From: Antedon mediterranea
Taxonomy: Eukaryota > Echinodermata > Crinoidea > Comatulida > Antedonidae
DNA length: 64,000 nucleotides
Assembly (NCBI RefSeq): GCF_964355755.1
Contig: NC_092672.1
Coordinates: 5,642,001-5,706,000, forward strand
Direction: 5' to 3'
Shown here: piece after piece, positions 1 to 64,000 of the stretch
Layout: the number at the start of each line of letters is the position of its first letter
Numbering within the stretch: the stretch's first letter is position 1
Translations under genes and position numbers: made by a program
Notes under the pieces: model-generated
What the model was told of the DNA's origin: nothing
The model's input: only the letters and a program-made list of their open reading frames with translations
Database searches by the model: none

Positions 1-1506
1 TGTTTGTAATGATTGCTTCTCCTGGAATAAAGTCCCGATAGTCAACGCATAGTTTAAAATTCCGCTGCACCTCCAACGATGGCTGTAAGGTTTTCAGAAG
101 CCATTGTTGGTCGTTGCTATTGTAACAGACAAACACGTCATATCGAATGTCTTCTCCGTTGACAGGAAGAGGTCCTTGGTTGCAAATTCACTGATATTGT
201 TTGCGAAGGCGTCGTCGTTGATTCCAGTACCTTTATTCAAATTTAAAAACATATTTAGAACCGTACATCAACTAGCAAATTGTGGAATATATCAATCTAA
301 TAATTATTAAATACTTAAATTAGTTGTATAACATAGTAAACAAATAATACAAATGTTGAATTTTACCATCCGAAAGAAATGAATACTGGTTTAATTCGTT
401 GATTTGATTATATATAAATCATTTTTTTTTAAACAAGTAGAGTTAGATTTAAGTTTATGAATACAATTCATTATTCTCACCTTAAATGAAACCTGTAGCG
501 GTAAAGAAGCACACAGCATATTGTAGTAGCAAGAAGCACAGCTGAAGCAGAGGGAAGTCTAATTCTTAAGATTCTATCCAACTTGCTGCAGTGTAGCTTA
601 TCGGGGTCAAAATCCAGTATTTTCTTGTATTCTTTACTATCTGGGAATAGCCTACATTCTGTATGCTTGATGTTTTCAATTGTTGCATTCGTTGTCCTAA
701 TCCATGTTCTAAGCCAAACTAAATCACAGTCACACATAAATTTGTTGTACGCCACATCTACAGATTGTAATTGAGTCAGATTTTGAAGTCCAACATCTTT
801 TTTAATTGTAGTCAGCAGGTTGTCATTTATAGATATTCGTTGTAATTGCGATAAACCTCTAAATGCGTGTGGTGGTATACTGGTAATATGATTGTTGTCT
901 AGATACAAATATTTAAGAACTGGTAAAATCTGAAATGTTCCGAAATCGATATAATTTATCAAGTTTCGGGTAAGGTCAATTTTAATTATTTTTCTACAAT
1001 GATTAAATACCTTAGGATATGTTGTGGTTAATCCACAATGTTGTAAATGCAGCACTTCTAAAGATACAAGATCATCGAACCAAGGCAGGAGTTTAGACAA
1101 ATAAATGATTCAAAGTGTGTAGAAATGTTAATTCCTGGAAAGAATGGTTATCCAATGATGAAATAAGATTGTTTGACAATCTATAATACTTAGCATCAGT
1201 CGGAACCGTATCTTGTGGTGGAATGGATGTAACTCCAATGCTTTCGCAGTACACGTTATGAATGTAGTACAAGTCTGTTTCTGTCTTACAAAACACACAG
1301 TTGCATTTCTTAGGGCATCTTATATCTTCAGGAGAAGTACCATTGGGGTAGTATTTGTAGCACGTTAACTTATCTCCTTCTTCAAATGGTGTAAAGCTCT
1401 CCACTGTCTCCAGAACAACGAACATTAATATCAGACAACACCACAGTAGTAGAATTTCGTAGACTAGAAAATGCCATCTAGTTGTTAAATACACTATGCA
1501 AGGCAT
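1..1506 (-). pseudogene. Short Toll-like receptor, broken copy (TLR-psi1), 3' end outside window
   Basis: The LRR exon runs 1506 to 481 and ends at AG|GTGAG. The TIR exon starts at 230 and runs off the left edge. The N-terminal part (signal peptide, cysteine-rich LRRNT, first LRR) is open from 1506 to about 1110. A net loss of about 89 bp relative to copy A, between two AAATAA repeats near 1100-1106, removes one to two LRRs and shifts the frame. The rest (LRRs, LRRCT with CDCDLVW, membrane segment, RYRFHLR) is open in another frame down to 481. In the TIR exon the codon after YQ is TGA at 190-188, where copy A has CGA. The LRRNT end nearly matches copy A and the LRRCT end matches the copy at 16.3-17.8 kb. 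Two independent lesions make a full-length receptor very unlikely. Confidence 0.85.
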
Positions 1507-1728
1507 ATAATTGAAAGAAAGTGAAATTCCATGATGATATGATCACATGAAGAAACATAGGCCTATAGAACATTGTTTCCTTTATTTAATAGCACTTCCT
1601 TAAACTGTACCTTAAATTTCGGTTTCTGCAAAATCATAGCTTAGCATTGTTTGGAAGGAAATTGTTTAGAAAAGAAATGCTTGTTCCATATGCTACAAAG
1701 GTTACATTATAATGTTATTAAAGCTTGG

Positions 1729-2102
1729 TTTCCACTAGTTACACTTAGGTATAAGTTTTACTTGGTTCTCACTAGCACGCATTAGCGTAACTCAAAGCTT
1801 GGTTTCCCACTAGAGACGCAACGCAAGGGCGTAGGCGCAACGCAATCGAGTTGACCAATGACAAGCGACAGTTCGAATAATCCATCGCTTGCGATTGGTT
1901 AAATCACTTTCGTTGCACTTACGTCCTTGCGCTGCATTATAGTGGGAACCAAACTTAAGACTTAAAGCAAGGAAGTAGACGCAACGCAAGCGAGTTGACC
2001 AATCACAAGTAACAGTTTGGATAATCTATCGCTTGTGATTTATCAAATTACTTGTGTTCCGCTAACGTCATTGCGTTGCGACCTAGTAGGAACCAAGCTT
2101 AA
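1729..2102. repeat. Inverted-repeat element, AAGCTTGGTTCCCACTAG family
   Basis: AGCTTGGTTTCCACTAG-like ends and their inverted form (AGTGGGAACCAAAC, AGGAACCAAGCTT) flank blocks of ACGCAACGCAAG and GAGTTGACCAATCACAAG. Several incomplete or nested copies lie together. The same element sits 5' of TLR copy A and replaces the 5' end of the copy at 17.8 kb. No coding capacity is seen, so it is a non-autonomous DNA transposon by inference. Confidence 0.65.
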
Positions 2103-3000
2103 AGTAAAATTTAGACATAAATGTAACCGCGGATTCAATACACATCGCCTTGCTTTGTAATTATTGGTGTGTTTTTTGTTTTTTGTGTCTCTGACACATG
2201 ATACTATAACGTTCGGTTTAAAAACTTTATAACTTAAAGGTCTAATCTATTTTTTAAATAATTAAAGGAACCTAATAAAATAGCAACATTTTATTTAGGC
2301 ACGTAGAGAATGAGATGATTACTGAAGGCCTATGATACATATACACGAAAATCAACTATATTATTTATATATTTATACCCATCAAACAATATAGTTATTT
2401 AAATTTGTAACGTGTTTCGATAGGTATAGGTATTATATTTTATACCACCCTAATACTATCTTAAAAATTTTTTATATAAAATAAATATTACTACCTGTAT
2501 ACAATTAGATAAATAGACTTTGAATAGAAAAAATAGTGTGAAGATGACTTTAGTGGGACACGACCCGCAAACGAGAAAAAAAGTTAGTAGCACAAATCAA
2601 AATAAAATTTCAACTAAATATTAATATATAACTGAGTTGTAAAACAAAGAAATAATAAAATATAATATAGTTCATACAATAATTATTTGTATTTAAAGTA
2701 TCATTGACTTTGTCCACAATGCTTTAGTTTCAGAACGAGAGGATATTTTAAAGTAATAGTACAAAGTGACTGCAGCACACCAAATTGACAATAATAATGT
2801 CCCTTCATCGGCACACTAAACCTTGTTACTAACTCAATCAAACATTCACGAATTGAGCTTTAAACTTAAATCTCAACATCCGGTTTATAATCTTCACCCA
2901 TTCACTAAATTGTTTGTTTGGTTTTTTTTGGATGACACTGAAATTAGAATTTCAAGATTTGTATGAACTTTCATTGACAAAAAGAAAGAGCCTACATGGT
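2103..3000. repeat. Duplicated 5' flank of the TLR unit, copy 1
   Basis: This AT-rich non-coding stretch recurs with small differences at 9894-10790 and 18031-19035. Shared landmarks include TTTAGGCACGTAGAGAATGA, TTGAATAGAAAAAATAGTG and GACAAAAAG near the distal end. It shows that the TLR copies spread as gene-plus-upstream units. No gene is seen in it. Confidence 0.75.
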
Positions 3001-3013
3001 AAAAGCATAAAAT

Positions 3014-3958
3014 GATGGTCGAACATACGCATGCGCGCTATCTCTAGTATAGCTCGAAGTTACACCACTCACGTCATACGAATGTCTTCTCGATAGAAGG
3101 TCCTTGGTTGCAAATTCGGTGATATTATTTTGCGAAGGCATCGGCGTCGATTCCAGTACCTTCATTGAAATAAATGCGGTGTTTTTGTTATGATTTACAA
3201 AATGTGAGCAATATTTTATTATCCCTTAGTCTATGGTAGGATTATACCTATTTAAAAATCGGTAGTAAAGTGTGGTTAAATTATAACCAATTACATTTAC
3301 AATTCGTTGATCTTTTTTTAACAGGTAAAGACAATTCATTAATGTCACCTTAAATGAAATCTGAAATAATAGAGTTGTGGATTGGTGGTTATGATGCTTG
3401 GCTACCACTCCAAGGGTCCTGGGTTCAAGTCCCGTCACATGTCAGGATTTTTTCTAAGGACAAAATTACACCTCCACTCCCAAAGACTTGTAATAAGACT
3501 TTGTTTATGTAGAGCATCTTGTGTATATGTTTGTCTTGTGAACCCCTCTCTGAGGGTCCCTAATGATCAGCAATTGCTGGATGGATCACCCTCATTAAAT
3601 ATGGTAAAAAAAAGAAGCTTGTAATAGGACAAGGACAACTGAAGCAAAAGTAATTCTTATAATGTTATCAAACTTGTTGCAGTGTAGCTTATCGGAGTCA
3701 ACGTCTTGAATTTGTATTCTTTACTATTATGGCCGGCCTACATTCTGTATGGCTGGGTTGATCAATTGTAACATTCGTTGTCCTAATCCATTTTCTAAAC
3801 CACACTAAATCTCAGTCACACCTAAATTTATTGCACGCCACATCTAGAGATTGTAATTGAGTCATTGACATCATCTGTGATTGTAGTCAGCAGGTTGTTA
3901 GTTATAGACATTCGTTGTAATGTACCTGTAAATGCTTGTGGTAATACTGGTAATTCTA
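3014..3958 (-). pseudogene. TLR relic (TIR and LRR fragments)
   Basis: On the minus strand 3159-3014 matches the first part of a TIR exon joined across an internal deletion to a middle part (the block with CGAACATACGCATGCGCG). About 3630-3958 matches the LRRCT and last LRRs of the LRR exon, with many substitutions and frame breaks. A SINE (3366-3616) sits in what was the membrane-segment region. The 5' half of the gene is missing and a fold-back element starts where the LRR similarity ends. It is the oldest-looking member of the array. Confidence 0.8.
3366..3616 (+). mobile_element. tRNA-derived SINE, family A
   Basis: A tRNA-like head carries an A-box-like TGGATTGGTGG and a B box GGGTTCAAGTCCCG at about 3420-3433. 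A tRNA-unrelated body ends GCTGGATGGATCACCC and an A-rich tail follows. Related copies lie at about 25140-25268 (inverted) and 54113-54265 (internal deletion). It is inserted in the TLR relic. Pol III head plus conserved body define a SINE; the driving LINE is unknown. Confidence 0.75.
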
Positions 3959-3971
3959 TTATTGTCTGTAT

Positions 3972-4138
3972 ACAAATAATGAATGTTTATGAGTGTAATG
4001 GTACAAATAATTCCATGAGGTGAATGATGACAAGTATATATCAACGAGGCGACAGCCGAGTTGATATATAAACTTTCATCATTCACCAAATGCCAATATT
4101 TGTACCATTACACGAATATAAAACATTTATGTTTGTTT
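3972..4138. mobile_element. Fold-back (palindromic) element, copy 1
   Basis: Two arms of about 75 bp pair around a short GCGACAGCC-containing loop. ACAAATAATGAATGTTTA at the left is answered by an imperfect inverted AAACATTTATGTTTGT at the right. The same palindrome occurs at 21125-21296 in the UPB1 minisatellite. The following 300 bp (to about 4450) also resembles the sequence after copy 2, including GGTGGCGCTGTTGTATTTCA, so the palindrome is probably one end of a larger element. Confidence 0.7.
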
Positions 4139-4530
4139 TATAAACCATCTAAATAGATTCCTGTTATTGGAATCAAATAAAAGGTAGGCCTAACCAAAGC
4201 CTTTTTGATCTACATTCGTACATATATATCTCTCCAAAAATGTACTTCCATCGCGAAACCATTCATAACAATAACATTTGCGACAACATGGGTGGCGCTG
4301 TTGTATTTCAAAAGCAATATTATAAAAAAAATATTTTCCAAACGCGAAGAGATTTTTTTTTCGTACACGAAAAAAGTATTATTAAACGAGGCGTGTTCCG
4401 TGTGTATTGGTTAGTGTACACAAGTAGCAGAACAAAGAAGCAGAAACTAAAACTAGAAACTAAAACTGTATTTTACTATGAATTGTTTACATTAAAGTAA
4501 CAAATCTACTTGATAATTATAGTTTAGGCC

Positions 4531-5181
4531 TAGGCCTACATATCTCATTATTGTCAAATTAAAGTCTTTATGTCCTATAAAGGCTTTTAAATCGCAAATT
4601 CGCGAGCGTCATAAAAGTAGGCCTACACAACGAAGTGTAGTGAAATTTACAATATACAATGTACAATATATGAAATAGTAATTAGGCATACAGTAGCTTA
4701 ATAGCAAATGTGTAATAATTAAGTAATTTCAAATTAAATATCATGACGTGTATACAAAAAAGGTTTGTAATGTAAATGTATCAACGTTTTAATAAGACAT
4801 CAGTTTAATATTACTGTACATTCGATCTCGAACTACAGATCTACGCTTTCGAGCTGAACGTCAAACTACAATGATTACTCTACAACAAGGCCATATACAT
4901 GGCTGCAGTCGCGTGCTCAAGTTAGTGTTTACCTACCGACCGACCAACCGACCGACATAGTGAGATGTAGAGTCGCGTTGCACGCGACTAAAAATACAAT
5001 ATGAAAAGTAGCTTTGTGTCCATATTGTTTCTAAGGATTACCAGCAAGAAGCCTATCCTTTGAACAGTTAGGTGACAAAAGAGCTGTTTCAAGCTTCGTC
5101 CAGAACAATGCTTGTCTCTCTGGATGTTCTTCCCATTCGATATAAGTTGTAGTGGTCAGTATCTTGTGTAAGAGTATCGGC
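4531..5181. repeat. 651-bp tandem duplication, copy 1
   Basis: The block starts TAGGCCTACATATCTC and ends GAGTATCGGC, and reappears 651 bp downstream with no difference I could find by eye. It contains a duplicate of the last 50 or so codons of TLR copy A's TIR exon (5181-5031 minus) plus its 3' flank. This copy of the TIR end is a disconnected fragment. Confidence 0.9.
4887..4996. mobile_element. Short element with AGTCGCGTGC/GCACGCGACT ends
   Basis: GGCTGCAGTCGCGTGC at one side and an inverted GCACGCGACTA at the other flank a core of CCGACCGACC repeats and ACATAGTGAGATGTAGAGT. A second copy at 5538-5647 is part of the 651-bp duplication. Others lie at 13560-13682 and 62281-62385. No ORF is present. 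Probably non-autonomous. Confidence 0.6.
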
Positions 5182-5832
5182 TAGGCCTACATATCTCATT
5201 ATTGTCAAATTAAAGTCTTTATGTCCTATAAAGGCTTTTAAATCGCAAATTCGCGAGCGTCATAAAAGTAGGCCTACACAACGAAGTGTAGTGAAATTTA
5301 CAATATACAATGTACAATATATGAAATAGTAATTAGGCATACAGTAGCTTAATAGCAAATGTGTAATAATTAAGTAATTTCAAATTAAATATCATGACGT
5401 GTATACAAAAAAGGTTTGTAATGTAAATGTATCAACGTTTTAATAAGACATCAGTTTAATATTACTGTACATTCGATCTCGAACTACAGATCTACGCTTT
5501 CGAGCTGAACGTCAAACTACAATGATTACTCTACAACAAGGCCATATACATGGCTGCAGTCGCGTGCTCAAGTTAGTGTTTACCTACCGACCGACCAACC
5601 GACCGACATAGTGAGATGTAGAGTCGCGTTGCACGCGACTAAAAATACAATATGAAAAGTAGCTTTGTGTCCATATTGTTTCTAAGGATTACCAGCAAGA
5701 AGCCTATCCTTTGAACAGTTAGGTGACAAAAGAGCTGTTTCAAGCTTCGTCCAGAACAATGCTTGTCTCTCTGGATGTTCTTCCCATTCGATATAAGTTG
5801 TAGTGGTCAGTATCTTGTGTAAGAGTATCGGC
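5182..5832. repeat. 651-bp tandem duplication, copy 2
   Basis: Second copy of the 651-bp block. Here the TIR end is continuous with the rest of copy A's TIR exon. Near identity suggests either a very recent event or an assembly duplication. Confidence 0.9.
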
Positions 5833-7501
5833 ATTTCTTTGGGTGACACCTTCTCAATTAGTACCACGACCAATATATCTTCATGGCTGTCGAACATACG
5901 CATGCGCGCCATTTCTAGCTCGAAGTTGCACCACTCACTTTTGGCAAAATGTTTGGAGACAACTAGCAAAACCTTGCGACTAAATTTAACAGCATTTGCG
6001 ATGTTCGTAGCAATTGCTTCTCCTGGAATAAAGTCACGATAGTCGACGCATAGTTTAAAATTCCGCTGCACCTCCAATGACGGCTGTAAGGTTTTCAGAA
6101 CCCATTGTTGATCCTTGCTGTTATAACAGACAAACACGTCATACCGAATGTTTTCTCCGTTGACGGGAGGTGGTCCTTGGTTGCGAATTCGCTGGTATTG
6201 TTTACGAAGGCGTCGTCGTTGATTCCAGTACCTTCATTGAAATAAATGGTTTTTTTTAAAGATTTTCAGTTTAATTATGTCCATAATAATTTATCTATGG
6301 TAGGATTATACCAATTATACCTATTTAAAATTCGACTAGCAATGTGTGAATAAATGTGAACATTATTTTGCTAAAATAAATTTTTCCATATTTTTTATAA
6401 AATCCATTTTTTAAATAAATAAAAGACAATTCATTAGTCTCACCTTAAATGAAATCTGTAGCGGTAAAGAAGTCCGCAACCTATTGTAATAGCAAGCACA
6501 ACTGAAGCAGAAGGAATTGTAAATCTTACGATTTGATCAAACTTGCTGCAGTGTAGCTTATCGGGATCAAAATCCAATATTTTCTTGTTATATCTTTTAC
6601 TATGAGGTGGTGTGCTACAATTTGTACGGTTGTTGATGTCTTTAATAGTAACATTTGTTGTCCCAATCCATTTTCTAAACCACACTAAATTGCAGTCACA
6701 GCTAAATTTATTGTACGCCACATTGAGAAATTGTAATTGAGTCATATTTTGGAGTCCAACATCTTCTTTGATTGTAGTTAACAGGTTGTCATTTAGAGTC
6801 ATTCGTTGTAATCGGGATAAGCCTTTAAATGCTTGTGGTGGTATGCTGGTAATTTTATTGTGATCTAGAAATAAATATATAAGATCTGGTAAATTCTGAA
6901 ATGCGCCGGTTAGGATAGTCTCTATCGCATTTGTATTAAGGTCAATTTTTATTAGTTTTTTGCAATGATTAAATACCTTAGGATGTACTGTGGTAAGTCC
7001 ACAATGTGGTAAATGCAGCACTTCTAGAGATACGAGATCATCGAACCAAGGCAGGAGTTTCGCCAAATAACTGTTTTTATCCATACTTAAAAATTTCAAA
7101 TTATGCAAGCCACGAAATGCATCAATACCAATGGTGTTGTATTTCAAGTTGTTGGAAATAAGATTTAAAGTGTGTAGAAATGTTAATCCTTTAAAAGAAT
7201 TGTTATCCAATGATGAAATAAGATTGTTTGACAAGATGTAATACTTAGCATCAGTTGGAACCGTAGCTTGTGGTGGAATGGATGTAATTTCACTGCTGTT
7301 GCAGTACACGTTATGACTGTAGTACAAGTCCGTTTCTGTCTTACAAAACACACAGTTGCATTTCTTAGGGCATCTTATATCTTCAGGGAAAGTACCATTG
7401 GGGTAGTATTTGTAGCACGTTAACTTATCTCCTTCTCCAAATGGTGTAAAGCTCTCCACTGTCTCCAGAACAACGAACATTAATATCAGACAACACAACA
7501 T
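5682..7501 (-). CDS. Short Toll-like receptor, intact copy A (two exons)
   Basis: Exon 1 is 7501-6444, ending AG|GTGAGA. Exon 2 is 6231-5682 after AATGAAG. They join in frame to 535 aa; an upstream ATG at 7558 would add 19. The order is signal peptide (MLCCLILMFVVLETVES), LRRNT with CPKKCNCVFC, about seven LRRs, LRRCT (CDCNLVWFRKW), a membrane segment near residues 325-347, then TIR. TIR box 1 is YDVFVCYN, the BB loop is RDFIPGE with its proline, and box 3 has FW. The family is known to sense microbial ligands or cytokine-like proteins and signal through MyD88-type adaptors; the ligand here is unknown. The start at 7501 is preferred because its signal peptide aligns with copies B and C. The last part of the TIR exon lies in a 651-bp duplication. 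Confidence 0.9.
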
Positions 7502-7811
7502 CTTCTTGATGCAAAATTCCTTTGCAGTAGTATAATTTTGTAGACTAGAAAATGCCATCTAGCTGTTAAATACACTATGCAATTAATATAATTGGAAAAA
7601 AAGTGAAATTCCGTGGTGATATGATCACATGAAGAAGTATATAGGCCTAGAACCTTATTTCCTTTATTTAATAGCACTTCCTTATACTGTACCTTAAATT
7701 TTGGTTGTTTCAATTTCTGCAAAATCATAGCTTAGCATTATTTGGACGGAAATTGTTGGGAAAAGAAATACTTGTTCCATATGCTACAACGGTTACATTA
7801 TAATGTTATTA

Positions 7812-8696
7812 AAGCTTGGTTTCCACTAGTTACATTTAGGTATAAGTTTTACTTGGTTCCCACTAGCACGCAACGCAAGGACATTAGCGTAACTCAAAAC
7901 GTGTTTCCCACTAAAGCTTGGTTTCCACTAGAGACGCAATGCAAGGGCGTAGACGCAACGCAAGCGAGTTGGCACTGACGCCAAGCGACAGTTCGAATAA
8001 TCCATCGCTTGCGATTGGTTAAATCACTTAAGCTTGATTGCCACTACGACGTAACGCAAGGACATAAACGCAACGTAAAGCGTGGTTCCCACTAGAACGC
8101 AACGCAGTATTGCGTAATCACAAGTTGAAACTGACGACGCAACAGTGCTGCAAAAATCGCAGGTTTGATCTCACGCAGGCGGGGGCAAACACAATTATTG
8201 GAAGGGCATTTTGTTACGTGCGTCTGTTGCGTTACGTTGCGTCGCTAGTGGGAACCAAGCTTAAGCAAGTTGACCAATGACAAGCCACAGTCCGAATAAT
8301 CCATCGCTTGTGATTGGTCAACTCACTTACGTTGCGCTACGTCCTGGTGCTGCGTCTCTAGTGGGAACCAAGCATTACGTTGCGCTTACGTCCTTGCGTT
8401 GCGTCCTAGTGGAAACCAAACTTAAGACTTAAAGCAAGGAAGTAGACGCAATGCAAGCGAGTTGACCAATCACAAGTAACAGTTTGGATAAGCTATCGCT
8501 TGTCATTGGTCAACTCGTTAAAGCGTGGTTCTCACTAGCGACGCAACGCAGGGACGTAACGCAACGCAAGTGAATTGACCAATCACAAGTGATGGCTTAT
8601 TCGCTTGTGATTGCTAACTGTCTATAACTTCGCTTGTCATTGGTTAAAACGCTTGCGTTGCGTTTACGTCCTTGCGTTACGTTCTAGTGGGAACCA
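7812..8696. repeat. Cluster of AAGCTTGGTTCCCACTAG inverted-repeat elements
   Basis: At least four head-to-tail or nested copies of ACGCAACGCAAGGACGTA blocks bounded by AAGCTTGGTTCCCACTAG-like ends. GACCAATCACAAG and its complement recur between them. It lies just 5' of TLR copy A. A larger element at 8697-9744 is inserted in it, and the remainder continues at 9745-9893. Confidence 0.65.
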
Positions 8697-9744
8697 GTGG
8701 CCGTATTCACCAATCACACTTAAGTGAGATATTTCCCTTAAATCCTAAGGATTTCCCTTAAATCAAGAAAATATTAAGGGTTTCACTTAAGTGGTATTCA
8801 CAAAGGGTTTAAGGTTAAGGGAAACCCTTAACTTGGTCTATTTAACCCTTAACTTGGTCTATTTTCCCCTTAACTTTTAAGGGACCTCAGAGGTCCCTTA
8901 AAAGTTCCCTTAACTATTCAGTACCTTGGTTAAGCTGACGATTCTGTATGTGCGAGTACTATGCCTACTTGTAGATGGCCCCAGTCTAGGCTAGGTAGAG
9001 ATGCTAGGCCCCCTGTTGGTCTGCCCACTAACCAGCCTAGGATTCATGTTTGGTTTGAGTAGCATCTAGACCTTTTTTTGCTGATCCCCACCCATACAAA
9101 TTAGTCTATGCCTATATATTAATTTATTTTTTTTGTTTTGACTGCCATTATTTTTGTGGAAGATGGCTTCCCATTTCGTTGTAATAGAAATTAGCCCCAT
9201 TCTAGTAGGCTAGGTAGAGATGCTAGGCCCCCTGTTGGTCTGCCCAGTAACCAGCCTAGGATGCATATGCCTCAATACAGACAGGTTTAGGCCTACACAG
9301 AATGTTGGTTTGTTAGTAGCATCTAGGCTAGACCAATTTTTCTTGATCCTCATACAAATTAGTCTAGGTTTAATATTCATGTACTTGTTTTTGTTTTGAC
9401 TGCCATTTTCTTTTTATTGATCGTCCATACACTTTTCTCTTCATCCTCCCCGTCCCCCAACCCCTTACTCTTTTTTTAAATATGCAAATTAGTTTTAGAG
9501 AGGAAAAGTGATTGGACCATAGGGGAATTAAATCCTCTGTGATTGGACAATGGGACAACTCATGAATATTTATGATTATTTTTACCCTTAAGTTTTACCC
9601 TTAAATTAAGTGTTTTCCTTAGGTAAGTGAATCCCTTAACTCATTTGTGAATACCCCTTAAGTGTTTCCCTTTGTTAAGGGAATTCTTAAATTTTAAGGG
9701 TAAGTATTTCCCTTAGCCTAAGTGAGATTGGTGAATACGGCCAC
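8697..9744. mobile_element. About 1.05-kb inverted-repeat DNA element
   Basis: The ends are inverted copies: GGCCGTATTCACCAATCA at 8699 and TGATTGG-like TTGGTGAATACGGCC at 9742. Subterminal AAGGGAAA/TTTCCCTTAA blocks can fold. Inside, a segment of about 75 bp (TAGAGATGCTAGGCCCCCTG) is directly repeated at about 8998 and 9215. No transposase ORF is seen. It is nested inside an older inverted-repeat cluster. Confidence 0.75.
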
Positions 9745-9893
9745 AAGCTTGTAAGCAAGGAAGTAGACGCACCGCAAGCGAGTTGACCAATCACAAGTAA
9801 CAGTTTGGATAATCTATCGCTTGTGATTTATCAAATTACTTGTGTTCCGCTAACGTCATTGCGTTACAACCTAGTAGTAGGAACCAAGCTTAA
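9745..9893. repeat. Remainder of the interrupted AAGCTTGGTTCCC element
   Basis: GCAAGCGAGTTGACCAATCA and the terminal AGGAACCAAGCTTAA continue the cluster interrupted by the 8697-9744 element. The block is very close to 1990-2102 and 17905-18030. Confidence 0.6.
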
Positions 9894-10790
9894 AGTAACA
9901 TTTAGACATATATGTAACCGCGGATTCAACACACATCGCCTTGCTTTGAAATTATTGGTAGTTTTTTTGGTTTTTTTTGGTCTCTGACACATCATACTAT
10001 AATGTTCGGTTTAAAAACTTTATCTAATCTATTTTTAAATAATTAAAGGAACCTAATAAAATAGCAACATTTTATTTAGGCACGTAGAGAATGAGATGAT
10101 TACTGAAGGCCTATGATACATATACACAAAAATCAACTATATTCATTATATATTTATACCCATCAAACAATATAGTTATTTAAATTTTTAACGTGTTTCA
10201 ATACTGTGTAGGTAAAATATTGTACAGTGTTAGCATTTTGCACACACCACCGTCCACGGTATGACCAGTATTATATTTTATACCACCCTAATACTATCTA
10301 AATAAATATTACTACCTGTATACCATTAGATAAAAAGACTTTGAATAGAAAAAATAGTGTGAAGATAATTACTTTAGTGGAACACGACCAGCAAAAGAGA
10401 AAAACTTTAGTAGCACAAATCAAAATAAAATTTCAACTAAATATTAATATATAATTGATTTGTAAAACCAAGAAATAATAAAATATAGATATAGTTCATA
10501 CAATAATTATTTGTATTTAAAGTGTCATTGATTTAGTCTAAGTAGGCCTAATAGAATAAAATGACTGTAGCACACTAAATTTCACCATCAACTAAAACTT
10601 ACTATAAAATCACCTACAATTAAACATCTAGTTTATAATCTCCACCCGTTTTTGTAGACAGCTACATCATTTTTTTTTTGTTGGATGACATTGAAATTAG
10701 AATGTCAATGTTTGTCTAAACTTTCCTTGACAAAAAGGAAAAAAGCTTACAAGGTAAGCATGTATTGAGAAGATAATATTAATTAGGTCA
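9894..10790. repeat. Duplicated 5' flank of the TLR unit, copy 2
   Basis: Non-coding and homologous to 2103-3000 and 18031-19035. It ends near GATAATATTAATTAGGTCA, a string also found just downstream of the UPB1 stop codon at about 19412-19430. Confidence 0.75.
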
Positions 10791-10847
10791 GACCCAAGAC
10801 AAGATCGCCTTCGTGGCATTCAGAAACTTTGTTTCGTGATATTTTTT

Positions 10848-12724
10848 CTAAGGATTACCAGCAATTAGCCTATCCTTTGGACAGTTAGGTGACAAAAGAG
10901 CTGTTTCAAGTTTGGCCCAGAACAATGCTTGTCTCTCTGGATGTTCTTCCCATTCGATATAAGTTGTAGTGGTCAATATCTTGTGTAAGAGTATCGGCAT
11001 TTCTTTGGGTGACACCTTCTCGATTAGTACCACGACCAATATATCTTCATGGCTGTCGAACATACGCATGCGCGTCATTTCTAGCTCGAAGTTGCACCAC
11101 TCACTTTTGGCAAAATGTTTGGAGACAACTAGCAAAACCTTGCGACTGAATTTAACGGCATTTGCGATGTTCGTAGCAATGGCTTCTCCTGGAATAAAGT
11201 CCCGATAGTCAACGCATAGTTTAAAATTTCGCTGCACCTCCAATGACGGCTGTAAGGTTTTCAGAACCCATTGTTGGTCGTTGCTGTTGTAACAGACAAA
11301 CACGTCATATCGAATGTCTTCTCCGTTGATAGGAGGAGGTCCTTGAGTGCAAAGTTGTTGATATTGCTTACGAAGGCGTCTTCGTTGATTCCAGTACCTA
11401 TATCGAAATAACATTTGTGATTTTTTTTTCAACAATTTACAAAAGATGAGTCCTTTATCTTGAGCGTTATATTTAGGACGGTACATCGACTAGAAAATTG
11501 TGGATAAAATAAATTTAATTATGGAAGATCAAACTTCAAATACTTAAAGTAGTCGACACAAAACAGTGGATACTTTTTTAATTCGTTCTATTTTTTCATA
11601 ACCTAAATTGGTTTTAGGCCTAAAAGGAATAAGAGATTTAAGGTTTATGAATACAATTAACCTCACCTTATATTAAATCTGTAGCGGTAAAGAAGTAGGC
11701 AACATATTGTAATAGCAAGCCCAGCTGAAGCAAAAGGAATTGTAATTCTTAAGATATCCAGCTTGCTGCAGTGTAGTTTATCGGGGTCAAAATCCAATAT
11801 TTTCTTTCTATAAGGTGTGCTACAATTTGTATGGCTAATGTCTTGAATTTTAACATTCGTTGTCCCAATCCATTTCCTAAACCACACTAAATTGCAGTCA
11901 CAGCTAAATTTATTGTACGCCACATTGAGAAATTGTAATTGAGTCATATTTTGGAGTCCAACATCTTCTTCGATTGTAGTTAACAGGTTGTCATTTAGAG
12001 TCATTCGTTGTAATCCGGATAAGCCTTTAAATGCTTGTGGTGGTATACTGCTAATCTTATTAGACTGTAAATATAAGTATTTAAGAAGTAGTAAATTTTG
12101 GAAAGTGCCGGAGTTTATATATTTGATAGCGTTTTTTGTAAGATCAATTTTGATTAGGTTTTTGCAATGAGTAAATACCTCAGGATGTATTGTGCTTAAT
12201 CCGCAATCTGGTAGTTGCAATTCTAATAAAGAAAAGAGATCATCAAACCAAGGCAGGAGTTTACCCAAGTAGCCGTTTTTTGCCATACTTAAAAATGTCA
12301 ATTTATGCAAGCCACGAAATGCATTGATTTCAACTTTGTTATACTTTAATCTGTTGGTAGTAAGATTTAAACTGTGTAGAATTGTAAAATTCCTAAAATA
12401 ATTGTTCTCCAATGACGAAATACGATTGTTTGACAAGATGTAAAACTTAGCATCAGTTGGAACTTTATCTTGTAGTGGAAGCGATGTCAATTGTTTGTCT
12501 GAACAATCCACGTTGTGACTGTAGCGGTATTCCGTTTCTGTTTTACAATATAAGCATTCACATTTCTCGGGACATCTAATATCTGATGGAATTCGACCAC
12601 CATTAGGGTTGATGACACAGCACGTTACATTACCGTCGGATGTAAATGTACAGTTGGTGGGAACCGTGTAAAGCTCAGAATGAGCAGTTGCCAAAACAAC
12701 GAAGAGTATCATATAGCGCAACAT
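10848..12724 (-). CDS. Short Toll-like receptor, intact copy B (two exons)
   Basis: Exon 1 is 12724-11667 and exon 2 is 11397-10848 after CGATATAG; together 535 aa. The reading frame extends upstream to an ATG at 12802, but the signal peptide (MLRYMILFVVLATAHS) starts at 12724. LRRNT has CPEKCECLYC. About seven LRRs, LRRCT (CDCNLVWFRKW), a membrane segment and a TIR domain follow. The TIR has YDVFVCYN, RDFIPGE and ALFW and is almost identical to copy A. From the last LRR through LRRCT the protein also nearly equals copy A, while its N-terminal half is clearly different, which points to gene conversion. No lesions are seen. Confidence 0.9.
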
Positions 12725-12802
12725 AACCATATAACCATACGAAAAAAAATGTAATAAACGAGAAAACATACGCACAACAGTAATAACTGATGATGAATAC
12801 AT

Positions 12803-13559
12803 GATAAGGAAGTTAATGTTGGAATTTATGAGTTAATGTTGGTTTGTAAATTGTTCATGAATCACTTCACAATCAAGATCGCAATAAGGAAGTTTACAAT
12901 TTCACAATTTTCAAGGAGAAAATTATTATCAGGGAAAATCAGTAGTAAAATGATAACATCATAGCTGATTATAGGCCTGCTGTAACCGATAAGTCTGTAT
13001 TTATTGTATTTTTTATGTTAGTCCACCAGGCAGTCGGCGTTTCGATTTTTGTCTGAAAATACGAACTCATGTTTTATACGTATGAAGCGCCATATGTGTC
13101 AAAATATTTATATTTTTACTAATTTCAGTCTAGAATCCAGACTAGCGATGCATCAACAATTATTACTATTTCCTGTCTTTATTAACAATTTACAGTATAT
13201 CTCAGTTGGTATTGTACCTCCCTTATTTCCGCCTTAAGGGTAGAAAAAGTTCACAAACATTTATGCAACTTACTTTTATACTTGGTTCAAAATGGAGTAT
13301 TGTTAGTAATTTTATCCCGCATATGATACCTAATTCTGACGTGCCCTTAAATACATGATTTCCTTCTCTTGACAATTTTAAGATCAAACAAAACAACACA
13401 TTCATGAGCGTCTCAAAACTAGGCCTATATGGTAAATTCAATGTTTGTTATGGCCGAGACTTTTTACAGAATGTTTTTTATTACATTTAAAAAACTAAAA
13501 ACGTAACATATCCCCGTGTTAATAACGCATCAGTGTCCACAATTTCTATCTCTAAACTA
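12803..13559. other. Intergenic, no gene seen
   Basis: Spacer between copy B's start and the 3' end of copy C. It is AT-rich with only short unsupported open frames and no strong repeat. Confidence 0.5.
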
Positions 13560-13682
13560 ACAAGGCTATATACATGGCTGCAGTCGCGTGCGCAAATTTT
13601 AATTTGTGTTTACCGACCAACCGACCGACCGACCGTTCAACCGACATAGTGAGATGTAGAGTGGCGTTTGCACGCGACTACA
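13560..13682. mobile_element. Short element with AGTCGCGTGC/GCACGCGACT ends, copy 3
   Basis: GGCTGCAGTCGCGTGC, a longer CCGACCAACCGACCGACCGA core, then TTTGCACGCGACTA. It lies about 60 bp past the stop codon of TLR copy C, the same position as the copies downstream of TLR A. Confidence 0.6.
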
Positions 13683-13744
13683 CTTTTACGCTGACTGCAA
13701 CTCTACAAAATGAAATGTAGTCTTTTTTAATCATTATTTTTTCT

Positions 13745-15547
13745 TTAGGGGATACCACCAAGAAGCCTATCCTTTGGACAGTTAGGCGATAAAAGAGCTG
13801 TTTCAAGCTTGGCCCAGAACAATGCTTGTCTCCCTGGATGTTCTTCCCATTCTATATACGTTTTCTTCGTCAATATCTTGTGCAAGAGTATCGGCATGTC
13901 TTTGGGTGACACCTTCTCAATTAGTACAACGACCAAGATATCTTCATGCTTGTCGAACATACGCATGCGCGCCATCTCTAGTTCAAAGTTGCACCACTCA
14001 CTTTTGGCAAAATGTTTGGAGACAACTAACAAAACCTTACGACTGAATTTAACAGCGTTCGCAATGTTTGTAACGATTGCTTCTCCTGGGAGAAAGTCAC
14101 GATAGTCAACGCATAATTTGAAATTTCGCTCCACCTCCAACGATGGCTGTAAAACATCTAGGACCCATTGTATGTCTTTGCTGTTGTAACAGACAAAAAC
14201 GTCATACCGAATATCTTCTCCGTTGATTGGAGGAGGCCCTTGGTTGCAAATTCGCTGGTATTGTTTGCGAAGGCGTCGTTGTTGATTCCAGTACCTTCAT
14301 TGAAATAAATGTATGATTTGTTAATGATTTACAAAATGTGAGCATCGGTTTTATTATCTCTTATATTATACCTATTGAGCAAATTGTGGATAAACTTGAA
14401 CATGTATTAAAATATAACCGATTCCTTTAGTAATTCGTTGATTTTTTTTCTCATAAAATACATTTTTTTTAAACAGGTAAAAAACAATTCATTAATCTCA
14501 CCTTAAATGAAATCTGTAACGGTAAAGAAGCACACCGCATATTGTGATACCAAGCACAGCTGAAGCAGAAGGAATTGTAATTCTTAAGATTCTATCCAAC
14601 TTGCTGCAGTGTAGTTTATTGGGATCAAAATCCAGTATTTTCTTGTATTCTTTACTATCTGGAAATTGTCTACATCCTGTATGGCTGGGCTGATCAATTG
14701 TAACATTCGTTGTCCCAATCCATTTTATAAACCACATTAAATCACAGTCACACATGAATGTATTGTATGCAACATTTAGAATCTGTAATTGAGTCAGATT
14801 TTGAAGTCCCACATCTTCAGTGATTGTAGAGAGGAGGTTGTCATTTATAGACATTCGTTGTAATTTGGATGACCCTTTAAATGCTTGTGGTGCTATACTG
14901 GTAATCTTATTGTTGTTTAGATATAAATATTTAAGATCTGATAAATTATGGAAAGTTCCGGACTGAATATATTTTATAGAGTTTCTTGTAAGATCAACTT
15001 TTATTAGGTTTTTGCAGTAATTAAATACATTAGGATATATTGTGGTTAATCCACATTGCGGTAGAAACAGCATTTCTAAAGACACGAGATCGTCAAACCA
15101 AGGCAGGAGTTTACCCAAATAATCGTTTTTATCCATACTTAAAAATCTCAAATTATACAAGCCACGAAATGCATTAATACCAATGGTGTTGTACTTCAAG
15201 TTGTTGAAAATAAGATTCAAAGTGCGTAGAAATATTAATCCTTTAAAAGAATTGTTCTCCAACGATGAAATACGATTGTATGACATTGTGTAAAACACGA
15301 CATCAGTTGGAATTGTATCTTGTGATGGAAGCGATGTCATTTGATTGTATGAACAATTCACGTTGTGATTGTAGTAGTCTTCCGTTTCTGTTTTACAATA
15401 TAACGAACAGTTACATTTCTCGGGGCATCTAATATCTGCTGGAGTATCATTAGGATCGTAATTGTAGCACGTTAAATTATCCCCAAATGACGTACCGCTG
15501 TACACTGTCTCAAAACCAAGGACAATTATTATCAAACAACGCAACAT
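13745..15547 (-). CDS. Short Toll-like receptor, intact copy C (two exons)
   Basis: Exon 1 is 15547-14502 and exon 2 is 14294-13745, joined in frame to 531 aa with a 207-bp intron. The signal peptide is MLRCLIIIVLGFETVYS. LRRNT has CPEKCNCSLYC with one residue more between the last cysteines than copy A. LRRs, LRRCT (CDCDLMWFIKW) and a membrane segment follow. The TIR keeps YDVFVCYN, RDFLPGE and ALFW but is the most divergent of the intact ones (DIQWVLDVLQ, ILTKKTY). It is intact at both splice sites and both frames. Expected to act as a homo- or heterodimeric surface or endosomal receptor; ligand unknown. Confidence 0.9.
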
Positions 15548-16265
15548 CTTCTTCTTATTAACAATGCAAAATTATTGCAGTGGGAATTCAAAGATTAGAA
15601 AACCCAATCATTCGTTGTAAAATAGGAAAACAGTAAATTCAGGTGTCGAAACAAAACTATATTTGCTTTATTTATCACTTCCGTAAAATAATGTTAACAA
15701 TTTCACCTTGTCTCTAGCACCATTAGCGTTTCAGCATCCTATTTGGAAAATGTGAGAGAAATAAAGACTTGTTCCTTGTGTATTGCTTAGTGTATTAGTA
15801 GCAGAACAAAGAAGCAGAAACTAAAACTAGAAAATAAAAACTGTATTGTTGTTTACATTAAAGTAACAAATCTACTTGATAATAGCTTACATATCTCTTT
15901 ATTATCAAATGAAAGCCTTTATGTCCTAAAAAGGCTTCAAATCGCAAATTCGTGAGCGTCATAAAAGTACGGTATTTATTTTATTTACAAATAAATAACA
16001 CAAACAATAAGAAGTATGCTGGAAAAGGTACAATATATGAAATAGTAAACTTAATAGCAAATGCGTAAATTACGTAATTTCAAAGTTAAATATCATGACG
16101 TTTATACAAAAAAGTTTATAATGTAAATGTATCAACGTTTTAATAAGACATCAGTGTGCACAATTTAAATATTATCTCGAACTAAGATCTACGCTAATCT
16201 TCAAACTACAATTATAACTCTACAAAAATACAACATATGAAAAAGTAGCTTTGTCCATATTGTTT
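15548..16265. other. Spacer between TLR copy C and TLR-psi2
   Basis: Contains a diverged copy of the TLR 3' flank (the ATGTAAATGTATCAACGTTT stretch at about 16122 also occurs at about 4770 and 5421) and the GTGTATTGGTTAGTG-like stretch seen near 4400. No gene is seen. Confidence 0.55.
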
Positions 16266-17841
16266 CTAAGGGTTACCAGCAAGAAGTCTATCCTTTGGAC
16301 AGTTTGGTGACAAAAGAGCTGTTTCAAGCTTGGCCCAGAACAATGCTTGTCTCTCTGGATGTTCTTCCCATTCGATATAAGTTGTAGTGGTCAATATCTT
16401 GTGTAAGAGTATCGGCATTTCTCTTTGGGTGACACCTTCTCAATTAGTACCACGACCAATATATCTTCATGGCTGTCGAACATACGCATGCGCGCCATTT
16501 CTAGCTCGAAGTTGCACCACTCACTTTTGGCAAAATGTTTGGAGACAACTAACAAAACCTTGCGACTGAATTTAACAGCATTTGCAATGTTCGTAGCAAT
16601 TGCTTCTCCTGGAATAAAGTCCCGATAGTCAACGCATAGTTTAAAATTCCGCTGCACCTCCAACGATGGCTGTAAGGTTTTAAGAACCCAGTGTTGGTCG
16701 TTGCTGTTGTAACAGACAAACACGTCATAACGAATGTCTTCTCCGTTGATAGGAGGAGGTCCTTGGTTGCAAATTCGCTTATATTGTTTGCGAAGGTGCC
16801 GTTGTTGATTCCAGTAGTCCAGTACCTTCATTCAAATTTAAAAACATATTTAGAACCGTACATCAACTAGCAAATTGTGGAAAATATAAAATTTATTATT
16901 ATTAAAGACTTAAATTAGTTGTATATAGTACAAATAAATAATACAAAAATGCTTTTGTTAGAATTAAGGTTTATGGATACAATTTATTAATCTCACCTTA
17001 AATGAAATCTGTATCGGTAAAGAAGCACACCGCATATTGTGATAGCAAGCACAGCTGAAGCAGAAGGAATTGTAATTCTTAAGATTCTATCCAACTTGCT
17101 GCAGTGTAGCTTATCGGGGTCAAACTCCAATATGTACTTGTATTCTTTACTATCTCGAAATAGCCTACAGTCTGTATGGTTGACGTCTTCAATTGTTACA
17201 TTCGTTGTCCCAATCCATTTTCTAAACCACACTAAATCACAGTTACACAGATATTTATTGTACGCAACATTGAGAAATTGTAATTGAGTCAGATTTTGGA
17301 GTTCAACATCTTCTTTGATTGTAGTCAGCAGGTTGTTATCTAGAGACATTCCTTGTAATTGCGATAAACCTTTAAATGCCTGTGGTGGTATACTGGTAAT
17401 TTGATTGTTGTCTAGATACAAATATTTAAGAACTGGTAAATTCTGAAATGTTCCGAAATCGATATAATTTATCAAGTTTTGGGTAAGGTCAATTTTAATT
17501 ATTTTTCTGCAATGATTAAATACCTTAGGATATATTTTTCTTAATCCACAATGTCGTATTTGCAGCATTTCTAAAGACACGAGGTCATCGAACCAAGACA
17601 GGAGTTTAGACAAATAACCGTTTTTATCCATCTGTAAAAATCTCAAATTATGCAAGCCACGAAAAGCATCAATATCAATGGTGTTGTACTTCAAGTTGTT
17701 GGAAATAAGATTTAAAGTGTCTAGAAATGTTAATTTCTGGAAAGAATTGTTCTTCAACGATGAAATAAGATTGTATTGTAATTTGTAAAACCCAACATCA
17801 GTTGGAACTGTGTCTTGTGGTGGAAGCGATGTCATTTGTTT
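16266..17841 (-). pseudogene. Short Toll-like receptor, broken copy (TLR-psi2)
   Basis: The LRR exon keeps 17841-16997 but has lost its signal peptide, LRRNT and true start. The coding similarity stops at TSLPPQ and an inverted-repeat element follows. The TIR exon (16825-16266) is 560 nt instead of 550. Eight extra bases (ACTACTGG) form a local duplication just inside the acceptor. Two extra bases (CT) lie at about 16421 in the codons after SPKE, and cut the TIR before the box 3 FW. The three lesions make a functional receptor very unlikely. The LRR to membrane part otherwise stays open and is close to TLR-psi1. Confidence 0.88.
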
Positions 17842-18030
17842 GCGTTTACGTCCTTGCGCTGCGTTATAGTGGGAACCAAACTTAAGACTTAAAGCAAGGA
17901 AGTAGACGCACCGCAAGCGAGTTGACCAATCACAAGTAACAGTTTGGATAATCTATCGCTTGTGATTTATCATATTACTTGTGTTCCGCTAACGTCATTG
18001 CGTTGCGACCTAGTAGGAACCGAGCTTAAA
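17842..18030. repeat. AAGCTTGGTTCCC element that truncates TLR-psi2
   Basis: TTGCGTTTACGTCCTTGCGC, then GTGGGAACCAAACTTAAG and GAGTTGACCAATCACAAG: the same family as 1729-2102. It replaces the 5' end of the receptor exon. Confidence 0.65.
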
Positions 18031-19035
18031 GTAAAATTTAGACATAAATGTAATCGCGGATTCAATACACATCGCCTTGCTTTGTAATTATTGGTGTGTT
18101 TTTTGTTTTTTGTGTCTCTGACACATGATACTATAACGTTCGGTTTAAAAACTTTATGACTTAAAGGTCTAATCTATTTTTTAAATCATTAAAGGAACCT
18201 AATAAAATAGCAACGTTTTATTTAGGCACGTAGAGAATGAGAAGATTACTAAAGGCCTATGATACATATACACGAAAATCAACTATATTATTTATATATT
18301 TATATCCATCACACAATATAGTTATTTAAATTTGTAACGTGTTTCAATACTGTGTAAAATATTGTACAGTGTTAGCATTTTGCACACACCACCATCCACG
18401 GAAATCGTATGTCCAGTATTATATTTTATACCACCCTAATACTATTGTAATAAATACTACTATCTGTATACTATTAGATAAATAGACTTTGAATAGAAAA
18501 AATAGTGTGAAGACAATGACTTTAGTGTGACACGACACGCAAAAGAGAAAAAAGTTAGTAGCACTAATCAAAATAAAATTTCAACTAAATATTACATATA
18601 TAATTGAGTTGTAAAACCAAGAAATACCGTAACAAAATATAAATATAGTTCATACACTAAGTATTTGTATTTAAAGTGTAATTGATTTTAGTCTCAGAAA
18701 GAGAGGATATTTTATTAAGCAATAGTACAAAGTGACTGTAGCACACCAAATTGACAATAATAATGTCTGTCGCTTCATCGGCACACTAAACCTTGTTACT
18801 AAATCAATCAAACCAAAGAGTAATATTCACCTACGAATTTAACTTTAAACTTGAATCTCAACATCCAGTTTATAATCTCCTCCCATTTCTGTAGACAGCT
18901 ACATTTTTTTTTTTGGATGACTAGATGATTAGAATTTCAAGGTTTATATTAACTTTAATTGACAAAAAGGAAAAAGAGCCTACACAGTAAGCATGTATTG
19001 GGAAGATAATAATTAGAATTAATAGTAATTACTCA
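18031..19035. repeat. Duplicated 5' flank of the TLR unit, copy 3
   Basis: Homologous to 2103-3000 and 9894-10790. Its far end is interrupted by the element at 19041-19392 and resumes as GATAATATTAATTAGGTCA right beside the UPB1 3' end. Confidence 0.75.
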
Positions 19036-19040
19036 ATTAC

Positions 19041-19392
19041 TTAAAGATGTATTGTCCCCCAAAATCATGAAAAATAAAGATTTTTAAAATCGGACTTTGA
19101 ATAGGCCATTTTGCAGTTTTAATGAAGTTGTTCACTTCCATAAGAAAAAAAACGGGGGAAAAAATTATTTCACCTATAAAAAGACAAAATAAACAGTTAA
19201 ATTACCCAAAAACTCATTGTCTTCGAGACAATTTGACCATTTTTTCCTTTAAATTACATTTTTCTCAGGTAAATACATTTTTTTCAGACCCAATTTTTTG
19301 TGAGAGTGAATAACTATTATGTGACATTAAAATAACATATTCAACAAAAAACATTTAAAAAATATTTTTTTAGGGGGACAATATATCTTTAA
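19041..19392. mobile_element. TTAA-flanked inverted-repeat element, copy 1
   Basis: The left end TTAAAGATGTATTGTCCCCC is mirrored by the right end GGGGGACAATATATCTTTAA. The TTAA at each outer edge fits a piggyBac-type target preference, which is an inference from the edge only. Internal sequence is AT-rich with no transposase. A related copy starts at 48464 and part of one is at about 58290-58425. Confidence 0.75.
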
Positions 19393-19473
19393 TTAATAAT
19401 TATTAATCCATGATAATATTAATTAGGTCACACCCAATGGCCTTCATGGTAGTCAGTCTGACAATCATATCTT

Positions 19474-22400
19474 CTACTCCTTAACAATAAGGGGTTTGTA
19501 ATCTGGTGATGTGGCCTGTGTTAGTAAGTCAGCATACATATCATGACGTCCAGTCATCTAAACAAAATGGAAGTGCATATATGATATATTATATATTGAA
19601 TAGTACACGTATACAGTAAAGATGACATAGCATATACAGTATGGTATATAGTACACCAGTGACATATTGTATATAGAATAGTACACGTATACAGTAAAGA
19701 TGACATAGCATATACAGTATGGTATATAGTACACCAGTGACATATTGTATATAGAATAGTACACGTATACAGTAAAGATGGCATAGCATATACAGTATGG
19801 TATATAGTACACCAGTGACATATTGTATATAGAATAGTACACGTATACAGTAAAGATGACATAGCATATACAGTATGGTATATAATACACATGCGGTATA
19901 TTGAATATAGAATAGTACACGTATACAGTAAAGATGACATAGCATATACAGTATGGTATATAGTACACCAGTGACATATTGTATATAGAATAGTACACGT
20001 ATACAGTAAAGATGACATAGCATATACAGTATGGTATATAGTACACCAGTGACATATTGTATATAGAATAGTACACGTATACAGTAAAGATGGCATAGCA
20101 TATACAGTATGGTATATAGTACACCAGTGACATATTGTATATAGAATAGTACACGTATACAGTAAAGATGGCATAGCATATACAGTATGGTATATAGTAC
20201 ACCAGTGACATATTGTATATAGAATAGTACACGTATACAGTAAAGATGACATAGCATATACAGTATGGTATATAGTACACCAGTGACATATTGTATATAG
20301 AATAGTACACGTATACAGTAAAGATGACATAGCATATACAGTATGGTATATAATACACATGCGGTATATTGAATATAGAATAGTACACGTATACAGTAAA
20401 GATGACATAGCATATACAGTATGGTATATAGTACACCAGTGACATATTGTATATAGAATAGTACACGTATACAGTAAAGATGGCATAGCATATACAGTAT
20501 GGTATATAGTACACCAGTGACATATTGTATATAGAATAGTACACGTATACAGTAAAGATGGCATAGCATATACAGTATGGTATATAGTACACCAGTGACA
20601 TATTGTATATAGAATAGTACACGTATACAGTAAAGATGACATAGCATATACAGTATGGTATATAGTACACCAGTGACATATTGTATATAGAATAGTACAC
20701 GTATACAGTAAAGATGACATAGCATATACAGTATGGTATATAGTACACCAGTGACATATTGTATATAGAATAGTACACGTATACAGTAAAGATGACATAG
20801 CATATACAGTATGGTATATAATACACATGCGGTATATTGAATATAGAATAGTACACGTATACAGTAAAGATTACATAGCATATACAGTATGGTATATAGT
20901 ACACCAGTGACATATTGTATATAGAATAGTACACGTATACAGTAAAGATGGCATAGCATATACAGTATGGTATATAGTACACCAGTGACATATTGTATAT
21001 AGAATAGTACACGTATACAGTAAAGATGGCATAGCATATACAGTATGGTATATAGTACACCAGTGACATATTGTATATAGAATAGTACACGTATACAGTA
21101 AAGATGACATAGCATATACAGTATACAAATAATGAATGTTTATTAGTGCAATGGTACAAATAATGGCACGAGGTGAATGATGAAAGGTTATATCAACGAG
21201 GCAAAGCCGAGTTGATATAACCTTTCATCATTCACCAAGTGCCATTATTTGTACCATTACACGAATACAAAACATTCATTATTTGTTTTATATAACATCT
21301 AAATAAATTCTAGTTATTTGAATCAAATAAAAGGTAGCCCTACCTAGCCAAAGCTTACTACATTTCATTCACACACATTTGATTAAAAACAGTAACATTT
21401 GGTTTTTAATAATGTTATATTAAATGTTATATTTATATGGATTTCGTAAACACACCTACTTTTGTGTTAATTATGTCAACAAACGACCAAACAATCCTAG
21501 GCCTAGCAAGGCTAAAACGCCTAAGCTAGGCCTAGCCTAATACTAGCATGGCCTAGGCTAGACCTAGTAGCCTCAGTACTAGCTTGGCTGAAAGGCAAAA
21601 CTTCGACAGACAATTGGAACTTATCTAAGCTAATTATGGTTTTTCCAACAATTCGACGTCTTGTAGGGATGTCCCCATTAATTAATCAAAATCCTAAAAA
21701 CGATCTAAAGCTAATTTAAATGCCTTTTTGAATGAAATTAGTACATAATGTCCAAATCGTACACAAATATCTGCTGCTGTTGCATATCTCGCGGTGGTGT
21801 TTACAAATGAAACTCAGACCAGACGACAGGTGGCGCTGTTGTATTTCACAGTACATAGCCATATCATAGGATAATTTGTGTACTAGATTTTTTTTCATCC
21901 GCGAGACGTTTTTTTTTTCGTACACAAAAATGTTTCAAGAAGTACTATTTAACGATCGTTGAATAGTGCGTACTATTGCACGCCATGTGACCCACATTCG
22001 TCCAATCAAATGACAGGAATTTATATAGGTGTTATATAATATGGTATATAATACACATGCGGTATATTGAATATAGAATAGTACACGTATACAGTAAAGA
22101 TGACATAGCATATACAGTATGGTATATAGTACACCAGTGACATATTGTATATAGAATAGTACACGTATACAGTAAAGATGGCATAGCATATACAGTATGG
22201 TATATAGTACACCAGTGACATATTGTATATAGAATAGTACACGTATACAGTAAAGATGGCATAGCATATACAGTATGGTATATAGTACACCAGTGACATA
22301 TTGTATATAGAATAGTACACACATACAGTAAAGATGACATAGCATATACAGTATGGTATATAGTACACCAGTGACATATTGTATATAGAATAGTACACGT

Positions 22401-25400
22401 ATACAGTAAAGATGACATAGCATATACAGTATGGTATATAGTACACCAGTGACATATTGTATATAGAATAGTACACGTATACAGTAAAGATGACATAGCA
22501 TATACAGTATGGTATATAGTACACCAGTGACATATTGTATATAGAATAGTACACGTATACAGTAAAGATGGCATAGCATATACAGTATGGTATATAGTAC
22601 ACCAGTGACATATTGTATATAGAATAGTACACGTATACAGTAAAGATGACATAGCATATACAGTATGGTATATAGTACACCAGTGACATATTGTATATAG
22701 AATAGTACACGTATACAGTAAAGATGACATAGCATATACAGTATGGTATATAGTACACCAGTGACATATTGTATATTGAATAGTACACGTATACAGTAAA
22801 GATGACATAGCATATACAGTATGGTATATAGTACACCAGTGACATATTGTATATAGAATAGTACACGTATACAGTAAAGATGGCATAGCATATACAGTAT
22901 GGTATATAGTATACCAGTGACATATTGTATATAGAATAGTACACGTATACAGTAAAGATGACATAGCATATACAGTATGGTATATAGTACACCAGTGACA
23001 TATTGTATATAGAATAGTACACGTATACAGTAAAGATGGCATAGCATATACAGTATGGTATATAGTACACCAGTGACATATTGTATATAGAATAGTACAC
23101 GTATACAGTAAAGATGGCATAGCATATACAGTATGGTATATAGTACACCAGTGACATATTGTATATAGAATAGTACACGTATACAGTAAAGATGACATAG
23201 CATATACAGTATGGTATATAGTACACCAGTGACATATTGTATATAGAATAGTACACGTATACAGTAAAGATGGCATAGCATATACAGTATGGTATATAGT
23301 ACACCAGTGACATATTGTATATTGAATAGTACACGTATACAGTAAAGATGGCATAGCATATACAGTATGGTATATAGTACACCAGTGACATATTGTATAT
23401 AGAATAGTACACGTATACAGTAAAGATGGCATAGCATATACAGTATGGTATATAGTACACCAGTGACATATTGTATATAGAATAGTACACGTATACAGTA
23501 AAGATGACATAGCATATACAGTATGGTATATAATACACATGCGGTATATTGAATATAGAATAGTACACGTATACAGTAAAGATGACATAGCATATACAGT
23601 ATGGTATATAGTACACCAGTGACATATTGTATATAGAATAGTACACGTATACAGTAAAGATGACATAGCATATACAGTATGGTATATAGTACACCAGTGA
23701 CATATTGTAAATAGAATAGTACACACATACAGTAAAGATGACATAGCATATACAGTATGGTATATAGTACACATGCGGTATATTGAATATAGAATAGTAC
23801 ACACATACAGTAAAGATGGCATAGCATATACAGTATGGTATATAGTACACCAGTGACATATTGTATATAGAATAGTACACGTATACAGTAAAGATGACAT
23901 AGCATATACAGTATGGTATATAATACACATGCGGTATATTGAATATAGAATAGTACACGTATACAGTAAAGATTACATAGCATATACAGTATGGTATATA
24001 GTACACATGCGGTATATTGAATATAGAATAGTACACGTATACAGTAAAGATGACATAGCATATACAGTATGGTATATAGTACACCAGTGACATATTGTAT
24101 ATAGAATAGTACACGTATACAGTAAAGATGACATAGCATATACAGTATGGTATATAATACACATGCGGTATATTGAATATAGAATAGTACACGTATACAT
24201 GTAGTACATATGTGGCCTATTGAATAGTGCACATATTCAGTGTGGTAGAATGGCATAGTTCTTGTATGTAAATCTATTCACCTTGAAACACCATGTATCT
24301 TTTATCTGCCGACTTAAATTGAGGTCAACTTCTGCAACTAAAAGTCCATCTCGTACTCTTGACAATCCCTACAGAAGAAAATGTACTCGAGTACTATTTA
24401 TGAGATTCACAGAAGCTGTTTTAATCTTAGACCATAATGCTGATAGTCTAGTTGGAATTTGTATTAGTAGCTCAAGTCTTTGTACAACAAACACTATGAT
24501 CTTTATAATTCTCTTCTCCACATCTATGCCATGTGGAGCACTACAAATTATTACCTGTCTGTCACTGAAATACGCTTAACTACTAAAAATTACCATAAAT
24601 TATTATTTGAGCTCATTATATAAGACCATTAAGATGGTCTTTATCTTTTTTTTAGTGTATTACAATTTTCATAAAAATAATAATTATAATATTTAAAACA
24701 AAAATAAATACCGGTGTTCTGCTTCCATCTGGAGCAGCCAAATAACTAGAACCTGAATTAATTAAAAATGAATGCTGTTACCCAAGGTAATTGATATGTG
24801 TCACTACTTCTAGTTCTACTTCTAGTTATGCATGCGTTATATCTTCTCTTGAGTCCACTTGCTTGCTAGAAAATATGACTACTCCGGATTTGGTTCCCAG
24901 AAATCTGGTATCCCAGTAGAGGTGTGTGTTTATTTTAATAATGCTGGATACAAGCATATTTTTTGCACATTAGGCCATAAATCAGATAGGTGGTAATCCC
25001 CCTTATACAGGGGCTATTTTTATAAACCAATTCACCAGCGTAACCCCTACTTGTCTTCAATGATGAATTCAGTACAAACAAGTTATAAATGTGTACACTG
25101 GACCTATGTTTTTTTTTTGGTTTTTTGGGTTTTTTTTTTAGGGTGATCCATCCAGAAATTGCTGATAATTAGGGACCCTCAGGGGTTCACAAGACAAACA
25201 TATACACAAGATGCTCTACATAAACAAAGTCTTTTCCTTAGAAAAAATCCTGACATGTGACGGGACAAGGACAAGCATGATATTTGTAGTCCTTATCCAT
25301 AAAAACTCCCACAACCAGAACTAGGTGGGAGTCGGCCTAGAACACATGCGGATATTGTTGACTCTTTAGGTACGGTAAATGTTGTCCTGGTCTTAACCGC

Positions 25401-28400
25401 TTGTTTACTCAGATTCAGTACTTTTTTTACATTGTCAAATTGAATTTTTTTTTTGGCTTTGTGTCAGATATGGTACAGGTTTTTTTACCATAAATGTACA
25501 GAAATAAGATATAATCTATTGTATTGTAACTGACAGAGTATATTCCAATGGTTGGTGGTTATCTGCAGTATATTTATTCATTTCCATTATTTCGGATAGT
25601 ACATCCATATATACAATCATACAAAAACAATACAATACTTATTATGTGAATGAGCAAAAGCACTAAACCTATATCTTTTTCTACAAAAACTGCACTGTAC
25701 ATAAACAAAAATTATGTATACTTTAGACATTTGTTATCATTAATTAAGAATTATTGTTAATTGTCTAATTGTCGAATAATAAATGTAACAAATATGGGGA
25801 GCTTACATAGACTAAATAAAAACAGTATTTGGTTTATGAGTTTATAAGCAATACAAATTCAAAAGCTCACCATAGAAGTGTCCCATCTGATTGTGACCTA
25901 AAAAAAATTAACATTATAAAACAATTATTAAAATTACTAGAGAGTATGTTTTAGTTGGTTATATTAAGCTCTGTCCACACTACAAAACAAAATGTGATGT
26001 GCCCATATATGGACATGATGATGTCATATCACTACATATTTGAGCACATCACTATCATATATGGGCACATCACACTTTTTTTGATAGTGTAGACAGAGCT
26101 TTAATTAAAACCCCATCACAACCAACCTGCCATATTGATTTGTCACACAACATGGTAGGATTGATTACACTTACAGTAAAGACTTTTGAATTGAAAAACT
26201 GGCTGCATAACGAATGTGAAATAAAATAATTATTATATTTATATTAGTTAGTACTATTATTATTATAAAGCGTATTCTCCTAACTTGGCGTAACCCAAAA
26301 GTCTGGTTTTCCAAATTTGAAATAGAATGAGATCATTTGTAATTCTTGTATAAATGCCTATTATTAATATGTATAAAACCAATAAACACTTAAAGATAAT
26401 TTAATCAATTAAACTTACTTTTTTTACCATCAGCAGATGTGAACTCGTTTGGAAAGGTTTCCTGCAAAAAGAAACAAAAGTAATATTTTAATATTTGGTT
26501 GCTTTAAAGCTCTGTCTACACTACCAAACTAGTGAAAATAAAAATAGTAATATGCCCAAATAAGGTAGTGATGCGACATCATCATGTCCATATATGGGCA
26601 CATCACATTTTTTTGTCACATAATGTTTGATAGTGTAAACACAGCTTTTAAAGTTACATTGTCTCAAATTCATAGATTATTTTGACTCAAAAAATAATTA
26701 TATTTTCTTTATTCAATATTCACAAAATCAACATAATATAAACATTCTGAAGTAAAGATATATTGGATTGAATGTTAAGTAACTCACAGTTCCAACCCTG
26801 TTGATTCCCACAGTAAAGTAAGTGTTAGCTATAGCAGCATTCCTTGCTTCAATTGCCCACATCGGCTCACTGAAATTTATAAAAGAAATTTACAGTACAA
26901 GATCATTATAAAATAGTTTTATTTCATTTATTTCCCACTTATTTTAATCCCACTTATTTAAATGCATTTAAACAAACATATGTGTACAGAATATAATATA
27001 TGAGTGGAAGGAGGTCACAGTTCATTGGCCCCTGTATCAGTATAATTACAATGTTACGGAGTAGACTAAAATATATTTTTAAAATTAGGGTACATAAAAA
27101 CCAAGAACATAACAAATTAGTTTACTTTTAAGTAGAGCTATAAATATTTAAAAATACATACTTTATGAACACATTATTTGAAAACAGGATTTTAAAACAT
27201 ATTAAATGATTGTAATTTTATTGTTACAATTGAGTTTCTTATTATGTCAATTAATAGTACAGTAGTCAGATATACAAATTATGAGCAGGTAAAAGGCATT
27301 CATGCAGCACAATGTACAACATCTATTACAAAGTGTTTGAGCAAAATAAAGTACAGTACAAATTATATTGGCAAAACAGCAATACACTATCACTGTTATA
27401 ACAGCAATACACTGTAACAAATAAACAAACACACATAAATACAGAATCACAGAAATAATTACCATTCATTTAAGCAGCATTACCGCAAACATTAGAGAAT
27501 GCAAGAATAAACATTTTATCTTGTAAAAAACTGTTTAATTTTTGGAAAAGACAAATTACAGGTCTCAAACTAATTCTTTATGAGTTAGATTTCTACTACA
27601 TCTTACCAATGGAAAACTTTATTATAGAATATAGTTCTATTGTACAGATAGGTGGCCAACATCTAGGTGTGTTACAAGAGAGCTACCACATATTAAGTTT
27701 ATACAAATTCTTTATTTATTTTCAAACTCTTTGCTTGATTTTGGTTGGTTTTTTTTGTCCTGGTAGTAAAGAGTTTTGTTCTTTATGTCATATTTCAAAT
27801 GCCTACCTTAAAGTTCCGACCGTGGCTGAAGGATTGAAGACTATCTCCGCTCCATTCATACCATACATATGCCAATTCAAAGGATGATGTCTGCCAAAGC
27901 AAATATTAACTGCAATACGACCTAACAATTATGATATAAAAGACAGTTAATTTCTACTTTTGAGCTATGGATTTTACAAAAGGTATGTGGTATGTAACAA
28001 AACTGAATAATGACAATTCTTCATTGAGAATACTAGTAATTTGTTAGTAGTAATTTGTGAATCTTGGCTTAAGATAAATAAAGGCTCGCAGGATTTGCGT
28101 GAAATGAATGAAGTATGAGTCGCAAATTGTAATTCCAAGCTGCATGTAAAATTTAAATCGTCACTGCTCCATTAGAAAGATAACAAGTTTTCATGAGGGA
28201 GCATTTCTAGTAGGGTTTCCAACATTCTTAATAGCAGAGAGTTAATGCGGACCAATAAAATTTGTTCCTTAATACAAGAGAATTTCTTACCAAATTGTGT
28301 TTCAAAAACAGAATGACCAGTGTTCCCTTCCATGTAGTAAGTAGACTATAAAGCCAAAAATAATTTTTGTTTATATACTGTATATACAATTCATGAATTC

Positions 28401-31400
28401 GTATCTTTGTGTAAAACTGACCAATCAAAATAATCCTAACATAATTCAGTGAAACAATGTTAATATAAATTGGTTACTCAACTGTTACTTCTTGCTCTAA
28501 AAAAAATTAAATTTAAAGAAATTACCTCATTAAAATCTCCAATTCTTGGGATATGATTCTTTCTTGATTTTCCAAGAACTTTTCCAGTGTTTGAAATAAC
28601 AACTACAGTAAATTTAAATAAATATATGTTATTTAAAAAAGCAGTAGAAATAATGAATTAAGTTAAGAACTAGGTGAATTGAGACAAAAGGAGTATGTAT
28701 AAAGTCGTGTATCCAAAGTTAACACTCGGGCTCCTTCTGATCTGAATTTCTGATTTACGTAGATTTTGCCATCATAGTTCATAAAAAAAATCCAAAATAA
28801 GATGAGTGGTCCTATTATTGAAAGCTTTTCCCTTCTATGAATCCCTGAATACGCCAGTGTTTAAACACCACAAAATGTTGATAAATACATTTGAAGATAT
28901 GTGACCTTTGACCTACCTGCAGTGTTCCAAATGACATCAGCTGGGTCACGTTCTAAGATTGGTGAGACTACAACCATGTTGAAACGTTTTGCAAGCTAAA
29001 AAACAATAAAAAGACACTTATTTTATTACATTGTTACAGATAAGTAGGCCTACAGTGCTGAGCTGAAAACATAAACCTTCCATAATAAAAAAAAAAAAGA
29101 GGCAACCATACATACAGTACAGTACTTAAATCATATTTTTTAAGGATGCATAGAGTAAAGCTACAGAACTTCATCTCATCATTTTATAAAACTATCCTTG
29201 AATGATGCCTAGAGTAAGCCAGGTAATGGAAACAATCTAGTGACTTTTTAAAGTTATATTCTGCCTTAAGGGTAACCTTACATCCTGGCATAGCTTGGTT
29301 GTAGGCCCTTCCTCAGCAGATTCAGCAAACTCGCACCACGGCAGTTTTTCTCTTGTACAAAATGCAAAAGGCATTGCTATAAATAAAAGAATACATGTAA
29401 ATGAGTGAGTGGCCGAGCGTTTAAGACAGTGGAACCGTAATTACGTAGCCATAACATCGGCAGGGGTTCGAGGCTCACTCACTCCATGGTTCTGGTGGTA
29501 GAACGAGTCTTCTCGGATAAGGACTATAAACCGTAGGTCCAGTGTACACATCTAGCTCGTGTGCACTTTAAAGAACCTAGTACATCTTTCGAGACGAGTA
29601 GGGGGTTACCCCGGTGTATTAGTACATCACAGCCACTGATCACCAACTGGGCCCTCTGGGAGACCAGTCATTGACTGAAGAGGTTACCCAGTATAAATAT
29701 ATATATTTCAAATATATTCAATTCAATTCAAATAAATACAGTCAACTCTCCCAATACTCTGGTATTCGTAATGTGTTTTTAATGGTAAGAGAATTTGGGA
29801 CTGTTTGGAAAATGTTCGTATTGGGAGAGTTTTCTGGTTTTCAGAGAGTCTGGTATTGGGAGAGTTTTCTGGTTTTCAGAGAGTCTGGTATTGGGAGAGT
29901 TTCCGCTTTTCAGAGAGTCTGGTTTTGGGAGAGTTTCTGGTTTTCAGAGAGTCGGGTATTGGGAGAGTTTCTCTGGGTATTGGGAGAGTTTCTCTGGGTA
30001 TTGGGAGAGTTGACTGATACTAATCTAAAGGTGTAAAAAATGAATAAATAGAACTGCTAGATGCACTTTAGAAAATGTTTCAAGACCATAATCAACATCT
30101 ATGCTTTGAAATTCTGTTTTCTTAATTATTAATTGATGTACTTACTCCAAGCTTCTTGAAAACATATAATGTTCACTCCACATTTTGCCGCAGTCTCAGT
30201 AATGTCACTTATTCTGGCATGAAGTGATGCTATCTGTTAATAGAAAAGAAGCTTGATTTTTTCACAGTATTGTTATTTGATTTTAAATCAACTAACAAGG
30301 ATAAAAGCCTCCACTAAAAAAATTGATAAAGATGAAACAGTTGTAACTACAGTATATACAAAAATTACAAAATAATGCATGTTCACAATTTTAGACTTAA
30401 AAATATTTAAAGAGTAAGCAAAAAACCAGAACTTACTATAGAAATTGCACAAGCGCTTGAATTAGTTACATTGATACAACCAAAATGAGGATTAAAAAAA
30501 ATTTAAGTAACTAAATAAATGAAACGACGGCATTAGCCTTGAACCTCCGATTTCGCTTCATGAAACTGTAAATAAAATTTGTCAGGATCCCCTCTAAATA
30601 AATTTGTTAAGCTTAGCCAAACTGGTAGACTGAATCAACTGAATAAAAACACTAAACGCTGCCGGCAATCATTTGTTTACCATTCAATTCACGTATTTAT
30701 TCGTAAGATCTCTTTAGATTCATTGGTTACACATTTTTCACGCTGCTGCTCTAGCCCGCTATGTCACACGAGATGACTCATTCATTAGATGAAATCAAGC
30801 AGCTTTATAGTACTACACTTTGACATTTTTGTTAAAATGGAAACTCCACTATAATTTATTGGTACCACCTGTTGAATCCAAAAACGGCTGAGAAAAGAGT
30901 CTAATGACAAATCCCAAAGCATTCTGGTATTTATGAGTCCCATGATATAATTCTCTGTCAGATAATCATTGAATTATTATCAAAACAGTCCATTGAAGTT
31001 TTTGTTTGTAATAGGATACTTGAAGTATCTAGGCGTGATGAAGTGACCCCCAGACTTGACCTTAGCAATAACAATAAGCGAGCAACGTTTTTTGTAAGAA
31101 ATATTCTTGTTTATATTCATTTTCTAATTGCATGCAAGTCAAAATGCAAATCAAACAACCAAATTTCACTTCGTTGTTAAAATGACAAAAATAATATTTT
31201 ATTGTATTGTAAATAAATGAAAAAAACTTGAATAAAGATCAGCATTTATTAGAGGGCAGTAGATATATAACATTGTGATCATGTTTTTGTGCAGACATAA
31301 CACAATGCATTGATTGGTGTAAGAAAAACACAATGTTATTGTTAGTAATAGATACATGACAATAGGAAACAGATAAAGAGATTAATGAACACAATACACA

Positions 31401-33346
31401 AAAGAAAAGGCAATAAGGTGATTTAAGGAGAGGTTTAACAAAACAGGAAGGTAAATCAGAATTTAAATGTAGTACTAGTAGTAGTTGGTTCAAAAGACAA
31501 ACAAAACAAACAAGAGAGGATGGAAGGTAGTATTTATTAACATTTCAGCATGCAGGTAAAAGTAAAGTATTAGAAGGCCAGTGGGTAGGGGAGGGCACAG
31601 AAGAACAGAGCACACCCAGTGGCATAACAACTATGAGCGCTCACTGGTTAAACCGAAAGGCACCAGAGCCTAAGACTAGAGGCCCAGAGCATGAGCAGCC
31701 CATAGTTGGTTACTTTACTTACTCAGTTTGTTCTACAGTACGATTTTGAGAGATCAGTTTGTTTTCAAAGTAGAATATTTATCGCCGTGGCTAAAGATAC
31801 GGTACCGTATTCTAACTTCTGTTTACTAAAGGTACGGTAAAATTGCATTACGTCATAGCCAACCAATGGGGTGCTGGTACGTGTGTGACGTCATCGTATA
31901 AGGACTTTGGATTTTTTTTCAAATCGCGTCTCTGTTGTTTTGTGTAGAGAATTCCTATCGGCGGCGCCAGGCTGCGTGGGTGTGTGTGCGCTGCAGATGA
32001 GGGTTTTATTTTTATTCCAAATGGCCTATTTATGCCTATATTTTTTATTAAACTTTGTTTACAATGGTGACCATAAACAACAAGCAAATGCAGACAATAA
32101 AGGGGCCCTCAAATACTATGATTTTGACAGTAGCCCCAGGCTAACGAGTCACAGAAATCAGCGCACACATGCAGCTGGCCCCAGCCTGGCATCGCTTTCC
32201 CTACACAAACAAACTCATATAATGAGGTTATAGTAGGCGTAGTAGGCCTAGCCTAGGCCTCTTTTGAAATGGTTTTCTGTATTCTAGAATTAAAATCAAC
32301 ATGTTTTGGCTTTTCAATAATAATAACAGACGTAGGCTACATTTAGTTTTTGTCACACACGATGGCGATAATAGCGATAAATAAAGCATAAAGAAAATGC
32401 GGTTGATCACTGTTTTCGCGATATGAAAAAAATCCACAAAGTCCTTATACGATGACGTCACACATGTCCCAGCACCCCATTGGCTGGTTATGACGTAATG
32501 CAATTTTACCGTACCTTTAGTAAACAGAAGTTAGAATACGGTACCGTATCTTTAGCCACGGCGAATATTTATTTGTCTTTTAACCAAAAAGGCATAATAC
32601 CTAATCAAAAAAGATGACCCTTGAACCCATACCTGTTCTGATACAGGTGCATCTGTTGGCAACAAGAGTTTATTCTGTACAGCACCAATCCTGACAACTC
32701 TAGGAGACCTCATCTGCTCTTTTTTGGCATCGATGCCATAACCACGCAACTCAAAGTCTTTCTCTTTGGAAGCTTGCAGTGCTTCTTCTGGTAACTCTAA
32801 AACCCTTTGCAAAAATAGATTGATTTGTTGTGTTATTAAATATTATATAAATGATAAAATTATTGTATATAATCTGTATTAGTTTAATAGTACATGTTTA
32901 AATTGCACACTTATCATTTTATGAAATAATTGTGGACAAAAAATCATTTTAAACACCCGAACTGACCAGAGATGAGTTACTGAGTATAAAAAACAACCAA
33001 AATTGCAAAACCAAAAAGGTGGATTAGTTTTACTTCAGCAAGGCTGAAGGCTGATTTTTATACCTCCATGGTCCATCAGGACTCTACAAGTCCAGGAGAG
33101 GCAGTACCAGTATAAATAATAGGCCTAGGCCTACTATAATGCTAACCCAGATATCCAGGCCAGGCCCATGATGGTCATTCTGACGTGGCATGCATTCATT
33201 TCTGTTCTGGTGGCGAGAGATTGGGAATTTAAACATTTAATTTACCTAGCCTTCTTTCCATACAATATGGTTAGAACTTTTTCCCGTATTTCTTCGGGAA
33301 TGTTATCACGCAAGATAGAATCTACGCTGTCTATTTCAGCTGCCAT
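19474..33346 (-). CDS. UPB1: Beta-ureidopropionase, complete 14-exon gene
   Basis: Exons (minus): 33346-33246, 32804-32633, 30233-30146, 29376-29282, 28995-28917, 28602-28526, 28345-28291, 27921-27807, 26869-26788, 26461-26419, 25897-25871, 24752-24712, 24368-24282, 19557-19474. All introns are GT-AG and the frames join to 381 aa; the human protein is 384. It hydrolyses N-carbamoyl-beta-alanine to beta-alanine, the last step of pyrimidine breakdown, in the cytosol. The nitrilase-family triad is present: Glu118 in CFQEAW, Lys193 in SRKNHIP, Cys230 in NICFGRHHP. The C-terminus ends PLIVKE as in vertebrates. Exon 11 is only 27 nt. The last intron (4.7 kb) holds a large minisatellite, and other introns hold SINEs and inverted-repeat elements. 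The gene seems intact despite these. It is head-to-head with the KIAA2013-like gene. Confidence 0.95.
19570..21124. repeat. 78-bp minisatellite, array 1 (about 20 units)
   Basis: A 78-bp unit repeats with almost no length change. Two subtypes differ in the middle: type A has GTACACCAGTGACATATTG and type B has ATACACATGCGGTATATTG. A dinucleotide in AAAGATnnCATAG varies (GA, GG, rarely TA). Type B units begin near 19883, 20351 and 20819, exactly 468 bp (six units) apart, so there is a higher-order repeat. The array lies in the last intron of UPB1. Confidence 0.95.
21125..22029. mobile_element. Fold-back element inserted in the minisatellite, copy 2
   Basis: 21125-21296 is a near-perfect palindrome: ACAAATAATGAATGTT at the left is exactly mirrored by AACATTCATTATTTGT at the right. 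The following 700 bp includes a CTAGGCCTAG-rich stretch, GGTGGCGCTGTTGTATTTCA and a CGTACACAAAAA block, all with counterparts after the copy at 3972. The repeat array stops abruptly at its left edge and resumes after its right edge. No transposase is seen. Confidence 0.7.
22030..24200. repeat. 78-bp minisatellite, array 2 (about 28 units)
   Basis: Same 78-bp unit as array 1. Type B or B-like units are near 22050, 23530, 23765, 23925, 24000 and 24155, without the regular six-unit spacing of array 1. The right third has rarer variants (ACACACATACAG, TAAATAGAATAG) typical of an array edge. It ends about 80 bp from UPB1 exon 13. Confidence 0.95.
25110..25268 (-). mobile_element. SINE family A, inverted copy in a UPB1 intron
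   Basis: Reads GGGTGATCCATCCAG at the left, then the complement of the family A body (CACAAGACAAACATATACAC) and CATGTGACGGGAC near the tRNA head. The head is truncated before the B box. The T-rich left edge is the tail. Confidence 0.7.
25966..26103. mobile_element. MITE, AAGCTCTGTCTACACTATC family, copy 1
   Basis: Ends AAGCTCTGTCCACACTAC and GTGTAGACAGAGCTT are inverted. The core has ATGTGCCCATATATGG and its complement. It lies in an intron of UPB1 with TTAA-like flanks. Confidence 0.8.
26506..26649. mobile_element. MITE, AAGCTCTGTCTACACTATC family, copy 2
   Basis: Ends AAAGCTCTGTCTACACTACC and TAGTGTAAACACAGCTTTTA. The core has ATGCCCAAATAAGG and CATATATGGGCACATCACAT. It lies in the UPB1 intron between exons 9 and 10. 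Confidence 0.8.
29399..29738 (+). mobile_element. tRNA-derived SINE with Leu/Ser-type head
   Basis: The head reads GAGTGGCCGAGCGTTTAAGA (A box TGGCCGAGCG) and GGGGTTCGAGGCTCACTC (B box), with the long variable region expected of a class II tRNA. A body of about 200 bp follows, ending in an ATATATATTTCAAATA tail. It lies in the UPB1 intron between exons 3 and 4, opposite to the gene. Confidence 0.75.
29739..30016. mobile_element. MITE with an internal minisatellite
   Basis: The ends are exact inverted copies: CAGTCAACTCTCCCAATAC and GTATTGGGAGAGTTGACTG. Between them are variant repeats of GGGAGAGTTTTCTGGTTTTC followed by AGAGAGTCTGGTATT. The open plus frames here are due only to the repeat. 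Confidence 0.8.
31783..32562. mobile_element. 780-bp element with about 130-bp inverted arms
   Basis: The left arm begins CGCCGTGGCTAAAGATACGG and the right arm ends with its inverse. Both arms contain the palindrome GGTACCGTATTC, a TTACCGTACCTTT block, ATTACGTCATA, CCCATTGG and TGACGTCA. The centre has no transposase. It lies in the UPB1 intron between exons 2 and 3. Confidence 0.8.
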
Positions 33347-33942
33347 AACTTTCAAGGGGAGAAAACTCAAGAAAGACCAACAAAAACAAGAATGATTGAC
33401 GTGTACACTGCGCCCTCTAGTTTAAGACTCTATGTTGAGGGCGCTAAACTATCAACAAGAAGCGCAGCTTGTTGCGTTGATTTTCTAATATTTATGATTT
33501 TTAATACAAAAAAACACGTTTGAAGTCATAAAATGCTCATTATTAACCATGTGTATTAAAGGGTTTGACATAGCTGGATATATACTTTATAACGTAATTT
33601 AATGATTTTTAACGTTTTACGAATGCATTTACTCATCTAGGCTAGGCCTTGCTTGCTTGGCCTGGTATTCACTATAAGTAGCCTAGCTAGTAGCTAGTTT
33701 AGGCTAGGCCCTAGCTAGGCTAACTAGGCCTAGCTAGGCCTGCTCTGAGGTAGGCTAGCCCGGGCGCTAGGCTATAAATACTGGACCTATCTAGGCCGGT
33801 AGATCCGACTATAAGACTAGGCTTAGGCCCACAGCACAGATCCTACCTGTACCTAATCGAATTACCACCTAGTCTAGATAGAGGCGCGCTACCATGCTGT
33901 TCAGGATCCCGTTATTTATAGCCTGATCATGCATGGCATATC
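33347..33942. other. UPB1 upstream region
   Basis: No gene is seen. 33630-33850 is dense in CTAGGCCTAG-type motifs that can pair with each other, a composition repeated in several other spacers. The first 100 bp are expected to hold the UPB1 5' UTR and promoter, but no clear core element can be named. Confidence 0.5.
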
Positions 33943-34684
33943 AATCAATCAATCAATAATTTTTATTTCTCAAATAAAAACAAAAAACAGTTAACATTTT
34001 CTAAAAATAATAGATAATAAATGAGAAAAAGGGGTACCCCACAGGAAGCTTAAGCTTTAAAATGTGGGGTCCTGGCAACATAATTAAAAATAAGGTAAGG
34101 TAAGAAATATATATAATATATGATAATGAACATAAAAAGACATTTAACTTAACAAATGCAGTTATTATTTGACTTAAGACAGATATATGATCAACTTAAA
34201 TAATAATAGTAGAAACAAGGTATTCATGTAGTTTGAACTTAAATGAAGATATAAAATTAATAATTTTAATTTCATCTGGTAAAGAATTCCAAATTTTTGG
34301 TCCTTGAAAAGTTATATCATGCTTGCCAACCTCCGTATTAAAACAATCATAAGCATAATCAAATTTATTTCTGGTATTATAATTATGAACTGAACTAAAA
34401 GTTTGAAAATAAGTATCAAAAATTCTGCCACTGGGCAGTTGATTATGTTTGAATTTAAACATAAATAAAGCAACATTTTTTGTAAGTAAGTCGTAAATAT
34501 TAAGTGTATTAGATAAGACAAAAAGAGGAGCAGAATGGTGGAGGTAATGAACATTATAAACTAATCTTAAAGCTCTTTTTTGCAAAATATAAATACGGTT
34601 TAAATTAATTTTTGAAGTAAAACCCCAAATGGTAGATTGCCTCTCGCTAAGTTGGCCCACCCGTCTTTTAATGTCTTCTAACAA
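33943..34684 (-). mobile_element. LINE 3' fragment (reverse transcriptase C-terminus)
   Basis: 34684-34196 (minus) is open for 162 codons and ends in the typical C-terminal region of CR1/Jockey-type reverse transcriptases: IWGFTSKINL, LQKRALRLVYN, TRNKFDY and GPKIWNSLPDEI. The fragment continues into a 3' UTR with a GTGGGGTCCTGGCAA hairpin and finishes in an ATTG-type tandem tail at about 33943-33962. It is 5'-truncated, as is common for LINEs. Confidence 0.85.
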
Positions 34685-35095
34685 CCTTTAATTAAAGGTA
34701 TTCGCTGACATTGTTGACATTCATATATGGACTTCACAAGCAAGCTACATCGTATGTTTTCTTTAAAAGTTAATTCTAAGTTCTAACCCTAGGCCAGGGC
34801 CAAGTTATAATAATGATGGTGAATTTACATGGATAGGCCTAATAATTAACTTTTTATACTTCATACATACTGTTTCAAAGTCTTTTTGTAGCTTTCACAT
34901 TTTAGTCATAAAAAAATACAAACATTACGTTTAAAATTACTAAAAAATACTATTAGACTATTCTGGTTATGGGCCTACAGTAGGCCTACAACAGTATATA
35001 AAAATAAAAAATATGTTTACTAATAATATATATATTATTTTTTAGTCTCTGCAACCAGGAACACAAATAATTTAAGTGGAGGCTGTTGTATAAAC
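34685..35095. other. Upstream region of the KIAA2013-like gene
   Basis: AT-rich. A pyrimidine tract ending TTTTTTAG at about 35036-35044 lies 51 bp before the ATG and could be the acceptor of a non-coding first exon. Confidence 0.4.
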
Positions 35096-36934
35096 ATGTA
35101 TGCCGTGACCCGAATCAAGAATAGTATACCAGCTGGTAGGGGGCGCCGAGTTTGCCTAGCGTCATTCTTCATCATCTTACTTCTGATGTACTGCGTTCCA
35201 TATGTTTACGAATACAGTTCCATGTGGAATTCTAGTGCAAAGAGCTGTCTGACATCAAAGATCTCTGCCATCCTAAGTGGGAGCCAAGAACATGATGCCT
35301 CCGTGCTCGACGCTCCAAAATCATCTGAACGAAAACTCTTGCCATTTATAGGAAATGGTAACATAGGGGTTTCAATAAACTACTTCAATCCAGGTGGAAT
35401 TGTTCTCAGACATAATCCACCTTGGGCCTTTGAGATTCCGTATTATCCGATTCTTAATACCGAAGTAGAAGGATTAACGTCTCAAAGCGCTACTGTGTTG
35501 CATTCAAAAAGTGGCCTCGTTCACCACTTACAGTGTTATTCAATCGGTAAAGACTGCGTATCTGTTCGGCACACCTCATTTGCACATCGTACTCGCAAAT
35601 CTGTTATTATGCAGCAGATATCAATCGAAAATCAAACACCAAAACCAGTCACTCTTCGATTGCATAGCTTGGATATAAGCCGCTGGAAAGATGCAAAAGC
35701 TTCTGTAGAATCAGTGAATGTAAATGGTGAAACTATTCATTATACACTTATATTAGGAAAATTTGCCACACACACAGTTCGCGACTTTACCACTGATCAT
35801 TATGTTCATGTAGCTATTGGAATTTCAACTATCTCGTCAAGTCTTGATGTCCAGCCTCATGACTCGCATACCATCGAAGTTTTAACTGTGGTTCAGTACA
35901 CGGAACCGATACTTAAGCATGAGGTCACTGAGGTTGATCTGTCAGATTTGGTTGATAAGGTTCGCATGGACATGTTGACTCTCAAAAAGATGAGCTTTAG
36001 TGAAACGGCTAAAGAGCATACAGATGCGTGGAAGGATATCTGGAAAGGTGAATTTGTACAAGAACAACCGTTAGTTGATAATGACGATGACATTCACTCA
36101 CAAGAATTAATCAATACAATTATTTACTACATTCTCTCGTCCGTGGAAGCTCCTTTGTATCAGGTAGAAACGTCCGATTTAGAAAGAGCTAAACTTCTAC
36201 AAACTCTTGATATGCCGGGAAGCTGTTACAACGGCCAGCCAACTCTTTTCATGGATCCTCTGTGGGAATCTGTCAACAAACAAGAGCAGTTATCAGATCT
36301 TGTATCTCATTGGCTTCACACACTCTACAAAAGTGGTTGCCAAAGTTTGCTGACAGTTGGCGCAGATGGTGTGATGCAAGCCATGCTATTGAGTTTCTTA
36401 GGAGCTCAGTTCACCAAGGAAGACCTGTCTTTTCATGCAGATCCTCACCAGATCAGAGGATCACTCTTAATTAGGAACCTAAAGTACGGTAGTAATGACA
36501 TTGATATTAAGATAAACAGAGACACAGAGACAATTGAAATAAAAGCAAACGGTTTTATCAAAGACAATTATAAACTATTTGCGTGTGAAACAGGGTGTAA
36601 AAATGACCCTATCGTTGTCGGTCACAAAAAAGAATTGCCGTTGAAATGGACCGAACCAATGACTGCGTTTCTGTATATATCGCATGAAGCGGATCACCTA
36701 GCATTTCTTCGCAAAAAAGTGATTCATTACCGTTACCTCCATCATACGATGGATGAAGCACCGTTAATAGTTGGTCATGATAAAGGAATCCATGTACCGG
36801 TCATATTCTGGGTGTTTCTTGGTATACTCATTGCAATATTTCATCTCTTTTTAATCCGGCTAATCTACAACGAATATTGCTCCAATGTTTTTCAAGAAAG
36901 ATTTAGAAAAAAGAAAACTTCTTCATCAATTTGA
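35096..36934 (+). CDS. KIAA2013: KIAA2013-like type I/II membrane glycoprotein
   Basis: A single open frame of 612 aa; the human protein is 634. Residues about 20-42 form a hydrophobic signal/anchor after a basic start (GRGRR). A large lumenal or extracellular region carries CYNGQPTLFMDPLW, GADGVMQAMLLSFLGAQF and SFHADPHQIRGS, all recognisable in the vertebrate protein. Residues about 565-590 form a C-terminal membrane segment followed by LIRLIYNEYCSN, the most conserved stretch of the family, and a short basic tail. The molecular function of the family is not established. The gene is intronless in its coding part, divergent from UPB1 and convergent with the unknown gene at 38-40 kb. Confidence 0.9.
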   Translation: MYAVTRIKNSIPAGRGRRVCLASFFIILLLMYCVPYVYEYSSMWNSSAKSCLTSKISAILSGSQEHDASVLDAPKSSERKLLPFIGNGNIGVSINYFNPGGIVLRHNPPWAFEIPYYPILNTEVEGLTSQSATVLHSKSGLVHHLQCYSIGKDCVSVRHTSFAHRTRKSVIMQQISIENQTPKPVTLRLHSLDISRWKDAKASVESVNVNGETIHYTLILGKFATHTVRDFTTDHYVHVAIGISTISSSLDVQPHDSHTIEVLTVVQYTEPILKHEVTEVDLSDLVDKVRMDMLTLKKMSFSETAKEHTDAWKDIWKGEFVQEQPLVDNDDDIHSQELINTIIYYILSSVEAPLYQVETSDLERAKLLQTLDMPGSCYNGQPTLFMDPLWESVNKQEQLSDLVSHWLHTLYKSGCQSLLTVGADGVMQAMLLSFLGAQFTKEDLSFHADPHQIRGSLLIRNLKYGSNDIDIKINRDTETIEIKANGFIKDNYKLFACETGCKNDPIVVGHKKELPLKWTEPMTAFLYISHEADHLAFLRKKVIHYRYLHHTMDEAPLIVGHDKGIHVPVIFWVFLGILIAIFHLFLIRLIYNEYCSNVFQERFRKKKTSSSI

Positions 36935-38341
36935 ACATTTTTTTAAATACTATTAATTATTATTATTGCACTTAAATTTCTTCAACATGGTGGTTTCTAA
37001 ACTACAGTGTACAGTATTAGCTTTTATTAAACTTGGGACAATTATATTTCAACTGAATGTTGCTCAAATGTTGGGTTGAGGTATAATTTAGTATTGTTAT
37101 TTTAATATAAAAAATATGGTATTTATAATATACCAATTGAATAATAATTATTATATTTGTTTTTTTTAAATTATGATACAAAATTAAAGTAGGGTACTTG
37201 ACTCAATGGTGCAAATATGAATTTATGATTTTCGAATAATAGAATATGTATGTTGTTATTATGAACAAAAGTATATAAAAGATAGGTATTTATTAATTTA
37301 GTAAATTATTTTTAATTCATTACAAAGTTGTAATCCAATTATAATACCAGTCTCATTTATCATAGCTAATTTACATTGTAAATTCTCTCCTAAAGCTCTG
37401 TCTAAACTATCAAACTTTGTGACAAAAAAATATCATATATCACCACCATATTTGGGCATATCACCACCATATTTGGGCATCACCACCATATTTGGGCATA
37501 TCACCACCATATTTGGGCATATCACCACCATATTTCGGCACAATTACACTTTTTTGTCAAACAAGTTTGATAGTGTAGACAGAGCTTTATACAACGAGAT
37601 TTTGTTTATATGATCAGAATACTTTTATATACAAAATAATGTAATTGATTTGTGTTATAGTAGCACAATGATACATTCTCACAGATTTCTTTATTTTCAT
37701 TTTTTATAAATTAATTAATTTCCAGTCTATCACTGGGTGGTGTGGAGTTTCTCTATGCCTATGAATTTATATAAAATATTGAATTGACAATTTGATATGG
37801 AAGAAAATCATTTTACAGACATTTTTAGCAATTTTTTTTTTTTTTTTTTGCTTGATTGTTATTAAACATAATATAGATTCTATTTTAATAGTTTTGTGCA
37901 ATATATTTGTTTATCTTTAAAAATTTGCCAAAGTCTGGACGCAAGTAGTAAACGTTTGTACTATAGAGGGCGATATATCATTAGGTTTTTAAAACTCGCG
38001 CATGCGTTAAAACGACGGTTTTGGGAATATACCAATGCCCAAAAGAAAAACACGAATTGGTCAGTGCATTAAGGATCTCTAGTGGTATAAGCTGTCTTGA
38101 CGTCTAGTAAACAAATATCGAAATATATTGTACATCAAGTATTTTCATTTATTAAAATGTTATGTTGTGCCCATAATTATAATAAATCAGATGATTCATT
38201 TATTGAAATGTTAAATTTCTTTGGTAACTGTGTGAATGACAAATATAGGCCTACTGCCAGTGTATATGAACAATTTTGACAGAAGTACAGAGAACGGCGT
38301 ATGTTTAGGAAAAGTTGTTTTATTACGTCTTAAATGGTTTG
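36935..38341. other. Spacer between two convergent genes
   Basis: AT-rich, holding the 3' UTRs of the KIAA2013-like gene and, from the other strand, of the unknown gene. Apart from the MITE at 37391-37588 no element or gene is seen. Confidence 0.5.
37391..37588. mobile_element. MITE, AAGCTCTGTCTACACTATC family, with expanded core
   Basis: Ends AAAGCTCTGTCTAAACTATC and GATAGTGTAGACAGAGCTTT. The core CACCATATTTGGGCATAT is tandemly repeated about five times, whereas other copies have it once or twice. Confidence 0.85.
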
Positions 38342-40180
38342 TTACATATCAGTTGAAGATGACGATCTAGTTTTTTTAGGTTGAAATAGCTGAGGACTTG
38401 ACGATGGCAGCAACTGAAAAACAAAGTGTTCAAATATTTGTGAATTCATTTAGAAACTGATCCTTTCAACCTAAAAACCGACGTGCACATAAGTTTATAG
38501 TTCGATAAACCAAGTGTATAGGATTATAACAAATGGGTTCTTTCTAAGTAATAGAAAGTTTTTTTTAGTGCACTTCTTAAAGCCTTGTCTACACATCAAA
38601 CTTTGTGGCAAATAATGCGATGTGCCTGTAATGGCTATGATGATGTCATATCACTACCATTATTTAGGCACATACATTTTTTTTGTCAAACTATATTGAT
38701 ATTGTAGACAGAGCATTAAAATTGTCCTGCTCCGAGTACCTGCATTGTGATTCGTCGATTCTCCTCATCGGTAACTAACGGTGAGCCAGGGCGGCTTCTC
38801 ACCTCTGGTGACGGGTTACCCTGATTGTACGACTGAAGTTGTGCCTTTGCCTGACTTTGTTCCTCGACGATAGCTTCTGTTGACTGAAGTCTTTGTTGTT
38901 GAATTGTCATCAGTGGATGATTACCACTTATTAGTCGTGCATTGTTCTGGATGCAAATAAGTATAGCAGTATGTAGTAGTAGTGTATAGCAATTGGTTTA
39001 TCATTTTACCATTTGTAACCATGATGAAATTAAACTATGCCTACTCTAACCTAATTTCACTCTTTCTTACTTCTATTTCATTTAAAAATCTAATTATGGT
39101 AATCAGAAAATACAATTTACTGAAACAAAAATACGTTAATTAAAAAGTTTAGTAAACAAGTTTTAAAACACAAAGCTGTGGAAGCTTTATAAAGAAATGG
39201 TTGAGATCAATTCCGAAAATTGGTATTATTTAGTTGATTCAAACTAGGTCAAGTACCTTTATAACGTTGTTATGGTCATCTTGATCAGTTTGATTACCAT
39301 GATTTCTAATAGAAGGATTGATGACATTGGTAGCACAAACCTCAGCTCGAATATTCTCATCTACGGTTGGCAAGGAACATGCAAGACGCTCTATGAAGTC
39401 TTCAGACGATTGGTGTACTGTCTGTGGAATATTTTCCCGCCTTCTAATTATCTCTTCTCCACTGTGACGTCGATGAGTGTGTTGTCTAGGCCTACAAGAC
39501 CTAATAATTTTGTCATCTATTGATATTCTAGAGCAATCACAACCAGTCTCACTATTACTACTATCTGTACTAAATATCTGCATTTCTTGAGAGTTTGGAA
39601 AATTTTCGCTAAAAAATACTTCATCAGTTTGACTATGAGAATTCTCTACGTCACGTGATGATTGACAACCAATATTTCTAGAATTCAATCTACTAATTCC
39701 AGCTACAATATCGTCTAATGATTCATGAGTGTCAAAAGAGGTCGGGCTTAAATTAACTCCTTGTCTTGCTAAGCTACCAAAGTTAAGAACTTGTTGAAAC
39801 TCTTCAATCTGGATATCTTGTTTTGCTTCTGGTGATGCTGACCAATAAACTTGGTCTTCTGTAAAGATTTTTTGATTTATCATTACAGCTTCAACCAGAG
39901 CTGAGCATCGTGTTGAGGCATCTTTTGCTATGGCTGCCACTACTTCAGCCTTTAGTACTGCATTTCTCGCCAAAGACATTGCTGCCTTTGCTTCTTCGTG
40001 AATCTGTTTAGATTTTCTAAGAACTTTATTTACTCGTTTGGCGCATTCGACGCTTTCTGAAGTAAGATCGGCCAGTAGAACATGCGATGATTTTGTCTTT
40101 CCCATTCCTACAGAATCATATTCACCATCAACGAATGCATTTGGATAAAACGACCATGGATCAAAATTCTCTCTGTCCAT
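38342..40180 (-). CDS. Unknown protein, three exons, N-terminal helical region
   Basis: Exons (minus) 40180-39257, 38946-38740, 38413-38342, all phase 0 with GT-AG introns, give 400 aa. I do not recognise the family. Residues about 45-105 are rich in Ala, Lys, Glu and Val and look like a long helix or coiled coil (VNKVLRKSKQIHEEAKAAM). The middle is Ser/Thr/Asp-rich with a basic stretch (RPRQHTHRRH). Exon 2 is Gln-rich with a second possible coiled coil. Exon 3 ends basic then Ser-rich (QPKKTRSSSSTDM). No signal peptide or membrane segment is seen, so a cytosolic or nuclear scaffold is possible. If the exon 2 donor is ignored the frame stays open for 7 more codons to an alternative stop at 38716. 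A MITE lies in intron 2. Confidence 0.7.
38580..38718. mobile_element. MITE, AAGCTCTGTCTACACTATC family, intron copy
   Basis: AAAGCCTTGTCTACACATCA and GATATTGTAGACAGAGCATT form the ends, with a core of CGATGTGCCTG and ATGATGATGTCATATCACTA. One end overlaps the alternative stop codon of the neighbouring minus-strand gene. Confidence 0.75.
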
Positions 40181-40938
40181 TTTTAATACTATTATTGCTA
40201 ACTTTTAATGTTAAGCTGTAACGCTCATTGAAAACGCTAAAGGGAACTTCATACCTTGACGATTACGCAAGCTTTTATGATTTTGTGTATCATGTGCATT
40301 GCGTTTATTTTGAACGGCTCGCGGTCTAGTTCTTTTAGAACGAGTGTGACATATCGGTACGCGCGCAGTGTTTGTGTGCGCAAGAACGGCAACAAGATGG
40401 ATACTATATTTTATAAGATGTTTTGTTTTCACTTTATAGGGTAATTAAACACTCACTGTAACTATGCCTTACGGGTAAACTACGTGAAATTACGGTCAAT
40501 TTATTATTATTTTATTTATTCAGTCCGAATACATTTAACGACCCACCTTTTACAAACGGATACATACAGACAAACGGGATGAACAATATAAACATCATTT
40601 ACGCGATTACAAATACAGTAATATTCAGTACTACTACTTTCCGCTCTAAGATTATTCAGTAACGTAGACAATCTTGCGGTACTAATGTTTGGCAAAGGAG
40701 AGTAAATTAACGAATTGTTGACTAAATTCGATCCGGTGATTTGTTATTTAAATATATACCCATTGTATAGTAGACGAACCCAGTTGCCCGAAGACGAATC
40801 TTTTGTTATTAGTTATTGACAATCTTAACAATGAAAAAAAGGTGTACTCGTTATGACTAAACATTCTACATAGTCTAGCAAATACCGAACTCAATATCCT
40901 ACTAGTATAGTCATTGGGATTTATAGAAAGGAAACAAC
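40181..40938. other. Shared upstream region of two divergent genes
   Basis: 758 bp separate the start codons of the unknown minus-strand gene and the Reeler-EGF gene. GCGCGC/CGTACGCGCGC and ATGACGTCA-like motifs are absent or weak. 5' UTR exons may lie here. No repeat is seen. Confidence 0.4.
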
Positions 40939-43900
40939 ATGTTACCGTCAATTTCATGTACATATGTCGGATATTTAATCGTGATAATTCAACTGGTTTC
41001 ATTAATTGCTGGATACAACACTGGAGCACCACAAGAGGCCTGTACAACACGGACGCCCAATCATGGAATCGGTGTCTCAGCACAGACCAGTTCCCCACCG
41101 TTTGTTCTGTCAACATCAGATTCTTCACCATATGTAAAAGGTAAACCAGCTACGTCATTTTTAACGTTACAAACTGTATATATTACATCTATTTATCGAT
41201 CATGGGTCTATTCTGTACATAAAAGGGTAAATAAACGTTCGTATATACCGTAACACAGTTCATTATAAATGGGCATGAATAATAGCTTATACTGTAAGTG
41301 TTACAAGCCATAAGAATAATTATACTATTATTGTATTATTTATAACAGTTATGAGAATACGAATGAATTATTTTTCATGCCATAACCACGTTGAAAATTA
41401 TCATAGGTCTACAATTAATAATTGTATTGGAAGTCATAATGACCAAATCAATGTTCACTTGGATCCTAGTTGTTTTAATTGAATTGATATGTCAAGCACT
41501 TGGTCCGATGAATCAACGTACAGTAGAACCCCTGTTAGGGGGACACATTCGGGACCAACAAAGTACACTGTAGTAAGTTAATAGTGTCCCTTTGGTTGTA
41601 ATGCTTTAACAATTGTTTCATACGTAATACTTAGTTTCCCATTGACTGGACGTCCTTTGAATAGGTCAAAGCATGGAGAAATAAGTTTAGAATAATAACT
41701 TTTTCTCCATGCTATACAACTGATGAAATATTAGTTATTTCTCCTAGAGAAGGTTAACGAAATATATTACACATTGCATTGATATGAACCTTATTTGAAT
41801 CAGTTTTAATGTTATGCCACTTAATGTACTGTCAGCAACAATTATCACTAAATATGGATAAATGAAAAGGAGTATCTACAGTACCAAGTAACCCATAGTT
41901 TTTATACCTTGTTGTACGAAGTATGGAGGTGTAAAAATATGTGGGCGCAATGTCATTCAAACTTCGTAATAAGTATATACAATGAGTATTATTTGCTTGT
42001 ACCTTAAAATGAAAGATATAACAGTATAATAAAATAGTTGGTTTTAAACTGTGTTATGCCTGACTTGAAAGTTTGTTCGGTTGAAGAGAACAGAACAATG
42101 TCACGACCGTATCTAGCCATTTGGAAAATCCTTTTTCTTTTGTATACTTTCATAGTGAATTTCATTTTGCATAGAATGATAAGTTGAAGTTTTTCATTGT
42201 TATTTATATTATGAGTCAAGTGCTATATACAGCATACTGTATTTCCTATTTTACTTTTTTTAAATAATTCATACATACTGGACACATATAGTGTACAAGA
42301 AGCATGGGCCTATAAATGTATAAGTCCATAGTAGGTACAAGCCTACAATAGGGTTGGTGAAATCTGTCCATAATAGGTTACTTTTCTGTCCATAATAGGT
42401 TACTTTTCTGTCCATAATAGGTTACTTTTCTGTCCATAATAGGTTACTTTTCTGACCATAATAGGTTACTTTTCTGTCCATAATAGGTTACTTTTCTGTC
42501 CATAATAGGTTACTTTCTGTTCATAATAGGGACTAGAGGGCGCTGTTGTTTGTCCATAATAGGTGACTTTCATAAATGGCTGTCCAAAATAGGTGACTTT
42601 TTGTCCACAATAGGGGATTTTATTGGCGTTAGTGCGCCATCCATTGTGTTGTCTATAATAGGTGATTTTTTTGGCGTACTCGTATGTAACCCCGCTCCAA
42701 ATAGATTCCTTAAATGTGCCATTATTTCTTACAGAACCTGTGTAAATGTTGGCCTACAATCCCCACGTTCATTTTATTACAAATATTTATTTAGAATACA
42801 CGAACGAAATACAGTACCAAACATAACAACTATGAACTGTAAATACCTGACTAACTGATTCTTCTTGAAAACGGAAAATAATATAGTACTATAAACATTA
42901 ATCTTTCGTTTGTCGGTAAATATTTTACGGGTTTATGCTTATTTCTTTGTTTTGAAAAAAAAGTAAATAGTGAATTGAATGTCCAGTGTATCCACCGTGT
43001 TGCTACGAACCACCATTCAACAAATAATAATTTAAAATCCTAATAGAGGCATGAAATATTTGTGCAACCAAAAAGTACTCCATATTCTTGCTTTAACGAT
43101 GATTAACTGCCGTCACTTCCTTCTTCCACGGACACACCATTTATTTAGGCTACTGACAAGGTTTTTTACAACAAATTTCCATGTCAACAAAGGGTCGGCA
43201 TTCAATGAACCATTCTATTCAATTCACAACCAACAAGAGAGACACAAAACATCCACTAACAGGTTGAGATAAAACAAAACAGATATTACATTAAACAACG
43301 TTTACTCTATATTGTAAATCTAAAAATGGATAAATATTACAAAATAATCACAATCAATATCATAAATATTCAAAGTATTAACTTGTGAGCTACTCTCTGA
43401 GAAATAAACTTATCTTAGTACTCTTAGTACACGTCTACTCGCCTAAAAAGTACATAACTAATTAGATTAAGTCTGCGCTTTCTTATAAATTAACATTACA
43501 TTTAGAATTAGGACACGTTTTGTTAAAAATAATAAAAATCTATTTTGGATTCTGTCTGTAAAACTTGATATCGATATATAACTTGATATATGAGATATCG
43601 AATTCACAATAACTGGACAATATTCAAGATGTGACCAAACCATTGTTTTATAAATACACACCCAAGTATATGCCCGTCACTTATAAATCTCAGTTCCTCC
43701 AAATCAACCTACTAGCTTTAGAAACATCATACTTAACATGGTAACAACAATTTAATTTACTGTATATTAAATACCAAAATCTTTATGAACAGATCCTGCA
43801 TATTTAAATTATAACGGAACAAAGTTGGCTTTTCATTAAGGATACTAGACATAAAATTGCATTTGTGTTTTTACCACAACAATATAGGTCTCCTCCCTGA

Positions 43901-46900
43901 TTCGTCATAGAATACAATGCCTACAAGTCATACATGTAGTAAAAGCTGTACAATAATAATAATAATAATAAATAACATTTATAAAGCGCAAGAGACAAAG
44001 GTTTCAAAGCGCTGTGTTTTCCAAGATCTGTGCAAGTAGTAGTAGTAGCGTGTGATTATGCTTCTCTGAAGAGATGAGTTTTGAGTTTAGTTTTAAATGT
44101 GATAACAGATTTTGAGCGTATTTCGAGAGGTAGAGTGTTCCAGAGTTTTGGGGCTGCGACAACGAAAGCACGATCACCGTAAAACCGAGTTCTGGAACGG
44201 GGTCCAGGTTTAAGAAGAAGTCTGCTGGATGAACGAAGCGTAGAGTTTGTTGACGGAGTAATGATGTCACATATGTAGGCTGGAGCACATCCGTTAATCT
44301 TTATGATTGTTTTTGTTCTTTCAGTCACCATTGACTCTTCAACATATTCAGCTATAAAAGGGTTTCTTATACAAGGAAGACAGGACAGTGTGAACGGCGG
44401 CATTGTTGGGACATGGCTTGCAACATCTAACGGTCAACTTCTACAATGTACCAACTCTTATGATTCAGTAACACATAGTAACAGTAACGATAAAAATTTA
44501 CCTTTAGAATTTTTCTGGAACCCCGACAGCACAAACACGAACACGAACAATATTATATTTGTGTAAATATTTTTTTTTTTATTGTTTTTAATTAACAATA
44601 TACTTATCTAGGATTACACAATCAGGTAAAAGAAAAACCTGTTTTACATTGTGGTCATGTCTTAAATACAAAATAAATTGGGGGGAACAAAGTTTTAGTT
44701 TTGTGAAAGAGAGTTACTAATTATCACCATGATGAGACCGGATACACCACTTGGATTGAAAGTAGGCCTATAGGACTACTATATTTCGTTTTGCTTTTCC
44801 CATGAATCAGATATTCATCGGATAAAAAACATAACCTTAAAATTCACTTTGAACGAAATAAAAGGTTTAAACACTTTCAATAATTAGTACTAACTGTTCG
44901 TTTTTCCAGAAACCAAAACATTATATAATACTTCTCAAAACTATGCCCTCAAGCCATGATTGGTTGTAATGACCATGACGAAATCATGAATATTCATACC
45001 ATGGATAAATTCTAATTGTACAATTTATCATTTATTTCATATGATTATTATTACTTTGTATTACGTTTTTTAAATTAGGCGGAGTACAATATTGCAAATA
45101 CAGTAATGTTTATACTAATATTACTATTACTTTTTTATTTAGTGCAACCATTGTAGTTAATCAAGCAACGTTTTGGGTTGACGTCACCAGTAGTACTACT
45201 ACTAGCAGTAAGTATGTTTTTATGCATCGTAAGTTATTTCAATCAATCGTAATAATATTAAAATGTGCCCGTGGTTCTTATCACAGTAAATGCAAAAACA
45301 AAATGAGAGAAACAAGAACTAATTGATTACAAAGAAATGTATTTATTCAAAATGATTATGTAACAAAAATATGAAATAAAGGCGAGTGAATTTCACAAAA
45401 GAAGAGAGAAAAAAAGAAATAAATGCTTGTTTGATTGATAGATATTATCCATTTATTAAAAAGATGCTTGCAGTCCGAATAATCCGTGTCAAAATTCTGG
45501 AAGTTGTACGCTTATTTCTACTAGTCCATTCTACAGCTGTACCTGTGCAAGTGGATATACTGGAAGCACTTGTCAGACACTCTCTCTCTCTCTTAAAACG
45601 CTAATCGTCGTTAGACATTGCGCGTCTCACTTGTGTTCGCCACTCAGTACGTTTTTGAGCAAGCATGTGTATAGGTCCGCGTGTGAAAAGTTCTGTTTCC
45701 TTTTTTATGTTTGCCATCCATGTTGTTTTTGGTCTTCCTTTTGGTCGTTTGGTCTTTCTCTGAGCCTCTCCGAGTGCGATCTTAGCTGGTGTGTTTTCAT
45801 TTAAACGGAGCAGGTGACCATACCATGTCAGTCTTCTTTTCTTTACGTTCTTACTCCACTCAATTTCTCCTGTTCTTTTGTACTTCTTCATTTTTTATTT
45901 TCTCCGGCCACCTTATACCTATTATTCTCTTTAGGAATTTTCTTTGAAAGACATCTATTTCGCTTTTAGTGATGCTGTCATTGTCCACAGTTCACAATTA
46001 TACAGAAAGATGCTTGTAATGTATACGTTGAAGACTCTCATTTTCAGGTTTATTGACACTAGTATCTGGTAAATATTCAAAAGAGTCCCGGCGATAAATA
46101 GAATCATTTAAGCGTAAATGTAGTTATATGTGTTTAGAAGGAGGAAAACCTGACATTTGGTAAATACTGTATATAATCATTACCGAACTATCATGGGGAT
46201 GAGTACGTGTAGATGTGGGTACACCAGCAGCGATATTTCTTTTCGTACATAAGTTGGGAATCCCTCATGAAACGTCACAAAATAAACATGAATATTCATT
46301 AGTCATATCCATAAGGTGTGACGTAAGAATTGAACTAACTACAATTGGCTAATGCACACGCTTTCTGTCGAGCCGTCTGTGTAGTCGAATGGATTCCCAT
46401 GAGCAACTTCTTACTCTTACTTTATAGTGAGATAGAGATTATTTAGCGGGTTAGGGTTAGTTATATTTAGGAAGTAGTTCGGCTATCTTTCACATAAGTG
46501 CCTTTTCCGTTGTGTTTTGAAAATAGATGGAATCATGATTACAAGATATTAAAATGTTTCTCTCCCGCAGGTCCATGTTCTCCTAATCCATGCCAAAATG
46601 CGGCCAATTGTCTGATATCGCAAGACACCAACGCATATTTTTGTCAATGTCTAAATGGATTCTCAGGAACAAATTGTGAAATAGGTAGGTATTTGCAACA
46701 CAATAAATATCACATATGGTAACAAGTTTGTAAAACTTAAATACTAGACAGTGCAGATACATTGAACATAAAAATATTGAAATATAAATAATAATATAAT
46801 AATAATAAATATAATAGAATGGAAATTACATTGCTCACTTAGCACAAAGAAAAGGCCTATAGAAAAGAATATCATAGATCATATTATACAGTTTGACTAC

Positions 46901-49900
46901 AATTTTGATTCAAGCAATATGTAAAGTGTGATAGAAGAAATGGATTAGAAACTTAATATTAATGATTTTTAGAAAATATCTCCAAACTTGAACATATCAT
47001 CATTTTTTGGCACCAAAAGGAGATCATAAATAAATATGGAAGTGCAAGAATTGCATATCATACATCAAGTTATTTGAGTATGATGTTCCGTAACTAGTTG
47101 CATACGATTGCTTAAAGTTTGTGCATCATATGAAGAGTTTGTTTTAATAACATATATGTATACATTATCGTCTTTTCTTTAATAGATGCTTGCATTCCGA
47201 ATCCATGTCAAAATTTTGGAAGTTGTTTGCGCATATCGACGACCAGTCCACTTTACAGCTGTACCTGTACCAGTGGGTATACTGGAAGCAATTGTCAGAC
47301 ACCACCACCATCTGGTAAATGATACCTCAACTCTAGTCTAGACCGTCTCTCCTCCAGAATGATTTTTTTTTCTCACAATATTTCTATGGGGAGCCTATCC
47401 ATAGAGTTATGTTATCCAAATCTAAGCAGAAAAGTTTAACCCATACTTTTAAATATTTTATGATCCGCTGGGGGAAAACATGGAAGCGATGAGATCATCA
47501 TTAGAGATGCCTACTCCTAATGTTAATTTCATCTACATAGAAAAACTTAGTCGCGTAGGGTGATATAATTGCTGATATAATTGAAATAGATGATGTATTA
47601 ATTGGATTTACATCATGTGTACCGTATAGTTTTACAAAATATTGGAGCAAAAGTGATGACGCAATGAGAATCATCTTCTTATTTCGCCCTTAATTTCTTA
47701 CTTCGTTTTTCAGTGAATCCATGTAGTCCAAACCCGTGTCAAAATCAAGGAACGTGTTTTCAGAGCTCGGTAGTTCTTAGTTCTTATACATGTGTCTGTG
47801 TAGCTGGGTATGGCGGAACAAATTGTGAAACAGGTACTGTACTGTAACCTGTCCATGAAAATATTTTCTGACTAACTTTAACACACGATATAGTAACACT
47901 TTGTAACAGGTTTATATTAACCCACCGTATAGTACATTCCTATTGTCAGTTCAGCACTGCCAGCAGTCGACGACATTTTCGACAAACTACTATCTTGACT
48001 TTTTCAAACGCTGAGAGTAAAACCCATTTTACCTGACTCAAACATCTTCTACTGTAGGCTAAATAATTTTTTTTGCGCATCAACAAACAAAAACACTTAA
48101 ATACGCATGCACATAAGGAGCGCTTTCATTTCCCACGAATAAATTCACCTTTTCTATGGAAAACTGGCTTAATAATACAGTCTCTAGTAAGTGTGTCTGT
48201 TGGCGGTGGCTGTCACTGGTATTATATCCACTTACATCTATTATCCGCATTATATTATGGTGGTGGTGTTTTTACTAATATAACCATTTTGTTAACTCTA
48301 GATATCAATGAATGTTCCAGTAACCCATGTGCAAATGGTATTTGTACAAATAACATAAACTTTTTCACTTGTATCTGTTTTTCGGGATATTTCGGCAAAC
48401 GTTGTGAAAATGGTAGGCATGTAGTTATTTGTTTAAACTAACAACATCAAACTTGAATGCACGGTTAAAGATGTATTGTCCCCCTGAAAAATAATTTTTA
48501 CAAATTGTTTTGTTGAATATGCCATTTTAATGTCTCATAATAGTTATCCACTTTGACCAAAAATTGGATCTAAACAAAATTAATTTACCTGAAAAAACTG
48601 ACATTTAAGCGAAAATTGTCAAATTGGCTGCCAGCCAATGGATTTTTGGTTGAATTTAACCATTTATTGTGTTATTTTATAAGTGAAGCATTTTTTTTTT
48701 TCGTTTTTTTTTCTACCGAAGTGATTAACTTTGTTAAAACTACAAAATAACCTATTCAAAATCTGATTGAATTAATCTTCATTTTTCATGCTTTTTGGGG
48801 ACAAAAAGAAGATAAATATAGAGGCCTAATATTGGAAATCACTTGCATTGTATATTGTTTTAACCATTAACTTTGCTAACTTTAGATATCAATGAATGTT
48901 CAAGTAACCCATGTGTGAATGGTGTTTGTATAAATAACATAAACAGCTTTACTTGTGCCTGTTCTCCTGGATATTCCGGCACACGTTGTGACAATGGTAG
49001 GCTTACATACTCATTTAATTGAGCAAAACAGATTTCCTTGATCAAACTAATATAAGAAAGAGGTTTTAAAACAATAGTGAAGGTTATTTTGCACATCAAC
49101 AAAAAAAAAACCACAACACTTAAATACACATGTACATAGCCTAAGTAGCGCTTTCATTTCACACGAAAAAATTCACCTTTTCTATGGAAAACTGGCTTAA
49201 TAATACAGTCTCTAGTATGTGTGTCTGTTGGCGGTGTCTGTCACTGGTATTATATCCACTTACATCTTATATCCGCATTATATTATGGTGGTGGCGTTTT
49301 TATAATATAACCATTTTGTTAACTTTAGATTTTAATGAATGTTCCAGTAACCCATGTGTGAATGGTTTTTGTATAAATAACATAAACAGCTTTACTTGTG
49401 CCTGTTCTCCTGGATATTCCGGCACACGTTGTGACAATGGTAGGCATGTATAATCATTTAATTGATCAAATCAGATTGCCTTGATCAAACTATATAAGAG
49501 AGGGGTTTTACAACAATAGTGAAGGTTCTTTTCCGCGTAGAGACAAGTCGGGAACTTCTGTTCCTTCCTGATTTAATCCAGTAAAAGCTCTGTCTACACT
49601 ATCAAACTAGTTTGACCAAAATAAGATGTGCAAAGTATGGTAATGGCCTAATATGACATCATCATGTCCATTATTACGGCCACATATTTTTTTTTGTCAC
49701 ATAAAGTCAGACAGATAGTGTAGACACTGCACATTCACTCTCAAAATATTATTTATACGTGTATTTTAATGATGCGTCTGTCAGGAAAACTTAATGAATA
49801 CATGTTAAACAATCAACCAAAGACTTCACATAATTCCAAATAAAAATATTAAATGGCACTCAACTCAAACTTGAAGAACTACGCACATTTTTAATATGTT

Positions 49901-52900
49901 TTTATTATTATTATCTCTAGATGCTTGCAATCCGAATCCATGTCTAAATTCTGGGAGTTGTTCACGTATATCGGATAGTCCGCTTTACAGCTGTACCTGT
50001 GCCAGTGGATATACTGGAAGCACTTGTGGAACAACAGTATCTGGTAAATAGTCAAAATAGTCCCAGCAATAAATAAAATAATTTAGGAGTATTGATTGAG
50101 TAGTAAAAATATGTATAATAATAATAATAATAGTAATAATATCCTAGATTTATATAGCGCATAATGTTGTGAAACCTCTAAGAGCTGAACATTCAGTGAT
50201 TTTTTTGGACCAAACACGTATGGAAACACACTCCCAAAATAATTCAGCTAGTAATCAGCGTGAAATTGTGTCTTGATCTAACCGGGTTCCCATTTATACA
50301 CCTGGGTGGAGAGATGCAAACGTAAGTAAAGTATCTTGCCTAAGAATATAAGCAATGATGCGGCGAGAGTTGGATTCGAACCTCGATCTCACGATCAGTA
50401 GTCGAACGTCCAACACACTGCGCCACACGCCCTTTATTTATATGTTTAGGAAGAGGAAAACCTGAAGATCGAAAGTTATGAATCATCCTCCATGTTCGAA
50501 TTTCGATGAAGACAACTTTATTAAAAAATAAATGTTCCTAATACCTGATGTGAAATTTCAGGTTCCGGCGCCGCCGTAATAGATAAAGCAACATTAGCCT
50601 ATAATAATAACATCCAAAATGAATATTTATTGTTTAAAATCTCCTTTTAGGGCCATGTAACAGTTCGCCTTGTCTTAATGGTGGAGCATGTACAGACATT
50701 TCTAATGGTTACATGTGTCAATGTGTACCTGGTTACGATGGAAGCCGCTGTGAAACTGGTAAATTCAAACGTGCCTCGCGCTTTCAAATCTTGATATAAT
50801 AATTTCATACGTCATCATGTTGTGTTTTCACGGATAACAGGTTTCATATAAATTAATGTTCAAGTAACCCGTGTTTGTTGTTGTTTGTGTTTCTGTTGGC
50901 GGTGTCTGCCGCTGATATTATATCCAATAACATACATAATTATCTATTCGCATTATACGGCTCTGGTGGTGGTGTATATACTAATATAAACAGTTATTTT
51001 GTTAACTCTCTAGAAATCAATGAATGTTCCAGTAACCCATGTATGAATGGTGTTTGTATAAATAACATAAACTTTTTCACTTGTACTTGTTCTTCGGGAT
51101 ATTCCGGCACACGTTGTGAAAATGGTAGGCATATATTATTATACTCTATTTCAGACAGAACGTGCACACATAATATTATTCCACGAATAAATTCACCTCG
51201 TGTGGAAAACTTGCTTTAACAATTACAGTTTACGAGCGTACCGTATGTCTGTTTGTGGTGTCATTGATGTCAACTTACATAGTTGTTATGTAATCCGTAT
51301 TAAGCGACTCTGGTGGTGGTGTATTTTCTAATATAACCAGCGGTCTTGTTAACTCTTTAGATATCAATGAATGTTCAAGTAATCCATGTGCCAATGGTGA
51401 ATGTACAGATAACGTAAACAGCTTTACTTGTGCCTGTTCTCCTGGATATTCCGGCACACGTTGTGACAATGGTAGGCATGTATATAATTCATTTCATACA
51501 AAATGTGCACATTCAGGCTCATGGAGGAACAATATACAGTATTATTTATTATTATACAGCCCACGAAAAAAGTCGCCTAGTTAAATTGCTTAATAATACA
51601 GTTTTTCGGACATACTGTGTTTCTGTTTGTGGGATATAATATTCACTTACCACCACACATGTTATGTATGTAGTCGACTCTGGTGGTGGTGTATTTACTA
51701 ATATAATCAGTGGTCTTGTTAACTCTCTAGATATCGATGAATGTTCCAGTAACCCATGTGTTAATGGTGTTTGTACAAATAATATAAACAGCTTTACTTG
51801 TACATGTTCTTCTGGATATTCCGGCACACGTTGTGACAATGGTAGGCATACGAAATCATTTCGTCAGACTTATATAACAGCTGGATTTACAAAACAAGAG
51901 TAAATGTTCACACAGAAACCTGTTCAAACATTTTTGATGAATATATATAACATTGTGCCTATAGTTTACTTGTAATGAAGTGTATTGAACAAGCGAATAC
52001 TTACGTAGTGCGAACCTTTATATGCCAACAACTATTTCTGGTATTTTAATCTTCTGCCTAAACCCAGTAACACCTGCCCACACTCGCTCTCACCAATAAA
52101 CTATCTGTATATGTATATTTTAACATTGATGATTCTGCCTGAAAAAAGGTGAATAAATGGATGTTATAACAAAAGAACTAATTCCTAACTCACCCACATA
52201 AATGAGTTTAAAATCTCATCCTATATAGGAGGCATTTTGTTGTATAAAGGAAACACTGATGTTTAGTACTGATTTTAAACAAGACGATATAGCTACTACT
52301 ACGCTGTAGACATCATGGGCTGAAATCTTACAATATTCAAAATGGCACTAGTTAAACTGAGTTGGCAATATACGCAAATGTTTCTTTTTATTTCTAGATG
52401 CTTGTAGTCCGAATCCATGTCTAAATTCTGGGAATTGTACACGTACATCGGTTAGTCCACTGTATACCTGTGCCTGTACCGACGGATATACTGGAAGCAC
52501 TTGTCAGACACAACTAACTGGTTAGTATTCGAAAGAAACAAATTTTACAAACAAATATGTTTCTAACATTGTGGTGGTTTAAATGTAATAAATTTCTTTT
52601 GTACCGTTTACATTACGGTACATTTTCTATGCTAAACTTTTTCTATATTCATGTAAAAATGTGTAGGCCTATAATAATAATTATGTCGTAATGGGGAAGC
52701 CGAAATTTAGAAATCACAAACGGTTGACTTTATGTATACCAACAGTACCATCAATGATTTTTTTTAGGAGCTTGTGTCAATACTCCTTGTAACAATGGCG
52801 GGGTATGTACAGCAGTGACCGATGGATATACGTGCCAGTGTCAGGCTGGATATATCGGAGAAACTTGTTCCTCCACGGGTACGTAAGAGAGATTAATATT

Positions 52901-54456
52901 AATATAAATATTCCATACGTTTTTGCATTTCTCATGTTTTAATTTAAAAACCAAAACTAGAAATTAAAAATTAAACTTAGTTAGGGCTTGTTAGCAAATT
53001 TTTTCTCAAATCTGGGAAAGCTACTAATAGCTTTTTTTCGCCAAAGTGTTCAGAAACATGTCTACTACATCAACCAATTAGTTCCAAATCAACTCCTAAA
53101 GGAAAATTTTTGGCAGCCATTTTTCAAAATGGTCGCCTATAACACCAAATGTTCTTATATCTCTGTAACTAATGAAGGTAGAGACTTATATTTTGTCTCA
53201 AAATGTTCATAATATAGATATTTATATTTACTCTAATTGAATATTTTTTCCAAAATATCGTTTTATGACCAATTGACCCTTGACCTGACCTTATCAGTAT
53301 CTCAGTTAATACTGGTCATACTCGACTCATAGATACCTCAAACTGGTCTCGATTTATTCAGAATGTACATGTTTATATTTACCGTAATAGAACTAACTCT
53401 TTTTTAACACAATGATTCGAATCAACTTTTTATAATTGTGTTAACCCCGCCTGCGTGAAATCAAACCTGCATCGTCGTCGGTTCCCGCTTGTGATTACGC
53501 AATACAGCACAATACGTCGCTGCGTTGCGTTCTGGTGGAAACCACTCTTTATTTTGTATAACATAGCGTTTACTTTCGTTTCCATTGTTATTTTCTATGT
53601 TGTTTTTAAACCTCAGATCAGTGTGTCGAGATGCCTTGTAAAAACAGTGGTGTGTGCATATCGTTAGAGAATTCATACATCTGCAATTGCGCCGATGGAT
53701 ACACTGGTAACACTTGTTCGAACACAGCAGAGAGTAAGTATACGTTTACACGTACGATTAAAAAAATATATATTTCCATTACATTGACATTCGGATGGAT
53801 ACGTTTTAAATAATTAGGCATTCGGTAAAATGACGTCATAGTAATATGACCAAATTAAACTAGCTCCCTGATACAAAGTTACCTCATATATCATCGTTAT
53901 CATTAACATTAATACGTTTTCAGACGCTTTAGGCCTATAGTTTCTTATTGACAGACAGTTTATAATAGATGACTGTTAGCACTGTAAATAAACTAAATGA
54001 ATTTACACTGTTTGTCTATATTGATGATATTATACATTTCATCTGTGACACCATTTGTCGCGAAAAATTAGGAATAATAATATATAACGTTGCCTTAGGA
54101 ACTATTTTTTGAGTGGAGTTGTGGCTTGGTGGTTATGATGCGTGGCTACCACTCCAAGGGTCCTGGGCTCAAGAGCATCTTGTGTATATGTTTGTCTTGT
54201 GAACCTCACGGTCTCTGATGATCAGCAATTGCTGGATGGATCACCCTAATTAAATATGGTTTAAACCGGCACGGAAGGTTTTATTGATATTTTTTGTTAT
54301 TCCATTTCAGGCCTGACGGATGATGAAGATGAACCAGTTATAGAATGGTACTGGGTTGCACTTCTTGCTGTGTTCGGATTTTTTATTTTTGTTTCGTTTA
54401 TCTTTTGCTACTGCGAATGTTACAAATCAGAACCAGAACACGTTGCCTACTATTAG
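40939..54456 (+). CDS. Reeler domain, EGF repeat, single-pass membrane protein
   Basis: Exons: 40939-41140 (signal peptide and Reeler start, [16 protein letters not shown]), 44325-44562 and 45143-45207 (rest of Reeler), then EGF exons 45464-45581/46061-46068 (split by a LINE), 46571-46684, 47186-47314, 47714-47833, 48302-48412, 48886-48996, 49329-49439, 49921-50043, 50651-50758, 51014-51124, 51361-51471, 51731-51841, 52398-52520, 52768-52878, 53617-53733, and 54311-54456 (membrane segment [18 protein letters not shown], tail [11 protein letters not shown], stop). Every EGF exon is phase 1-1, so exons can be skipped without frame loss. Six are near-identical 111-nt units, mostly starting [10 protein letters not shown], a calcium-binding EGF type. 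Reeler domains occur in reelin and in secreted insect immune proteins; a surface adhesion or recognition role is inferred. With the LINE-bearing exon skipped the frame is open throughout. Confidence 0.85.
42365..42530. repeat. 22-bp minisatellite (about 7 units) in intron 1
   Basis: The unit AATAGGTTACTTTTCTGTCC plus AT repeats about seven times. It decays on the right into TAGGTGACTT and TGTCCAAAATAGG variants up to about 42670. Confidence 0.9.
43467..43661 (-). mobile_element. Possible LINE reverse transcriptase fragment
   Basis: A 64-codon minus-strand frame begins [16 protein letters not shown], which resembles the thumb region of non-LTR reverse transcriptases. The rest is not recognisable. 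Weak call. Confidence 0.35.
43948..44316 (-). mobile_element. LINE 3' fragment next to a Reeler splice acceptor
   Basis: The minus frame below about 44316 ends in a CR1/L2-type reverse transcriptase C-terminus ([48 protein letters not shown]). The 3' end has AGCGCTTTATAAATG-type sequence and an ATT trinucleotide tail at about 43950-43970. It stops within about 10-25 bp of the acceptor of exon 2 (44325). Confidence 0.8.
45582..46060 (-). mobile_element. LINE 3' fragment inserted in an EGF exon
   Basis: Flanked by a direct repeat GACACT (45576-45581 and 46055-46060). On the minus strand 45891-45601 encodes [18 protein letters not shown] and [11 protein letters not shown], the usual end of craniate-like/RTE-type non-LTR reverse transcriptases. 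Frame-shifted remnants ([20 protein letters not shown]) continue to about 46045. A GA-rich tail lies at the left edge. Removing it leaves a 126-nt exon in the same 1-1 phase as all neighbours. Confidence 0.88.
48464..48820. mobile_element. TTAA-flanked inverted-repeat element, copy 2
   Basis: Left end TTAAAGATGTATTGTCCCCC as in the copy at 19041. The right end is diverged (GGGGACAAAAAGAAG). It lies in the intron between two EGF exons. Confidence 0.65.
49583..49732. mobile_element. MITE, AAGCTCTGTCTACACTATC family
   Basis: AAAGCTCTGTCTACACTATC at the left and GATAGTGTAGACACTGC at the right, with GACATCATCATGTCCATTAT inside. It lies in an intron of the Reeler-EGF gene. Confidence 0.8.
50105..50435 (-). 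mobile_element. tRNA-derived SINE, inverted
   Basis: At the right edge the minus strand reads GGGCGTGTGGCGCAGTGTGT (A-box region) and GAGGTTCGAATCCAACTC (B box), a tRNA-like head. The body ends at the left in GCGCTATATAAATC and an ATT microsatellite. A truncated relative lies at about 60810-60920. It is in an intron of the Reeler-EGF gene. Confidence 0.8.
53430..53560. repeat. Fragment of an AAGCTTGGTTCCC-type element
   Basis: AATACGTCGCTGCGTTGCGT and CTGGTGGAAACCACTCTTTA resemble one end of the family. CGCCTGCGTGAAATCAAACC is shared in inverted form with the cluster near 8170. It sits just upstream of the last EGF exon. Confidence 0.5.
54113..54265 (+). mobile_element. SINE family A copy with internal deletion
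   Basis: GAGTTGTGGCTTGGTGGTTA, then a deletion that joins GGGCTCAAG directly to AGCATCTTGTGTATATG. It ends GCTGGATGGATCACCC. It is placed in the last intron of the Reeler-EGF gene, 45 bp before the acceptor. Confidence 0.8.
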
Positions 54457-55861
54457 CACAACTATATATATTACTGGAGGACTGCGAAACTGTATCAAAT
54501 GTTCATATTGGAATTGTCCGCCGTGTTGATCTTTAATATCTGTAATACTTGTGCACCACGGGCCCCGCATTTCTCTGGTTTTTGCTAATGATTTAGTCTA
54601 ATACGTCCAATAGAATTAATTTTCATACAGTAGTAAATGGAGAAAAAAGGTGGTTTATATTAGTTAGTATTTTACCGAGTATAGTATTGTTATTTAACAA
54701 TTTCAATGCATTCTAAAAACGATATCAGACGCATGAATGAGCCTCAATTATAATCTAAGTCACATGACATTATCACAATGCTAGAACAGAAATAATATAT
54801 GTATATTTTATTCCATTATAATAATTATGAGTAGCCAGAGTATCACCATAAGCCTTATTTTTTTAAGATCGACATTTCTGTAGATTATGTAAAATAAACG
54901 GACACATGTAGACCATGGACCTCTAATTTATAGGTCCATGTTTAGACGAATTTAGCCAAATTACAATCATTTTAAAATGTTACACCATCATGTGATACTC
55001 ATGTGAGGCTGTAGAAATTTGTCAACATTTTAAAGTTATTTTCCATCACAATAATTAGGCCTAATTGAAATAGGCCTACAGCATATTAATTTTTTTTATG
55101 ATACACAGTAAAACAATTAATATATAATATAAATGATGTAATGTATGATAACCTTTTTATATCTTAGAATATGTAGGCCTAATTGTAGATATTAAAAAAT
55201 AGAATTATTTTTACATAAGAAAAAACAAAAAAAAAGCTTAATACACGTTTCAGTAACAATGGACCTATGATAATACGAATACCGTCATTGTTTAAACTAT
55301 GCAAGCTCCACCCGATTCTGCAGCTGTCACTAGATACATCTTCACCGACCATCGCAAGTCATCTAGAAACGAGTCTGCGTCTATTAAGTACTTTTTATCC
55401 CTTAATGTAATCAATTATATTTTGGGTCAAACTATCCATGGTACAAACTCTACACTCAAAACACCACGCTATCTAATTTTGTAATTGCTGCCATTTGTAG
55501 GCCTAATTGTTATTTAATTTCTGTAAATAATCGAATAATAATAGTTTCAAAGTCGAAAAGACACCGAAACTCCTCGCCGCTGTCCTATGTGCCGCAGACG
55601 ATCAAGCGCCTGTCCTCGACACATTATCCGACGTTTTCAATCACTTACGGTAGGCCTATAGTTCTTTCGTTTGTTTGCGTTTATTCTTATTCCTCAATTA
55701 AATCACGTAAATGTTAATGTATTGAAAATTGTTTATGTATACCTATACTGATAATCTGTTTAAAATTTTAATTAGGTCTATTATTTTTTTGTATTTTTAA
55801 ATAAATAGATATTATAATAGACTTGTATGTATTTTATTTTGCTGTTCGAATAAACTAATGG
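54457..55861. other. 3' flank of the Reeler-EGF gene
   Basis: Mostly AT-rich non-coding. Two less AT-rich patches, 55295-55490 and 55560-55650, have short open frames with no recognisable similarity. They may be remnants of a gene or repeat. Confidence 0.4.
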
Positions 55862-56212
55862 TTTAATACCACGTTGAAATACCGGTTCTCGTGAGATCAC
55901 CGAAGTTAAGCGACGTTGGGCCGGGTTAGAGCTTGGATGGGAGACCATCTGGGAATACCGGGTGCTGTATATGGAGCTGGGGTTCCGTTAGGCATTTGAA
56001 ATCAGCATTGCTGACTCTTATGGCAGCCCCTGTATCTGCCTTTCCTCTGGTGAAGGTGGGCACTGGACGAGAGAAGCCCTTGATCAATGCTAGGACCAAT
56101 CAAGGTTCTTTAAACAGTCCTGGCTTTGTTTGTATCAAACCTGTTAGTGGCGGTAATTATTACTGTTGGTTTCGATAGAATAAAATAAAATAAAAAAATA
56201 ATAGACCGGCAT
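55862..56212 (+). mobile_element. 5S rRNA-derived SINE
   Basis: 55862-55972 aligns by eye along most of a 5S rRNA: GATCACCGAAGTTAAGCGAC (A box region) and GCTTGGATGGGAGACCATCT, then GGGAATACCGGGTGCTGTA (C box region). The 5' third is more diverged. An unrelated body of about 200 bp follows, then an AAAATAAAATAAAATAAAAA tail. A 5S head, internal pol III promoter, body and A-rich tail match the SINE3 class. A functional 5S gene would end at the CTGTA with a T run, which is absent. Confidence 0.8.
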
Positions 56213-56460
56213 TACGTTAGTCAAAATAGGCCTACCTTGTCAAAATACGAATATTAAATGCAATAAAATGAGATCAATCATTTAACATCTCCACAAAGAG
56301 AGTCCCATATAGATCAGACAGATCATGTACAACATATTTTGGTCTTTTTTTTAAACAGAAGGCTTTTACACAGACCCCTGAGTTCATATTTGGGAAGTGC
56401 AAACAAATTACAGAAAGAATAAGTTGACCTCCGTATGTCATATAAATACGCATATATATA

Positions 56461-56585
56461 GCAGTACAATATCAAACTAGTTCGAAAAAAAAAAGTGACG
56501 TGCCCAAATATGGCAGTGATATGACGTCATCATGTCCATATACGGGAACATAACATTTTTTTTTCACATAGGCCTAAAGTTTGAT
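56461..56585. mobile_element. MITE, AAGCTCTGTC family, truncated copy
   Basis: AATATCAAACTAGTTCGA, GTGACGTGCCCAAATATGG, ATGACGTCATCATGTCCATA and AAAGTTTGATAC are present, but the terminal AAGCTCTGTC is missing on both sides. Confidence 0.65.
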
Positions 56586-56599
56586 ACATGAGGTAACGA

Positions 56600-56752
56600 A
56601 ACGGATCTACATAAAAACACGCGTAAACGCAACGCAAGCGTGTTGACCAATGACAAGCGACAATTCGAATAATTCATCGCTTGTGATTGGTCAACTCCCT
56701 TACGTTGCGTCTACGTCCTTGCGCTGCGTCCTAATGGGAACCAAGCTTAACG
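56600..56752. repeat. AAGCTTGGTTCCC inverted-repeat element copy
   Basis: ACGCAACGCAAGCGTGTTGA, CAATGACAAGCGACAATTCG and a terminal AATGGGAACCAAGCTTAA show the family found around the TLR genes. Confidence 0.65.
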
Positions 56753-57562
56753 AGCCACTACGATACGGGGCCGTGGCGCAAAAATTTGATTCCTCGACGT
56801 CTCACAGGCAGAAATCATGAATCATTTATACGGTCCAAATTTTATAAAAACGATGACATTAGAGAGATTTTATCAATCCTTTACAGCATGAGTAAAAGTG
56901 ATCTGGAGCTCAGGGGAGGAGGTTGAGTCTCACCCAATAATACGTTTACCAAGTGTTCAAATGTACTTAGAGTATACCGAACGTAGGGCAAAGACCTAAT
57001 AATTTTAGCATGGGTAATTTTACATCATTATAAACTATAACATAGGCCTACTACTAATTTGATTATTGACCAAAATATAGATTGAAAATGCTTCCGTAGG
57101 CCTATTATGTGTTTGAATCTAAACGGAGATATGCCTATGTTCTCGAAAAAATCATCTTGGTTCAAATGATTTATGTTAGTATTTTGGTAAACCACAACGT
57201 TGCAAAAAAGTCTATTTTTTTATGGTTTACCAAAAGGAAAAAAATATAACATAAACAGAGATAGCTATATACATTACTGTACATTGAAAACATTAGTTTG
57301 CTATTTAACTGCTAGGAAGGGCTAAATAAACAGGTAGAATAATGTAGTTCTTATATAGTGTCACTGTTTAAATAATAGTACAATATATCCATAGGAGCGT
57401 AAGAACACAAAAGACATTCAAGGTGGTATTGCTTCTTTTCTGCTGCCATTCAATGTGCTCACTGTGTCGTATCGTTTGATCGCCTATTGTCAGTATCAAT
57501 ATTAAATGGATTTATGTCTCGACTGGACAGTCTACGTTTGGTGTGTATAATCAACAGTCAAA

Positions 57563-60500
57563 ATGGTTGCAAAAAGACTGTTTGATGCAACTGTAACAAT
57601 GATTCTAGGGTTGGTATTAATATTTATATGTAATGTATACGGTTTTGAGGATGGAGCACCTCTGACAGCCTGTACTACTCTAATGCCTGGTCACTTAGGG
57701 ATAAATCCACAACCAAGCAACGTTATACCATTTAGCATTATTCCACAGACATCAGTCTACAGTCCAGGAACAAATTTAGACGGTAAGTACTAAGTGGAAT
57801 GCAAACTAAAGTCTTGTCTACACTATCAAACTTTATGTGTCAAAAAAATGTGATGTGCCCATATATGAACATGATGATGTCATATCACTACCATATTTAA
57901 GCATAGCACTACCATATTTGGGCACATCAAATTTTTTTGACAAATAAAGTTTGATAGTGTAGACAAGGCTTAACACATCTTTGAAATTATTGTAAACATT
58001 CTGTCATAACGTTAATTTTTGTTAAAACGTTTATAAACTTTGCTTGGTGCAATTATGAAAATCATCTCTTATTTTAGCATCTATTTATGATTGTGTGAAT
58101 AATATAATGTAGGTCTATTATTTTAGGACATCTTTAAAGTGTTTTACATGACTTTAGGTAGCATAGCAGGATAAAATAATCAAATTGAAAACTAATATAG
58201 ACTTTTTAACGAAGGGGTTAGAATGATATCCTCATCGTCGTAGACATAAACATTACAAATAAAAGTGATAAAATATGGTTTTTGCCTGACAGACAAATTT
58301 CAGCTTTTCTACGTAAATAACTTTTTTTAGATCCAGTTTTTTGTCCAAGTCAATAACAATTATGTTACATTAAAATGGCATATTCAACAACAAAAATTGA
58401 ATAAAAAACAGTTAGTTAAAAAGTAAATATACAGACGTACGTATAAAGATAGAAATTGATCGGCGAATTTTGCCGCTATAACATGGTTGCCATCACTTAT
58501 TACAATCATGATTAAATTTGTCAATATGCGAGATAGTAGACCCTGCATAGAATCATATATGATGTTGAGTGCCTTACATCTGTGTATTCTTAAGCATTGT
58601 CAAAATGATCAAGTACATTGTTATTACATTAGTTGGGTTAGCCGTTGACGTGGGCAAGCATACATTAAACTGCAGGGGTATTGAACGTGTCCCTGAAATA
58701 AAATAAAATAATATTTTTGAAAACAGTAATTTCAACTCAGCAGTGATTCTCGTACAAGTGGCATATCATAAAGACTATAATATTGAAGCGCATTGTTGTT
58801 TGAAATTAAAAATCCATATCAATGCATAATCCGAGTCGTGCTATAAAGTATTAGTTTTTTGATATAGAAATATCACGTAGACTGACATATACGATTCAGA
58901 TGAAACTAAACCAATAAAATGGGATTACTTTATTCAATAGAAAAGAGCTCACACGTTGATATTACATTATCAACTGTATGAAAAATAACTCGTTAATTAC
59001 ATGATCGTCATGAGAACGACTTCAAGCTCTTATCCACTATTAAACTTTATGTGAAAAAAAATTGTGAAGTACCCATAATGAACATGATGATGTCATATCA
59101 CTACCCTATTTGAGTATATCACTAGGCCTAACATATTTGGGTACATCACACTTCAAACTAGTTTGATAGAGCTTTAAACATGCATGACCCTACAAAACAA
59201 CTCCTACTGGTTGGGATATCTTATGTCTCTCATAGCAATAAATCGTATACAGGTCATATATGATTAAGAATTATTTATTATAATATATTCATTAGTTCTA
59301 TAAAAAGCACTACTGAATTATTATAAATATGGATAAAACTGGAAAAATTAATATTATGAATAACAGAAAACGCTGATGCTATTATTATTATTATTGATCG
59401 TCATGGTGAAAACGAATATGGCGGTTTTAATTAAACGAGAGTTCTTTCATCCTTACCGTTTAAGACATTGGTATATTGTGTATTGATTGTGATCAGTTTA
59501 AACAGCAATTATGATAGTGGAAAAACATATACGAAACTATGACAGTCGATGTTCGTTAATTTAACGTAAATACTGTAGGCTAATAGAATTGGTATGAGAC
59601 CCACATTGTCTTCTAAACGTTACCGAATATATCCCATTCTCACAGATTTCCTCATCTTATCCTTTCAAATGAATTATTAAATTTCAGTATATCACCGGAT
59701 GGTTTAGAATTTATTCCGTGCCTGTGATGATTATATACAAAAAGTAAACATATTAACGCATTGAAAAACTAAATATATAGGCCTATTAAAGTGACACCGT
59801 GAATAAATGTCGTTGTTTGTCTACACTATCAATTTTGACCAAAAAAAAATGTGTGATGTGCCCAAATATGGTAGTGATATGACATCATCATATCCAAATA
59901 TGGACACATCACATATTTGTGTTACATAAGGCTTGATAGTGTAGACAGAGCCTTAATCCCAGTAGTCCCAGAAGGCTTTCTGTTCGACACAGAAAAGAGC
60001 AAATAGGTTCCGCCTTTTTAGATAAGACAGTTTCTATTGTTTATGTTTTATTATAAATGATAATCTTTTAATTCAGAAAACATGTAATTATCACCAGAAA
60101 TAACTGATTATTTGGATATTGGCCTACCAGTATTTCCCAACTGTTATTACTTCAAAACAAATGTTTTTTACTGCACCCTCTTTTGTTCCGTAAATTTTGC
60201 AATAATGAACGTAATCGACCCTGTCAAATTTCTTCAATTTCTTCAAATCACCATTTCATTTTTTTTAATTCGATTGTTCACTTGCTGACGTATGTACCAT
60301 TAGGTTTGGGTAAACAAACAACACAACTTACACTCGATTACACGCATCCTAGTTCTGAACCCGGAAAGCTTAAAAATGGCCGTAGCAAAAATAAATGATC
60401 TTATTATCTGTCGGGTAATCAACAAACACTCACAAACCCAAACGTTAAATTACGCCTAGGCCTACGTATTTATTTTTTTATATACCATTAATTAAGGTAG

Positions 60501-63053
60501 CCTTTTTTATCTTTTTTTTTCTCTCTCTCTCTCGGGGTCATGGTGGACAAGTTTTTTACTTCTAATCATGACCCCAATGATGGCTTTCTCTTATTTACCT
60601 CTTCTTGTTTTTGTATTGTATTACTGTTTTTTATTGCTTATTATTCTTGTATTATTACCATTACCATTATTGAATAAATGTTAATTGAACTTATAGTGCC
60701 AATACATAAAGATAATTAAGTTCAGTCAATATTATTTAAGTCACCTCTAACAGATTGGATTAAGTTACTATTAATGGTTTCTGTTCGATTAGTCTGTTAA
60801 CATTAAGTAATAATTCGTTCTTATATAGCGCTTAAGCCTAATTATTGCACAATTTTTCTAAGCGTTTCACATTATTACCACGGTCATTTTTTTTGTTGAC
60901 CAAACACGTATGGAAACATACTCTCATAATGAATATAATTATTAAGACATTAGTAAAATCTTAGCCTTGGCAAATGGTGTTTAATGAAAATTATTAATAG
61001 TTATTTGAGTTCATATTATGCATGGAATAGAACGCGGTTGTCATTATTTGTGTATGACAGGGACTAAGACAAACATCGAACAATACATCAGCAACCCAGT
61101 GCAAATAACAGCCCGACAAATAAAAACGACAAGGCGTATGCCAGCATACATTACTACAGCAGAATATTATTTCTTGTTAGCTAAGTCAGGGGGAAGAGTG
61201 AAATTACACTCTTTCAGTGCCGTACGAGGTGACTTCCACTAATATTTTCCTGTTTCAGACCTATATGGAGTTGAATTGTACGCCGCATAACTCTGTAGGT
61301 CTAACAGGCCCTAAGTTAGCCAAGAGCCCCAATATTACAAATTATAATCACGTCATTAGAATAATCTGATCATGCCTCATTCTGATGAAATTAAAGTAAA
61401 CATATATAATTACATAAAAAGAAAGAGATAAAACTAATCAAAAGCTCTGTCTACACTATCAAACTAGTTTGACAAAAAAAATTGTGATGTGCTCAAATAT
61501 AGTAGCGATATGTCATCATCATGTCCATATATGGGCAAGGACTTACTTGTTTAGTAAACAGCGACGTTTCTCGTCGACCTATCCAGGTCGTATCATCATG
61601 CCGTAACAGATTTAAATCTTTCTCAACTTAATACGACCTGGATGAATGGCAATATCCATATATGAATAAATAATTGTATTATCAAATATTTTTTTATAAT
61701 TTCTGATTATTTATTCAATTAAAACAAAAATTTCATTTAGGCCCAATACTATTAATGGATTTTTGCCTATTTTGTCCTAAAAAAGATCTACAATAACTAC
61801 GTTTTTTTTATGGCACTTTGACTACTCCTGAACCAATATGAAACATCAACAACGGTCAAAATACTTTTATTTAACTAATGATGATGATTGTAGACGATTG
61901 TAATACATACTATAATCAATAGGTGTTCCACTATATCTACAAATCAGATGAACATTGTGTTCCACTATGCTAGTACTGTTCATAAAATGAATGTTGTGTG
62001 ACAGGTTGGGGATAGATACGGTAGGCCTAATGTACATATTGACGGAAGAGTCTGAAGGGATATGATTTGCATTGTGTCAGCTTATCTCCAAAATAAGCAC
62101 ACTAATCCCACACCTTAAACTATTCATAATACACCATAGCATTATAGGTCATGGTACAGTATTTTCAAAGGAAAACATAATATACTGTATAATAAAAGAA
62201 ATGTGGATCAATGCCGCGGAAAAGGGTAGGGCTTGAGTTATGCATAAAATAGAAAAACAAGTTTGGTAATGGAAAAACAAGGCCATGTCTACATGGCTGC
62301 AGTCGCGTGCTCAAGTTAGTGTTTACCGACAAACCGACCGACATAGTGAGCTGTAAAGTCGTGTAGAACGCGACTAAAAACTTTACTGTGATTTTTCAAG
62401 TTTTCTTTTCATATAAGAATTATCAAGGCAGTGATGAGATTATATAGAGCTTGGGTTAAATTTATTTAATTAAAGATGAATTATGTTTCAAAAACAGTGA
62501 AGAATAAGAAAATATATCTTAGATTATCATTGGCAAATTAGCTATAGATAAGTAGGACAAGTATGACTGTAAATTAGGCAAAAACATTAAAAATATTAGT
62601 TTTTACATTCTTGCAAATATATCATAAGTATGATGAGTGCCCGGCCTATGGAGGGCAACTGCATTATTCTACAGTATCAATACACAGAAAGTATGATAGA
62701 CAATTAGTTAATTGTTTGTGGCGAGCAAAAACTTTAAATCAACAATTAAATGCAATTATTAATAAACGTTTTAATTTACGTATAAATGGCAATTTTGTTT
62801 TCACAGTGCACGTAAACGCTGTTGGAAACTCACTTTACGCAGGTATTTTGATGCAGGCTAGGTATGTCAACGGTGATTCCACATCCATTGGTTCGTGGGT
62901 TTCTTCAACATTACCAAGTAATACAAAGACAATTGAATGCCATAGCCGATCAAATTCTGCTGTCACACATTCTAATCCGGTGCTTAAGCCCTCAACAACC
63001 ACCTTTACATGGATCCCTCCGTCATCCGGAACCTCTGAAGATATTGAATTTGT
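57563..63053 (+). CDS. Second Reeler gene, 5' part (continues past the right edge)
   Basis: Exon 57563-57782 encodes a signal peptide (MILGLVLIFICNVYG) and the Reeler start GAPLTACTTLMPGHLGI. Exon 62807-63053 follows CACAG and encodes the Reeler core (YAGILMQARY, IGSWVSSTLPS, CHSRSNSAVTHS, FTWIPPSSG), ending TTTGT|GTAAGC. Phases (1, then 2) and exon lengths match exons 1 and 2 of the Reeler-EGF gene at 40.9 kb, so this is a tandem paralogue. The third Reeler exon and anything after it lie beyond the window. The 5-kb intron is full of MITEs. Confidence 0.85.
57807..57972. mobile_element. MITE, AAGCTCTGTCTACACTATC family
   Basis: AAAGTCTTGTCTACACTATC and GATAGTGTAGACAAGGCTTA form the ends, 25 bp after the exon 1 donor of the second Reeler gene. 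Confidence 0.8.
59022..59176. mobile_element. MITE, AAGCTCTGTC family, worn copy
   Basis: CAAGCTCTTATCCACTATTA at the left, AACATGATGATGTCATATCA in the core and AGTTTGATAGAGCTTTAA at the right, with part of the right end deleted. Confidence 0.7.
59812..59955. mobile_element. MITE, AAGCTCTGTC family
   Basis: TTTGTCTACACTATCAATTT and TTGATAGTGTAGACAGAGCC form the ends, with GTGATGTGCCCAAATATGG in the core. Confidence 0.8.
60520..60705 (+). mobile_element. Probable LINE 3' UTR remnant
   Basis: A hairpin-like GGGGTCATGGTGG / CATGACCCC pair, T-rich sequence and an end of ATTGAATAAATGTTAATTGA are typical of non-LTR element 3' ends. No coding part is seen. Confidence 0.5.
60810..60930. mobile_element. 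Truncated SINE body
   Basis: TTATATAGCGCTTAAG and GACCAAACACGTATGGAAAC match the body of the SINE at 50105-50435. The tRNA head is missing. Confidence 0.6.
61440..61545. mobile_element. MITE, AAGCTCTGTC family, 3'-truncated
   Basis: AAAGCTCTGTCTACACTATC through CATGTCCATATATGGGCA, then unrelated sequence. The second inverted end is missing. Confidence 0.75.
62281..62385. mobile_element. Short element with AGTCGCGTGC ends, copy 4
   Basis: GGCTGCAGTCGCGTGCTCAA, CCGACAAACCGACCGACATA and AACGCGACTAAAAA. It lies in the intron of the second Reeler gene, far from the TLR array. Confidence 0.6.
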
Positions 63054-64000
63054 GTAAGCATTTTTTTATTATGCTACAGCAGGGCCGTAACCAGGTTTGA
63101 CGGCGGGGTGGATCGTTAAGTTGTTTAGTGGAACCATACCCTCAATTTTTTTTTCTCTATAGGCCTATGTATGGCCGCAAATCGCATTTCCGGCTAATCT
63201 CTTTTGTTTATGAACTATATAATTTGGTGTAATTTCCACCCCACGAATTTCAATTGCCGACCTTAAATTGACGGCATTCTCTTGCCAACCGAAACTAGGC
63301 TAGATCCCTCCTCCTTTTAAGCCTCCTAGCAACAACAACATGGTACATTAAGGGATCGTATCATTGAGACTTTAACAGGCATATTCACCATCATGTGGTG
63401 TTTAGGTAACAAACCATGGAATTAAGATGATCCCTGAATTCACTCAACCATTGCATCTTGCACTTGCTTTCTCTATACTATCAAGCAGCTGGCTGGGCAC
63501 GTCACACGCACGCGGAGACCTGTGTAGGGGAATACCCTTTTATGTCAAGCAAACAACTATGCTCTGTGTTCGGCTAGCTCCAGAACCACGATGTTCAGCA
63601 GTTATCAAATAGAATTTATCTTGTAAATTTTAGTGTTAGGTTTTTATATTTTAGTTAAAATATATTTTAAATTCTTATGTTGATTTATATTAATTAAATT
63701 TATTAAGGCTTGACTAGGCCTGTAGTAAACAATCGTAATGTTGTGTTAGGGCCTGTTTCTATAGAGCAGAGAATACGGTTTTGAATACCGTTCTTTTCAA
63801 GAACCGTTTTTTCTTGCCAGCAGAAATGGGTCCCCACAAAAAACCACAAAAAAGAACCGATCTTAAAAACGGTTTCAAAAACCCCAATTGATTGCGGTCT
63901 CGATCGCAAAGAACCGTTCTGAAACCGGTTTCCGCGGAGCAATTTTTAGCTGCAACACAATCGCGGTCTCAATTTGACCCCAAAAACTGAACTCTGCAGT
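63054..64000. other. Intron sequence up to the right edge
   Basis: No exon of the Reeler gene is recognised. 63760-63925 holds several direct and inverted copies of GAACCGTTCT / AAACGGTTT and may be the end of an inverted-repeat element cut by the window. Confidence 0.4.

Follow-up and report, generated by a model that had tools for sequence, protein, structure and literature searches.

LINE-1 insertions in or beside exon 14 of the MET gene cause skipping of this exon in human tumours (PMC12934576). In the mouse, exon 10 of the Atp7a allele Mo-ca is interrupted by an antisense L1 of 81 bp, which leads to the in-frame loss of 10 residues (PMC6466679), and LINE insertions free of stop codons have been described within three internal coding exons of Drosophila (PMC2911107). 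The case considered here lies in a stretch of 64,000 nt from the crinoid Antedon mediterranea (hereafter the window), where a LINE fragment interrupts the first EGF exon (EGF1) of a gene encoding a Reeler domain followed by a series of EGF domains. We put the probability of the explanation as a whole, i.e., that a LINE inserted into and broke the exon, that the likeliest productive transcript now skips the exon and that the event is recent, at about 80%.

The host gene and its first EGF exon

The spliced model of the host gene runs on the plus strand from an ATG at 40939 to a stop codon ending at 54456. It comprises a signal peptide and a Reeler domain distributed over three exons (40939-41140, 44325-44562 and 45143-45207), followed by 15 EGF exons and a terminal transmembrane exon starting at 54311. 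The N-terminal part of the predicted protein matches the Pfam Reeler (2.3e-21) and EGF (2.4e-18) domains. Every modelled EGF exon, including EGF2 (46571-46684, 114 nt), is of phase 1-1 with a length divisible by three, and apart from the disrupted EGF1 the gene is intact. A literature search on genes of the Reeler-EGF-transmembrane type returned nothing direct.

Twelve places in the genome have Reeler matches, and one of these lies in tandem immediately downstream of the host gene. This second Reeler gene occupies positions 57551-63054 of the window and extends to L043 (Reeler 1.2e-13), where about 15 EGF exons follow, several of them near-identical duplicates. The region upstream of the host gene contains a minus-strand cluster of Toll-like-receptor-like genes (477-17952) in which several LRR ectodomain ORFs are each paired with a TIR ORF, and a large tandem array of 78-bp units (19582-24199; units about 95% alike) with three minus-strand frames open over hundreds of codons. 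About 45 bp before the acceptor of the second Reeler exon (44325) ends a further minus-strand ORF fragment (44056-44280); it has no Pfam match but resembles a reverse transcriptase C-terminus from another kind of LINE.

The insertion divides EGF1 into a 5′ part (45464-45581), whose translation contains the six cysteine codons (45469-45573), and a short 3′ remnant (46061-46068) that is followed by the donor CTG|gtaaat. The preliminary description had proposed that the exon without its insert would measure 126 nt, with phase 1-1 and a normal donor. Removing the insert and one copy of the flanking repeat from 45464-46068 indeed restores exactly such an exon, which aligns across the join, and at its ends, with three sister exons of 123-129 nt (at 49921, 52398 and 47186), and the score of the native donor falls at the 68th percentile among donors of EGF genes in this genome. 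The proposed disruption is equally real: the insert lengthens the exon to 605 nt, and the added 479 nt shift the frame, which is open from 45460 to 45801 and closed by a first stop codon at 45802-45804. Inclusion of the whole exon would thus now yield a frameshift and a premature stop, as can be read directly from the nucleotides. Since all six cysteine codons precede the insert, it leaves the EGF1 domain proper uninterrupted and affects no more than the final residues ahead of the donor.

The insert, its boundaries and its relatives in the genome

The hexamer GACACT, reported earlier to be repeated on both sides of a 479-bp insertion, is present in the direct sequence at 45576-45581 and 46055-46060. 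In the sense orientation of the LINE, the corresponding AGTGTC is the longest stretch in common between the two flanks. The insert between the repeats measures 473 nt (45582-46054, minus strand), and the earlier figure is obtained when one copy of the repeat is counted. It consists of an AG-rich tail (45582-45593), longer than the tails of other copies, followed by the antisense of the end of a reverse transcriptase (RT) ORF. The RT C-terminus announced previously was therefore correctly recognized, with the qualification that this copy spans only the very end of the enzyme and that two small deletions, of 2 nt and 1 nt, disrupt its reading frame.

At least 39 other places in the genome match the insert with 81-99% identity in a whole-genome search, the best of them being 94-98% identical over nearly its whole length, and the top matches 97-98%. 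Most of the 18 copies compared terminate at the same 3′ end, which reads GCGTTTTA(A/G)GAG in the sense of the element (minus strand of the window), whereas their 5′ ends are ragged and lie between 341 nt and more than 1868 nt away from it. Clear target-site duplications (TSDs) of 17, 13, 12, 12 and 11 bp flank 5 of the 13 other copies checked, for example ATAACAAAAAGTGAAAG (17 bp), TTCATTAGTATTC (13 bp) and ATATAGAAAATA (12 bp), and at several others among these 13 no duplication was evident at the assumed ends. The interpretation of GACACT as a TSD hence does not depend on the EGF1 copy alone. A longer copy encodes an RT (Pfam RVT_1, 1.7e-26) whose nearest structures in the PDB are those of R2 and LINE-1 ORF2p, and in the L009 copy an APE-type endonuclease (Exo_endo_phos, 2.8e-8) is found upstream of the RT, an arrangement common to RTE and other APE-type clades. 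RTE-type non-LTR retrotransposons are about 3 kb long in total, have almost no 3′ UTR and a short repeat tail, and encode an APE endonuclease and an RT. The element described here is alike in its endonuclease and RT, its length of about 3 kb, its scant 3′ UTR, its tail and its 5′ truncation. These features fit an APE-type, RTE-like LINE, the name RTE being suggested by anatomy and general knowledge of the group.

With an RT, a common 3′ end combined with ragged 5′ ends, and a TSD, the insertion is a non-LTR retrotransposon. The claim that a LINE fragment with its TSD sits in an EGF exon is thereby upheld, the ends of the insert matching the element ends set by the genomic copies. It is very improbable that the repeat arose by chance or that the insertion is an assembly artefact. 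The duplication is admittedly only 6 bp long, at the short end for a family whose clear examples measure 11-17 bp. However, the ends of the insert can be fixed by homology while disregarding the repeat altogether, since the matches of other copies end at 46055 and in a CT run around 45586-45590, and the restored exon is seamless. A 6-mer repeat would abut both given boundaries by chance with a probability of 0.0006 if no slack is allowed, or 0.009 with several bases of slack, and on this estimate a chance repeat was rejected. When the assembly was searched with the exon and its upstream flank for a version of the locus lacking the insert, no other match exceeded 84%; the nearest paralogues of the EGF1 exon (the C3 sister exons, and C8:15977053 with 81% identity) were rejected as empty alleles because they are old duplicates.

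LINEs insert by target-primed reverse transcription, and our proposal of this mechanism follows from what is known of such elements. The sequence and the other copies of the element show that a 5′-truncated copy of an RTE-like LINE of the APE-endonuclease type was inserted 8 nt before the EGF1 donor, antisense to the host gene, with duplication of 6 bp of the target.

Splice sites and predicted transcripts

Splice sites were evaluated with matrices for which EGF exons in this genome supplied 102 acceptors and 79 donors; the percentiles given are simple scores and not a measurement of splicing. The EGF1 acceptor, attaaaaag|ATGC, is weak (6th percentile), and the acceptor of EGF2, which would be required for skipping, is moderate (16th percentile). 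The introns flanking EGF1 are short, with 256 and 502 nt; the latter harbours a high-copy repeat (46227-46300) that is found in many places, mostly with 93-96% identity. The LINE itself brings two candidate sites on the plus strand. The putative donor TCA|gtacgt (45647-45652), whose score of 5.8 lies at the 22nd percentile of real donors, would terminate an open, in-frame exon of 183 nt (45464-45646), while the putative acceptor ctctcattttcag| (46028-46047), which with a score of 8.3 reaches the 40th percentile of real acceptors, would define, together with the native donor, an in-frame microexon of 21 nt (46048-46068). The donor motif is present in 14 and the acceptor motif in 9 of the 17 other LINE copies, indicating that both arrived with the element and not through selection at EGF1. 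In the model, all combinations of skipping and cryptic-site use remain open to the stop codon of the gene.

The preliminary description had pointed out that, the EGF exons being symmetric, skipping of EGF1 should keep the frame. This is confirmed by the spliced model, in which joining 45207 to 46571 leaves the host frame open for 754 aa to the gene's stop; one exon of this model was begun at 52395 instead of at its real acceptor (52398), a difference of three bases that does not affect the frame. Skipping is thus plausible as far as the nucleotide sequence goes, and the weak acceptor of EGF1 favours it. The likeliest productive transcript would then omit EGF1, because the exon is of phase 1-1, a prediction to which we assign roughly even odds. 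Next in likelihood among the productive forms would come one that keeps EGF1 and uses the LINE-derived donor after 45646.

Given the weakness of its acceptor, EGF1 may already have been inefficiently spliced, as a weak exon or a cassette exon, by the time the LINE arrived. The element would then have struck an exon that was in part dispensable, with little effect. We tentatively regard this as possible: the acceptors of sister exons reach the 74th and 82nd percentiles, and the A at position −3 is found in only 6 of the 102 family acceptors. On the other hand, the coding part of EGF1 is intact with its six cysteines in place, and an EGF exon of the same gene, at 52768, has an acceptor score just as weak. 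A rather different outcome would be that the exon is retained or misspliced, so that transcripts with the stop at 45802 are degraded or specify a secreted Reeler-EGF1 stub. The insertion would in this case represent a loss-of-function allele that has a low frequency, occurs in the heterozygous state or is compensated by the tandem paralogue. The frameshift and in-frame stop of the retained form are compatible with this, as are the recent date of the insertion, the second Reeler gene with EGF exons just downstream and the short flanking introns, which could be recognized by intron definition and possibly favour retention of a long exon. We nevertheless consider it rather unlikely in view of the in-frame skipping that is available; the remaining exons are also intact, although this would be expected anyway after a recent insertion.

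It is also somewhat doubtful that the LINE now provides a new 5′ splice site, with 45464-45646 joined to 46571 or, in a variant, with 45647-46047 removed as a new intron and the last 21 nt of the exon retained. Such a form would keep the six EGF1 cysteines and add a linker in which about 22 residues come from the LINE. The open frame up to TCA|gtacgt, the score of this donor within the range of real ones, the acceptor before 46048 at the 40th percentile and the fact that every combination reads through to the gene's stop all speak in its favour. But the donor is mediocre, about 0.2 in-frame donors of this kind are expected by chance in the 220 readable nt, and its use depends on the weak EGF1 acceptor. 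In addition, the extension would bring in two extra cysteines that could cause misfolding, and the sites have experienced no selection here. That the antisense LINE was recruited at once, most of the insert becoming a newborn intron while EGF1 persists with a LINE-derived linker, appears improbable.

Age of the insertion and comparison with known cases

In a comparison with 17 other copies, 2 substitutions in 464 nt (0.4%) and 3 gap columns are private to the EGF1 copy, and from this private divergence of about 0.4% the insertion appears to be recent. Within-species diversity equals or exceeds 0.4% in many invertebrates. As the private divergence is no larger than this, the insertion may well be polymorphic, and it may also be harmful. 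The suggestion in the preliminary description that the locus represents a natural test of tolerated domain loss is therefore unsupported as it was put. The main objection is that the presence of a recent copy in a single assembly is no proof of tolerance, and the insertion is probably too young to demonstrate it. Moreover, with the six cysteines upstream of the insert and a donor and an acceptor carried by the LINE, loss of the domain is not the sole in-frame outcome. From one assembly, the locus amounts to a well-annotated insertion and not to a demonstration of tolerance; if confirmed by RNA, it would offer a clean and datable case of a multi-EGF gene absorbing an exon-breaking insertion, either by skipping or with a borrowed splice site.

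The EGF1 insertion is a clear yet ordinary case of exon disruption, a fresh instance of a well-known kind. It is similar to the MET exon 14 insertions in that a LINE with TSDs lies in or adjoining an internal exon, and skipping is the outcome reported for MET; the MET insertions apparently arose somatically in human tumours, whereas the one described here was found in the reference assembly of an invertebrate, from sequence alone. As in Atp7a Mo-ca, a coding exon contains a short and truncated LINE in antisense orientation, together with in-frame aberrant splicing that is known for the mouse mutant allele and predicted for EGF1. The Drosophila cases likewise involve LINEs within internal coding exons of an invertebrate, next to short introns. 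However, those insertions are divisible by three and stop-free, while that in EGF1 shifts the frame and brings stops.
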